The notes beneath the pieces were generated by a model, which had not been told where the DNA came from, ran no database searches, and saw only the letters and a program-made list of their open reading frames with translations. Positions 1 through 64,000 of a DNA stretch of 64,000 bases are shown in pieces (position 1 is the first letter of the stretch; the number at the start of each line of letters is the position of its first letter). Made by a program: the position numbers and the translations under genes. The DNA comes from Dictyophora rubrovolvata (Eukaryota > Basidiomycota > Agaricomycetes > Phallales > Phallaceae): contig CP114118.1 of NCBI GenBank assembly GCA_029959195.1, positions 2,356,001 through 2,420,000 of the forward strand, written 5' to 3'.

Positions 1-563
1 AGAAGTCCGGACCATGGGGTCAGACAGGAGACGGAGTACCAGCTTACGATATCCCTTGATTTTGGAATACGAGGAAGTACGCAAGTACGTACAAGTCCGA
101 CGACGTGTGGTATGATGATGGAGTACAAGTCCACGTTGTCGAAGACGACGTGAACGATAAGTATGAGTTGACTCGAACGTTAAGTCTGAGCCAACTACAC
201 AATACGGATTAAGAGTACGAGACGGACTGGAGATGAGAGAGTAACTGATTAAACTGATTATATTCAGACTGTGGATCCACAGCTGAGGGAGCTGGGGTTT
301 AAATACAGGAGGGAGCGGAACTACGTAAATGGGGATAGTGACAAATAAGGGAAAGTGGGAATTGACTAGTGCAAGCCAAGATGATGATATTATAATCTAA
401 GTACCTTGTTGCTAAGTGTGCGGGACAGAATTCCCCATAAGGAAATTCTGTGATACGGGGTACGGACAAGAATGCGGAGTATGGAGTTCGGGAAGTGGGA
501 CGGAATAGAGTACGGAGTTTGGACATATCCGGATTTGGACTATGGGTCACACGGGGCGTGACA
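1..563 (+). repeat. Gypsy-type LTR copy (family LTR1), cut by window edge
   Basis: This stretch matches, base for base over long runs, the solo LTR at 15,791-16,447 and ends in the same GGGGCGTGACA terminus. Its left end lies outside the window. The TGT...ACA ends of the family and the 5-bp target duplications at two other copies identify it as an LTR. Gypsy-type pol sequence follows immediately on the right, but whether the two belong to one element is not shown. Confidence 0.75.
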
Positions 564-1179
564 CATTGACTATACCACAGGGGAGGTAGAACTCACATGT
601 TGTAATCCGGAGTACAGATCCTGTGTCCCACCACTACTACCTGAGAAGGGATCTCGTCATTTTATGCATACCATTCATGGATTGTGTTTGGTACAACTCG
701 ATGAGACTGAATTGGATGATCCGGAAATAGCTGATTTGATTGACCTCGAGGATGAGTTCGATCCAGAGAACAGTGACCACCTTTTCAGTCTCATTAAATC
801 CGGAAGGCTCTTCTGACCACCATATCGGGGCTGCTGAAACCATTTCTCAACAACTCGCCCAGGCTTATGCTAACAATGCAGGAACTCCTGTCAAAAAGGG
901 CTTTCGTGATATTGTTCCCAAGCAGTTCTACGATTTTGAGGACATTTTTGCTAAGGAGGCTTTCAACTCACTTCCCACTCCTAAGAAGTGGGACCATCCA
1001 ATAGAGCTACTACCAGATTCAGACCCTAAGTTCTGCAAAATCTACCCTCTCTCACTGAATGAGCAAAAAGAGTTAGATATCTTTTTAGAAGAGAATCTTA
1101 TTCCAGCCATATTCACCCCTTGAAGTCTCCCATGGCATCCCCAGTGTTCTTTATCAAGAAGAAAGATAGCTCACTCCGT
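564..1179 (+). mobile_element. Ty3/gypsy pol fragment (fossil)
   Basis: A reading frame at 740-1123 encodes the region just before and into the reverse transcriptase of Ty3/gypsy elements. It includes a DFEDIFAKEAFNSLPTPKKW segment, followed by a P-L-S-xx-E-xx-E-L-DIFLEENL stretch typical of the start of the RT domain. Only a short piece of pol remains, so this is a broken fossil. It is bounded on the right by a degenerate copy of the 2.3-kb repeat family. Confidence 0.7.
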
Positions 1180-2803
1180 TGTCGTGCACCAAAATCTATA
1201 TTTGGCAAAAATTAGGTAAATGTTCTGAAGATTCCCTAATCCCATGATATGTCCCTCAGAGCTTGAATTCACCTTTGCAACTACCCAAAACCCACGTCCA
1301 AACATTTTTTTTATCCCAAAAACATTGATACAAAAGATATGTCCTCACTCCAAATTCGCTCTTCTTGTTCCCTGCCGTCCTTTCGTGCTCCTTCTATCAA
1401 TGACTCTGATTGTTTTTGTTTTGTCCCTCCTATCTCCTCTTTTGATCCTCTCACTGAACCTTCATCACCTTCTTTTCGTCCTACGACTCCTGTTTCTACT
1501 GTCCCCAAGCTACATTGACTTTGGAAATTCTGTTCAGCTATATTTAAGACATCTGGGATAACACCATAGGAAGTACTTCATTTGAATAATCAGGACTAAT
1601 TAAAATGAAAAACAAGGACTTCTTTATTTTTTTATTCCCCTCTTTTGTTGTCTTATTTCTTTTCTTTCAGAGTCTAAATTAATTCCATCCTTTCTTATCC
1701 TTCCCTTCTATCATGAGCTCTGTGCAACCTCTTGGCTATGAATCACTTGCCCCCACTTCCTTCCTTCCTTACCTCTTTTATCTTTTTACAGGGATAACTT
1801 TGGATGAATGATATGCCAACTTTGTATCAACAATACAGATTTACTGCATCTCTGGTACAAATATCAAGGTAGACAGAAGTACATTATGGCCACATTCTCT
1901 AGTCCCCATTCAAGAATACCAGGTACCCTACAAGAAACTGGAATTCCCAGAGAATCCAAAAGTGAATGAAATAATCCATATCAACATACTCGCTCGTTCA
2001 TATGAATTGGTTTGGATTTGCCAGTTTCATCATAGCAAACAACCTGTTTAGTGGTTTATATTCCATCGACCACTTCTTTATCACGATAAATTTCTTTTCA
2101 TGGATGCTCCCACTAATGCAATTGACAATCACCCTGTCCCTGACTACTGTCCGCTAGAGATTGATACTTCCCAACCGCTTCCTGAGTACCTTGAATGAAG
2201 ACCTTTAGTTCCATATGATTGGAGCTCTTTAACAAGAGTTCAACAATGAAATACACGGATACATATGGCAGTGGCGAATGCACATCGTTTCTGAGGTTAA
2301 AGGAAGGAGATGAAGATTGAAAATCTGAGGCTGTGAAGTGCTTATTGATGGCGATGTCTATTTTGGGAAAATTAGTAAGGATAAATAAAATGACCTCCTA
2401 TTCTCATCGTTTCCTTTCTTGTTTGCTCCTTTTTCTTTCCTTTTGTACTTGTATTGATTCTAAATCCATTCTTTTGTGTTGCTCCTTTCTTTCTTTTGTT
2501 TTGTCATCGCCTTGAAATTCTTTTGTTCATCCTTTATAATAGTATAGACTCACTGACTCATATGCCTCTTTTTTTTACTTGCTTTTCTCTTTGTTTCTTT
2601 TTCCTTCTTTTATTACAAATACAGCTCACAATTACTAATTGTGTTGCCACTCAAATTCCAAAAACATTCTTATTGTTCCAAAACATATAAATACTGCATG
2701 TAAATACCTGTAACAGCAGCAATACCTATGTTGGTTTGACTCAAGTTTAAGTTTGTGGTTTTTGTTTAGTGTTTTTGGTTTTGCCTCTTGTCTATTTCTA
2801 CGC
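1180..2803 (+). repeat. Degenerate copy of the 2.3-kb TG...CA repeat family
   Basis: It begins TGTCGTGCACCAAAATCT, matching the TGTCACGCACCAAAATCT start of the near-intact copy at 10,852-13,135. It carries diverged versions of that copy's internal sequence, including the CT-rich tract near 2,400-2,640 and the AACAGCAGCAA region near 2,710. It stops where an inverted copy begins at 2,804. Open frames inside it are short and degenerate; I do not call genes here. Confidence 0.6.
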
Positions 2804-5087
2804 TGTAACGATCCGAAGATAATAGCTAAATGTCATAGCTATATATGCAATCGGAAAAATTACAAAGATATTTGTTTGAGGCCATCTAGTCTCCGTGGAG
2901 CAGGTCCTGGTGCTGAATTTGATAAGAGAGAGGGAGATAATGGGAGTGAGATAAGAATGTGTGTTGATGTCAAATCAATAACAATAATAGCAACAGCAAA
3001 CACAACACCAACAAAAGCTTGACTTAGGTGTGTGTGTAAAGGAGTGAATAAGAATGTTGTAATAGGATGAATTTGTTGATGAAGACAACAATAGTAAGAG
3101 TGCGGATAAACAGAGTTCTTGAATTTGATAAGGGTAACGAAACCAAGTAGTTAAACTGTAAAAAGGTTAGTTAAGGCTTCAACAACAAAACAAATCATTG
3201 AGTTTATACTCCGAGACCTCACTCAGAGTTAATCCAAAGGTAAAGATATGAGCATAGAATTAGACTAGAGACGGAACACTGGCTTGACTTGACTTGAATT
3301 TGACTTAGACTGAACTGAACTGAACTTGTGAGACAACTGTCTGGTAGATTGCTGCTATTACATGTATTTATATGCAGTATTTATATCATTCAGAACAAAA
3401 GAAATATTTATGGAATTTTTAGGAGATTTAACAATAAGCAATTGTAAACTGTTTTCATGAAACAATAAAAGAAAAAGAAAAGAAGAAATAGAGAGGAAGA
3501 GTTACATTTGGGGAGAACAATAAGCGATGAGGAATTTTTCAGGGAGGAAATAGAAGTACAACAAACACAAACAGTCCCAATTTGGAAGAAAAGTGATACA
3601 CTCCTTTTTACCATTTTTGCATCATACTGCCACAGCAACGATTCTTCCATTTTCCTAATCTCTTACTCTTTTTCTCTTTATGAGTTATACATCCTCTTCT
3701 TCCATCAGTTGAGGTTGTCTAGTCATCAGCAAATAAAATGTTACGGAATTAGTTGCCTCATAGCGAGGGGATGGAGTTAGGGGATTGGGAGGGTTAGAGT
3801 AGAAACTGGGAGAGTATGGGAACACATCTAAAGGGGCATCAAGGAATAGGACTTGTCTGGCTAAAAGCACAGATTGTTAGAAGATGAGTTACCAAGCTAG
3901 CCGTCCATCTCGATGCATCTGTAGATATGCTGCAAGTTCATATGAATGTCCCTTTACTCTGATATGATATTTATCATATAGACGAAGTATTGGCGGTAAC
4001 TTTAAATCATCATAGTAGAGTGTATGTTAGATATACCCATCGTGAAAGGGTAACAAGGTTTCTTCATTAACATCAATTAGTCCTTTTTGACAGAGGACAT
4101 ATTCTCGTATGACCATTTTGAAATTGCCATGTGGGCGATAGGATGATGACATGGTGTAAGAGACTGTGAGGTCGATCATTATGGTAGAGAAGGGATAGAG
4201 TAAGGCTGAAGAAACTTGGAACTCCGAAATAAAAAGGGACTAGATAATTAAAATAGAAGTTTGCCCTTATTCATTATTTTTGTTCTTTATTATACTCCAA
4301 AACTGTTCAAGCTCGTTCTAGGAATCCAGAACAAACACATCGAAGTGTGCAGATTGTTTGTTGATACCGAGGAGGGTGTATTGTTAAATAAGAAGAAGTC
4401 AGAGATTGGGGAGGTGAATTATGGTTAGACGATGAGTTTGTTGGTTCTTTGGGAAGGGGATTGGCAGGTTGATAGAATCCTAAGATTGGTTGGTGATTGC
4501 ATGATGATAGGATCTATTGACTAGGAATATCCAGAACCATTATCATGTACTCTAACCCAACTTGTGTCATTAACCAGACACGGTATGAATCTTATAAGGC
4601 TGATTCTGGTGTAGAATAAACATGAGTTACTGTAAACCATCTTAATTCCTTCTTGATGTAGACTTCTCTTCCAAAGGCCATGAAGGGGTGTATGATATCT
4701 GAACTTCGACACTTATGGATATCTTGGGGAATCTCAGGCAAGTAAACAGAGAGGAGAGTTGTGGGATCAAGTTCAAGGATTGGAGTAGGCGAGTAATAAG
4801 TGAACAAAGTAGTCTCGATATCCAAATCATGAGTGTGGGGACTATCGTGAGTATAACGAAATAATGGAGGAGTGACATCTTCTTCTGGGGATGGTTCTTG
4901 GAGAATAGAGGGAGAAGTAGGATTTTTGAGGGGGAGAGAGGATGATATATGAAATTTGAATAGTTTATTATTTCTGAATGAAGGAATTTGGGTAGTTGGA
5001 AGTTGTTTATCCAGGAAGGGGAATTTGAATGTCTGCTTTAGGAAGGACAATCTAAATACCAAATGGGGAAGATTTTGGTGCGTGACA
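2804..5087 (-). repeat. Near-intact 2,284-bp TG...CA repeat, inverted twin of 10,852-13,135
   Basis: This copy runs from TGTAACGATCCG to GTGCGTGACA. It is an almost exact reverse complement of 10,852-13,135: the same length, with encoded frames that differ at very few residues. Reading on the minus strand it holds an open frame (4,592-5,119) whose product includes HKCRSSDIIHPFMAFGREVY and a VYSTPESA motif, plus a second frame near 3,685-4,200. The TG...CA ends suggest a long LTR or LTR-derived element. Near identity of the two copies implies recent spread or a recent duplication. Confidence 0.75.
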
Positions 5088-6302
5088 GTGCACACCAGAA
5101 CCCGAATTCTTCCTTCCATTCTATGATTCAGGTATCCCGCAAATCCCCATGACTCCTGAACCTCCCATCTCCACTTTTGATCCTCTCACTGAACCTTCAT
5201 CACCCTCTCTTTGTCCTTCAACTGATTATATTTAGACTGAGGATCCACAGCTGAGGGAGCTGGGGTTTAAATACAGGAGGGAGCGGAACTACATAAATGG
5301 GGATAATGACAAATAAGGGAAAGTGGGAATTGACTAGTGCAAGCCAAGATGACAACCAGGTACCTTATTACTAAGCGAGCGGAATACACATCCCCTTAAG
5401 GAAGATGTCTGATACGGAGTATGGATGGAATACGGATGGAATACTGGTCTCGGAGTTAAGAGGAAATACGGGGTATATAGTATGGGATTCGGGATAGTCC
5501 GGGTTTGGACTCTGGGGCACGCAGAGCGTGACAATTACCTCCTATGTTCATTGTTCCTTCCTCTTTTGCTTTTTTTATCCTAATTCTCTTTGATTGTATC
5601 ATTCTGTTCTTTCTTTTTGTCATCTCCTTAAATCCATTTGTTTTTCCCTCTATGTAATTGTATAGCTTCGCTGACTCATCTGTTCCCCTATTTATCCATC
5701 CAATTCTTTATTTCCTTCTTTCCTTTACAAATCTAGCATACAATTACTAATTGTGTTGCCACCCAAAATTCCAAAAATATTTCTTTTGTTCAGAACGGTA
5801 TAAATACTGCATGTAAATATGTGTAACAGCAGCAATCTACCAGAACAGTTGTCTCAAGTTTAGTTTAGTTTAAGTCAAGTTCAAGTCAAGTTTCGTCTCT
5901 AGTCTATTTCTACGCTCATGTCTATTTCTTTGGATTACTCTGAGTAAGGCCTTGGAGTATAAACTCAACGATTCGTATTGTCGTTGAAGCCTTATTAACT
6001 TTAACAGATTTCTATCACTGTTTTATCATCAGTGACACAATTGTTGTCACTTCATTGTTAATCTACATTCATTGTCCCCCTCATGCAAGATCTTAGGATC
6101 GTTATATTTTGTTGTTGTTGTTTGGTTTGATATTGACACTCACTTATGCATTATATCATATTATCCCCCACTACTTACTCTTTACAAAATCAGCACCAGG
6201 ACCCGCTCTATGGAGACTAGACAGCCTCAAACAAATATCTTCGTAGTTTTTCCAATTGTATATTTAGCTATGACAATTAGCTTTTATCTTTGGATCATTA
6301 CA
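5088..6302 (+). repeat. Internally deleted copy of the 2.3-kb repeat carrying an LTR1 fragment
   Basis: The left part (about 5,088-5,221) resembles the beginning of the 2.3-kb repeat. The right part (5,532-6,302) resembles its end, with the ACAGCAGCAATCTACCAG tract near 5,830 and a terminal GGATCATTACA. Between them, about 5,222-5,531, lies the right half of an LTR1 copy ending in GCGTGACA. It lies upstream of gypsy internal sequence in the same orientation, as a 5' LTR would. Confidence 0.6.
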
Positions 6303-7323
6303 CCATGCTCTCAATGCGATAATGATTAAAAACCAGTATCCGCTTGTAATGGATTGTTACATGATCTCACAGAGATGACTGTCTCTGTATATTTAATTTT
6401 ATTCTAAGTTACAGGTGCCGGCGCACCGTAGATAGTCCGCGACTTAGTCGTGTAGGTAGCTTAGGTAATCAACTGTATATAGGGTGGTTGGTGAGAAGCG
6501 CTGACAGCACTTCTCAACAAACCACCAATTGTTGCTTTAGTTTAATACAGACACTTGTTCTGTTAACATTAAAGCCCGGTGGGCTTATTGGGACTTAACT
6601 AAAAAGTAATGGAAAACATTACACCGCTGCCTCTAATTCCCAAACTCATCAACAAGTTATGGGGAGTGAAATATTTCACTAAGCTGGATGTCCGATGGGG
6701 GTACAACAATGTGCATATTAAGGAAGGCAATGAGTGGAAGGCTGCATTTCATATGAATCACGGGTTATTCGAACCCCTTGTTATGTTTTTCAGTCTCACT
6801 AATAGCCCGGCGACCTTTCAGACAATGATGAATGAGATCTTCGAGGACATGATCACTGAAGGTGTTGTTGCAGTCTACATTGATGATATCCTCATCTACA
6901 CAAGAACATGAGAGGAACATGACCACATCACACATCGCGTTTTGGAGAGACTTTGTGAACATAAGCTATATCTCAAAGTGGAGAAATGCAAATTCTGTTG
7001 TACTAAAATTGAGTATCTTGGCCTCGTCATCTCTGAGAACACTGTTGAGATGGACCCTGCAAAAGTCTCTGGGGTTAGGGATTGGCCAGTACCAAAGAAT
7101 GTCACAGAGATACAGTCGTTTTTAGGGTTCACAAACTTTTACCGTCATTTTATCAAGGATTTCTCCCACATCGCTCATCCTATGTTCAGTTTGACAAAGA
7201 AGGATGTTCTGTTTGTTTGGAATGACATTTGTCAATAAGCCTTCAATTCTCTCAAGTATGCAATGACCTTGGCTCCTGTTCTCTCAATTCCTGATCCCTC
7301 AAAACCTTATCATGTTGAGGCAG
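6303..7323 (+). mobile_element. Ty3/gypsy internal fragment with reverse transcriptase (fossil)
   Basis: Frames at 6,609-6,911 and 6,942-7,238 encode reverse transcriptase of Ty3/gypsy type. Visible signatures are KLINKLWGVKYFTKLDVRWG, the YIDDIL catalytic box at about 6,880, YLKVEKCKFC and the FLGFTNFYRHFIKDFSHIA stretch that leads to RNase H. The piece is flanked by repeat-family ends in the same orientation (6,302 and 7,324), consistent with a shrunken, broken element whose LTRs belong to the 2.3-kb family. The section 6,310-6,600 is unassigned and may be from another LTR. Confidence 0.8.
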
Positions 7324-7537
7324 TGTCGCACACCAAAACCTTCCTCAATTGGTGATTGGGTTGCTTATCCAAAGCGGACATTCAAATCCTCCCTTCCTAG
7401 AAAGTGACTATCAATTTACCCAAATTCCCTTATTCAAATAACAATAAAATGTTCAATCTTCATCTCTCATCCACATTCACAATTAGAAACCCTACCTCTT
7501 CCCCAGACACCCAAGATTCTTCCCCAGAAGATGTTAT
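7324..7537 (+). repeat. Fragment of the 2.3-kb repeat (beginning only)
   Basis: It starts TGTCGCACACCAAAACC and continues with the conserved AAAGCGGACATTCAAAT and AATTCCCTTATTC segments seen near 10,905-10,970. The copy is cut off by LTR2-family sequence on the right. Its position and direction after the gypsy RT suggest a 3' LTR remnant. Confidence 0.6.
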
Positions 7538-7640
7538 TGTCAGGGCTACTCACTCAGACTAGAGGGAGGGGATTCTAAGAGAAATATATTCTGGGAACAA
7601 TACTAACTCACCTAGAGGGAGGGGTGTTAGAATCCAGCGC
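7538..7640 (-). repeat. Fragment of LTR2 family
   Basis: It begins TGTCAGGGCTACTC and contains two copies of the AGAGGGAGGGG motif that marks the right end of the solo LTR at 18,018-18,423, read in reverse. Only the terminal portion is present. Confidence 0.6.
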
Positions 7641-7669
7641 ACTAAGCACCAGTATCACACTTTATACGC

Positions 7670-9945
7670 TGTAACAATCCGAAGATAATAGCTAAATATC
7701 GTAGCTATATGTACAATCGGAAAAACTACGAAGATATTTTGTTTGAGGCTGTCTAGTCTCCGTGGAGCGGGTCCTGGTGCTGATTTCGTAAGGAGGAGGG
7801 TGGGGGAATAATATGATATTTAGTGAGTGTGTGTGTGTCGATATAAAACCAACAACAACAAAAAAATGATGATCCTAAGATTGTGTGTGTGTGAGGGGGA
7901 CGATAAATGTGAGTTGCGATAAAATGGTGAGTCAATACGCCGTCGATAATACAGCGATGATAATCTGTTTTAAAGTTAGTAAGGCTTCAACGACAATACG
8001 AATCGTTGAGTTTATACTCCGAGGCCTCACTCAGAGTAATCCAAAGAAATAGACGTGAGCGTAGAAATAGACTAGAGACGAAACTTGACTTGAACTTGAC
8101 TTAAACTGAACTAAACTTGAGACAACCGTTCCGGTAGATTGCTGCTGTTACAATTATTTACATGCAGTATATATACCATTTGGAAATATAAAGGAAAGCA
8201 GAATGATCACTCATCATTCGCCATGATAACAAAAGGAAACAAAAAGAGAACAAAGAAACAAAAGAAAACGGAGAAAACGATGGAGGATACAATTACAGAA
8301 AAAGGGGAATCACATATGTGGTTAGGGGGAATAGGAGAAATATGTTGAAACAAAAGAGAAACAAAAGAGAAACAAAAAGAGATCAAAAGAAAACAATGAA
8401 ACCGGATTCCCAGCATAGCTTTACCAAAATCACCATCTGGCACTTCTCGCGCTACCTCTTACCCAAAACTATAATCTTACCATCCCAAACTTCTTACTGA
8501 TCTGGTTCTTGTTGACGAGATCTTCTTCTTCGTGGCTGTGGCGCAATAATAATGGCTATGGCAACGCTTAACAATACCAGATCTTGAACGAGATTGGATT
8601 GGAGATCGGAATAGGAAGGGAGGGTTTGATTTCCAACAGAGTAGTCGGGAGGGGATGGGATGGCAGATAGGGGTGCGTCTATGAATAAGAATTGAGTATA
8701 ACTTCGAAATTGATGACGAAAGACCAGTCTCCAGATTGATTCTTCTTGACGATTTGTTGAAAGAAACTCGACAAACTCATACGATTCGTCCATGACATTG
8801 ACATTGGTTCGTTCGTACAGGGTTAAAGCTCGTGGATATCCTATCTCCAGATCGTCATAAGGAATAGTAATCTCCATTAGTGGCTGTGGAGTAATCGGAA
8901 GCATTGTGGAGGGGTCGACATCAATTTCAGAAACAAGAGTATTGTAAACGCGAAGTCGTGAGAGGAAATTAGGGTTGGGTCTGAATCTGAGAGAAGAACA
9001 ATATTCAAAAGGGAAGAAAGGGAGTTGAAAAAGGGGAATAGGGGAAGTAGGAGTATCGTTATTGTCCGATATGATGATATGAGTTAACCAAAATTTTTAA
9101 GCGCTAATGAAATGTCCAAAAAGAAAGAAGGAGATGAAATACAATTCTAATCGCTTATCCTAATCAAGCCTTTTGTCCTAATTTCGTCCAAGAAGGTTTG
9201 AGCAAACGCGTCAGATCTTTCGGAAGGATCGTTTGGATGGAGAAGAGGGGAGAGATATTGGTTCTGGCGAATGGGGTGAAAAATGAGACATTTGAGGATC
9301 TACAGGAACAAGATTGGCTGGTCTATATGGGCTATGTTTTTGCGTTTTTATGTTTTTCATGACAACCCAACGACTTGGCACATCTAGAACCAGGAATGTA
9401 AATTCGAACCCTTCTTGTGTCACTAACCAAATCCGATATGAGTCTTTAATGGCTGATTCGGGTGTAGAATAAACGTTGATAATTGTAAACCAGTCTAATT
9501 GTTCCTCGATATAAACCTTTTCTCCAAACATGAGACCGGGGTGAACCAAATCCGAACTTCTGCATTGACGAATAATAAGAGGTGGAGGGAACTTCGGGAG
9601 GTACGTTTCTTTGTCGATGTTGAGACTCGCATATTGGGAACCATAGATATAAAGAGTCGTATGCAGATCCAAATCGTATGTCCTTGGACTGGAAGGTGAA
9701 AAACGAAAAGGTGATATAGATTCATTGTCAGAGGGGGGTAATGACTCGGTGGGAGATGCTGGAATGGGCAAAGAGATTGATGATGTATAGTGAAATGAAA
9801 ATGCGGCCATTTTTTTTTTTTTTTTTTGTAAGGGTTTTGATTTCGAGAGGCTGTGGTGTATCGGTTAAGTTTTTGGTAGTTTGACACTCCGCTTTGAACC
9901 AAAAATCAGAACGTTTCCTTATTAGGAAGATTTTGGTGCGCGACA
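7670..9945 (-). repeat. Full-length diverged copy of the 2.3-kb repeat (subfamily B)
   Basis: It runs from TGTAACAATCCG to GTGCGCGACA, about 2,276 bp. On the minus strand it holds a 199-codon frame (9,211-9,810) related at protein level to the frame in the 2,804-5,087 copy. Shared parts are a CRSSD(L/I)-HP core, FG-(E/R)-(K/E)-VYI, WFTI and VYSTPESA. A second frame (8,494-8,904) carries IPYDDLEIGYPRALTLYERT. The DNA is clearly diverged while protein motifs persist, so these frames were probably under constraint at some time. Confidence 0.7.
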
Positions 9946-10714
9946 ACACGTAGTACAAGCGCATCACCTCTCCCCTAGTCATCATTACCGACCACTAGGG
10001 AAGAGGTGAGTAAATCACATTGATACAATAACATAGCATACTTACACACCTGTAGACTAATTAACTTACAGGTAATACTAGTTGTCATTACCGACCACTA
10101 GGGAAGAGACTAATTAACTTACAAGGGGATCCTAAGAGAACAAACTTAGGGATCCTTCCTCTATGTTATATGCCGGAACATACATACAAAGTCTGGCGAG
10201 GTTAGTGTGAGAGGTAAACGGTAGGCTTCAACTTGCTCTTGAGTTGCGCCCTCACTGTGCACGTCCATTAACTTCAAGTTGTGTGGTCGCAATGTCTGAT
10301 GCATGGAGTGCGTGATTCAGATGACGCGTTATGACATTGTTACGTGGGTGACGGGAGAACGCATGGTACGACCACATCATACAATGGATATGAGAGTTTC
10401 AACAACGTCTATGATGTTGTTCCAAATACCAGGATGAAGGTTTAAGATTTTGAGATGAAGTGAGAGGTTAAGAAGAAGAGAAGGTGTTTCAAGAAGCTCG
10501 GTGTAACAAGTAACAAGGCAAAACTTCTATTGATATCAGAACGGAAAAGTAGATACATTAAATCGATCCTTTTATAGAAATGAAACATGATAACAAATAT
10601 GAAAAAGGATGATGTGGACAAGTTTGGAAACGGCAACTTTGGGAAGTTACCCAATAGGGAATGAGCAGGGTTTCAGAAAGTTAAGCGAGGTTACGTACGT
10701 ACTAAGCAGGCGTA
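9946..10714. other. Mosaic of small repeat fragments, no gene seen
   Basis: A 26-base motif, TCATTACCGACCACTAGGGAAGAG, occurs at about 9,979 and again at about 10,085, bounding a small duplicated patch. A piece with GGGGATCCTAAGAGAACAAACTTAGGGATCC (10,124-10,155) matches LTR2 internal sequence. The rest (about 10,200-10,714) shows no recognisable protein. Confidence 0.5.
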
Positions 10715-13295
10715 ACACTCTAGGGCTACTAACTATATACTATGAAAAATGGCAAAGGTCATATGCAGCCTTCGGTTCATGGACTGGGCACGGATACATG
10801 CCGGTCCTGAACTTTTAGCCGGGGCCTAGGCCATGGCTCTGATGGGAACGGTGTCACGCACCAAAATCTTCCCCATTTGGTATTTAGATTGTCCTTCCTA
10901 AAGCAGACATTCAAATTCCCCTTCCTGGATAAACAACTTCCAACTACCCAAATTCCTTCATTCAGAAATAATAAACTATTCAAATTTCATATATCATCCT
11001 CTCTCCCCCTCAAAAATCCTACTTCTCCCTCTATTCTCCAAGAACCATCCCCAGAAGAAGATGTCACTCCTCCATTATTTCGTTATACTCACGATAGTCC
11101 CCGCACTCATGATTTGGATATCGAGACTACTTTGTTCACTTATTACTCGCCTACTCCAATCCTTGAACTTGATCCCACAACTCTCCTCTCTGTTTACTTG
11201 CCTGAGATTCCCCAAGATATCCATAAGTGTCGAAGTTCAGATATCATACACCCCTTCATGGCCTTTGGAAGAGAAGTCTACATCAAGAAGGAATTAAGAT
11301 GGTTTACAGTAACTCATGTTTATTCTACACCAGAATCAGCCTTATAAGATTCATACCGTGTCTGGTTAATGACACAAGTTGGGTTAGAGTACATGATAAT
11401 GGTTCTGGATATTCCTAGTCAATAGATCCTATCATCATGCAATCACCAACCAATCTTAGGATTCTATCAACCTGCCAATCCCCTTCCCAAAGAACCAACA
11501 AACTCATCGTCTAACCATAATTCACCTCCCCAATCTCTGACTTCTTCTTATTTAACAATACACCCTCCTCGGTATCAACAAACAATCTGCACACTTCGAT
11601 GTGTTTGTTCTGGATTCCTAGAACGAGCTTGAACAGTTTTGGAGTATAATAAAGAACAAAAATAATGAATAAGGGCAAACTTCTATTTTAATTATCTAGT
11701 CCCTTTTTATTTCGGAGTTCCAAGTTTCTTCAGCCTTACTCTATCCCTTCTCTACCATAATGATCGACCTCACAGTCTCTTACACCATGTCATCATCCTA
11801 TCGCCCACATGGCAATTTCAAAATGGTCATACGAGAATATGTCCTCTGTCAAAAAGGACTAATTGATGTTAATGAAGAAACCTTGTTACCCTTTCACGAT
11901 GGGTATATCTAACATACACTCTACTATGATGATTTAAAGTTACCGCCAATACTTCGTCTATATGATAAATATCATATCAGAGTAAAGGGACATTCATATG
12001 AACTTGCAGCATATCTACAGATGCATCGAGATGGATGGCTAGCTTGGTAACTCATCTTCTAACAATCTGTGCTTTTAGCCAGACAAGTCCTATTCCTTGA
12101 TGCCCCTTTAGATGTGTTCCCATACTCTCCCAGTTTCTACTCTAACCCTCCCAATCCCCTAACTCCATCCCCTCGCTATGAGGCAACTAATTCCGTAACA
12201 TTTTATTTGCTGATGACTAGACAACCTCAGCTGATGGAAGAAGAGGATGTATAACTCATAAAGAGAAAAAGAGTAAGAGATTAGGAAAATGGAAGAATCG
12301 TTGCTGTGGCAGTATGATGCAAAAATGGTAAAAAGGAGTGTATCACTTTTCTTCCAAATTGGGACTGTTTGTGTTTGTTGTACTTCTATTTCCTCCCTGA
12401 AAAATTCCTCATCGCTTATTGTTCTCCCCAAATGTAACTCTTCCTCTCTATTTCTTCTTTTCTTTTTCTTTTATTGTTTCATGAAAACAGTTTACAATTG
12501 CTTATTGTTAAATCTCCTAAAAATTCCATAAATATTTCTTTTGTTCTGAATGATATAAATACTGCATATAAATACATGTAATAGCAGCAATCTACCAGAC
12601 AGTTGTCTCACAAGTTCAGTTCAGTTCAGTCTAAGTCAAATTCAAGTCAAGTCAAGCCAGTGTTCCGTCTCTAGTCTAATTCTATGCTCATATCTTTACC
12701 TTTGGATTAACTCTGAGTGAGGTCTCGGAGTATAAACTCAATGATTTGTTTTGTTGTTGAAGCCTTAACTAACCTTTTTATAGTTTAACTACTTGGTTTC
12801 GTTACCCTTATCAAATTCAAGAACTCTGTTTATCCGCACTCTTACTATTGTTGTCTTCATCAACAAATTCATCCTATTACAACATTCTTATTCACTCCTT
12901 TACACACACACCTAAGTCAAGCTTTTGTTGGTGTTGTGTTTGCTGTTGCTATTATTGTTATTGATTTGACATCAACACACATTCTTATCTCACTCCCATT
13001 ATCTCCCTCTCTCTTATCAAATTCAGCACCAGGACCTGCTCCACGGAGACTAGATGGCCTCAAACAAATATCTTTGTAATTTTTCCGATTGCATATATAG
13101 CTACGACATTTAGCTATTATCTTCAGATCGTTACAATGGGTGCTCAGCGCCCATTGAAGAGAAGAATGGGACTACGGAAGGAAAGGGGAAGACAAGGAGT
13201 GAGATAAAATATGAGAAATGTGGAAATAAATAAAATAGATAGGAACCGAAGATAAATGGAAGAAATAAAAGGCATGACGCTAGCGTACCCTGACA
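10715..13295 (-). repeat. LTR2-family copy interrupted by a 2.3-kb repeat
   Basis: Positions 10,715-10,851 and 13,136-13,295 together match the solo LTR2 at 18,018-18,423 in reverse orientation. Shared landmarks are the GGGGCCTAGGCCATGGCTCTGATG segment and the GCTCAGCGCCC hairpin arm, and the copy ends in CCCTGACA. The 2,284-bp repeat at 10,852-13,135 sits inside it. The bases flanking the insert (ACGG left, ATGG right) look like an imperfect 4-bp target duplication. Confidence 0.7.
10852..13135 (+). repeat. Near-intact 2,284-bp TG...CA repeat (subfamily A)
   Basis: It begins TGTCACGCACCAAAATC and ends GATCGTTACA. It is inserted in an LTR2 copy. On the plus strand a frame at 10,877-11,347 encodes a protein of at least 156 residues with HKCRSSDIIHPFMAFGREVY and HVYSTPESA. 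A second frame with a membrane-like or cysteine-rich tail lies at 12,069-12,531. No direct terminal repeats were seen inside the unit, so it reads as a single long LTR or LTR-like element rather than a two-LTR element. Confidence 0.75.
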
Positions 13296-13639
13296 GTTAT
13301 CCCTCCAATATTTTGTTATACTCATGATAGTACTCATGATCTGGATATCGAGACTACTTTGTTCACTTATTATTCCCCAACTCCTATCCTCCAAATTGAT
13401 CCCACGACTCTTTATCATGTATTTCATGATTTCCCCCCTTACATATCTACCCAAAAACAAGTATTTCCTTTATTCTTTTTTTAGTTCCTGCCTGCTTTAA
13501 TAACCTTTTATTTGTAACGTACCTTATCTTTCAGGAACAGTCAGATGACTTAGTTCCAGAGACTTTTTTATTTTCTTATCATCTCTCTCCACTTCCCTGT
13601 CTCGCTATAATTTTCCCTGATCCACTATTAGTCATTCGC
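13296..13639. other. Repeat debris, no gene seen
   Basis: Positions 13,300-13,420 resemble the coding part of the 2.3-kb repeat (ATACTCATGATAGT...GATCTGGATATCGAGACTACTTTG). The remainder to 13,639 has no recognisable content. Confidence 0.5.
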
Positions 13640-16608
13640 TGTAATGATCTGAAGATAATAGCTAAATGTCATAGCTATATATATACAATCAGAAAACTAC
13701 GAAGATATTTTGTTTGAGGCTGTCTAGTCTCCGTAGAGTGGGTCCTGATGCTGATTTCGTGAAGAGGAAGTGGTGGGGGATAATATGATATAACGAGTGA
13801 GTGAGCGTCAATATCAAACCAAACAATAATAACAAAATATAGTAATCCTAAGATCTTGAGCATGTGAGGGGGACGATGAATGTGGATTAGCAAATAAATG
13901 ATATGACAATACATCGATGATAAAACAGCAATAGGAATCTATTAAATTTAGTAAGGCTTCAATGACAATATGAATCATTGAGTTTATACTCTGAGGCCTC
14001 ACTCAGAGTTAATCCAAAGGTAAAGATAGGAGCGTAGAATTAGACTAGAGATGAAACACTGGCTTGACTTGACTTGAACTTGACTTGGACTGAACTGAAC
14101 TTGTGAGACAACCATCTGGTAGATTGCTGCTGTTACAATTATTTACATGCAGTATATATACCATTTGGAAACATAGAGGAAAGCAGAATGATCACTTATC
14201 ATTTGCCATGATAACAAAAACAAAAACAAAAACAAAAAGAGAACAAAGAAACAAAAGAAAAGAAGTATTGTGAGAGGATGACAGGGAGTACAATTATAGA
14301 AAAGGGGAATCACATATGTAGTTAAGGGGAATAGGAGAAATATGTTGAAAGAAAAGAGAAACAAAAGAGAACAAAAGGAAAAACAAAAAGAGATCAAAAG
14401 GAAATGATGAAACTGGACTCCCAGCATAGCTTTACCAAAATCACTATTTGGCACTTCTCGCGCTGCCTCTTACTTAAAACTATAACTTTACCATCCCAAA
14501 CTTCTTACTGATCTGGTTCTTGTTGACGAGATCTTCTTCTTCATGGCTGTGGCATAACAATAAAAGCCATGGCAATGCTTAACAATATCAGATCTTGAAC
14601 GAGATTGGATTGGAGATCAGAATAGAAAGGGAGGATTTGATTTCCAACGGTGTAGTTGGGAGGGGACAGGATAGCAGATAGAGGTGCATCTATGAATAGG
14701 AATTGAGTATAACTTCAAAATTGGTGACGAAAACTAGTCTCCAGATTGATTCTTCTTGACGATTCGTTGAAAGGAGCTTGACAAACTCATACGATTCATC
14801 CATGATATTAATGTTAGTTCGTTCGTACAGGGTCAAAGCTCGTGGATATCCTATCTCCAGATCGTCATAAGGAATAGTAATCTCCATTAGTGGCAGTGGA
14901 GTAATCGGAAGCATTGTGGAGGGATCGACATCAATTTCGGAGACGAGAGTATTGTAAACGTGAAGTCGTGAGAGGAAATTAGGGTTGGGTCTGAATCTGA
15001 GAGAAGAACAATATTCAAAAGGGAAGAAAGGGAGTTGAAAAAGGGGAATAGGGGAAGTGGGAGTATCACTATTGTCCAATATGATGATATGAGTTAACCA
15101 AAAATTTCAAGTGCTAATGAAATGTCCAGAAAAGAAAGAAGGAGATGAAATATAAATCTAATTGCTTATCCTAAACAAGTTTATTGTCCTAAATTCATCC
15201 AAGAAGATTTGAACAAATGTGACGGATCTTCCGGAAGGATCGTCTGGATGGGGAAGAGGGGAGTGAAATCGGTTCTGGCGAATGAGGTGAAAAATGGGAA
15301 ACGTGTGGCTCTTCAGGAATGAGATTTGCTGGTCTATAAGAGCTAAGTTTTTGTGCTCTCATGCCTTTCATGACAACCCAACGACTTGGCACGTCTAATA
15401 TCATAAATGTAAACTCAAACCCATCTTGTGTTGCTAACCAAATTCGATATGAGTCTTGTACGGCTGATTCGGGAGTAGAATAAACATTGATAATCATATA
15501 CCAATCTAGTCGTTCCTTGATATAGACCTTTTCTCCAAACATGAGACTGGGGTGAACCCGAACTTCTACATTGACAAATAATATGAGGTGGAGGGAACTT
15601 TGGGAGGTATGTTTCTTCATCGATGTCAAGACATGCATACTGGGAACTATAAATATAGAGAGTTGTATGCAGATCCAAATCATATGTCCTTGGACTAGTA
15701 GGCGAAAAACAGAAAGGTGATATAGATTCATCATTGGAGGGGGGTAATGACTCAGAGGGGGATGCTGGAATGGGCAAGGAGATTGATAATTGTTACGTAC
15801 GGTGGCCTGAAGCTATTCCGGATAGTTCCGAAGAAGTCCGGACCATGGGGTCAGACGGGAAACAGAGTACTGAAGTACGGGGTGAGGGACTTGGCTTCAA
15901 CTTATATGTTGCACCCACTCACCCAGCTTACGATATCCCTCGATTTCGGAATACAAGGAAGTACGCAAGTACGTACAAGTCCGACGACGTGTGATACAAC
16001 AACGGAGTACAAGTCCATGTCATTGAAGACGACGTGAACGATAAGTATGAGTTGACTCGAACGTTAAGTCTGAGCCAACTACACAATATGGATTAAGAGT
16101 ACAAGACAGATTAGAGATGAGAGAGTAACTGATTAAACTGATTATATTCAGACTGAGGATCCACAGCTGAGGGAGCTGGGGTTTAAATACAGGAGGGAGC
16201 GGAACTATGTAAATGGGGATAATGACAAACAAGGAAAAGTGGGAATTGACTAGTGCAAGCCAAGATGATGATAATATAATCTAGGTACCTTGTTGCTAAG
16301 TGTGCGGGACAGAATTCCCCATAAGGAAATTCTGTGATACAGGGTACAGACAAGAACACAGAGTGCGGAGTAGGGGAAGTGGGACGGGATAGTGTATGGA
16401 GTTCGGATATGTCCAGATTTGGGCTACGGGGCACGCGGGGCGTGACAATAATGTATAGTGAAATAAAAATGCGGCCATCTTTTTTTTTTTGTAAAGTTTT
16501 GTTTTCTAGAGGCTGTGGTGTGTCGGTTAAGTTTTTGGTAGTTTTAAAACTCTGCTTTGAACCAAAAATCGGAATGTTTCCTTATTAGGAAGATTTTGGT
16601 GCGTGACA
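13640..16608 (-). repeat. Subfamily-B 2.3-kb repeat split by a solo LTR
   Basis: It runs from TGTAATGATCTG to GTGCGTGACA and is closely related to the 7,670-9,945 copy. Removing the solo LTR and its duplicated 5 bp leaves about 2.3 kb, the normal length. Minus-strand frames at 14,690-15,079 and 15,195-15,777 correspond to the two frames of the sister copy. The uninterrupted sister copy (near 9,780) shows what the site looked like before the LTR arrived. Confidence 0.75.
15791..16447 (+). repeat. Solo LTR (family LTR1), 657 bp, 5-bp target duplication
   Basis: It begins TGTTACGTACGG and ends GGGCGTGACA. It is flanked on both sides by ATAAT (15,786-15,790 and 16,448-16,452). The undisturbed site in the sister repeat near 9,783 reads GATTGATGATGTATAG, which fits a clean insertion. 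Ends and duplication length are those of a gypsy-type LTR left after recombination between two LTRs. Confidence 0.9.
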
Positions 16609-17408
16609 ACATGCAATTGCTGTTATATTTGCCATGGTTCAGTGCATGTTGTATTCCACGAAAATGGACCTGCACTACTGGGGTGAAGCATTCAGTTATG
16701 CTGTGCACATCTGAAGCTGCACATATACCTCAAAGTTGAAGGATAAGGTGCCGTTTGAGGCATGGTACGACCGGAAGCCTGACATTTCACATATCTGCAT
16801 GTTTGGTTCTGTTGCATACATCAATATTTCTAAGAAACTCTGTGGCAGAAAGCTGGAGCACACCTCTACCAAGTACCAGTTGCTTGGTTGGTGAGCTGAT
16901 GAAACAAAAGGCTACCGACTTGAGGCAGTGGGAGAGGACAGCCATGACATCATCACAGCTCGAGACGTGACATTTGCTGAAGATGATAGCCCAGGTGATC
17001 TAGCCATCATAGAGATGAGTGGCAGACCACCGACCCGGGCTGAATTAGATGTGCTGTTCCCAGATGAGGATGCTGAGAGTGATGCCGATAAGGGAGAGAG
17101 TGGCATTGCCAAAGAAAATGGTGGTAGAAATGTGGAAGTACCTGTAGAGAGGCAAGCTGAGGTGGAACCCCCAGAGGTAAAGACCCATCAACCACACGGG
17201 AGTAGATGGATGAATATACCACTACAAGACCATCTACAAAGAATAAGAAGACTACCAGCTCCATCCAGAGAAGCTGCAACTGAAGAAGAAATAGATGTGG
17301 CTTCTGAAGTAATACCTGATCAGCATCATGCTTTCCTGACTCTTGAAGGCAACCCAGAGACTTACCGAGAAGCAACTGAGTCACCTTACTTGAAGCAGCG
17401 GGAGGAGG

Positions 17409-18475
17409 TGTCACGCCCCGCGTGCCCTGCAGTCCAAACCCGGACTACCCCAAACTCCGTACTCTATACCCCATTTACCCCTTGAACTCCGGAACCTGTA
17501 TTTAATCCATATTCCGTATCAAACATTTTCCTTATGGAGATATGTATCCGGGTCACTTAGTAATAAGGTACCCAGATTATATTGGCATTGCCTCTGGCTC
17601 ATACTAGTCTACCCTACCTTTCCTTATTTGTCATTATCCCCATTTCCGTAGTTCCGCTCCCTCCTATATTTAAACCCCCAGCTTACAGCTGGGGTTCCTC
17701 AGTCTGAATATAATCAGTTTAATTAGTTACTCTCTCATCTCTAATCTGTCTCGTACTCTTAATCCGTATTGCGTAGTTGGCTCGGACTTAATGTTCGAGT
17801 CAACTCGTACTTATCGTTCATGTTGTCTTCGACGATGTGGACTTGTACTCTGTCATTGTATCACACGTCGTCGGACTGGTACACACTTGTGTACTTCCTC
17901 TTATTCCGAAATCAAGGGATATCATAAGCTGGGCGAGTGGGTGTAACATATAAGTTGAAGCCAAGTCCCTCACCCTGTACTTCAGTACTCTGTCTCCCAT
18001 CATACCCAGCAGCCTGGTGTCAGGGTATGCTAGTGTCGTCCCCTTATTTTTCTACATTTATCTTCAGTTCTGGTCTATTTTATTTATTTCCATATTTCTC
18101 GTATTCTATCCCATCTCTTGCATTTCCCTCTCCTTCCATATTCCCATTTTTCCTCCAACGGGCGCTGAGCGCCCGTTCTCATCAGAGCCATGGCCTAGGC
18201 CCCGGCTAAAAGTCCAGGACCGGCGTGCATCCGTGCCCAGTCCATGAACTGAAGGCCGCGTGTGGCCTTCACCGTTTTTCATAGTATATAGTTAGTAGCC
18301 CTAGAGGAGGGATCCCTAAGTTTGTTCTCTTAGGATCCCCTCCCTCTAGGTGAGTTAGTATTATTCCTAGAATATATCTTGCTTAGGATCCCCTCCCTCT
18401 AGTCTGAGAGAGTAGCCCTGACACCTGGACTTCTTTGGAACTATCTGGAATAACCTCGGGCCGCCATATGTAACA
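17409..18475 (-). repeat. Solo LTR (family LTR1) inside the copia element, itself interrupted
   Basis: In reverse orientation it runs from TGTCACGCCCCG (17,409) to CATATGTAACA (18,475). It is flanked by GGAGG on both sides (17,404-17,408 and 18,476-18,480), a 5-bp target duplication. Copia sequence continues on either side. An LTR2 solo copy has been inserted within it. Confidence 0.9.
18018..18423 (+). repeat. Solo LTR (family LTR2), 406 bp, nested in LTR1
   Basis: It begins TGTCAGGGTATG and ends GTAGCCCTGACA, with CCTGG duplicated at 18,013-18,017 and 18,424-18,428. It contains a perfect hairpin, GGGCGCTGAGCGCCC at about 18,160, and two copies of GGATCCCCTCCCTCTAG near the right end. It is the youngest layer of a three-level nest: copia, then LTR1, then LTR2. 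Confidence 0.9.
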
Positions 18476-20014
18476 GGAGGCAATTCAAGTTGAATACAAA
18501 ATGCTGAAGTCAATGGGAACCTTCGAGTGGGTTAAAAAGGTTCCGGAAGGTTGAAAAGCCATAGGCAGCCGCATAGTATTCAAAACAAAGAAAAACGGCG
18601 ATGGTGAAGTGACAAAGTGCAAAGCAAGAATTGTTGCCAAGGGCTTCTCGCAGGTACCTGGTCTTTATTTCTTGGAAACATTCTCTGTCACAAAATTCAC
18701 AACCCTTCGTGTTTTGTTGTCAATTGTTGCACATAAAGACTTGGAGCTGCATCAAGTGGATGTTGTTAGCACCTATCTTCAAGGTGAACTGGACGAAGAA
18801 ATTTATATAAACGTACTTGATGGAGTGAAGGAAGAGGGAAGAGAAGGCTGGTCATGGTGACTTAAAAAGGCATTGTATGGATTGAAACAAGCCGGACACC
18901 AATGGAAGCAGAAGCTTGATGGAATACTCCCAGAGCTTAAATTTGAAAAAAGTGCTGCGGATGACTGCCTGTACATTTTGAAGGAAAATGGGGAAGACGG
19001 CATTGGTTTAATGGTCCTTGTTTATATTGATGACATGGCCGTTGCCAGAAAATCAAGCAATTCAAGACAGACTTGCGCGCCCATCTTGATATCACAGACA
19101 TGGGAGAACTAAAATATATTTTAGGCCTCCAGGTCGAAAGAGATAGAGAAAAACATACTATCTCACTGAACCAAACGGCCTATATCCATAAGATACTCAA
19201 ATGTTTCAGCATGTCAGACTGCAACCCCGTCAGCACACCGCTAACTGTTAAACACAACCTATGCAAATCTGAATGTCCATTGACGGATAAGGAATGCAAA
19301 GCTTACCTTGAATATGCCAGCAACATCAAATTCCTCAAGTTGGTCGGCTCCTTGTTGTTTGCAACACAGACCTGACCAGACATCCAGTTCGCAGTCAGTT
19401 TGGTCTCTCAGTTCGGTGGTAACCCTGGAAAAATACATTTAGAAGCTGCAAAAAGGATTTTGAGGTATCTGAAAGGGACCACTGAATTTAAACTAACCTT
19501 TGGATCCAACGCTGAGTCCACCATTGACATTGTAGGGTGGAGTGACTCAGATTGGGCTCAAGATCCGGATGATCGCCGCTCGATAGCAGGCTTCATTTTT
19601 GACATAGCAGGTGGCGCCATCTCCTGGTCATCGAAAAAGCAACCCACCGTCACTTTATCAACCGTTGAAGCTGAATTCATGGCCACATCAACTGCCACTA
19701 AGGAGGCCATCTGGTTGCGTACCCTACTCGCGGATCTCGGATATCCACAGTTGAAAGCATTGATCCTGCATATCAACAACCAGAGCTGCATCACCCTTGC
19801 ACAAAATCCAATAGTGCACAGCAGAGCAAAGCACATCGACATCCGGTATCACTTCATCAGAGAGCGGGTGGAGATGGCAGAGATTGCAACCAAATACATG
19901 TCAACAAAACACATGCTGGCGGACATATTCACAAAGCAACTGCCACGTGAAACGTTCGAAAGGTTCCGGAGCGAATTGGGAGTGGGAGCGACGAGTTAGT
20001 GCGCTGAGTGGGAG

Positions 20015-20438
20015 TGTTGAAGATAGACAGCGCCACTAAGTGTGAGCGCTTGTGTAGATAGTTTTAGCTTAGTCACACACTCGCCTAAAGGTTCAAGGCT
20101 TCGCCTTGAACTCTTTAGGTGAGCTATTCCTTTTTTCATTCTTTTCTGTACATATCTAACGTTCAAGGCAAAGCCTTGAACTCTTTAGCTATATTCTGCT
20201 GCTCGTAATATAAGCTATATTACCCTAGCTGTTGTTAGTATTGCACGCGGGCATCCGCCATGAGTCCCACACTGCCTCAAGTGAGGCGTGTGTAAATGCA
20301 TTTTTCCCCTGAGAGCGGTAACGGTTTATGAATTAAATAGGATTATGTACACTTATGATAAGGTCACCGCGCGTGATTCCTCAAGCTGTCTATAAATGCT
20401 GGACTCTGTACAAATACATTAAAGATGTTAGCTCCACA
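20015..20438 (+). repeat. 3' LTR of the copia element
   Basis: It starts TGTTGAAGATAGACAG directly after a purine-rich tract (GAGTGGGAG) and ends GCTCCACA before an A-run. It contains two hairpins: GTTCAAGGCTTCGCCTTGAAC at about 20,090 and GTTCAAGGCAAAGCCTTGAAC at about 20,160, each followed by CTCTTTAG. No 5' LTR was found in the window. Confidence 0.75.
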
Positions 20439-20509
20439 AAAAAAAAAAAAGAAAATGCTATGATTTGATGTGTGATAATCTACATGCTAAAACGTCGATA
20501 TTCCAAGCT

Positions 20510-22605
20510 CTACATTCCATGCAATCTATGTACGCGCGCACGTGCCTCCGGAATCCTCGATGTGATATAATATCCGACCGTCGCGAGACTGCACATCACA
20601 ACTACCCACAAACTTCCTCCCAGTAAATTGTTACCAATGGAGATGGCAAATAATGAACTGAAACGAGAAGTAAAGAAACGATTGTTTTGTCTGTGTGTTT
20701 GTGAAAGGGACACTCACCTGACAAACGCGGGACTGAAGCTTCTCATCATACATTGGAACCATTGAGCGAGGCCGTTAGTGCTTCCTAGAGTTTCGGAGTT
20801 TGGCGACGAGTTCTTTACAAGAATAAGTGCAAATCTGACGCGATGTTAATGTTCCAGTTTAAAACTCGAGAGACCCACGGATAGAATTTTAACTTACGAA
20901 AAAGCCAATACCGCAATTCGACTCATCGCTAAAACGACAACAGTCCCTGCCCAAACCGCAGTTTTAACCCAAGGAACAACCACAACTCCATTCTCATCAA
21001 CTCCCATACGGGCTACGTAATTAAGCATCGGTAGGCTCGCATACGCAAACGGGAAAATGCTTATGCATCGTCTATACATAGTGTCCAAGTTGAAAGTTCG
21101 CAAAAGCCATGGCATAATGAATAACTGTAATCCAGCTGATGTAAATCCAGACACGGCTAAAGAATATCCAATTTCGTCTGCCGGTCTTGAAAGTCCACCT
21201 GAAGCAATTGGGGAAAAACAAAACAAAACATAGACAACGTCGAAAGCTGAGGCTAGGAAAGCTAGACATCCCCCAGAAAGACAGAGTGCTTTGATTAATG
21301 GATTGGATAGCAATTTTTTGATACTTGCGGTGGAAGGAGGCGGTGATCTAATCGATGATGTAGCGGGTTTAGGGATAGAGGTGAATTCTTCCGGGTGTTT
21401 TTCCGACTCGGATGTCATATGGTATTGTCTTCTTGATGAGCGAACAAGTGGGTGTGTCTTTTTGATGTGTGTTATTTTACGTGAGGTTTCGAGTGGAATA
21501 TGAATCAACTTACTTCTTCTAAGAAGCGCATTCCGAAAGATGTAGCAACGACAGCAAGCAATGACGAAATGAAGCAGGGTAAGAAATAAGGGTGTTGACG
21601 GAACCATTCATTATCAAAGTATTGCGGCCAGTGAACATCCGGGTGTGAGAAAGTTCCACCAATGAGTGGTCTATGCTCTTACGTGAGTTTTTTGCCTGAC
21701 ATGCTCAATTTCATAATCGGCAGCAAGTACTCTTACGTACCCGATGATTCCTCCCAAAGGCCAAACAAGACCGTAAATAGGAAATATTACTGATTGATTA
21801 GTTTCGTCCGAGAGTTCACCTAGTGTTGAATGTATAACGCTGAAGAAAAATAGTACTTTGTTAGATTAGTAGTTTTGAATGATAAATTTAGCCTACGCAA
21901 TATTTCCTGCTAGCAACCCAGAAATACATCGAGCAGCAAGGGCGGACCATAATGATTTTGATAGGCCAAACCATGTTGTACACAGGGCAATCCCGAGAGT
22001 ACTTGTGAATATGACAGGCCGACGTCCTATACGATCTTTAAGGACGTTAGCATACAAAGAATCTTTTAGCCGGGATTTGACATCCACTCACCTGACAATA
22101 CTCCCCAGTGGTAGATTGAAAAGAGCTGTGAAACAGCAAACATGCTATCCTATTAAAAATATATAAATCTTAGTTGTGCAAAAGAATCTCTTGAAATGCG
22201 ACATACAACCAATCCACTATAGAATCCGATCCGAGAGTCCTGATCCGTAACATGTAAATCGCGCATCATTTCATTTACGTACGGAAACAGCTGGGTGAAA
22301 CTAATCAAATGCGTCAAAAAGGTCCAAAAACAGTCGCCGAACAAGTTGTATAGGTCATACCTGATTGGATCGACTATCCTCACGGCGCAGAGAGTCAAAA
22401 TTTGCAACTTGGGTATAGGAGTCACTCGTTTGGGGGTGAGTGCTAGTGTAGTTTCCATGTCTACGTTTCCGCTAGAACTTGATTCTCCTTGCAACAGAGG
22501 ACGAGCAACAGATTGTCCCGGTGAATCCAGATCAGCTTCAGTTGGAGAGTAGCGATTCTCTAGTTCAATGGTTTCATAATCTTCATGAGATATTTTTGCT
22601 GCCAT
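20510..22605 (-). CDS. MFS transporter (YCR023C-like family), multi-exon
   Basis: This is a membrane transporter of the major facilitator superfamily, of the fungal subgroup with a polar N-terminal tail. The start at 22,605 gives MAAKISHEDYETIELENRYS. The first membrane region follows at LQILTLCAVRIVDPI and, after an intron, FTQLFPYVNEMMRDLHV...RIGFYSGLV. Later exons give DRIGRRPVIFTSTLGIAL (the loop 2-3 MFS signature), the GELSDETNQSVIFPIYGLVWPLGGIIG helix, GGTFSHPDVHWP and a central basic loop. The C-terminal helices are at 20,894-21,420, and the last exon ends HRLHGM at 20,510. At least six introns are needed. The substrate is not evident. No break was noticed. Confidence 0.85.
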
Positions 22606-23936
22606 AGGGAAAGGGGATCTTGTGAAGCCTAAGAGTTAACGTAACAACGCCTCCTTTTGAACGAGAAAGCAGGTGGAAGGCAGCGAGAGAAGGGGAGAGG
22701 GAAGTGAAGGTGAAGGTGGTGGAGGAGGAACTGGACGAAAATTCTTGAAGAGAGTTATTATGGCCGGCATTGATATGATGAGGTTTACTAATTGTTCTCG
22801 GACCGATCGCAGGATGGCGGGAAAAGTTAGAACCCTAATGTGAAAGAAGTGTCGACAGGGTCCTCCCTTTACCCCAATATGCACGCGCATGCGAAATTAA
22901 ATCTGTTGAGAAACAAATTTTTTAGTTATCCACCTGTGGTCTGGGATCATGAAAATCTACAAAACCTTCAGTTTTTATCACTTTATTTGTAGCTCATTGC
23001 GCAGACGATCGTAAGCTGGTCAGGAGCCAAGGCAGGTTGGAAAACGGCAACCCCTCCTTCGGCAACTCGGCATGGGCTGCCGAGAGCCGCTTCCCACGTG
23101 TTCTTTAAATATCTTCCTCGAAGACTCGAATCTTTCCAGTCCGTTACATTTCTCCGAGAAAAAAACGTAAAAGGGTTCATTATTGTCACCAATGACTCAT
23201 GCACACGGTTAATTACATACACAACAGAATTTCAGAAACAAAGGCTCTTGTCGATATGCAAAGAGCGAAGTTATGTACGTACTTATGTGTATCGCGCACC
23301 TTTATTGCAAGAGCTCAGTTTTTATTGGAAACCTTAAAGAAATCTTCCATTGCGCGAGAATTTTGATAGAATCCATTGATACCTCCTTGCACCGGAACTA
23401 TTGATAAAGAACGGGCGCAAAACCGGTAAAGTATGAGATTGTTATAAATTTCTTTTCTTCTGGACAAATGGGAGTGGGATGGACAAACTGGTCTTTCGGT
23501 CATCGCAGCAAACATGAAAGCTGATCCTGGGAGTTTCATTGGCAGTCTGACTGCCCAAGGCGAATGCAAGATTCGGGCATCTAGTCATGATCGATAGGAA
23601 GCCACCGGGACTGCATGGCTGTAGTATCATCTCATGACACTAAAAGATATATCAACGCTTCCCACTTAGGTTTTTGTATCACAACCTTGACGGTGCCGGC
23701 GAGTCCTGGTTCTGTTGTCTTTTCCCTTTGAAGGCTGGGTAAAGTCCAAAAATATTCAGCTTTATAAATCAACTCGGATTAGGCGAATATACATCAAATT
23801 CAAAATCAGCGTTTATTGAAAATAGAAATATCTTTCAGTTGAGCCTGAGCGGATGTGTTATACCGAGGGTCCTCAAAATGAGGTTTATGCCTAGGTTTTT
23901 GCTATGCCAAGGGAGAGCGCTTTGTCGCTGTGAAAT
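22606..23936. other. Intergenic, no supported gene
   Basis: The first 250 bp are the likely promoter and 5' untranslated region of the MFS gene. Several short frames between 22,980 and 23,630 show no recognisable family motif and no consistent splice structure. I see nothing more that I can support. Confidence 0.5.
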
Positions 23937-24500
23937 AGCACCTCAACCTTTACGAGAAATGCGTACGTGCGTATCAAAGTGGACCTTTGTTTTTACTTGT
24001 TGCTTTTTCAGGTGTTGAACATCCCGTAGTCAGTGAGCGTTCACCATAAAAAGGTTAAAGCCGTACTTGGTGTCAAGATAGTTGCTCCTGATTTGGAAAA
24101 GGCTATCGCTGGTTCAAGGTTAATGGCTGGTTGTAGGACCCGACAATGACGACGACGACCTTCGAGACAAGGACATGTCGGATCTCAAAAATTGTTAGAT
24201 TTCCTGAAATCCAGCGAAATCCCTGTTTCCGGTATCAATGTCCGTCCTGCACATGTTGGAGAAAGCCTAAGAATTGGCGTTTACGAATCGGCTAAAATGT
24301 TTGGACGACGTTTCGATGAAAAAGACGATATATTAAGTCAAGTGACACGACAGAGTATTGACGTTCTGAAGGTGAATTTAGATTCAAATTTATCATGATA
24401 TTAACTCTCACAGGAATCATTCAGGGTGGTCATTTCGACGGAGGATTGGCATTTGGTTAAAAGCTTAAAAGGAGTAAGGTTCGTTTCCTTTAAACTTCAT
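23937..24500 (+). pseudogene. eIF5B gene fragment (C-terminal half, internally deleted)
   Basis: Pieces match translation initiation factor eIF5B in family order: TPQPLREMR at about 23,940, VKAVLGVKIVAPDLEKAIAG at about 24,052, LLDFLKSSEIPVSGIN near 24,200, then AKMFGRRFDEKDDILSQVTR (about 24,290) and a C-terminal EDWHLVKSLKG (about 24,440). The reading frame shifts between pieces. The middle of domain III/IV is missing: the sequence jumps from the IPVSGIN region to the far C-terminus. Intron-like gaps lie between the TPQPLREMR and VKAVLG pieces and before the last piece, so it derives from genomic DNA, not a processed cDNA. A larger relic lies at 33,190-34,600 in opposite orientation. Confidence 0.75.
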
Positions 24501-24637
24501 GCGAGCATGTTTAACCTGGCTGTTGTTCTGAGTCGAATTCATTGTTCATGATCAAACCAAAAAACCTGTTAACGGAATCCGTCCAGGAGTAGTCCCTGTT
24601 ATTAAGGGGATAATTACCATAGTATACATATGTACGT

Positions 24638-26664
24638 CTACACAGTCTCCTTTAGTTTCGGCCATGTCCACGATTTATCCGCCCAGTGGGGTAATCTCGT
24701 TGCAAAGCTCCCCAGACTTTCCGTCGTATATCTATATGCATGTAGAAAAATATATAAATCTTCAGGATCCGGATCGGGGTATAATGGGAGATAGCATTCT
24801 TTACAATACAGAGTGCCTGTCTCTGTTTGGCCGGTCCAGGCGCTCGGATCGAAGGCAGGATTGATAACGGAGTCAGGATTAGGCTTTAGACCTGTAGCAA
24901 TTAGGTCAATTTTCATTGCTTGATTGACAACGTCTAAGTGTTTGCGAGAATCGTCTTCGTTGGGAGGGGATTTGTATTCTAGAGCATCGATGTTGAGTTT
25001 TTGTCCTCTGAACACCACGTCTCGCCATCGACTCCAATCCTCATTTTCGTCCTTCATTTTGCGTAGTCGAGTTATCACTCCGACTAACTCTGCGGACAAG
25101 GGAACGGGAGACCCCATACCAATGTCGTGTCCCGTCTCCCTCGGTAGGAGTTTTCGCTTGATCTGAGCAATTTGTTCTTTAGAAATGGGATCAGGTGACT
25201 GCGTGGTGTCGACAGTATCAGGTGCCGTCGGTGGTGATCTCTCCTCACTTGGTGTAACATCCATACCACCACGGCCCATTTTTCGACCCTTATAAGTAAC
25301 AAAAGGATAAGAAAGACTTTTCAACTCCTAACAAGAAGGTTTTGATTTACCCATATATTCTCACCGTTATAAACGGGATCGTTGGCTACAGGGTATCCAA
25401 GATATTGTAGATGAACTCGGATTTGGTGAGCTTTTAAAGTATCCAAATGTCAACGAGAAGGAACCCTCAAAAATGAAGAGAACATACATCTTCCTGTAAG
25501 GGGTCGACCTGCGGACGACGATCAGATCATAAAAACTTAATTCAATAATGGCAGGAAATAAATTAATACTCACAATGTAGTACGCTTGTGTCTGTATGAG
25601 GATCATAGAACATTCGCTTAAAAATGGTCTGAGCTGGCTAAAGTCGTATTAAACGATCTGAAAGAAACTATAAAAAGGACCGGCCACAAACTTTTCCCTG
25701 TGGATGGACTACGTTTAAACCCATTTGTCTATCGACGGTCAAAAGAGGCTGATCGCAGAGTACATCTTCTCTGTGCAAGTTACCGCCAACCACTTCAAGA
25801 CGGCAATTTAAAGAGTACGTACACGGGGAATTCACCTCGACATCGTGCAATATATTCCTTTTTAACCTTTCCTTCGACAAATTCTTGGCCTAGCGTCCGA
25901 GCAAGGTCGCTTACGAGGGGAAGTATAAGTAGCCCGGATGTCAGTCGATCCAACCGATTAACCGCTACAAGAACATTTCTCAATGAAGTAAAAACAACTA
26001 CGAAAATCACACCCACTGTGAACTTTTTCAATTCCATATTGCTGTTTTAACATATAAACCAAGGTCTGTTTGTAATAACGCCCTACGCCATGAACGGGCT
26101 AAAAAATGTGTAAATGAGTTTATAAATTTTGAAGCAAAGGATAACATTGTGCCACACTATGCTTCCTGGTTTATTAACAACTAGATACTCTGGTGTACGT
26201 TCAACGATCTCAATGGGTGCCGATGTGACTGGAGGTTCATGTCTATGAACAATGTTTCTTTATTATGGTCGTTAGATCTCAAACGTTTGTTCAGAGCCTT
26301 CGAGACATACTGAATACAGTCCCCATTCCGGATTATAGTTCCAGGTTTAGCGATCTTTCCATTTACAGAAGTTACCCCCGCTTCTAACGCGAAGCGCTAG
26401 ATAAATACCATGAGCAAACAGAATCCACATCATGCCGGACAAGTATGGACCACCAACATAGTATTCAATACTCCGATCTCGAAACTCCGTGGATACCATT
26501 TCAAGTATTTCTCGATTGATCCATCGTCCTTTCGCCATTGTACGCAGTGGTGTCCAATAGGGAGCTACCCGTTTTAGACCAAGAGGCAGTGGTGTCGGCT
26601 CATGCTCCATGGCGGCCACATCGTAATCTTGTAAAAAGTCATTTGGTTCTCCTCCAGATAGCAT
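24638..26664 (-). CDS. RluA-family tRNA pseudouridine synthase (Rib2/Pus8/Pus9-like)
   Basis: It probably converts uridine 32 of tRNAs to pseudouridine, as Pus8 and Pus9 do. Exons deduced in order give [19 protein letters not shown] with [18 protein letters not shown] near the N-terminus, an S4-like stretch [20 protein letters not shown], then [20 protein letters not shown] and [19 protein letters not shown]. The catalytic motif is [14 protein letters not shown] (the aspartate in RLDR), followed by [38 protein letters not shown] and YNGENIW. About nine introns are needed and all junctions keep frame. The C-terminal exon (24,638-25,285) ends [21 protein letters not shown]. No deaminase domain is seen, unlike yeast Rib2. 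I place the start at the ATG at 26,664. A transposon begins 121 bp upstream. Confidence 0.9.
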
Positions 26665-26712
26665 TGGTGTCCTCTTATAAAGAGTTCCGCGCACACGGTT
26701 CGGTTGAAATAT

Positions 26713-28396
26713 ATGACGATGGAATCTCGGTATGCGTTGAGACACTTTGAGTGGACTAGACGAAGGCAAGTCACATCGTCACGGGGGCTACAAGAATTTA
26801 GCGCGCGGCCTACCGCGCTGCCGCGACAGTGTACCGCGCGAGTCCCACCCGCCGCCCGCTGCAAAATGTGCCCTCCTAGTGGCTGCATTGATTATAGGAG
26901 GAACATGTGCTGGCCCCGAAGTGACAGAATCGGGCTGAATATGCTTATCTTGAAATATTGAATCTACAAAAGTATTTGAGTTACTTGAAGTTATCATATA
27001 AAGGAAAACATATACGAGGATAATCAGGATGTATAAAATAGCCGAATGGTTTGCCTGGTATATATAAATATCATAAGCTACCGAGTATTTTACTTAGAAG
27101 ATGATGACCTCTTTGATTATATCCAGGTAACATTCTTGGAGGATATGAATCTGCCTGATATATTCCAGCAACTAGAAAGCAACAAGTCAGTCAGAATATT
27201 GAGTTGGTGTAAACTCAACTAACTCTTTTCTTTGGGTTTTCCAGTAGAAGAGAAACGATTGGCTAGAAATGCAGCCTGCTGATATAGATATGTGAACCAA
27301 TCCTGTATTTACAATTTAATTGTTAGACTTATATAGCTTATATCAGAAAAGTAAACACCCGAACCATTAAAATATTAATAAATATATCAAATTGATAATG
27401 AGCAGTTGTCCAATAGCGAAGCAAGTGCTTTGAACAATGCTTATCTAATGGCGCGGTAAAGATTCCTTACATGGCAACTCGCGCGTTAAGAATTCCTTAT
27501 GTGGCCACTCGCGCGGTGAAGATTCCTTACACAGCAATCGTACCGCGCCTTTAGCGCGATAATTTCCATACAAGGAATTCTTACCGCGACTTCACCGCGA
27601 CATATCATATGCCACAACCTATGCCAAACTCTCATTTTATCTCTCTAAAGTATGTTATATAATATTCAGATCCTTCTACTCATTATATTCAACACTCTAC
27701 TGAGCCTTACAGCTTGAGTTTGTACCCTATAGGAGGTTTTTTTTGCAGGTCGCGGCAATGTCGCGGCAGCGCGGTAGGCTTGCGCGTCAAATTCTCATGG
27801 CCCTCGTCACGGTCACACCTTCTACAGCAGAAGTTCGGACGTACTAGTAAAGTTATGAACTTTATGATTGTACGTGCCTCTTCCTGCCAGATGAATTTAG
27901 AAACTTTCAAGAAACACAAGGACTTCAAGTCCGGATACATCAAGAAAAACTCGAATCTTCATCGCTTTCTTTTCACACTGCCCACGTCAAACACGAAACA
28001 TCACTACCGCAATTATCGTTCTGCTCTCATAGGTACTTTCGATCTTCCGATGGCATTCTTGACATGTCAACAATACTATTATGGCTCCGAAGTAATGTAG
28101 ACTGCATGAAACCAGAAGATCTTCAAGATCAAGTCAGAATCGTATACAAAGTTTGTGTTTCTCAAGAGCCGAGGAACACCAACGGTTCGGATATGCTTTA
28201 TATCACTGATCGACTACTAAGGTTTGTCTCGAGGATGTGACTGCTAGCTGGTGCCTTCAAAGATATGCGTGGTTATCGTTTAGACAGTTACCTGCTTCCT
28301 TTCTCAATAACGTCTCCTCTGCTGAAGGTCGTCCGTGTCTGATTGCGTCCAAGTTCACAAAGTGCCGGAGCCAATATCGCGAGAACCTTATCTAGC
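26713..28396 (+). CDS. Possible host gene interrupted by a MULE derivative
   Basis: I do not recognise this protein. An ATG at 26,713 opens a frame (MTMESRYALRHFEWTRRRQ...) that runs into the transposon at 26,785. If the element and one 9-bp duplication are skipped, the frame continues without a stop as SHLLQQKFGRT. It then passes a plausible 44-bp intron (GTAAAG...CCAG), a 320-bp exon with QETQGLQVRIHQEKLESSSL and MKPEDLQDQVRIVYKVCV, a plausible 62-bp intron (28,222-28,283) and a last exon ending QYRENLI at 28,396. The start lies 48 bp from the divergent pseudouridine synthase ATG. As it stands, the insertion would disrupt the first exon. The model rests only on open frame and splice signals; alternative exons exist. 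Confidence 0.3.
26785..27803. mobile_element. Internally deleted MULE-type transposon, 1,019 bp
   Basis: Its ends match the full element at 51,474-59,484: GGGCTACAAGAATTTAGCGCG on the left, and on the right the reverse complement of GGGCCATGAGAATTTGACGCG. It is flanked by a perfect 9-bp duplication, TCGTCACGG (26,776-26,784 and 27,804-27,812). The first about 100 bp equal the left end of the full element and the rest equals its right about 920 bp, so about 7 kb is missing. The remaining sequence differs from the full element at only a handful of positions. It has no complete gene and would need transposase supplied in trans. Confidence 0.93.
27451..27603 (+). repeat. Subterminal CG-rich direct repeats of the deleted MULE
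   Basis: Three tandem units follow the pattern (T)CGCGCGGT-AAGAxTCCTTAC, separated by GGCAACT-like spacers, followed by CGCGCC and CGCGAC motifs. The same block is at 59,131-59,285 in the full element. Such arrays near MULE ends are candidate transposase-binding sites. Confidence 0.6.
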
Positions 28397-28887
28397 GAGA
28401 TGTGGTGGTAACCAGAACCGTAGTCATAAATATTCTCGTTCGGCCCACGCATTGTTGGGTGCAGGTGCGGATATCACATCCGGTCGGTTGTGTACATTTC
28501 CTGTGAGTACTCGCCAGGGTGGGTCATATTCATGATGACCAACGACTAAACCATGTTCTTTACGCGTAGCCTTCGTGTCTCTCCCGGTGCCAATTGCCTG
28601 GGCCATCATAGAGAGCTACCGAATGACGTCGATCATGCATGCACGAACACGATCTGAAAACTCAGCTCAAACTTGGATCTTATCAGGTTTAGGACGAGGA
28701 CAAATGAAGTCATTCATTGTTGTTGATCCGCAGGACGCGTGGTCAGTCCTTTGCTCAACAACTAGTATTGAGAACTTCTATTGTGGACAAAGATTACAAG
28801 CGTTTCGTTGGGACGATTCTTCTTCCTGCTACCTTTTAAAACCCTTCGACCTTCAACCGCCTGCCACATCTTCCCCCCTCCTTCCCC
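28397..28887. other. Intergenic, upstream of the methyltransferase gene
   Basis: Two open frames on opposite strands (28,335-28,535 + and 28,424-28,609 -) overlap here. Neither resembles a known family. The stretch probably holds the promoter and 5' untranslated region of the gene starting at 28,888, and may hold an alternative last exon of the preceding model. Confidence 0.4.
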
Positions 28888-30909
28888 ATGTTTACTATGA
28901 AAGACTCAAACCGGCAGTCTGCTGCTGTCATCAAGCCCATCAGGGAAAACAAAACCCTGGACTCAAATACAGTATCCAAGTCTTCTGCGCCAATTCAGAA
29001 CGCAGAACCCCTGGAATCGATAATTTTCGACAGGGGGGCCTCAGAGCGTCAGGAGATGTATCTCAAGGACGCTCATGCGTTCCGAATCCAAAAACCATGG
29101 CTCAATTACAAGAAATACACGTTCGAGAAGTGGTTAGATGACATCCTCTTCGATGTACAGCCGGCTTCTTTGGACAAGCAACCGGACGACGTTGTGGAGG
29201 AGCGACTGAGGAAAGCTGAAATGGCGCGGAAGGCTTTCTTTTATAAGAAACCTTTCATCGATAACAACGGTCATTGTATCGGAACTCATCCCGCGGAATT
29301 AGTGCCGTACCCGTTACCATATGATGGCACCACATTTACAAAGTCCGCTAAAGCATTTTTATTTTTTATTATTGGTCGATTTATTATCTAACACACCGTT
29401 TTCTTCTTGCAGCGATAATAATTCACACAAGCTTTTGAAGAGGATTTACTACGGTTGGCCTAGCATCCACCGATTTCAATTCGCTCAAAGACATCCAAAG
29501 AGGGTCCTCGATCTAGGCTGCGGAGACGGTACATGGATTATCGACTCCGCTCAGTGTTGGACAGACACGCAATTCTACGGAATTGACCTTCAAAAACTAT
29601 GGCCCTCGCGAACGGAGCTAGCTGAAGAACACGGCGTTAGTCTGGCGAATAACATCAAATTTATAACGTTCAATTTTTTGCTGGACCAACTTCCGTTTCT
29701 AGACGGAGTTTTCGACATGGTTCGAATGGCGAACCTAAAATGGTGCATTCCAAAATATAAGGTGAGTGGCGAGTTTTTTTTTGGTATGAGGTATATATTT
29801 TGCTTACATCCGATCAATTGCAGTGGGACGAGGTTATGGGTGAAGTTTCCCGGGTTACCGCACGCGCCGGAATGATTGAAATTATAGACGACGATTTTGT
29901 TACATTCACAGATCCAGAAACAAACAACCTGACGAAGAAAGATAAGTTCATATGCCAAGCGCTGGAACATCATTTCGCCAAATTTTTGCTTCGTCGTCAA
30001 CTTCCTCTGGACACTTATGACTTTATGGTTGGGATGTTGAAAAAACATTTTCCTACAGTTCATCAGGACGTTATTCCTATCGGGATTTCTTCTGAAACGA
30101 GACCCATATATTCCAAGAAGAAAAATACCCGCCAAAGGTGGTCAGGTCGGAGTAGTGTTGGTTCACATGAGGGTGGAAAATCTTTGACTCGTATCATGAG
30201 TCGAGTACGGTTGAGCTCTGGTTCCAGTTCCAGCATTAACCTTCTCTCAGAAAATGGTAATGAAGAGGTAGGTAATTTTTGTCGCATATTTCCACAACAG
30301 GAAGATCTGATAATTTCTTTTAGCGGCCATTACCGCCGAGGCCACAGCCCCTTGGACTAGTTCTACCTACTCTCGATCGTTCTCTTCCCTGTACAAATGA
30401 AGAAATCCTTGCGCACGCGACAAAAAGTATGCAAAGCGTACTGTGTGCCATGATTGTTATTCGGAAAGACAAAGTGAGTAAAAGTCCCAGTCTAGTCTCC
30501 AATAACTAAGGTTGACCCGATGTGACAGGAGCGTAAACACCCCAAGGTGGTGGAAATGACTGCGAAATGGAAAGAATCGTTGTGGACTTATGAACGGTAG
30601 GTTTTATTTTTCTTGTGCTTTTCTTACTTACACTCATCTACCGTATTTAGAACGATGTCGGATCGCCTGAATCTCAACATTCCACGGTGTGGATTTTATC
30701 TAGATTCGGATGACGAATCAGAAGAAAAAAAAGATTCCATAATTGATCAAAGAAAGGAGGCGACCCACCGAGTGAGCACAGTAGGTCAACTCAAAAACGG
30801 TGAATCCTCCTGGGATGGCGGCCATGAGTCTATCGCCCAAGAACTAGCGAAGAAATACGACGTCGATAAACTCGTGAGAGTAATACGCGTATACACCATG
30901 TGGAGGTAG
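28888..30909 (+). CDS. SAM-dependent methyltransferase, LaeA-like fungal family
   Basis: A class I methyltransferase. Exon 1 starts MFTMKDSNRQS and carries KPWLNYKKYTFEKWLDDILF. After an intron (about 29,352-29,412), KLLKRIYYGWPSIHRFQFAQ leads to motif I, RVLDLGCGDGTWIIDSA, which binds S-adenosylmethionine, and then the acidic end of strand 2, FYGIDLQKLWP. FDMVRMANLKWCIPKYKWDE and GMIEIIDDDFVTF are motifs typical of the fungal LaeA/UmtA-like group. The C-terminal third is long and polar, with a serine-rich stretch, ERKHPKVVEMTAKWKESLW and an acidic DSDDESEEKKD segment, and ends at 30,909. About five introns are needed. The target molecule is unknown; LaeA-like proteins act in regulation of secondary metabolism. 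Confidence 0.82.
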
Positions 30910-33189
30910 CCAATTTATGGGCCTTTCCACGAACCACACCTTCCCGCTGCATCAATGACCCTAGCCCCTAGATTGAACGTGCGACAGGATAGATTTCATC
31001 TCAGTGAGGAAGGCATGGCATAACCCGGCAACATTCTTTAGACCGTCAGTTGTAACTTTGAGGTGCAATATTGTTCAAGAATTCCAAATCGTACTACCAT
31101 CATTTCCTAATTCGCTCAACCCCGCAAAAAATGTGACCCGACAGAAAATAGAGCACTATTGTTGTTAGGGCAGGACAACAAAGCGAGTCAGAAATGATAT
31201 AGGCGAGTCAAACTTGCAAAAACAAAAACTGCACTTCGGCAAACTCCGTCAGAGTTTCTTGCTTCCTGGCTATAAATCTTTGTAGTTTCGTGTGCATGTG
31301 TTTTCTCCTTTCTCGATCTTGTTAATATTGCAAACCTTGCTTGAATTTTTACTAGTCGTCTGAGTTGACTAACTCTGAAAATTGTGTGAACAGTGACCCC
31401 AATACGCACTTAAATATACTCTCTCAGGTCTCAACTCGAACCTGGCAAACAATAGTTATCTGTGTTTACAATTAAGCTGCGACAGCGAGCCGTGACGCTG
31501 TGGCCAGGCTTATCTTCATTAAGGGTTGTCCTCGATTATACTCGCCTTGTGATCTGGGACTAATTGAAGGATTTTTAAAACTTTCATAACTTCAGTCAAC
31601 GTGGCTTTGGGTTGCAGATCTCAATTAGCCATCTCCCATTTTTGCAGTGACACAAACCACTCTGAGAATATTCCGGCCATTTTTCTTTTGAGAAATGTAC
31701 CACAAAAATCAATTGGATTTATTCGTTTCTGAAGCGGGGACAGGGACAGGGGTTCTCGGAACCAGGTGATTCAGAGGCTTTTTCGTTCTATCCTCAGATG
31801 GAAAACGTCACACGTGGAAATGGCACATTACTTACTTGCTGAAACATAAGGCTGGCACACTACCAGGAGTCCTGTATTTGATGGGAATTATACAGGTCAA
31901 TAGTACTCATACTCAGGTCGCCCCCCATTTTCTTAAGCATATAAAGCCTGATCTCCTCAGTATTTATATTACCCCTTCATCCTACCGCTATCCCTCACTT
32001 GTGCTCAACATGCATTCTACCACTCGCACCAACAATTATTCCGCTAGTCATGACTCATCCTCCCAAACTGAATATTCTTCCAATTGATTCAGTTCGTTCG
32101 GTAGCCTTCGGTTTGTAAGTGTTTGTGACAGATCCAGCTGATTCAGTTTCACCACCTGTTCTCAGTGCGACATCTCTGTCTCCACTTCCCCCACCCAGCA
32201 GCTCTTCGTTCTCCACCTCTCCTGCAAGTCTTACTACTCCCACTCAGCTTACACTTTCTCTTCTTCTTCTTTTCCCTGATTCTAAGTTGACTTCGTTGTC
32301 CACACTACCTAATCTTGTTTCCTTGTCCCCACTGACCTCCCAGCCCGTACACATACTACTTCCCGCGCCAGCAATGCCCGAACCTTCAAAGAAGCGGGTA
32401 TACAAATCCCAAAAATCACATCTACCAATGCAAATGCTCAGGACGGCGAAATTTGCCGAATGAGAGATCTCCAGTTAACGGTAAGCATTGAACGTCCCGT
32501 CCTTGCAAACCCTGTCAACAAGGCCTCACGGGTGGTAAACAAGACCGGGCCCTCGAGCATTCATATTCAGCTTTCACATACGGCAGGCAGTTAAGAATGC
32601 GACGACTGTCGATTACGTTTGATTTGCCCGCTAGTATGTCGAAGCCTTGACTCGATGCTTCTTTTGTGACATGGAAAATGGTCTAGCCATAGGAAGGAAA
32701 ATATCGAGGTTTTCGTCCGTGGGCGGCCGGTCGTTGTACGTAGCAATCGATAAAAAGCCTCCATCACACTGTAACTTAGCTCTTTTATATGCAAATGTAC
32801 ACTGCACCAGAGAATTTATTCTTCCTCATTGGCCGCCTGACATCATCGATAAAATGCTTTCAAAATCATAGCACGTTCAGGAACCCGGTGGACGAAGCTG
32901 GACACGAAATGGAAGCTGCCATCCAAAGCCTCATGTTCAGAAGACGTGTTCTAATATGTGAACAATAGTATCCTCGACGGACCCAGAAAATAAAACTTGG
33001 ATTCAGCCAGGGTCACATGGACGTCATGGTCAACAAGCACGCAAGGCCGCAGCACAGAAGACGTTTCCAGGCAGCTCTTTTCTTGCCAACCTTTGATATA
33101 TATTTACAACCCGGGCTATAATTATATGTAGTTAAAATTCTCACCCCACAGCATGGAAGTTTGGAATTTATTTAACCGGACCGTCGGGT
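30910..33189. other. Long intergenic stretch, one weak Ser/Pro-rich frame
   Basis: A plus-strand frame at 32,119-32,463 encodes a very Ser/Pro/Thr-rich peptide ending PSKKRVYKSQKSHLPM. An upstream ATG at about 32,010 (MHSTTRTNNYSASHD) could be joined by splicing, but no family is recognisable and composition alone could explain it. Nothing else in this 2.3 kb is supported. Confidence 0.35.
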
Positions 33190-34600
33190 TTCGCCCAAAT
33201 ACGATTCAGGATATTCAAGAACAATTGGGTCACGTTTACAGAAGGCTTGAGACGACATGACCACACTCCTTGAGGTGCTGCATCTCTCCACTTAACCTCT
33301 GTGATATCAGCGTCATAAGCATCGAATAGGTGAAAAAATAAATAATGTCCGCTGTAATGGGCCTTCAGTTACGACAAAATACGCCATAAACGCACCCTTG
33401 AATAACCTAATGCCAAGTTCTTCCGCTAGCTTCTCGGCTTCTTTGTCGACAGAAACATCAATACAAAGAATACACGCCAATTCTTTGGCTTTTTCCAGCA
33501 TAGTCGCGGCACGCATATCTCGTTTGTGTACAGGACTAATATTGATACCGGAAACAGGGATTCTGCTGGATTTCAAGAAATCTGGCAAGGTTTCCAAAGA
33601 TCCGAGGGCACTTGCTTGAACACAAACGCCTTGTCCTGGGTTTATCCATGATGTTGAGCCAACTTGTGATATCCGACATGACCTCGTCTCGAAGGTCGTT
33701 TTCGTCATCGTCCGGTCCCACAGCCACCAACCGCGAATCAGTGATAGCCTTTTCCAATCAGGAGTAACTGTCTTGACACCAAGTGCGGCTTTAACCTCTT
33801 TATGGTGAACGTACGTCGACTACAGGATGGTCAGCATCTGAAAAAGCGACAAGCAAAAACAAAGATCCACACACTTTGATACACATTTCTCATAAAGGCT
33901 GAGGTGTTAGCAAAGCACGAACGTTCGTAACAATCGGTCCATTCAAGCCGCAAACAACATTCGATCCCCTTCTTTTAGAATATCATTCGACAGAACAACA
34001 TCAGTTGTAGTACCCAAGCCTTCGATGACTTTGACTTCCAAGACAGACTCCTTGCTCAGCAAATACCAGTGTTGTCTCCCTTAATCGATGTTCGAATTCT
34101 CGCTGGAAGGCTATCTTTTGCTTCTTCAGTAAACCTTGGAATGTGTTATGCGGAATTGCCTCCTAGCCATACATACGGTCAATCTAAAATGATCGGCATG
34201 TAGAGATGAGAAGCTAAGAAAGGGTGCTTTACCTTATTCAATGCAACGATAAAGGGCGTTTTACGATTACGCAACAGCTGTAGTAATTCCAGAGTTTGCC
34301 GCCCCAGTCCTTACTGAATAAATTTGAGATAAAATTCTCGTTTTTAATTCTTCCGAAGCACATACCATAATGACGACAACAAGGATGGCGATGTAACAGA
34401 GTCAGCTACGAATTTGTAAACGACTCGTATCCAGGAATATCAATCACAAGTAGACCGGGAATTTTGTACTGTCCTACAGTCTACTAAAAAAAACCGATGT
34501 CACTTAGAATTCTATTGAGTATAAAGACTACTTACGGTGTTCATTACAGCAATTTTAGTCTTAATCGGTAACAGGAAAGTATCTGGATGGATTGATAATT
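33190..34600 (-). pseudogene. eIF5B gene relic with introns, multiply disrupted
   Basis: Read on the minus strand, blocks of eIF5B appear in correct order. They are YKIPGLLVIDIPGYESFTN (switch II region, about 34,470-34,410), TLELLQLLRNRKTPFIVALN, an intron-like gap, [48 protein letters not shown] (about 33,780), GVCVQASALGSLETLPDFLK, SSRIPVSGINISPVHKRDM, KAKELACILCIDVSVDKEAE and DADITEVKWRDAAPQGVWS. Stops and frame changes separate the blocks. The G1 loop region and the C-terminal domain are absent. Introns are kept, so it is a decayed DNA-level copy. The functional gene must lie outside the window. Confidence 0.88.
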
Positions 34601-35592
34601 AACCGTAGTAGGGTAGGAGTATTAGGTTTAACTGTGAAGTGTAGGCGGTTTCGGCCGAGGAAAGAAGTAGTGTCACATTGTCACGGTCACATCTTCAGGC
34701 GTTAACCCATAGGGAACTTTCAAGTTGAACAGTGCTTCAAGTTTAAGCATCAAGTATTGAAATACGCGGTATTCTGCATATTTGGGTATTATTGTGGAAC
34801 TACCGTAACTGGTTAGTTCTACCGCGGTCCAAGTTCTGATCTTGCCAGTGGGCACCCCGGTCCAGGCTGCGGGCACACCGGCACCACACAAGATTGAAAA
34901 CGCCTCTGAATCGCTTTTGACAGTTATATTATCTTGATATTAATTCAAAGTACGGGTTCATTGAAATCAGTTTCTTTATATATTAATAGACTCATAGTCA
35001 AAATTTGTTTTTACGAGGGACGCGCAAGTGCCGCGTCAGCTGACTCAGTGCGGTAGGCCTGCACAGCGAATTCTCATGGCCCCAGGTACCGGCAGGTAGC
35101 CAGCATGTTCGTTTGGAAAGTTGAAGTACTAGCGTGTTTAGGTTACACTATAACGTGATTATAGTAGTGGTCGTTGACTCCGCATTTTTTTTTTGTAAGC
35201 ACAGCATCATGATTGTGCCCTCATATCAAGTTGATGACATTGTTAAGAGAAGGTCTGATATGCGCTATTCACGTAACCGTTGACAAGGGGACAATTGATA
35301 CATGGGAAAAATTCGATCGCGACCCAATTATTTTTCAATATTCATTTCTACTTGAAGGGTAAATGTTTACGAAACACTCTTTACTGGCTTTGATACGCAT
35401 TAGCATTCCGGAATAAGCTTTCAGCTTCATTAATATTTTTCCAGGATGATCAGCTGGTGTTATTTGCTTTATGAAATTTATTTCAATTACTCTGTGAGGG
35501 TCCGATGGTTTCGGTCGGCGCAAAGAAGTATATATATGGCTGAAAACGCTTTCGTGGCGGTTCAGCGTCGAGACGGTCTAGGAATATTTGCC
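34601..35592. other. Intergenic with an unrecognised reading frame and a transposon end
   Basis: A minus-strand frame at 34,673-34,891 encodes a 72-residue peptide, including KYAEYRVFQYLMLKLEAL and LKVPYGLTPEDVTVTM. It looks like the C-terminus of a real protein, but I cannot name the family, and no upstream exon was found. A transposon end lies at about 34,990-35,082. The rest is probably the promoter of the next gene. Confidence 0.4.
34990..35082. mobile_element. Isolated right end related to the MULE terminal repeat
   Basis: Read inward from 35,082 on the minus strand it begins GGGCCATGAGAATT, identical to the first 14 bases of the right end of the 8-kb element. It then shares GGCCTACCGC and a CG-rich run (GACGCGGCA, GCGCGTCCC). 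No matching left end or 9-bp duplication was found, so it is a fragment of a related but diverged element. Confidence 0.55.
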
Positions 35593-37202
35593 ATGAGGAA
35601 CCACTTCAGGTCCCTCATATTGCTCTTTCTTTCTGTCTCAACTAGCGTTTTGGGGTTGGCTCCCAAGGCGATAAAAATTAGCTCTGCACTTAGGAATTTG
35701 TCAAATGGTGGTCATGACCTCGTTCGACGAGATCGAGCACGTCTTCGATCGCTATCTGATCGCGGCTCTGCTGATGAAGGTATCAATGTGCCCATCGGGA
35801 CTTCCCTCATGACAAATTCCCGCAATGTCAAGAAACTGCTCACTGCATGCTTTGAATTATTTCAAATGCTGATTTTTTGCTTAGTTTGGGGTGTATGTTG
35901 CCAATGTGCAAGTCGGCTTGGGGAATTACACTCTTTTGGTTGATTCCGGAAGCGCATATACGTGGGTTGGTGCAGACCCAGATAACCCATACATCCCGAG
36001 CTCCAATTCTATTGCTACCGGTGAAAATGTCACTGTTTTCTACGGTAGTGGAAATTTCACAGGTTTCAAATGTCAGTCGTTGATTACAATTCTTTTTTAT
36101 GGTACCAGCATATTAATCATGTATCCTAGTTACCGACACAGTAATCATCGATAATATTGTCATTCAAAACCAACAATTCGCAGTGGCCAATATGTCATCT
36201 GGGTTCGCTGGTGAGGTGATAGATGTCAAGTAAATAATCCGCGCATTATTTTTCCATTCAGGTTTCGATGGAATCCTTGGAATCGGTCCTCCCGATCGCA
36301 CATTCAATACTACGGGAACAGATCCGTTCCAACTCGTCCCAACGGTCACGGACGAAATGCTTATGCAAGGAATTATCGATGCTAATATCACCGGTGTTTC
36401 CTTAACTCCCCTCACAACACCAGACTTTGATCTCGATGGAGAAGTGACATTTGGCGGGGTTGATCCCACTAAGTTCATTGGCAATTTGACATTCGTTCCA
36501 ACTACGGACATACCCCCAGCTTCAACGTTCTGGGGAATCAAGCAAAGTGTTACGTACGTGCATTATATTCAATTGTGATATTGATTTCTAAACGTAATAG
36601 CTTGGGAGACTCACATACAGTTGTTATTCCACCTGGAACACCTGGAATCATGGACACAGGTACGCAAACGAGTAGTTTACCAAAATAATTTTTTGCTTAA
36701 TTCAAATTCAAGGCACCACACTTCTTTTCTTGGCAACACCATTTTTGGACGCGATCTTGAGTTCAAGCGGTGCGGTTCTCGACGAAGCGACGGGTCTCTT
36801 TCGCGTGGATAGCATGGACAGAGTCCAGAGCCTTTTTTACAACATTGGTGGCGTGAGTAATACCTGTTTAGAAATATAGAGCTGGTCTAATCTTTATTTC
36901 AAAGACCATCTTTGAGTTTACACCGAATGCTCAAATTTTCCCTCCTCAATTCAATACTCTTATTGGTGGACAAGAAGGGGTCTTTTATCTTCTTTTTGCG
37001 GACCTCGGGGACGAAGCTGACGTGCCTTCTGGCCCGGGAATGTTTGTCAATGGCTATTTCTGGCTGTAAGTCATTTATAACGACCAGTCCCTGCCCATTT
37101 GTGAATCGTGCGTTTTTGCTTCCTAGAATGAGACACTATGTCACCTACGATGGTACTAGGAAGGTCGTCGGCGTTGCACAAACAGAGAATACCTTCACTT
37201 AG
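35593..37202 (+). CDS. Secreted aspartic protease (pepsin family A1), copy 1
   Basis: An extracellular or vacuolar endopeptidase of the polyporopepsin-like group. The ATG at 35,593 gives a signal peptide, MRNHFRSLILLFLSVSTSVL, then a propeptide region. The first catalytic aspartate is in YTLLVDSGSAYTWVG (DSG instead of the more common DTG), followed by NVTVFYGSGNFTG, the flap region. Then come FDGILGIGPPDRTFN, EVTFGGVDPTKFIGNLTFVP, the second catalytic aspartate in PGTPGIMDTGTTLLFLATPF, and a C-terminus VTYDGTRKVVGVAQTENTFT ending at 37,202. Seven or so short introns are needed. It faces a paralogue tail to tail, 353 bp away. Confidence 0.9.
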
Positions 37203-37555
37203 CGCATGTAATTACATAAAGCAGTGTAGCGAGAGAATAAGAACTACGAAATACATATATACTAAATGTTATGTAGTACGGCTGTTGTACGCTAGTACTT
37301 AATGGACTCAATTTAAGTGTACAATGAGAAAATTTGATCATGAAGCGACTCCGACAGACAAGCCCTTCGTGTCCAATCTACGCCAGTTTTTTTCTTTCGC
37401 TAGTGGAGCACCGTGACTACACACCGCATCAGCTACCACAGACTCCCGATCGGAAGGACTAACGAGAATGATGATGATCATTCTACTTCATATGTACAAA
37501 GTTACAAGTACATCATTGTTAAATCTAAATACACTCAATGTTGAGCAGATCCACA
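37203..37555. other. Spacer between convergent protease genes
   Basis: This 353-bp AT-rich stretch must hold the 3' ends of both flanking transcripts. No gene or distinct repeat is seen. Confidence 0.6.
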
Positions 37556-39156
37556 TTAGTTGGAAATTTTCTTAAAAGTGTTTTGTGTCTGCGCGACGCC
37601 TACTGTCCTATCAGTTCCATTATAAGTTACAAAGTGCCGCATGCTGTTCATTTTGGATGAGAAAAGAGAAAACATTATGGACGCGTCAGACTTACAGCCA
37701 AAAGTATCCATTCACAAACATTCCTGGCCCAGTCTGTGTGAATGCGAAGTCGCCTAGATTTCCAATGATAATATAGAAGGCGTCGGGAACACCCCCAAGC
37801 AAAAGATTAAACTGCGGAGGGAACACTTGAGCGTCCGGAATAAATTCGAATTCAGTCTATAATTAGCGCTTATGAATACTGATCTAGAGAGAACATAAGG
37901 CCTCCTGCTTACCCCTCCTATGTTGAAGAACAAACTTTGGAGGCTGTCGAGTGAATTAACCCGAAGTAATCCTGTAACATCATCGAGCACGGCACCAGTT
38001 AGGTTTTGATATTTTTCAAAACTCTCTGGGGCAAGGAGAATCAGAGTGGTTCCTAAATTTGGAAGAAAAAAGTTAAATATACTATCGGCTGATGAAGCAA
38101 AACCCGAAACGACCTGTGTCCATTATGCCAGGGGTTCCTGCCGGCAACAAGGGAATGCGAGATTCCCCGAAGCTGATAGTAAATAAATCAAACGATTAGT
38201 CTTGAATCTCACAAATCAATTGTTTACTCGCCTCAAACTTTGTTCAAAGCCCCAGAATGTAGAAGCAGGCGGGATATGAGTAGGAGGTACGAAGGTGAGG
38301 TTGCCGATAAATTTCGAGGAATCAATGCCTCCGAATACAACCTCGCCGTCTACGACAAAGTCTGCTGTAGTAAGAGGAGAAAGCGAAACACTTGTGATGT
38401 TCTTGCTAATGATATTTTGCTTTAGCATTTGATCGGTGACAGTTGGAATGAGAGTCAATGGATTGTCTCCCGTAGTGTTAAAGGTTCGATCTTGTGGTCC
38501 GATGCCCAAAATACCATCCACACCTGACGAGAGAGGAAAAATGTGTTGGATGTGTAAATTGTGAAAGTTTGAATGTAGTAAACTCCTAACCTTCAAAACC
38601 GAAAGACGTTACGGCAGAGCCAAATTGTTGGTTATGGATAACAATATCGTTATCTCCTATCACAATGGTATCAATAACTGAAATTAAAGTCAAAACAAGC
38701 TCAAAGGACGAAGACGTCAAAATCGGTTGTTACATTCAAATCCGGTGAAATTGCCACTTCCATAAGGGACTGATACGTTTTGACCAGTTGCAATCGAATT
38801 TGGACTAGGTATGTATGGATTACTTGTGTTGGCACCGACCCAAGTATACGCGCTGCCTGAGTCAACAATCAAAGTGTAGTGACCTTTTCCAACTGTAACA
38901 TTAACCAAATAACTGCCGGACTAGAAAAAGGACAATGTGAGAAATGCAGAAGAACAAGCTGGATCACGCATACGTCTAACGAGGTTCCGATAGGCAGGAA
39001 TTTCTCTTGAAGACTACTTCGAGCACTTAAAACACCTCCCGAGTTTGAAGGTGCGTTATAAAAGGAGGAAGTAAGCTTTATCCTTGTTCCAGCGTCGACC
39101 AGGGCACCGCCTGTGATCAGACTACACAAAGCCAAGAGGATAAACGAAGAAGACAT
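37556..39156 (-). CDS. Secreted aspartic protease (pepsin family A1), copy 2
   Basis: A paralogue of the gene at 35,593-37,202, with the same intron layout as far as can be judged. The ATG at 39,156 gives a good signal peptide (MSSSFILLALCSLITGGALV); an ATG 30 bp upstream is an alternative. The first catalytic site is YTLIVDSGSAYTWVG, with DSG as in copy 1. Then follow NPYIPSPNSIATGQNVSVPY, VDGILGIGPQDRTFN, EVVFGGIDSSKFIGNLTFVP, the second catalytic region (GTPGIMDTG near 38,125) and TLILLAPESFEKYQN. The end, MRHFVTYNGTDRTVGVAQTQ, reaches a stop at 37,556. The two copies are related by duplication and inversion. Confidence 0.88.
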
Positions 39157-40012
39157 CGGGAACTCGAAGCTGGGAACGATGTTCATGCCATATGGACATC
39201 CAGTATATGTACTTTCGATAGATGTACGCGGTTGGCAATTGGATTTCCATACCTAAGGCCCGATCAAATTGGACCAGACTGAAAAAACAAGGGGATGGCT
39301 TGGTAAGTAATTCGGATGGGAGAGCACCAAACAATTGAACCTGATTTTGCCACTAGTTCAATGATCATTGGATTTTCCGGGTATGCATGATTCTCGTTTG
39401 GCCTCAAAATACAAAGCGATGCTTGATATAGTTTCCATCATAGGGATCATGAGACTGCAATTATGAATATAAACCACTCGGTGAAACAGGTATAAAGCCA
39501 ATGAATCGTTGCTTTCACAAGGCTGTCTATCGGCATGCTGAACAATGGTGATGATGTGATCGGCAAGCGAAAGATGCCGTACATACTAGCGTCGCAGCCA
39601 GCTTCATGCCAAACATAAGTCAAAATCTTTATACATTGAAAAGTTAGTTACTCTTACTAGTACACGCATCATGTTCTGGTATCGTATTCTGAAGATCTTG
39701 TAGAGCTCTGGTCATCTGGCGAAGAAACATATAAATATATCATTAGTCACGTTTTCGCTCGATAAAGAACATTTTTCAGGTCTTTGCCATGGTAGACATA
39801 TAGGTTGCATATGGACAATTTTAAGAATAGTGGATCAATCGGAGTTAGCAACGTTCGGAACTTGCCGTTAGTAACGCGCTCTACAGCGCATGGTGACCCA
39901 CATGTATATGTGCATTAACAACCGGTTTTGTTTTATTCTATCATCATATTCATTAGTGTATGAGTTTACTCAACTCACAAGATCATGCTACGTAATGAAG
40001 TACAGGTATCAA
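39157..40012. other. Intergenic, no gene seen
   Basis: It lies between the 5' end of protease copy 2 and the 3' end of the first permease gene. No family motif, tRNA-like fold or clear repeat was recognised. Confidence 0.55.
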
Positions 40013-41992
40013 TTATTCCTTATCAGCCTTACCACTTGAAACCGAAGCACTGTCTTTTTCTATTAAACCCATCTTTGATACGTCGTAGCCATTCTGAGCA
40101 AGGTATTCGCGGAACTAGAGCAAACAGGCATTACATCGTGATGTTAACCTTAATCATCCAACTCACAGCTTTGTCCTCTTCAATCATTCCATCCACAGAT
40201 AGTGGATGAATGAACAATAGGGTATTAATTAAACTTAAGACTATGAGACCACTACCAATGAAGAACGGTCCTGAGTTGCCGCGGTCAGAAGAGGAGCCGC
40301 CAAATCCTAGGGAAAATAATGTCAGACAGCTTCATCGCCAAGTAAGAAGAATCCACCATACGATCAACAATGTGGGGAAAAGCTACGGAGAAATGTGTCA
40401 GCGAAAGTGATGTTTCAATCATCCGTATTTAGAGGTACATACCTAGCGTCCCAACGAGCGCACCAACTTTACCAACCGCAGCGGCGACTCCGAAATAATG
40501 CCCTCTGATGGCCGTCGGCCCAGTCTTTGCTGCAAGAATGATGGTACAGTTGCCAGGCTATGCGACAATTATTCAGATCTTTCAAAACATTCCACTCAAA
40601 GATACCAACAACGACCTACACCGAACTCTCCAAGACTCAAGAAGACGCCGTACATTATAGCAAATCCAGCAACATGATTCTTCAATAGTGGGTAGGTACC
40701 AGCAAGGATGAAACCGAAAACAGCTTGTGTAGCAAGACCCCAACAAAGAGTACGTTTGGGCCCTAGATAGTCTGCGGCGAAAGCACCGAGTATGGTTCCA
40801 GGCATATCGAAAATACTAAAAACTTGTCAGTTTTTTCTGTTCAAACGCGTGGAATGAACTAACTTGATAACGATATTCCATCCCAAGACCACTCCAAAAC
40901 TGACATCCGCGGGCTCTACACTGTCCAAGATGGGAGATGCGAAGAGACCGAACGGATATGCAATGAAGTCGTATAGAAACCTAGATATTTGTTAGTGCTT
41001 TACCAACAGTCAATAAATGATATTGAAACCATGTGAAAGATACGGCTGCTAGACTGCGCCAATACCGTGGGATGACCAAAGAATAAGGGATGGAGGTATA
41101 TCGCATGCCATCTTCTTTGTAACGTTTAGGTTCCTAATAGTCTTTGTATCAGCCATCTGCTTGCTTTTCTGAAGCAGTCTAACATACCGACATTCTTAGC
41201 CGCCAGATGAACACAATAGATGCGGGTAAAATGCCAAAGCCCAAGGTTCCTCTCCACACGGCATCAAGATGTTTGTCACCGAAACTACGTTATAGCAGAT
41301 TCAATACGGAATTCGGAGATAAACGACAGGATACTTTATTTACATCCACCACAGAACCAAAGGGACAAAGGCCCCAATCACAAAACCGAAGTCGATCATG
41401 GTGTCTGAAAGATTGAGATCTAAGATAGGCTGCAAGCGATGATGATGTTCACAACTCACTAGTAGCTAAAGCAAGCCAACGGTGTTGAGAATATTTTGCT
41501 ATTTGGTCCTCTTCACTTTGTTCGCTAGCTGCAACACTTCCGCATGGATATCCTGCTCCAATGCCAATACCGAGGAAGAATCGGAAGACGACAAGGGCAA
41601 CAAGTAAACTATGAGTTGAATTGTGGGCTCCTTGAGCACAAGCAGAAGCAGAGAGAAATGAGAATAAAATGATAATTCCTGTAGCCATCATCTAATAAAA
41701 ATATCAATACAATTTCAATTCCATAGTTTTTTTCCCGTAAAGAGACAACGCATACCATGCCGAATTTTCGTCCAAGCTTGTCAGTCAAGTATCCGAAAGT
41801 GATCATGCCAACAATTGTTCCAGCAAATCCTATCGAATTGAGAGTGGTATGTTCATTCTCGGTGACTACACTTGATCCAAACTTCCTTTGAAGAATTGTA
41901 ACGACTGTTCCAATGACACCGTTGACATAGCCATCCGAGAATAATGCAGTTCCGCAGGCAAAAATCAAAGACACCTGAGATAAGGGAACCAT
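40013..41992 (-). CDS. MFS permease, Git1-like (tandem copy A)
   Basis: A 12-helix permease resembling fungal glycerophosphoinositol/phosphate transporters. It starts [20 protein letters not shown] at 41,992 and continues [19 protein letters not shown], then [20 protein letters not shown], with LGRKFGM completing the loop 2-3 MFS signature (D-K-x-GRKFG). Helices 3-5 follow ([20 protein letters not shown]). Later exons include [20 protein letters not shown] and [20 protein letters not shown]. The cytoplasmic tail [20 protein letters not shown] ends at 40,013. Around nine introns are required. It is the leftmost of three same-strand paralogues and the substrate is inferred only from family resemblance. 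Confidence 0.82.
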
Positions 41993-42915
41993 AGTGAAGA
42001 GCTGGAGGTAGCGAAATCTCTATTGATAGGACCTACATTTATGGGAATCTGATTTGCAGATTTTTCCCAAGTTTAGGTTTACTATTACAATTGCCGTGAG
42101 ATGAATCGCGGTTGAACTATGTCGTATGTCCATGTCTCTGCTGACTTCACAAGTTCCCATGCCATTGAAAGACGGTTATTATTGGAATGCATTTGACATG
42201 TCCATAACTTCATCCTGCCCGCTTCGATTTTGGCTCGTCCTATGAACGGGAGAGCGGTGCGCACGTTGGTTAGAAGCAGACAGGCATGGGGTGGCGCGCT
42301 CGAACCTATGGTCAGGGATCGCCATTATCACTGGCATAAAATAGGGAAACATACGTACCATAGCCTCAAAGTCAATTCACGGCCAATGCAACGAGGTGTA
42401 GGCTGAATTCGGACTTTCTGGGGCTCATCGAGATCGCTCCGACGTTGTGCTGAGATTGAATTCCAAACTCTGACAAGTCCGCCAAGTGTTCTGATCGGGA
42501 CTGCATTTGCATGCGCATATTTTTTAACCGTGTTCATATGTATTTCGCTCTAATCTTTTAACGAACATAACAACAAAATACTAACGTCGATTTTTGTTGC
42601 GGTCAGACGGCGAATATCCCCGACAAAAAATGAACGTGGATGTGGAGCAAAGTATGACACCGAGCACTCCAACTGAGACCCTGCAAGTATTTTTTGATTG
42701 AAAAAGATATGTAGTATTTTTGCGTATGTCACAAAAATATTATCTGTTCCCAAGTTGCCTGGACGGGTGCTTGAAGCTTGACTGGCTGACTGTACTTGAG
42801 CTTGATTCGATCCGTCAGGCCTAAGGACTAGTATTGAATACTGAGTACTGAATCTGCGTCACTCGTTGCTCGAGCTCTAAGCACGTTTATTCCCAGAAAA
42901 AGTACCTATCCAAGT
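41993..42915. other. Intergenic, promoter side of permease A
   Basis: No gene is supported. Short frames at 42,179-42,753 lack any family motif. Confidence 0.5.
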
Positions 42916-44922
42916 CTAGACAATATCGATTTTCTCTCCAGATTCTCTGTCACTTGAAACAGACTCGCTTTCTTCCTCTGGCAGGCCCATTTTCGATACA
43001 TCGTAGCCATGTTGAATAAGGTATTCGCGAAACTAAAACAGTCAGTCGTTCCATCCGGATCACGGTATCTTGGAAATACCAACTCACAGCCTTGTCCACT
43101 TCAATCATCCCGTTTTCAGATAGTGGACGGACGAAGAATATAGCATTGATAAAGCTTAAGACTACAATGGCACTACCGATGAAAAATGGCCCCGAGTTGC
43201 CACGGTTAGAAGAGGGACCACCAAATGCTATCAAATTATGTCAGATAAGCTGAATAAATTATATCAAAATGCTCCAACCGTTGACAATGTGTGGAAATGC
43301 TGTCACAATGGCGACCGTCATCAGTTGAAGAACTCTTTCCCGAAAGCTCAGATCACGGACCTTGTGTCCCAATGAGTGCCCCGACTTTACCAATTGCGGC
43401 GGCAGTTCCATAATAATGTCCCCTGACGGCGGTCGGTCCAGTCTTTGCCGCAAAAATGACCGTACCAGTCCCTGCCTAGAAATTATTAGATCCCCAAGAA
43501 GAACTTGAACAGCGCCAGCATTCACAAAACTTACGCTAAACACTCCGAAACTCAAGAAAATGCCATACATAACGGCAAAGCCAGCAACGTGATTCTTCAG
43601 CATTGGGTAAGTCCCCGCAAGCACGAAACCAAAGACAGCTTGTATGCCAAGTCCCCAGCAGAGGGTACGTTTTGGGCCTATGTAGTCTGCGGCAAAAGCA
43701 CCTAATATAGTCCCAGGCAAGTTGAACAGACTTAAAAACCCATCAGCTTTTGTTTAAAGACTAGCATCTGCCGACTGACTTGATTACAACATTCCACCCC
43801 AAGACTGTCCCGAAACTGGCACCCTCCGGCGACACGCTATTCAAAATGGTGGAGCCAAACAAACCGAAAGGATATGAGATAAAATCGTATAAAAACCTGA
43901 GATATGTATATTAGCGCTCTTCAAACCCGTCGAGGGAAGTAATAAAACCATGTGAAGGATATGGCTGCTAGACTAGGCCAATATCGTCGAATGACCAAAC
44001 CATAAGGGATAGGAGCGTATCGCATGCCATCCTCCTTGTAACGTTTAGGTTCCTAGTAACACAGTCTATCAGGCATTTGCTTGCTTTTTGAAAACTGAGA
44101 TGAGATGATCCAACTTCATACCGTCATTCTTAGCCGCCACAAAAACACGATAAAAGCGGGCAAAATGCCAAAGCCCAAGCTTCCTCTCCAAACAGCATCA
44201 AGGTGTTTATCACCAAATCTTTTTTACGATAAATCTGACACATTTCGGTTGTATGTAAATGATAGGGTACGTGACTTACATCCACCACAGAACTAAGGGA
44301 ACAAAAGCTCCGATTACAAAACCGAAGTTGATCGTAGTGTCTAGAGATTTATAATAAGTGTAAATGTCAAATAGAAAATTGCGATACTTAATATTTACTG
44401 GTAGCCAGACAGTACCAACGGTTTTGGGAATGTTTTGCTATTTGACCTTCCTCACTTTGCTCACTCGCTGCGACACTTCCGCATGGATATTCTGCTCCAA
44501 TACCGATACCGAGGAAGAATCGAAAAACGATCAGGGCAATAAGCAAACCATGCGTCGAATTGTGGGCTCCTTGAGCGCATGCGGAGAGAAATGAAAATAA
44601 GATCATAATTCTGGTAGCCATCATCTGGTGACGTGAAATGAGCAATGCAGTACTTTCAGAATTTTTTGACAACCAGAGCACATACCATACCAAACTTTCG
44701 TCCAGACTTGTCAGTAACATATCCAAAAGCAAGCATCCCAACGATGGTTCCAGCAAATCCGATCGAATTAAGTGTGGTGTGTTCATTTGTAGTGACCACA
44801 CCTTGACCAAATTTCCTTTGAAGAATAGTAACGACCGTTCCAATAACACCATTGACATAACCATCTGAAACCAATGCAGTCCCGCAGGCAAAAATCAGAG
44901 ACACCTGATTTAATGGAATCAT
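42916..44922 (-). CDS. MFS permease, Git1-like (tandem copy B)
   Basis: This is a paralogue of copies A and C with the same exon order. It starts [20 protein letters not shown] at 44,922, then [27 protein letters not shown] and [20 protein letters not shown]. The middle exon near 43,259-43,720 gives [20 protein letters not shown]. The last membrane region is [20 protein letters not shown]. The tail, [20 protein letters not shown], ends SGEKIDIV at 42,916. It is closest to copy A by eye: the N-terminal exons of A and B share VTILQRKFG, where C has VNIIKRKFG. Substrate unknown, presumably similar to its neighbours. Confidence 0.82.
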
Positions 44923-45843
44923 ATCAAACAGAGGAACTTTAAAGAATAATTTGAATCTTAGTAAGTTTCCCTGGCAAGGTCTATTTTATTCCTACCATTA
45001 CAATCGCCCGGTTGAACTTCTTCAAAGAACGTCGAATCACTCAATCTGCTACCTTTCCGGTCTCGTGACTTCGAAAGCCAGGTATAATTAGGATTCAGAG
45101 TATTTCGGCTGGGGCGTGATGCATGATGTCGTAATGAATGCTTCGATTATGAATCGTCCTATGAAAGGTCAGAATGAGACGCACATTCGAATCTTGTTGA
45201 AGCCCACGCCACAAGAAAATGTGCAGTTTCCCATAGTGCTATGTATGCTCGCATGTCACATGTGATCTATCATTTTAAGCAAGACGTCTACTCACGGTAA
45301 GAATATGAGCGTATCTAACATGTATTTTTGCTCGAAATTGGATGTTGTTACTTACATTACCATATGGTGATTACAGCGCTTTTCAAAAGCTAAGGCGGGT
45401 CGGCTAAGAAATTTCCCACCTGAGAACAAGGATTTCTCAAGCACTATGTAAGATAATTGCCTACTTTTTATTGCAATGGAATTGTATAACCTTTATCTAG
45501 CACTTGCCCATATTTTTTGGGAGTTAATTGTGTTGAGTGTCTTAAAAAATCCAATATTTCAAAAACAGTCACCCGCCTTAGCTTTCAAAAAGCGCTGTAA
45601 CCATAAACGATTGACATGCGCATATATACACGACGTTCCATTACTGATATATCTTTAAACGTTACAATCGCCCTTGGCAGCTTCGAATTCCTATGACGTC
45701 GGAAGCGATTTTATTCAAGTTTAGTCTGGATACAAAATTCATTACGCTAGTTTCATCAAAGTCATGAATAATCACCGAATATGATCTACAAAATTATGAT
45801 CATGTCCCAAAGGAGATGATGACCCCCGAAATTTACCACCATT
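44923..45843. other. Intergenic between permeases B and C, contains a MITE
   Basis: Apart from the short inverted-repeat element at 45,365-45,603 I see no gene. The first 100-200 bp are the probable promoter of copy B. Confidence 0.5.
45365..45603. mobile_element. MITE with about 35-bp inverted ends and TA duplication
   Basis: The left end, TGGTGATTACAGCGCTTTTC, and the reverse complement of the right end, TGGTTACAGCGCTTTTTGAA, both continue with AAGCTAAGGCGGGT. The 239-bp unit is flanked by TA on both sides (45,363-45,364 and 45,604-45,605), as Tc1/mariner-type elements are. It has no coding capacity, so it is a non-autonomous element mobilised, if at all, by a transposase elsewhere. Confidence 0.75.
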
Positions 45844-47842
45844 TTAAGAATGAACTACTTCTTTCTCTTTTTCATTTCTATCACTCTCAATAGATTCCAC
45901 ATCGTATTCTTTCAATCCCATTTGAGATACGTCATAACCATGGCTAGTAAGGTAGGCTCGGAACTGCGATACAAAGCTGCTTAGTAAGGTAACAAAACAT
46001 AATTAGGAAGGACTCACATCTTCATCTTCAGCACGCATGCCGTCGACCGTCAAAGGATTGATGAAGAAGTAAGTAATCGCCAAACTGACAACCGCCAAAC
46101 CACTGCCGATGAAGAAGGGTCCGGAGTTACCACGATTAGAATCCGATCCTCCAAAGCCTGCGATAGTCATTATATAACCACGTAAAATGCACATTACAAG
46201 AATATTGGCTGCTTACGATCTATAATATGTGGGAAAGCTAGTTACATAAGATGACGTTGGAATTGAGTTTCTGAACAGGGCACAACAGGGTGTTTGGAGC
46301 ATACCTTGAGTTCCGACGAACGCTCCAATTTTGCCAACCGCAGCCGCAATTCCGTAAAATTGACCTCTGACAGCTGTGGGACCAGATTTGGCAGCAAGGA
46401 GACCAAGACAGTTTCCAGGCTAGTGGATTTAATTTCAACAGCTTGTTGAGGAAAAAAATAATAAATGCATTTACCCCGAATTCTCCGAAAGACAAAAAGA
46501 CGCCATATAAAACCGCAAACCCGGCCACGTGTGATTTGATAAGGGGGTAAACTCCAGCCAAGATGAACCCTATGACAATTTGTGCGGCCAATCCGATACA
46601 CATGGTTTGCTTAGCCCCCAAGTAGTCCACAACCATAGCTCCAATCAGGGTTCCCGGCATATAGAAAATGCTGGGTCGAAGAGTGAATTAATGAGACAAT
46701 AAGACAGCTCAATAACACCTACTTAATAACTACATTCCATCCCAAGATGACACCAAAACTTGTGCCAGTTGGTTCAACGCTGGAAAGGATGGGCGTTGAA
46801 AAAAGGCCGAATGGGTACGTAATGAAATCATAGATAAACCTGAAATATTATCCATTAATTTTCTACAGGCACAACAAGGCAAAACTGATTCAAACCAGGT
46901 AAGGCAGATAGCAAGAAGTCTTTTGTAATAACGTCGGACAATTAACCAATAAGGTATTTTGGCGTATTTCATCGAGTCTTTCTTATAACGCGTGGGCTCC
47001 TACGCGAAATGAGAAATTTGTAGGCAAACGAGAGAAGAAATGCTCGACTTACGTCCATTCGGAGACGCCAGAAAAATACGAAGGTGGCCGGGATAACACC
47101 AAGACCTAAAGTTCCTCTCCATACGGCATCAAGATGCTTATCCGTAAAGCTAATGAAATGAAATATTCATTGTCCAGTCTGGAAATGAAGAAGGAACGGG
47201 CCACATACATCCACCAAAGAACCAAGGGCACGAAAGCTCCAATAACGAAACCGAAATCAATCATGCTATCTAGCGCGAGTGCTCAGACAGAACGATTCAA
47301 GTTTAGCGGAAGGTCGACCTACTTGTGGCCAAAGCGAACCAACGGTTTTGAGCATTTTTAGCTATACCTTCTTCTTCGCTTTGCTCACTGGCAGCAACAC
47401 TACCGCAAGGATATTCTGCACCAATTCCTATACCGAGGAAGAACCGGAAAACGATGAGTGCCGCCACTAAACCTTGTGTTGATCCATGGACTCCTTGAGA
47501 ACAAGCTGACAAGAACGAAAACAAGACGATAATTCCGGTTGCCGACATCTATACTATTTCGTTAATCCTTTCATCGATGCGCATGCAGAATGTAAGATGA
47601 CTGACCATTCCAAATTTACGTCCAAACTTATCACTGATATAACCAAATGTAAGCATACCAACAACAGTTCCTGCAAATCCAATCGAATTGATAGTTGTGT
47701 CTTGGTTTGTCGTAATCACATCAGCACCGAATTTGCGCTTAATGATATTGACGACTGTCCCAATAATGCTGTTGACATAACCATCAGAGAATAGGGCGGT
47801 CCCACAGGCAAAGATGAGGGACACTTGTGAAAGAGGTGCCAT
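45844..47842 (-). CDS. MFS permease, Git1-like (tandem copy C)
   Basis: The third paralogue. I choose the ATG at 47,842 ([20 protein letters not shown]), because copies A and B start at the equivalent place; an in-frame ATG 21 bp upstream is possible. Then follow [47 protein letters not shown] and [20 protein letters not shown]. The exon at 46,238-46,660 gives [20 protein letters not shown], and [20 protein letters not shown] is the last membrane segment. The tail ends [13 protein letters not shown] at 45,844. It is the most diverged of the three copies, suggesting it split first. Confidence 0.82.
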
Positions 47843-48557
47843 AGTGGAGGAGATGAATGACACTGAGAAGGGTTAATTGGACGTACCATCACAACTATAT
47901 ATACGAAACACCAAAAATTTGCTCGGAGATAGATAAGTTCCTAAGCTTTTTTTTCGACGCACGTGCGATTTCAGCCGTGATTGCTATTTTCGTATATGAA
48001 GCCAAATGATACCAGTCTCGACCGTGTCAAGAAGTTACGGTCTTCGGAACTTAGGGCATTCACATTAAAGAGTTCTGCAGCTTCTAGATTGTTTAAAGGC
48101 CACTCAAAACATGGTTTTCACAGAAAGAGCAAAGACGATGAGCTGCGGTTTAGATGGCTTTTCACATGAATTGATTACCTGTCGGTGGACAGGCACACGC
48201 GAACATTTACAAAGGGTGACGGATTAGTGCCGCACCTAAACTTGATTGGGTGGGGAGTCGAAAGAAGCCATCAGTTGATGCTCCTAAGGCGAATAATCAC
48301 ATGAATGTGAATAGGTGGAGGTCTCCGGCCTATGGATCTTAACTGAGACAGGGTCGCTTTTGGGGGCGGTACCAATTGAATAACACAATACAAATATTGG
48401 AGTATTTTACTGAAAATAATTACTTCTGCAATATGTTAAATGCTATATCACTTATACCTTTTTTACGAGTATACTATCACCAAAGTCGACCAACTCCACC
48501 TTTAAGTGACTCACAATGAAAATGACATGATCACTAGAGGAGGGAATGTAAGCATAT
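47843..48557. other. Intergenic, no gene seen
   Basis: It includes the probable promoter of permease C and the 3' flank of CWC15. A 62-codon plus-strand frame (47,981-48,169) has no recognisable motif. Confidence 0.5.
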
Positions 48558-49634
48558 TTATAAACATCGGCGTTGGCCAAACAGACATGCCTTGATGAAC
48601 TTAGACATGAATTTCCTGAAAAGAATTAGTACGTATACCCAAAAGGGAAAACGCTTTAACACACTTATGGAATTCAGTCCGAAGCAAATCATTGACGAAC
48701 TGACCGCCAAGTTTTGAGTCATTCATCGCCTGGTTCTTGAAGATAAGGTCTAACAAAACATGAGGTCATAAGTGGAGACATTAATAGGAGGCATAATAAA
48801 AGGAGATTGTAAGCCAGGAACGCACCGTCATCCCATCTACGCTTCACAGCGAATCCTCCCGCGGGGGCTGGAGCTTGTCCCAACGCAGCTTGCAGATTAA
48901 GTAGTGGGTTTGCAGTTGCTACTTCAAAATCCCGAGCTAACGCATCCGAAGCTGACCTTTCGCTTTCCTTCACAAAACTTATTAGTAGGGATGGCATGGA
49001 AGGTCCAAAAGAAATATGCACCTGTTTAGCCTTTTCTGCTGCTCGTTCTTGTTTAATCTTCTCTAACTCTCGCAATAATTCGGCAGTTTCGTCTTCGTCG
49101 TCATCATCATCATCCTCATCACCATCCTCATCATCGCTTTAAAAAGTAAATTCACGCGATTAGCTGGCCTAAGCATAAACGTACCCATTCTTTTCCCCAT
49201 CGTCCTTATTGGCCGACCGCTCTTCATTGTCTTCGTCGTCATCGTCCTTATCCAGCTCTAGTGTTTCTTGTAATAACCTCCGCCTCTTATTTGCTTCGTC
49301 TTCACCATTCAATGAACTCGTGCCACTTTCAATGGCAGCTATTGGTTTGGTTGGAGGCAAACCCTCTGCTTTTCGTTTTCGTTCACGGGCTTCTTCTTCG
49401 GCCGCTAATAGCTCGAGTCTTAAATCTCGTTTCACTACCTCCGCTGCGGAGGTTTGACCTGGCTGTCTAAAATAAATTGCTTGAGAAACCAAAAAAGGAC
49501 GGCGAATGTGAACAGATTCACCTAAATTTTAGTTTCGTGTGTGCAGCCATGTCGCGCGAAGAGTATTGTCTGGACCCTCCTTTCACATCTTTCGCCTGCG
49601 CAGGATCCCATGTCGGACGATGTGCTGTAGACAT
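48558..49634 (-). CDS. CWC15: Pre-mRNA splicing factor Cwc15/Cwf15
   Basis: A subunit of the Prp19/NineTeen complex-associated spliceosome. The ATG at 49,634 gives the family's invariant N-terminus, [20 protein letters not shown] followed by [22 protein letters not shown], split by an intron near 49,510. The centre is acidic and coiled ([17 protein letters not shown], then a D/E run near 49,100-49,135), followed by [20 protein letters not shown]. The conserved C-terminus is [36 protein letters not shown]. Five short introns fit. A ten-residue tail ([10 protein letters not shown]) beyond the usual end reaches the stop at 48,558. The next gene, SYM1, lies 583 bp upstream on the same strand. Confidence 0.93.
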
Positions 49635-50216
49635 TGTAGCAGAATAAAGAGTTTGTTCAGTCACGTCTGTCACGCACAAACTCAGAGAGAGTTCGTAAGC
49701 GCCAAACTTGGATGGTCCGTGCGCAAAGCGGCCAAATCGTATATATAGTGGACTCCCCGCGTTGTCACTTTTCTTCACCACTCTGGCCTTTTGGCTTAGA
49801 TCAAGTGTAGTATCTGTTCTTTTTAGTTTAACCACTAAAATGACCGCACCGCGGTCATCATTGGTTAGCCAATTTTTGCCGCCCTTGTTCTTTGACCTCT
49901 GCTTGCAAGTCATTGGATATGATGACCTCGCTATTGCAGTATCGGCTTGTGTCGTCGGGGGACTTTCAACTCACTTTTCCTTTCTCTCTGCTACTTCACA
50001 AAATTGTCTGTATTTTGCAGCACTGCGGGCTTAGCAGAAAGATCTGGAGGGTTTTTCACTTGATTTTTTTAAATGGTCGTGTAAATAAATAATTGACTTG
50101 AGGATAATTGCTTGTTGAATAGGAACTGAGATTGGGGATTGGCGTAGTCTAATGAAGTTCTATTTTCAACTGTTTACAAAAAAATGCATGTGTTGTTTAA
50201 GTGCTATTCACGATCA
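49635..50216. other. Intergenic between CWC15 and SYM1
   Basis: The reading frame of CWC15 stays open upstream of its ATG to 49,913 and there is an overlapping plus-strand frame, but neither matches a family. The stretch most likely holds the CWC15 promoter and the 3' end of the SYM1 transcript. Confidence 0.5.
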
Positions 50217-51205
50217 TTAAGTTGGTTGATTTTTTGTTAGGCTGGAACCTGCTTGGTTTGCATTAGCGTAACTCAAGTATGAGTCTAAAGGTTCATAAGA
50301 ATGCTTGAATATCGAAGACAATGGGAAAATGAAACTCACTCCAGAATAGTGAAACAACGCCTACCAGGCCAAATCGTAAATGCGGTGGAACAACAGTAAA
50401 ATTAACAATTTGCGTCGGAATGAAGACTCCCCTGCAGCAATATTGGCAGACAGAAATAAACAGTAAGCAATACTGACCAATTCCGCATTAAGGTGGGGTA
50501 ATAAGCCTAAAGGTGGGTTACTCTGGTTATCAAATTGTACTGAAGATAGTTTAGAGGAACAGACCGATTCAATTCGTTGCTTTGTGTCTTGTACTCCTTT
50601 ACCTTCTAAAAAGGCCATGCAAGAAAAAAAGAAGGCAACGGCAACTGTCACTTGGGTGTAAGTTACTTCGACAATAAGTTACAAGAGAACGACATACCAG
50701 GCGTTAGTACTGCTTGGTCCAGTCCCACCTATAAAACTAACATCCCGAGAGAAAAGGGTACATGGAGCTATTTACATACCCTAACAACAACGGCTTTTGT
50801 GGGCGTCTTGAGTTTGATATTTCCTAGCCATTGATACCACTTGGTCATTATGGGACCGAAGATACATCCTGTCGAAAGTAGTAGATGAGAAACAACAACG
50901 ACTCTGAAAGGAGACGGTAACTGGGTACCTCCATAAAACGTGATCCGAGCCGTTCTGAGAAACTTATGGACTTTGATAATGACGAACATCGGGAACTGAA
51001 TGCAGACGTGAACTTACATCGTGATCTTGACCCTGCTTTTCGATAGCTTGCTGAGCTATGGTGTCCCCTCCGCCGAACAGAACTGCAGCGGTGATGCATT
51101 GCGTCAGCATAGGCCGACGAAGCAACGCAGAACTGAGGACAGAGTTAAAATAGGCTTTAGATGTCCATTAAGACTTACTTGTACGATCTCAAAAATGATG
51201 CCATT
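50217..51205 (-). CDS. SYM1: Mpv17/PMP22-family inner membrane protein (Sym1-like)
   Basis: A four-helix protein of the mitochondrial inner membrane (yeast Sym1, human MPV17) or of peroxisomes. The exons give MASFLRSYK, then [20 protein letters not shown] with [27 protein letters not shown], and [20 protein letters not shown]. Next come [59 protein letters not shown] and [20 protein letters not shown]. Every junction keeps frame, with about seven introns. The start at 51,205 fits the short N-terminus of the family, and the stop is at 50,217. The 8-kb transposon begins 268 bp upstream of the start codon. Confidence 0.92.
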
Positions 51206-51473
51206 GGTATTTTAGATTATAAGGTAAGGCTTCAACTTCAAGCTTCAAGAGTCAAGAATAGATGATGGCCTATGATGGCATAGACCACACTGCCGTGACG
51301 GTGGCGCGCGTTACTTTCAAAATGAAACTCGACAGGTGGACCAAACAAGCGAGCATGACTGTATTATCCATGTAAAACGGAATTTGGAGTGGGATTTTAC
51401 CCGCCTTCCATGAAATTCGATTGATGCACGACCGTTTCTTCACTGGCAGCAGGATGCAAGGTTGACGTTGTTG

Positions 51474-51520
51474 GGGCTACAAGAATTTAGCGCGCGGCCT
51501 ACCGCGCTGCCGCGACAGTG
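51474..51520 (+). repeat. Left terminal inverted repeat of the MULE
   Basis: It starts GGGCTACAAGAATTTAGCGC and includes CCTACCGCGCTGCCGCGACA. It is unusually CpG-dense in an otherwise AT-rich element and matches the left end of the deleted copy at 26,785. Confidence 0.9.
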
Positions 51521-51813
51521 TACCGCGCGAGCCCCACCCGCCACCCGCTGCAAAATGTGCCCTCCTGGTGGCCAGCGGGTCTAAAACGCGAGCAAAAATA
51601 ATGTATATTATTTTCAACTTGGCTGTTAAACTACAATATATCATTGAAAAGTACCCTAAATACGTTCCGGGCCCCATAGAGTTGTTCTGACACTGCACCC
51701 TGCCCCCTGCCCACCCCCTGCCCCAGCAACACCCTGTCCATAATCCAGTGAACTGGACCCTTCCTGTTGTCCCACCTGAACCCAGAGCACAACAACAAGA
51801 GGTAGAACAGGCG

Positions 51814-53580
51814 ATGCGAAGGGTTGGGAATAGAGTAGGTGCAGCAAGTGCAGGGCTGCCACGAACAATGCTTACACAAACTTTCAAACTCAGCAATACC
51901 ACAGCCTCCACTGCGAGCATGCCCTCTAAAAACCAGAACAAACAGGAGGAATGTAAGATGATGTATGATTACCTGAACTTGGATATTAATGTTTCTTTAG
52001 TTTTGAAAAAGATCACTTCACAAACCTCCCTTATTACTGATATGCAGGCTGGGGAAATTGGTCCTGATACACTGGCTGCTATCCAAGCTATAAATGAAAG
52101 TTTGAGGCATAAATATACAATCAACTCGGTTGGTTTGAGTATAAATTCCTTTATTTCCTCTTATCTATTGTCAGGTTGAGCAGTTACTCCCTTTACTTCC
52201 CAACATGCCCGATCCAGGGCATGTCGCTATCTTCAGAGAATACCAGAAGCTACATCGCCACCAGCATGCACAGAAGCAATGGGATAAGAAACAATTCGTG
52301 AGCTTTTCAATTATTATCTTGATTTATCATGTATATGCGATATTTTTATAGGTGAAATCTTTGAATTTGCAGTCGCCTGCTCCTCTGGCAGCACAGATGA
52401 ATATCCCAGTGCATCGTCGTAACCGTGACAAGATACCATGTGTAAAATCAAGGGTGGTAATATTTGACAGGGGGAATCAGCAATTCGTGTCCCCAAGAGA
52501 TTGGGGGAGTATGCAAGCTGTCGGTACTGGGGTATCTTGGAAGAGGGTAAAGTCTGACGAGAGTATTATAATCCAAAACTCACCCGGTAAATTCTACCAA
52601 TTCAGACCATTCATAGTACTATATTTTTTCTCAGGTGATATTGAGCTCGTTGTCATCCGAAATATTTCTGGCAACCCCTTGCTTCTGCAGTCTATGAATG
52701 CGATTATAGAAACTGCTACCAAATATCGCCGGGATGTTCGGGTGGGTAATTCTTTTTAATATAATCACATTTTTAGTAATTCCAGGTAGCCCAACCATCC
52801 TGGGACAATGGTCCAGTTAGGCTATAATGCAGGGCCTCGCCACTGTCGTATTTTTGGTCTCGTTAATAATTTCAAATCTGCGAAACTGGCTTTAGAGGTT
52901 AAGGGCCAGCAGGATGAACAGGCTATTGGAGTTCTCTCATTTTTTTGGCACTTAATACGATCACATGCCCCACAGGAAATTGTTCGTGCTGTAGAAACAG
53001 CAATAGAAAGTTCGGGTATGCCCGAAATCAATTCGCGATTTGGTAGAGGTATGTGGCATTTTATAATCTTAAATTAGATATTTATATTGAATAGATCTCC
53101 CTGGTTATTCAATCGCTGTTGGGAGCCAGGAATTCAATTTTCCTACAGTGCATAAAGGCCCTTGCGAAGGGTATTTTGCTACTAACTATGCAGCGTGTGT
53201 AATTCCTTCTATTTTCTTTAATCGTGTCTGATTATAATCGGAATAGTCCCACTCACTCCGATCCTTGCTTCGCAGAGTATGCATTTGCATGGTCAACGAA
53301 GCATGTTGCACTGCATCCCTTGCGATCCAGCCAATGTGCTGGGGGTAATTTTGCCGATATTACCTTGCGAGTACTTGTGGAATCAGCTGCTGATACCCTT
53401 CTCATTTTCAAACCGAAGTATCGGCATGGAACGACTATAGCGAGGCCAACTATATCAAGGGCTGGAATGGTGATTGCTTTTTCTATTCATATCAAAAAAG
53501 CTTATGATATAGCGATGGCGAATGCTTCAAAAGGAAAATCTGCTAAGCTGGTTTCTAAAAGAATATCTAGGAAAAAATAG
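51814..53580 (+). CDS. Transposon-borne 2OG-Fe(II) dioxygenase-like protein (possibly TET/JBP type)
   Basis: Seven exons (51,814-52,128; 52,175-52,297; 52,352-52,586; 52,635-52,741; 52,790-53,048; 53,095-53,194; 53,247-53,580) join in frame to about 490 residues. The first ATG in frame is used; an upstream exon is possible. The C-terminal part looks like a double-stranded beta-helix oxygenase. An H-S-D iron motif (PTHSDPCFAEYAFAW, His codon at 53,254) is followed by CAGGNFADITLRVLVESA, then a distal histidine in FKPKYRHGTT (53,425) and an arginine in SRAGMVIAFSI. Upstream are PRDWGSMQAVGTGVSWKRV and LGYNAGPRHCRIFGLVNN. The end is basic (KLVSKRISRKK). Fungal TET/JBP genes are known to travel with transposons, so a role on modified bases is possible, but a protein or RNA substrate cannot be excluded. 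Confidence 0.65.
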
Positions 53581-53611
53581 ATTGTTTTTCATAGTATAAT
53601 CCATAAACTAT

Positions 53612-56600
53612 TTAATGGTGTAACTTTCTTTTTTTAGCTTTAGATATGTTACTATCGGCCATGGCTTGTTTTCGTTTTGAAACTATTCTAGGCTTCGGTT
53701 TTGGCCTGGTTAAGGCCATAACAGATATAGCCCCAGCTTCATCTCTATCACTGCCTTCACTAAATTTCAGTCCAGTCTAAAAAATAAAATCAGTGATATA
53801 TTCTTGTTCAAGGCTTTAATAGTTACTTGATAGACATCATCCTCAGGCTCGTCATAATCATGCAGATTCCAATCTTCAGGTACATTGGGATAAGGGCTCC
53901 ATTTCTCTTGGTGTACTCCAGAATCTAGCCCCCATTGTTGATAGCTGGCAAGACCACCTGCCTTTGATGTCTCAAACATCCGTCGTTCTAAAAGAAATAT
54001 AGCTTCGCGATCGACATCTACTCCTTTTGATGGCAGTCTTGACTCAGTTTGTAATGCCCAGGCTTGTTCAAGTAATTTTGCATGCTCATTGCTACCAACA
54101 GCAGCTGAACTGTTGAATTTACGAGCCAGGATAATAAGAGTGATAGCATGTGCAACTGGAGCTTTTTGAAGCCATTGATTGCGATTCGAAGTTGCTGGAT
54201 GTAAATACCGGTAAATAAAAGCATTTACACTGGCACATTCATCTGGCGAGAGATCTCCTGTAAAGGGGACCATGTTATTTTTTTTCCATGACATTTCAAT
54301 GTTCTTGGAAAAAATAATTGTTGGGCTTCGTAAATAGGATAAAGCAGGACAGGAACTTGAGGAAACTGCTTTAGGTGAAACCAGAATAGTATGGAGAGTT
54401 TTTTTATGGGGTAGAAGAATATTTATAATCTCCTGATTTACTTGAGTATTTTCATAATCAAGTATGGTATCTTCGTCGCCTTTTAATGTGCAGGCCATTG
54501 TCCATTTTCCTAACTAAAAATCACTATTAAAACGGATAATCATATAATATTAAATCCTTACTCGTATAAGTCGTCGGGTTTTATGATCATTCCAAAGAGA
54601 GTCTACGATATCTTGAGAAGCTACACTAGATGTAGCTGGAGACTCAGGTCCATATTGATTTAATCGCCACCACTTAATTCGCCATTGTTTTGATTGTTCA
54701 TCAAGGGTAATCAATCGAGCTGGATAATAATATTTCTTGTGTCGAACCAATACACCTTTACCAGCCCTACCAGAATGTGAATAAAAATATGAATTCTGGT
54801 AATAGACTTACAGTAATCGTTCCGAAAGAGGCTGTTTAGATAATTCAATAAAAGCCTGTTTTTCTTTTCTGTGTGATTTCGGCCTAAGGATATCTACAAA
54901 TTTTGAAATATCACAATCATGACATGTAAATCGGGCCTTTGCAGCCAGCTTGCTAGCTCGTCCATCGTATTGGCAGGCAATATGGGACCACTGGCTACAT
55001 GTCCCACATTGAATACACTTTTCATCTTCAATATCTGGAGAATCACCATCGCCCTGAAATCCACATCGGCAATTAATAGGAAATTCCGAACGATTAGATA
55101 TATTGGCTAAGCTGTCCAGGGAATTTCCAGATAAAAGATTGCCTTTATTGGGAGAGCTAGGCGAGGCTATTTCTGTTTCTATATCACTCTCGACAGTTTG
55201 AAATTTCTGATGAAATTTACTGGGCCTAATATTCGTTATAGGCGAGCTGGTATGGCTAGCCTCTGCTGAAGGGTTTATCTCCGATTGAATGATTTTGTTG
55301 AATCGTATTTTTTTAGGAGTTGATATAGGAAGTACTTGCTGCCAGAGGTAATCAATGACAGTTTTGTCATAGGGATCAGTCATCCAGGTTCGCTCGCTAG
55401 CAGTGAGAATAGAACAGGGTGGGTTCTCGGGAATAAATTTCATCCAGCTATCTTGTGTAGGGTCTGGAATAAGGTGGTGGTGTTGTCGAACCCATTCGAT
55501 CCTAATTTTACGATAAATTTCTTGAGTAGTAGCAGGTTGTTCTAAAACATAAACTACTGCATTGATGTTACTCATAGTATAATCTTGCCCATGAGTTGCT
55601 AGTGAGCCTTTAGTTATACGAATTGATTTTCCTGAGTTCTTGAGGCCATCGTACTCGTATATATGCTGATTATAAAGAAAACTTGCAGTATAATGGGCCG
55701 ATGACTGTGCGAAGTGCCCTTTTCCCATCAAGTGATACTTGATATCTCGATATTCTGAAGTCCCTTGAAGTATTTTCGGAATATTCCATTCCGGATTGCC
55801 TTCAGTACCATCAAATTCCATAATTAGAATTGTTGGAAGTGTGAGCCACACTGTTGTGAGTGTGGCCGAGCCCATACATAAAGATTGATCTCCAGATCTC
55901 TTCCAACAGCCAATATGTTTCTCTATTACAGGCGAACTGATAGTGTGCTGGAACCATTTTTGTAAACTTCCTTGAAAAGCTTGGTGTGTATCAAGCTTAA
56001 TATTGCGAGTGTTTATTCGCCTAACTTGATCGTTAATCCGTGAGTGATGAGAATTTCCTGAAGTACAGGTACGAATATCGATGACACAGGATTCGAAAAG
56101 CGTTATAATGTTATATTTTGAACGATACTCTCGGATGGCCCCATCAAGCCATCCGAACAGTGATTCTGGAGCAGAAGACCCAACCAGCAGCTTTTTAGAC
56201 TGTAAGAATTCCCGAAATTGGTCTCGTTTAAGTGATAAAAGGCTTGCATGGTCAATGTTCTCGTCTCTCTCTAAGGAATTCCGTTCACCTAGAGTATAAT
56301 ATAAGGTACCGATTGTAGTGGCTGTATCGGCTATATCTAGAGCATCTTGAAATTCTTTATAGATGGGAAGAATAGCTCGATATAATAACTCTAATGCTGT
56401 ATCTAGCCAACAAGAGTTATTTCGCCAAGAATATCCTTGAAGAGAATGGGTAATATTGGCAGTTTTTCCAGCCATTAAATCTTTAGCAGTATCTGGCGGG
56501 CGACCATCGTTATGAATTGATTTTTTACGACCTCGATAGAGCTTTGTTCGGCCAAGCTCTTTGGCAGTGGCCTTCCATCGTTCAGGTTGGCCATAAAGTG

Positions 56601-58984
56601 TTGGTATACCGATACTAGATGCAGTACTTTGATGCATAAGCCAGTCAGCATAGTGATAAAGCCCTTCCAATCCTTCAATTAACCCCACCCCTTTCGCAGT
56701 AGCCCGATATAAGCTGAAATGTAAAGATTCTTCAGCATTAGTAGTTGCTGGAAGCTGTGCCCAGGTTTGATCGTCCATAACACGAAAAGCCTTGAATAAC
56801 TTTTCTGCAGGTCCCTTCTGTCGCCACCATTGTAACCAAGGTTGTATACCTGGGAATTCACGAACCAGGAGTGAAGCTCTCTGGTTAAATTCAGCTATAT
56901 TGCAGGCATCTAATAAAGCTAGGGCTCTTTTCTCGAAAGCACTCGCTAAGGTAGGCTTGATAATCCCACTGATCTTCTTCAAGCGAGTAATTCCTGTACG
57001 AAAATGCTGCTCGCATCCTTTAATTAATGCATTGGCTGCTATTTGAAGCTCCTCGATTGAGCGACTATTTCCAGGAAGATGCTGCCAAAATTGTATGAAT
57101 GCTGCGACAAAGCCATTGGACTGGGCAACACTAAAATCCATGACTGTTGCAAGCATTTCATCCGACATGTGAAGATCTCGGTGAGTACATTCATCGTACA
57201 GGGCTTGAAAGAGGGTGTAAAAATGCAATTGATAATGGCCAGCAGTTCCACCATTTGCATATGAAAAGAGTGTGGGGATCCATCGGTGCAAGAGTTGTGA
57301 ATAAACCGAAGTAATGATTAATTGGACATCCGATGCTTTCCAATAATTATGTGCTGCATCAGTAACAAAGCCATTGACTGGCTCAGAAAGTCGAGTTTCT
57401 TGGACTAGATGCCATGCCATCCACGAAGTTTGGCATGATAAGACTGTAACCGAACCGATATGTGATGCCTTCAGGAATTTAGGATATTTTTGATCGAATT
57501 CGGATATTCCATCTAGGCTTGCATCACGAACAAGAGGCTGTACGACTTTTTGCTTTTCATATCGAATACGATCCACATTAAAAAAAATTGAAGAAATATC
57601 GGTGGCCTTTTGATTATCGGTACCGACTCCAACAGCAAGTTTGAGTGCACTAGTTTTAGGATAGATATGAATGAGCTGTTCAAATTTATCCCTCTCCTTT
57701 CGTTGCAAATGTAAAATATATGCTGGTCGAGGGTGTGTATGATGGCCACCATTTTGATATAAATAGCCATCTTTGAATCGATAATATTTCGATTCCACAG
57801 GACAGGTGATATGATGCAGACTCCACCCACAGCGACATAATTCCTGTAACTGTTTGGACAGGCCATGTTTGGTAGTTTGGGGGCGAACAAGCATTTCGCA
57901 GTTGGAATTATTACATTTTATAACCCCTTGACAAAACCGACGAGTAACCTTGCCCTTCATAGGGTCAGTAGCCTCTACATCGCCAGATTTGTCACCGCCC
58001 CCAGTTTTCATAGCCCAGTGCACAGTGAATTTATTCAATTCTTCAAATTCAGTTGGGGTATAAATTTGACTCCAATCGCCATCAGGCCAGCCATCCCAAG
58101 ATATGTTCTTTATAAGTAATGAATTTCTATTTTTTATCATTAATTTCAAATACCCACCGAGTTAGATGTTGTCTGAGAAATAGCCTTGTCTATACTCGCA
58201 TTCAGTGAGCCTGCTTTATTTGCAGTCAAGTCCAATGGTAATTTAGACTGGGAATTAACTACTTGAGTAGTTGTAGTTGGAATTTGATTTAGAGGGGGCT
58301 GTCCCGACTTGACATTGGAAGTATAAACCTGATTCACTGGGGTAACTGTGGCTTGCACAGCAGAAGTTATATTTGAAGCAGGGGGCTGAAAGGTGGGGCC
58401 TGAAGTGGGAGGGTGTGGTATTGGATTCGTATTCGTAGTTGAAGATAATGGTGATAAAGTTGAGGGAATGAAATTAGGATTAGGATTGGGATTTATTATT
58501 ACTGAAGGTAAATGCGAGGGAGTATTGAGATTTATTAATAAATGACTGGAGGTATTTTCAGAAGTTGCATTGATTATAGGAGGAACATGTGCTGGCCCCG
58601 AAGTGACAGAATCAGGCTGAATATGCTTATCTTGAAATATTGAATCTACAAAAGTATTTGAGTTACTTGAAGTTATATAAAGGAAAACATATACGAGGAT
58701 AATCAGGATGTATAAAATAGCCGAATGGTTCGCCTGGTATATATAAATATCATAAGCTACCGAGTATTTTACTTAGAAGATGATGACCTCTTTGATTATA
58801 TCCAGGTAACATTCTTGGAGGATATGAATCTGCCTGATATATTCCAGCAACTAGAAAGCAACAAGTCAGTCAGAATATTGAGTTGGTGTAAACTCAACTA
58901 ACTCTTTTCTTTGGGTTTTCCAGTAGAAGAGAAACGATTGGCTAGAAATGCAGCCGACTGCTGATATAGATATGTGAACCAATC
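53612..58984 (-). CDS. Giant MULE transposase with USP-like protease and PHD finger
   Basis: The core exon (54,808-58,149) is open for 1,113 codons; numbering follows it. A Cys/His cluster at about 70-150 (CNNSNCEMLV...ELCRCGW...GGHHTHPRP) resembles a GCM1/WRKY zinc finger. The DDE core has D264 (GFVTDAAHNYW), D338 (VMDFSVAQSNGF), C379-x2-H382 (GCEQHF) and E473/E474 (TTNAEESLHF). A ubiquitin-protease-like domain follows, with C580 (WRNNSCWLDTALELL), H819 (SAHYTASFLYN) and D834 (YEYDG). A PHD finger (C4HC3) spans about 1,025-1,082. Downstream exons add a tudor/PWWP-like segment (YYYPARLITLDEQSKQWRIK), a 240-residue region and a basic tail, KAKKRKLHH. Upstream exons (to 58,984) add a Ser/Thr/Pro-rich N-terminus; the true start is undetermined. 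Confidence 0.85.
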
Positions 58985-59130
58985 CTGTATTTACAAATTA
59001 ATTATTAGACTTATATAGCTTATATCAGAAAAGTAAACACCCGAACCATTAAAATATTAATAAATATATCAAATTGATAATGAGCAGTTGTCCAATAGCG
59101 AAGCAAGTGCTTTGAACAATGCTTATCTAA

Positions 59131-59285
59131 TGGCGCGGTAAAGATTCCTTACATGGCAACTCGCGCGTTAAGAATTCCTTATGTGGCCACTCGCGCGGTG
59201 AAGATTCCTTACACAGCAATCGTACCGCGCCTTTAGCGCGATAATTCCCATACAAGGAATTCTTACCGCGACTTCACCGCGACAT
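59131..59285 (+). repeat. Subterminal CG-rich direct repeats of the full MULE
   Basis: Three tandem units contain (G)CGCG-GT-AAGA-TCCTTA with short spacers, followed by CGCGCC, AGCGCG and CCGCGAC motifs. The block is conserved almost exactly in the deleted copy (27,451-27,603), which fits a role as a cis-acting element such as a transposase-binding array. Confidence 0.6.
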
Positions 59286-59424
59286 ATCATATGCCACAAC
59301 CTATGCCAAACTCTCATTTTATCTCTCTAAAGTATGTTATATAATATTCAGATCCTTCTACTCATTATATTCAACACTCTACTGAGCCTTACAGCTTGAG
59401 TTTGTACCCTATAGGAGGTTTTTT

Positions 59425-59484
59425 TGCAGGTCGCGGCAATGTCGCGGCAGCGCGGTAGGCTTGCGCGTCAAATTCTCATGGCCC
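59425..59484 (-). repeat. Right terminal inverted repeat of the MULE
   Basis: Read from 59,484 inward it is GGGCCATGAGAATTTGACGC, then CCTACCGCGCTGCCGCGACA and a second CCGCGACC. The last base abuts the 9-bp duplication ACGTTGTTG. Confidence 0.9.
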
Positions 59485-59568
59485 ACGTTGTTGTGACCTG
59501 CTCGGTCACGGGCTCACGTTTTTCTTGCGTTTTTCCTCCCTTTTTTTTTGTTTTCGTGGTATTTTGAA

Positions 59569-60105
59569 ATGTGGTAGGTGATTTTTCTTGGTATATATGG
59601 ATTACACAGTCTAATATCATGTAAGCAAGCATATTCTGAATGCTCAAGTAACTATCAGAGCTCCATGTTGTAAGCAGTGGTATGATTGCGCTGAATGCCA
59701 TGCGGAGAAACAAACGCATGCCCTGGCGAAAACGACGGAGATGACGTTCATGTGCAAGAAATGTCGTAAAGCGTTTAGGAAAGACATGTCGACCTATGAA
59801 GAAAGCGATGAATATTGTCCACATTGCGATAATCACTACGTATGTTGTCTAATTCGTATATACTCAGAGTCGGGCTCTCATCTATTGCGGTAATCATTAG
59901 GTCATCGATGCGAAAACTCCTCAGGCTGTCATCGGCATTGAAGCAGAGGATACTCGTATTGACTCTCGGTAATCTTTATTCCCTGTCATTCTTTGGAGAT
60001 ACCTAAAATGATGATGTTACCTTCAGGATTATTAAGGACGACCGAACCCAGCAACATTCCGTGCAATCAATTTATGACATGGACTTCTCGGATAAAATCG
60101 GCTGA
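59569..60105 (+). CDS. CHY-type zinc-finger protein, 121 aa
   Basis: A small zinc-binding protein of the CHY family (zf-CHY; relatives include yeast Hot13, which acts in the mitochondrial intermembrane space). Four exons fit. A 5-nt first exon (ATGTG, 59,569-59,573) joins 59,626-59,839, then 59,901-59,968 and 60,027-60,105, reading MCKHILNAQVTIRAPCCKQW, YDCAECHAEKQTH, MTFMCKKCRKAFRKDM, DEYCPHCDNHYVIDAKTPQ and a C-terminus DMDFSDKIG. All Cys/His pairs of the family are present (CKH, CC, CAECH, CKKC, CPHC). The micro-exon depends on the donor GTAGGT and acceptor TAAG. The MULE duplication ends 75 bp upstream of the ATG, so the 5' untranslated region or promoter now abuts the transposon. Confidence 0.88.
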
Positions 60106-61395
60106 GCCTGGTTACAGCAAAGTTTTCATCCCTTCGTATCCCTCACCTTCCTCTCTCATGTATGTCTGCATTCTCACGTCGATACAGTTTCAACTCGCTC
60201 TACTCCCCTTCGACCGATCATAGTTACGAAATATAGATTCTGCCGAGGTCATGCTAATTTATCAAATTACCATCTGTTGGTACCGGGATTTGCCTTCGCG
60301 GCGTGTGAATATGTCTACGTTGAGATCAGCTCAGAGGTCTCGTGAAAGCATTGCAAAGAATGCTTCTTTACCCCAGATAGCTTCATATTAAGCAACCAAT
60401 CAGGCTTTTTCTCATCTACTTTTTTTTACTCGGGAGACTGTCATCCCGATTCGCACTCGAGGTATGTATGATTCTCCTTATTGTAGCTTCCATTCCAAAA
60501 CTTCAACCTTTGGCAGAAATAGACGTGGAGGCACCTTCAGATCCCTGGCTGTGCATTTACAAACAACGCCTTATGAGCCGCGGACAAAAAAAGGGTGCCA
60601 TATGATGGAAGCTATGACACATAGCAAGTACTCGACCATGAAACATGGCACTACATAGTCTGAGCCAACAAACGGACTACCATGAGAAAACCTACGGATG
60701 AGAATCCGATTTTCTGTCATCTTGGACAAACCTGATCAAAGCATAATCGCTAAAAATTCAGAGGAAGAAGTATCGTGAGTTTCACTGGATCTCCTGGGAC
60801 GCCTGTCGGTCATCAAATGAAAGCAATTCTAATAAGGACCATTGTGCACATGTACATACATGCGTTCTTCCATACCACGCGACAAACGGTGCTTTATTTC
60901 ACAAGAACGCTTCAAACTTAATAGGAGGAATGACGAATTGATTTACGCCTACGGGGTCATGTTTTCATGGCTCAGTCCGGTCAATATTCAACGATCTACC
61001 TATTTTCCACTCCAGGCCTTCTGAAGTTCTTATTCTTCGAATGCTTACAATATCCACTTAGTTGGGCATCAAATATGTTGAAAGGAGAAGCTTTGACAAA
61101 TACCACCGAGGCTATTGGCTTGAAGTCCACCGACATGCCTTGGACCCTTCTGCCAGTGTCTGTCGAAATTCTCGCACTCTGATTTCATGGTTTGCCACAA
61201 AGGCTCGCGCCATATGACAGGGTCTTTACTAACAATAGGTTGACATTGATATTCCTTTTCTTACTAGCAAGCCAAATAATGGGGCTATAAATACATTTTC
61301 AAAGGTCATACATAGCTGAGTAACATGACAAGTCAGGGGAAGGGGTCAAAGGCACATGGTATAATATCGATTCTGGGTCATCAATTGGAAATCTG
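60106..61395. other. Intergenic between convergent genes, no gene seen
   Basis: Plus-strand frames at 60,464-60,658 and 60,842-61,182 lack family motifs and plausible splice partners. The stretch lies between two 3' ends. Nothing further is supported. Confidence 0.5.
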
Positions 61396-62727
61396 TCAAT
61401 GTTCAATCGCAAGTGCGAACATGGCCAAAGCCTTTAAAGGATCATCAAAGTGAGCCTGAAAGGGAGATATATATGTATTTTGATCGTTTGACAAAGAAGG
61501 GGCACAGACGTACATAGTGATTTGCGCCTTCAAGCGCAAAAAATTTGACAGAGCGTTGGAGATAATGGTTTACCGGCGGGGAATCGATATCAGCTTGCAC
61601 TGACCGCACGGCATAGGGGGTTTCCCAAACGGACTCTGTGCACCAAATGTATGACACATGGGTATTTGGAAGGACCATCACTGCGTTCCCCTCATTGTAA
61701 TCCCCAAAGAGGGCTCTTAAGAGAACTTTTCGATGAATAGGGCGATTCTCCTCGAGAATAACGAAAGGATCTCCGTGTGCTATTGTTACTATTTCCAAGC
61801 CTTTCGAGATGTCTGTCGGGGTAAAACGATTTATGGTCGCACTCTTCACCGGGTTGCCCTTTCTTTGCTCCAGAACGCCGTGCAAAAGCCTCGAAACGGG
61901 TGTCTTGGCATCCAAAAGCGTCGGGGAATGTGAATAATAATTGGTCACCCATTCGGTAAATCGTGGTTGACGTTGTGCCTGCGGAATTTCTAAATCGTTT
62001 AACGGATTGTAACCCTCTGGTGGGGTAGGGTAGCCCAAAACATGGTAGGGTGGATCTAAGAAAAAAAATGAACCAAACCAAATACATACTATGTGAACCT
62101 AGACCCGGCATACCGTATATAACAATCTTTCTCATGTACGCATCCAGCTTGCGCATCACGCCTGGATCAAGAGTGTTACCGAAGGCTAGCAGCGACAAAG
62201 GGAGGATGTTTCCTAGCGACCACGCCATTAAAGCCATGCCTCCGCTAGCTCTCCCTACGCTCTCTATCTTGAGCGGTATACTCTCGTTCTCGATGAATTT
62301 GACTAAAAATCTAGCTATCTCCGCCGCTCGAGCTTGAAGATAAGTTGTATAATGCTCCAATTTACGGCGATCAGGACGGCTATTTGAACTGTCCATGTTT
62401 TCAGAATCTGCAGCGCTGAAATCGAAGGCCGGGTCTAATGGATCTGTATCCAAATCGGTCAGAGGGGTTGAGCCTTGATAACCCCGACGATTCACGAGAA
62501 CAAGACGTATGTGGCTTGCAGCAGCAAGTGGAATCAGCTTGTGGAAAATATCTACAACCACAAAGATTTAATAACGGCTCATATCACTGGAAAAACAACG
62601 TACGACTATTGAACGAAAAACCATGAAGAACGACCAAAGTTGTGTACGGGATATCTGTGAGGGCCGGAACACCACTGTCATAATAGTAGAACTGCGTCCC
62701 GAGCTCATCGATTTGAATTATAGGCAT
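61396..62727 (-). CDS. Alpha/beta hydrolase-fold protein
   Basis: The ATG at 62,727 gives MPIIQIDELGTQFYYYDSGV, then IPYTTLVVLHG, the oxyanion-side HG motif. After an intron (62,543-62,627) come IFHKLIPLAAASHIRLVLVN-RRGYQGSTPL. The nucleophile elbow is probably AWSLGN (LMAWSLGNILPLSLLAFGN). Conserved downstream parts are YGMPG, then DPPYHVLGYPTPPEGYNPL, a lid-like region and VVLEENRP-type sequence (VTIAHGDPFVILEENRP). Near the C-terminus, VMVLPNTHVSYIWCTESVW and ALEGANHY carry the likely catalytic histidine, and the last exon is AHFDDPLKALAMFALAIEH, ending at 61,396. The substrate is unknown; fungal homologues are annotated only as alpha/beta hydrolases. Two to three introns. Confidence 0.82.
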
Positions 62728-63454
62728 TCTATCCAAGTCGTGTTATGTCGCAGAAATGCCTCTCAATCCAGATTTCTCAGACACCCAAAGCCAACAATAG
62801 TCTCCGGTTGTACGTTGTGATGGCTGATTGAAGCTAAGACGCTAGATGATTCGACGATGGCCTTTTCTCTTGCTGCTCTTTTACAGGCACAATGACATTC
62901 GGGCAAACTTATTTGAAAAAACCTGATTGGGATAAAAGGGTACACGAGCGATGACATTTTCGCAGTTGTCCGAGAATTTGCTGCGCTTGGACGTCGTCGC
63001 TTATTACTTTTGAGCCCTCCGAAGTCGAATCACACGACACTACACGGCGCATAGCAAGTCAACGTAAAAAGCCGAAATAGCGAACGCAAGAAGAGCGCCT
63101 GCAATTGGCCTGTCAAATTTATTTGTTTTTGCAAGAAATCCTGACACGACACGGGTAAAACATCTTCCTGACCCTCATATTGATATGGGGGCTCACCCCG
63201 GACTTCGTCACAAATCATCATGCTCAATCAAACGTCTCTCGGATATAGCGCGTCCTGTAGAATTGCGAGTCGGCTAACGCCATTCCTTTCGCCTGTCTCA
63301 TATGGGATCCCCACTCTGACACTGCTTTTGTAGCCTCCCTCCCACAAGATCCCACTGGCCGTGCACTCGTGCGAAGCACCCACAGGTATAATTACGCTGC
63401 CTCCTTCCCTGTCAAGTTTTTCCGGATGTCCATCTTCTCTCGCTCCTTCCAGTA
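62728..63454. other. Divergent promoter region, no gene seen
   Basis: It separates the hydrolase (-) and the membrane-protein gene (+). Minus-strand frames at 62,763-62,957 and 63,030-63,227 have no recognisable family and no clear splice link to the hydrolase. Confidence 0.5.
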
Positions 63455-64000
63455 ATGGGCGACACGCTTGTGTTGACTATGGGTGTGGCCCTCATAGGGA
63501 CCCTAATATCTGCGGTACTTTATGGCATCACCATCACACAAACATACCTCTACTTTCAAAGATTTCCCAACGACAATGTTCTCATCAAGCTAATGGTGAG
63601 CAGAATCCTGTTTTCGAAGCGCGCTCTAAGTAGTAACTTGGTATGCCAGGTAGCCACACTGTGGTACGTTTCGCCTAGCTGAATAGAATGGAGAGTGGAT
63701 AGCTTGAGCTAAAAGGATATTCGTTGAATCTACAGGGTGTTGGATACGCTCCACCTGTCACTCATTTCACATTCCATGTTCTATTATTTAGTAAGTATAC
63801 TCACCCTTCAACTGAAGGTTTGCTGATCACTCGTATAGATCGCGAATTACAACAATCCCCCTTCATTACAATCCGCTGTCTGGTGAGCAGTTCATTATAT
63901 GTCGAAAAAACAAGCTATCGTTCTTATGCATCTCCAGGAGTTTCAATGTGAGTCAGTAGGCCCCACCAATACAACTTGAGCTCAACGTAGCATTACCCCC
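63455..64000 (+). CDS. DUF6534-like multi-pass membrane protein, N-terminal part (runs off window)
   Basis: It belongs to a large, basidiomycete-expanded family of seven-helix-type membrane proteins of unknown function. The ATG at 63,455 gives MGDTLVLTMGVALIGTLISA, then VLYGITITQTYLYFQRFPND (the YFQRFPxD family signature at the end of helix 1). Further exons give VATLW, VLDTLHLSLISHSMFYYL, then IANYNNPPSLQSAVW and the start of the next exon, SFN. Each of the four introns visible keeps frame. The rest lies to the right of the window. Confidence 0.8.

What the first reader, a model, noticed from the sequence alone, without database searches (positions are those of the whole stretch)
51474..59484. 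A whole MULE-type transposon that carries a protease-reader-transposase fusion and a dioxygenase
Seen: 8,011 bp with inverted ends starting GGG, a perfect 9-bp duplication (ACGTTGTTG), two convergent spliced genes with long open exons, and no break noticed. Known: 9-bp duplications and a DDE core with C-x2-H are Mutator-superfamily traits; fungal TET/JBP genes have been linked with other transposons (KDZ type). Inference: this element packages its own tools for chromatin or protein modification (ubiquitin-protease-like, PHD, dioxygenase), an arrangement I do not know from described MULEs.
Basis: partly seen in the sequence, partly recalled or inferred. Interest (0 to 1): 0.92.

Follow-up and report, generated by a model that had tools for sequence, protein, structure and literature searches.

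The report
MULE transposon carrying a dioxygenase-like gene
An intact 8-kb jumping gene, probably in a fungus, encodes a Mutator-type transposase with chromatin-reader and protease-like parts and beside it what looks like a TET-like dioxygenase, so it may carry its own tools for escaping host silencing; the enzyme identities rest on sequence motifs and are not proven.

Summary
The element (51474-59484) has about 54-bp imperfect inverted ends, a 9-bp duplication and two intact convergent spliced genes. A second, internally deleted copy at 26785-27803 has the same ends and its own 9-bp duplication, so the boundaries are real and the family inserted at least twice. Gene A (about 1639 aa) is a GCM-finger transposase whose D-D-E spacing (74/135), C-x2-H and W fit MULEs, followed by USP-like peptidase motifs, a PHD finger and a possible Tudor domain. 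Gene B (455 aa) has HxD...H...R spacing like CcTet, but searches gave only chance-level matches and structure prediction failed: its dioxygenase identity is motif-level only. Kojima 2025 lists 11 TET/JBP-carrying DNA-transposon lineages, none a MULE; the MULE table of Dupeyron 2019 lists no dioxygenase. Best reading: a MULE carrying a TET/JBP-like anti-silencing gene, possibly a twelfth such lineage. Co-occurrence of both genes in other full copies could not be tested: no host genome was held.

The parts
51465..51473 (.). target-site duplication, left copy (ACGTTGTTG)
51474..51527 (+). left terminal inverted repeat
   Evidence: 81.8% identity over 55 columns to the right end
51919..53580 (+). 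gene B, 455 aa, 7 exons (introns 52129-52174, 52298-52351, 52587-52634, 52742-52789, 53049-53094, 53195-53246); 2OG-Fe(II) dioxygenase-like, TET/JBP-like by motif
   Evidence: H348, D350, H405, R416
53247..53580 (+). last exon of gene B, holds HxD, GG, distal H and R
   Evidence: exon folded alone gave an unusable model
53612..58812 (-). gene A, about 1639 aa; exons 58812-58773, 58733-58695, 58645-58158, 58107-54812, 54766-54562, 54513-53827, 53776-53612 (first two exons tentative)
57721..58098 (-). GCM-type zinc finger (PF03615)
   Evidence: 25 bits, E 1.9e-5 on the piece, equal to the curated cut-off as printed; 20.7 bits, E 4.3e-4 on the whole open frame, under the cut-off of 25
56731..57360 (-). 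MULE-like DDE core: D439, D513, C554, H557, W638, E648
   Evidence: spacing compared with PMC13359780 and Muta1 in PMC5225508
55537..56505 (-). USP-like cysteine peptidase region: C755, H994, D1009
   Evidence: Cys box 68, His box 1, both 0 of 50000 shuffles
54913..55071 (-). PHD finger, C4HC3
54562..54766 (-). possible Tudor-like domain
   Evidence: PF18115 E 0.028, below cut-off
59133..59219 (.). three 30-bp-spaced subterminal repeats, possible transposase binding sites (inference)
59432..59484 (+). right terminal inverted repeat
59485..59493 (.). target-site duplication, right copy
26785..27803 (+). second insertion of the same family, 1019 bp, internal deletion: left 99 bp (97.0%) joined to right 919 bp (98.7%); own 9-bp duplication TCGTCACGG at 26776-26784 and 27804-27812
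35046..35082 (+). diverged right terminus of a related element (83.8% of 37 nt; last 14 nt identical); no left partner found

Best explanation
A complete, recently active Mutator-like DNA transposon of a (probably basidiomycete) fungus. Shown: ends, 9-bp duplications of two insertions, two genes open under their splice models. Strongly inferred: gene A is the cut-and-paste transposase, with a GCM finger to bind the ends and a DDE core to cut and join. Inferred from motifs: its C-terminal half carries a USP-like isopeptidase and a PHD (perhaps Tudor) histone reader, and gene B is a 2-oxoglutarate Fe(II) dioxygenase most like TET/JBP.
For: Boundaries. Coding integrity. MULE: D-D 74 and D-E 135 against 60-76 for eleven and 120-135 for eight of twelve arthropod MULE families and 69/136 in Muta1; C-x2-H and W between D2 and E, as Muta1's paper describes for most MULEs; 9-bp duplications; GCM E 1.9e-5. 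PHD. Peptidase boxes. Dioxygenase: H-x-D, then H 57 after the first H, then R 11 later, against H326/D328/H376/R385 in CcTet, that is 50 and 9. Context: fungal DNA transposons of 11 lineages carry TET/JBP genes. Ends are CpG-dense: observed/expected 1.5 in the left 54 bp and 1.31 in the right 350 bp, against 0.82 for the window.
Against: No Pfam match for the DDE, peptidase or dioxygenase regions at E up to 10 (its filters drop most matches above about 0.1) and none in NCBIfam. PDB sequence searches gave nothing for the peptidase and only chance-level names for B (best E 0.27, an unrelated protein); PHROGs gave nothing for B and two weak unnamed families for the peptidase (E 0.063 and 0.14). 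Both structure predictions, made from single sequences, failed (mean pLDDT 37.4 and 32.5). The dioxygenase pattern appears in 97 of 20000 shuffles of B. Alignment of B with a recalled basidiomycete 2OG fragment was not significant (132 of 2000 shuffles as good for all of B, 21 of 2000 for its C-terminal part; 4 of 354 window ORFs scored higher). C-x2-H lies 41 residues after D2, against 11-19 in prokaryotic relatives; W is 10 before E, against 18 in Muta1. Only one full copy is in hand.
Confidence: 0.6

Rival explanations
1. A MULE with an ordinary multi-domain transposase; gene B is an accessory protein of another fold or a captured host gene, and its HxD...H...R pattern is chance.
For: No profile match and only chance-level PDB sequence matches for B; motif in 97 of 20000 shuffles; some MULE groups have a second ORF, unknown or antisense.
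Against: The motif residues fall in order, in one exon, with spacing close to CcTet, and fungal DNA transposons repeatedly carry such genes.
Confidence: 0.25
2. Gene B is a 2OG-Fe(II) dioxygenase but not a DNA demethylase: it hydroxylates a protein (histone, silencing factor) or another base.
For: It lacks both residues that Kojima gives for AG type (Gly or Ser at H+5, Asp at H+11; counted without gaps on the translation, B has F353 and A359) and the HxE mark of PE type. Kojima also leaves other activities open for PU and PE types.
Against: Known transposon-borne relatives in fungi are called TET/JBP; the CpG-rich ends would suit a DNA target.
Confidence: 0.15
3. The transposase belongs to a non-MULE superfamily (for example a KDZ-type relative), and the 9-bp duplications and spacing are coincidental.
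For: No MULE profile match; KDZ transposons are the first-reported TET/JBP carriers.
Against: Duplication lengths given in Kojima's text for the TET/JBP lineages are 8, 7, 6, 3 or 2, not 9 (Helitrons make none, general knowledge; Figure 1 not seen); two insertions both give 9; D-D-E spacing fits MULEs.
Confidence: 0.07

Closest known systems
TET/JBP-carrying fungal DNA transposons (Kojima 2025, PMC12730594; parts 1-5 of 7 and the figure legends read; part 5 ends in the references; figures and supplements not seen)
   Same: DNA transposon with its own transposase plus a separate dioxygenase-like gene with the 2OG metal motif; proposed anti-silencing role
   Different: The 11 lineages listed include no MULE; none is reported in the text with 9-bp duplications, and 'protease', 'PHD' and 'MULE' do not occur in it. 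Gene B shows neither the AG nor the PE hallmark residues; PU was not comparable here.
MULE groups of Dupeyron et al. 2019 (PMC6446971; passages, and section 6 with the whole Table 1, read)
   Same: Inverted ends, 9-bp duplications, zinc finger plus DDE transposase, sometimes an antisense second ORF; chromatin or peptidase cargo occurs (SET in 14 Phytophthora members, OTU in one cnidarian element)
   Different: Table 1 lists no group with a GCM finger, a USP-like peptidase or a dioxygenase, and 'gcm', 'peptidase' and 'dioxygenase' do not occur in the text
Rehavkus elements (passages and table of PMC6446971)
   Different: Listed from arthropods and annelids only, with a minisatellite; no dioxygenase or peptidase listed
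GCM/WRKY-finger MULE transposases (Babu et al. 2006; title seen in a reference list, content recalled)
   Same: WRKY-GCM1-type DNA-binding finger fused to a MULE transposase
   Different: Not held here; whether fungal members carry the C-terminal domains could not be checked
Plant VANDAL anti-silencing and ULP-carrying MULEs
   Same: MULEs that encode anti-silencing (VANDAL, as told in Kojima's introduction) or a Ulp1-type protease (Kaonashi, recalled)
   Different: Different proteins: no TET-like dioxygenase, no USP-like domain (recalled)

Membership tests
MULE (Mutator superfamily) | 8-10 bp target-site duplication | tested here: met
   9 bp at both insertions
MULE (Mutator superfamily) | terminal inverted repeats | tested here: met
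   about 54 bp, 81.8%; score 57 vs at most 26 in 100 shuffles
MULE (Mutator superfamily) | D-D-E triad with family spacing | tested here: met
   74 and 135 within ranges; residues picked by eye
MULE (Mutator superfamily) | C-x2-H and W between second D and E | tested here: inconclusive
   present, but C is 41 after D2 and W 10 before E
MULE (Mutator superfamily) | match to a MULE domain profile | tested here: not met
   no Pfam match of the DDE region at E up to 10
[quoted passage not shown]
   GCM, E 1.9e-5 on the piece; under the cut-off on the whole protein
TET/JBP dioxygenase | HxD ... H ... R metal and 2OG residues | tested here: met
   H348, D350, H405, R416; 97 of 20000 shuffles show a like pattern
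TET/JBP dioxygenase | double-stranded beta-helix fold | tested here: inconclusive
   single-exon, single-sequence model at pLDDT 37 is unusable
TET/JBP dioxygenase | match to Tet_JBP or another 2OG profile | tested here: not met
   none at E up to 10; a home-made 2OG profile did not detect its control fragment either
TET/JBP, AG type | Gly/Ser at H+5 and Asp at H+11 | tested here: not met
   F353 and A359, counted without gaps on the translation; criteria
TET/JBP, PE type | HxE instead of HxD | tested here: not met
   HSD; criterion
TET/JBP, PU type | PU-conserved residues of Kojima's Figure 7 | not testable with these tools
   figures and supplements not held
USP (C19/C98) cysteine peptidase | Cys box, His box and acidic residue in order | tested here: met
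   C755, H994, D1009; both boxes in 0 of 50000 shuffles; box patterns recalled, loosened and fitted post hoc
USP (C19/C98) cysteine peptidase | profile match | tested here: not met
PHD finger | C4HC3 and profile similarity | tested here: met
   pattern; PF00628 E 7.5e-4 on the piece (19.9 bits, cut-off 24); best PDB match Bye1, E 0.0032

The most novel reading that the evidence does not exclude
The first MULE, and a twelfth DNA-transposon lineage, that carries a TET/JBP-like DNA dioxygenase, of a type outside AG and PE, joined with a transposase that itself holds a histone reader and a ubiquitin-type isopeptidase: a self-contained anti-silencing package aimed at its own CpG-rich ends.
Probability: 0.42. 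Interest if true: 0.75.

Novelty: new variant of a known kind. Interest (0 to 1): 0.6.

Why it matters
If gene B is a DNA dioxygenase, TET/JBP genes have entered yet another transposon superfamily, one known for taking up host gene pieces, which supports the view that escaping cytosine methylation is a recurrent winning strategy for fungal DNA transposons. The fused peptidase and reader would add histone-level counter-silencing to the same element. The intact copy and its 1-kb deletion derivative give a natural helper and donor pair with which this can be tested in yeast.

Tried and rejected
Host genome search: none held. Relatives: viral contigs with exon A (no pattern match) and gene B (4 stretches matched a pattern, none a relative), a degenerate C-W-L-D pattern (0 matches), genome contigs with gene B (17 stretches matched, none a relative). 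Structure prediction of the last exon of B and the large exon of A: unusable, so no fold search was run. Tet_JBP in one bacterial genome (0 of 1) and in 398 genomes of its phylum (0 of 398); the 14 control genomes were silent too, so uninformative. A profile from 30 bacterial 2OG proteins (the 30 loci given; 61 of 120 genomes had PF13640) scored B no better than shuffles (374 of the 394 shuffles reported, of 500 made, scored as high or higher) and did not detect the 2OG control fragment either, so uninformative. Pairwise test of B against that fragment: not significant. My first peptidase pattern did not match gene A; I rewrote it nearer to the recalled PROSITE boxes before the shuffle test, so that test is post hoc. 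A window pattern was ill-made and means nothing. The promoter scan is for bacterial signals and was not used. Rejected: KDZ membership (duplication length) and AG or PE type (hallmark residues absent).

Literature limits: 10 searches. Among the rows listed (at most 20 a search, of up to tens of thousands of hits; titles and starts of abstracts) I saw no MULE with a TET/JBP or other dioxygenase. Only open-licence papers are held; Iyer 2014 and Babu 2006 could not be read.

Full report
The element. The ends at 51474 and 59484 align as inverted repeats of about 54 bp (81.8% over 55 columns; score 57 against at most 26 in 100 shuffles), start GGG, and are bordered by a perfect 9-bp ACGTTGTTG. No host genome is held, but the 64-kb window contains a second insertion: 26785-27803 joins the left 99 bp (97.0%) to the right 919 bp (98.7%) of the same element and has its own perfect 9-bp duplication, TCGTCACGG. 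This proves the boundaries and shows at least two insertions. The derivative encodes neither whole protein. It may have been moved by proteins made elsewhere, or have lost its middle after landing, and I cannot tell which. A diverged third right end lies at 35046-35082 (83.8% of 37 nt; last 14 nt identical).

The genes. Gene B (+, 51919-53580, seven exons) encodes 455 aa; gene A (-, 58812 or so to 53612) encodes about 1639 aa; they converge with 31 bp between their stops. The introns of the models are GT-AG; the ten outside the tentative start of A are 45-54 nt with 25.5% GC. The 1098-codon exon of A has no stop in frame and 43 and 80 in the other frames; shuffled B was open in 0 of 2000 trials. 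The start of A is tentative. Coding sequence fills about 78% of the element under this model. That the host is a fungus, probably a basidiomycete, is my inference from intron size and the company of such genes; no call shows it.

Gene A. A GCM-type finger is supported: 25 bits, E 1.9e-5 on the piece, equal to the curated cut-off as printed, though only 20.7 bits on the whole open frame, under the cut-off. The DDE core matches no profile, but D439, D513 and E648 are 74 and 135 apart; arthropod MULE families are reported at 60-76 (eleven of twelve) and 120-135 (eight of twelve) (PMC13359780, passages and section 12 read), and Muta1, where mutation of each residue abolished transposition, at 69 and 136 (PMC5225508, passages). 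C554-x2-H557 and W638 lie between, though at distances (41 after D2; 10 before E) that differ from prokaryotic relatives (11-19; PMC3942029, passages) and from Muta1 (18). I picked these residues by eye. Downstream, a Cys box (GYSWRNNSCWLD) and a His box (YHLMGKGHFAQSSAHY) resemble ubiquitin-specific proteases; loosened recalled patterns occur in 68 and 1 of 50000 shuffles of the region and both in none. An earlier pattern of mine had not matched, so this test is post hoc, and no peptidase profile or PDB sequence matched; PHROGs gave two weak unnamed families (E 0.063 and 0.14). A C4HC3 PHD finger follows, with a weak Pfam score (19.9 bits, cut-off 24). Of the 14 distinct PDB sequences listed at E up to 10 for the exon, 12 are PHD-finger proteins matched over this stretch (one is so named in the output, the others I know as such), the best being Bye1 at E 0.0032; the other two are not. 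A Tudor match is only a hint (E 0.028). The last 280 or so residues match nothing.

Gene B. H348-x-D350, GG, H405 and R416 lie in order in the last exon. CcTet, a fungal TET, uses H326, D328, H376 and R385 (PMC11040006, passages), so the spacings are 57 and 11 against 50 and 9. A pattern of this kind occurs in 97 of 20000 shuffles of B. Pfam, NCBIfam and PHROGs gave no match, and PDB sequences only chance-level ones (E 0.27 and above). Alignment with a recalled basidiomycete 2OG fragment, itself weakly recognised by the Pfam 2OG-FeII_Oxy_3 and Tet_JBP profiles (E 1.1e-4 and 0.0032, both under their cut-offs), was not significant although it put GG, H and R in register (132 of 2000 shuffles as good; 4 of 354 window ORFs scored higher). 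Structure prediction from a single exon was unusable. Such weakness has a precedent: Kojima reports HHpred E-values of 1.4 and 19 for one transposon-borne type. I put dioxygenase at about 0.75 and TET/JBP at about 0.6; these are judgements.

How it probably works. Transposition itself would be standard MULE cut-and-paste by protein A. The rest is inference: PHD and Tudor bring the transposase to marked chromatin, the peptidase removes a ubiquitin-type mark, and B oxidises methylcytosine. One observation favours a DNA target: CpG observed/expected is 1.5 in the left 54 bp and 1.31 in the right 350 bp, while the whole element has 0.71 and the window 0.82. The 350-bp windows that overlap the four ends of the two copies are four of the five richest in CpG (24-28 CpG, mean of all 12.7), but more than half of each left-end window is flank; the right 350 bp taken alone hold 24 and 23.

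Comparison. Kojima 2025 (PMC12730594; parts 1-5 of 7 read, part 5 ending in the references, plus the figure legends) lists 11 DNA-transposon lineages with TET/JBP genes in rusts, mushrooms and morels/truffles; none is a MULE and none is given 9-bp duplications in the text. B lacks the AG marks (Gly/Ser at H+5, Asp at H+11) and the PE mark (HxE); PU could not be compared. Dupeyron 2019 (PMC6446971; passages, and section 6 with the whole Table 1) lists MULE accessories including SET, OTU, FAR1 and PMD, and PHD in Rehavkus, but no GCM, USP-like domain or dioxygenase. So each piece has a precedent near by, and I saw the combination in none of the papers read or rows listed in ten searches of an open-licence library. 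Iyer 2014 and Babu 2006, the two most relevant older papers, could not be read, and Repbase was not available.

Verdict. A real, open-framed, recently mobile element; MULE at about 0.9; cargo idea plausible and testable, not proven.

Noticed in passing
2804-5102 and 10835-13135: A 2.3-kb inverted repeat pair, 99.5% identical, amid further related repeats (for example 7664-9784 with 13634-15790, 85.6%; 39-563 with 15923-16447, 91.4%): a nested repeat-rich tract; four of its ORFs were tested and match no Pfam family at E 0.01.
   Followed up: partly
40033-41993, 42951-44923, 47056-47849: Three diverged copies (about 68-73% DNA identity) in a row; two ORFs in the second copy weakly match sugar/major facilitator transporter profiles, below the cut-offs.
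   Followed up: partly
59615-59893: A CHY zinc-finger ORF (PF05495, E 1.2e-9; read stop to stop) begins about 120 bp beyond the right duplication: the element seems to have landed next to a host gene.
   Followed up: partly
29303-29875: Methyltransferase-like ORF (PF13649, E 1.7e-8), 1.5 kb from the deleted copy of the element.
   Followed up: no
59133-59270: Three 30-bp-spaced subterminal repeats and a nearby inverted copy at the right end; the repeat search showed no such array at the left end, and the deletion derivative keeps just 99 bp there.
   Followed up: partly
19376-19999: ORF that looks by eye like the RNase H end of a Ty1/copia retrotransposon (recalled; no Pfam match at E 0.01).
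   Followed up: no
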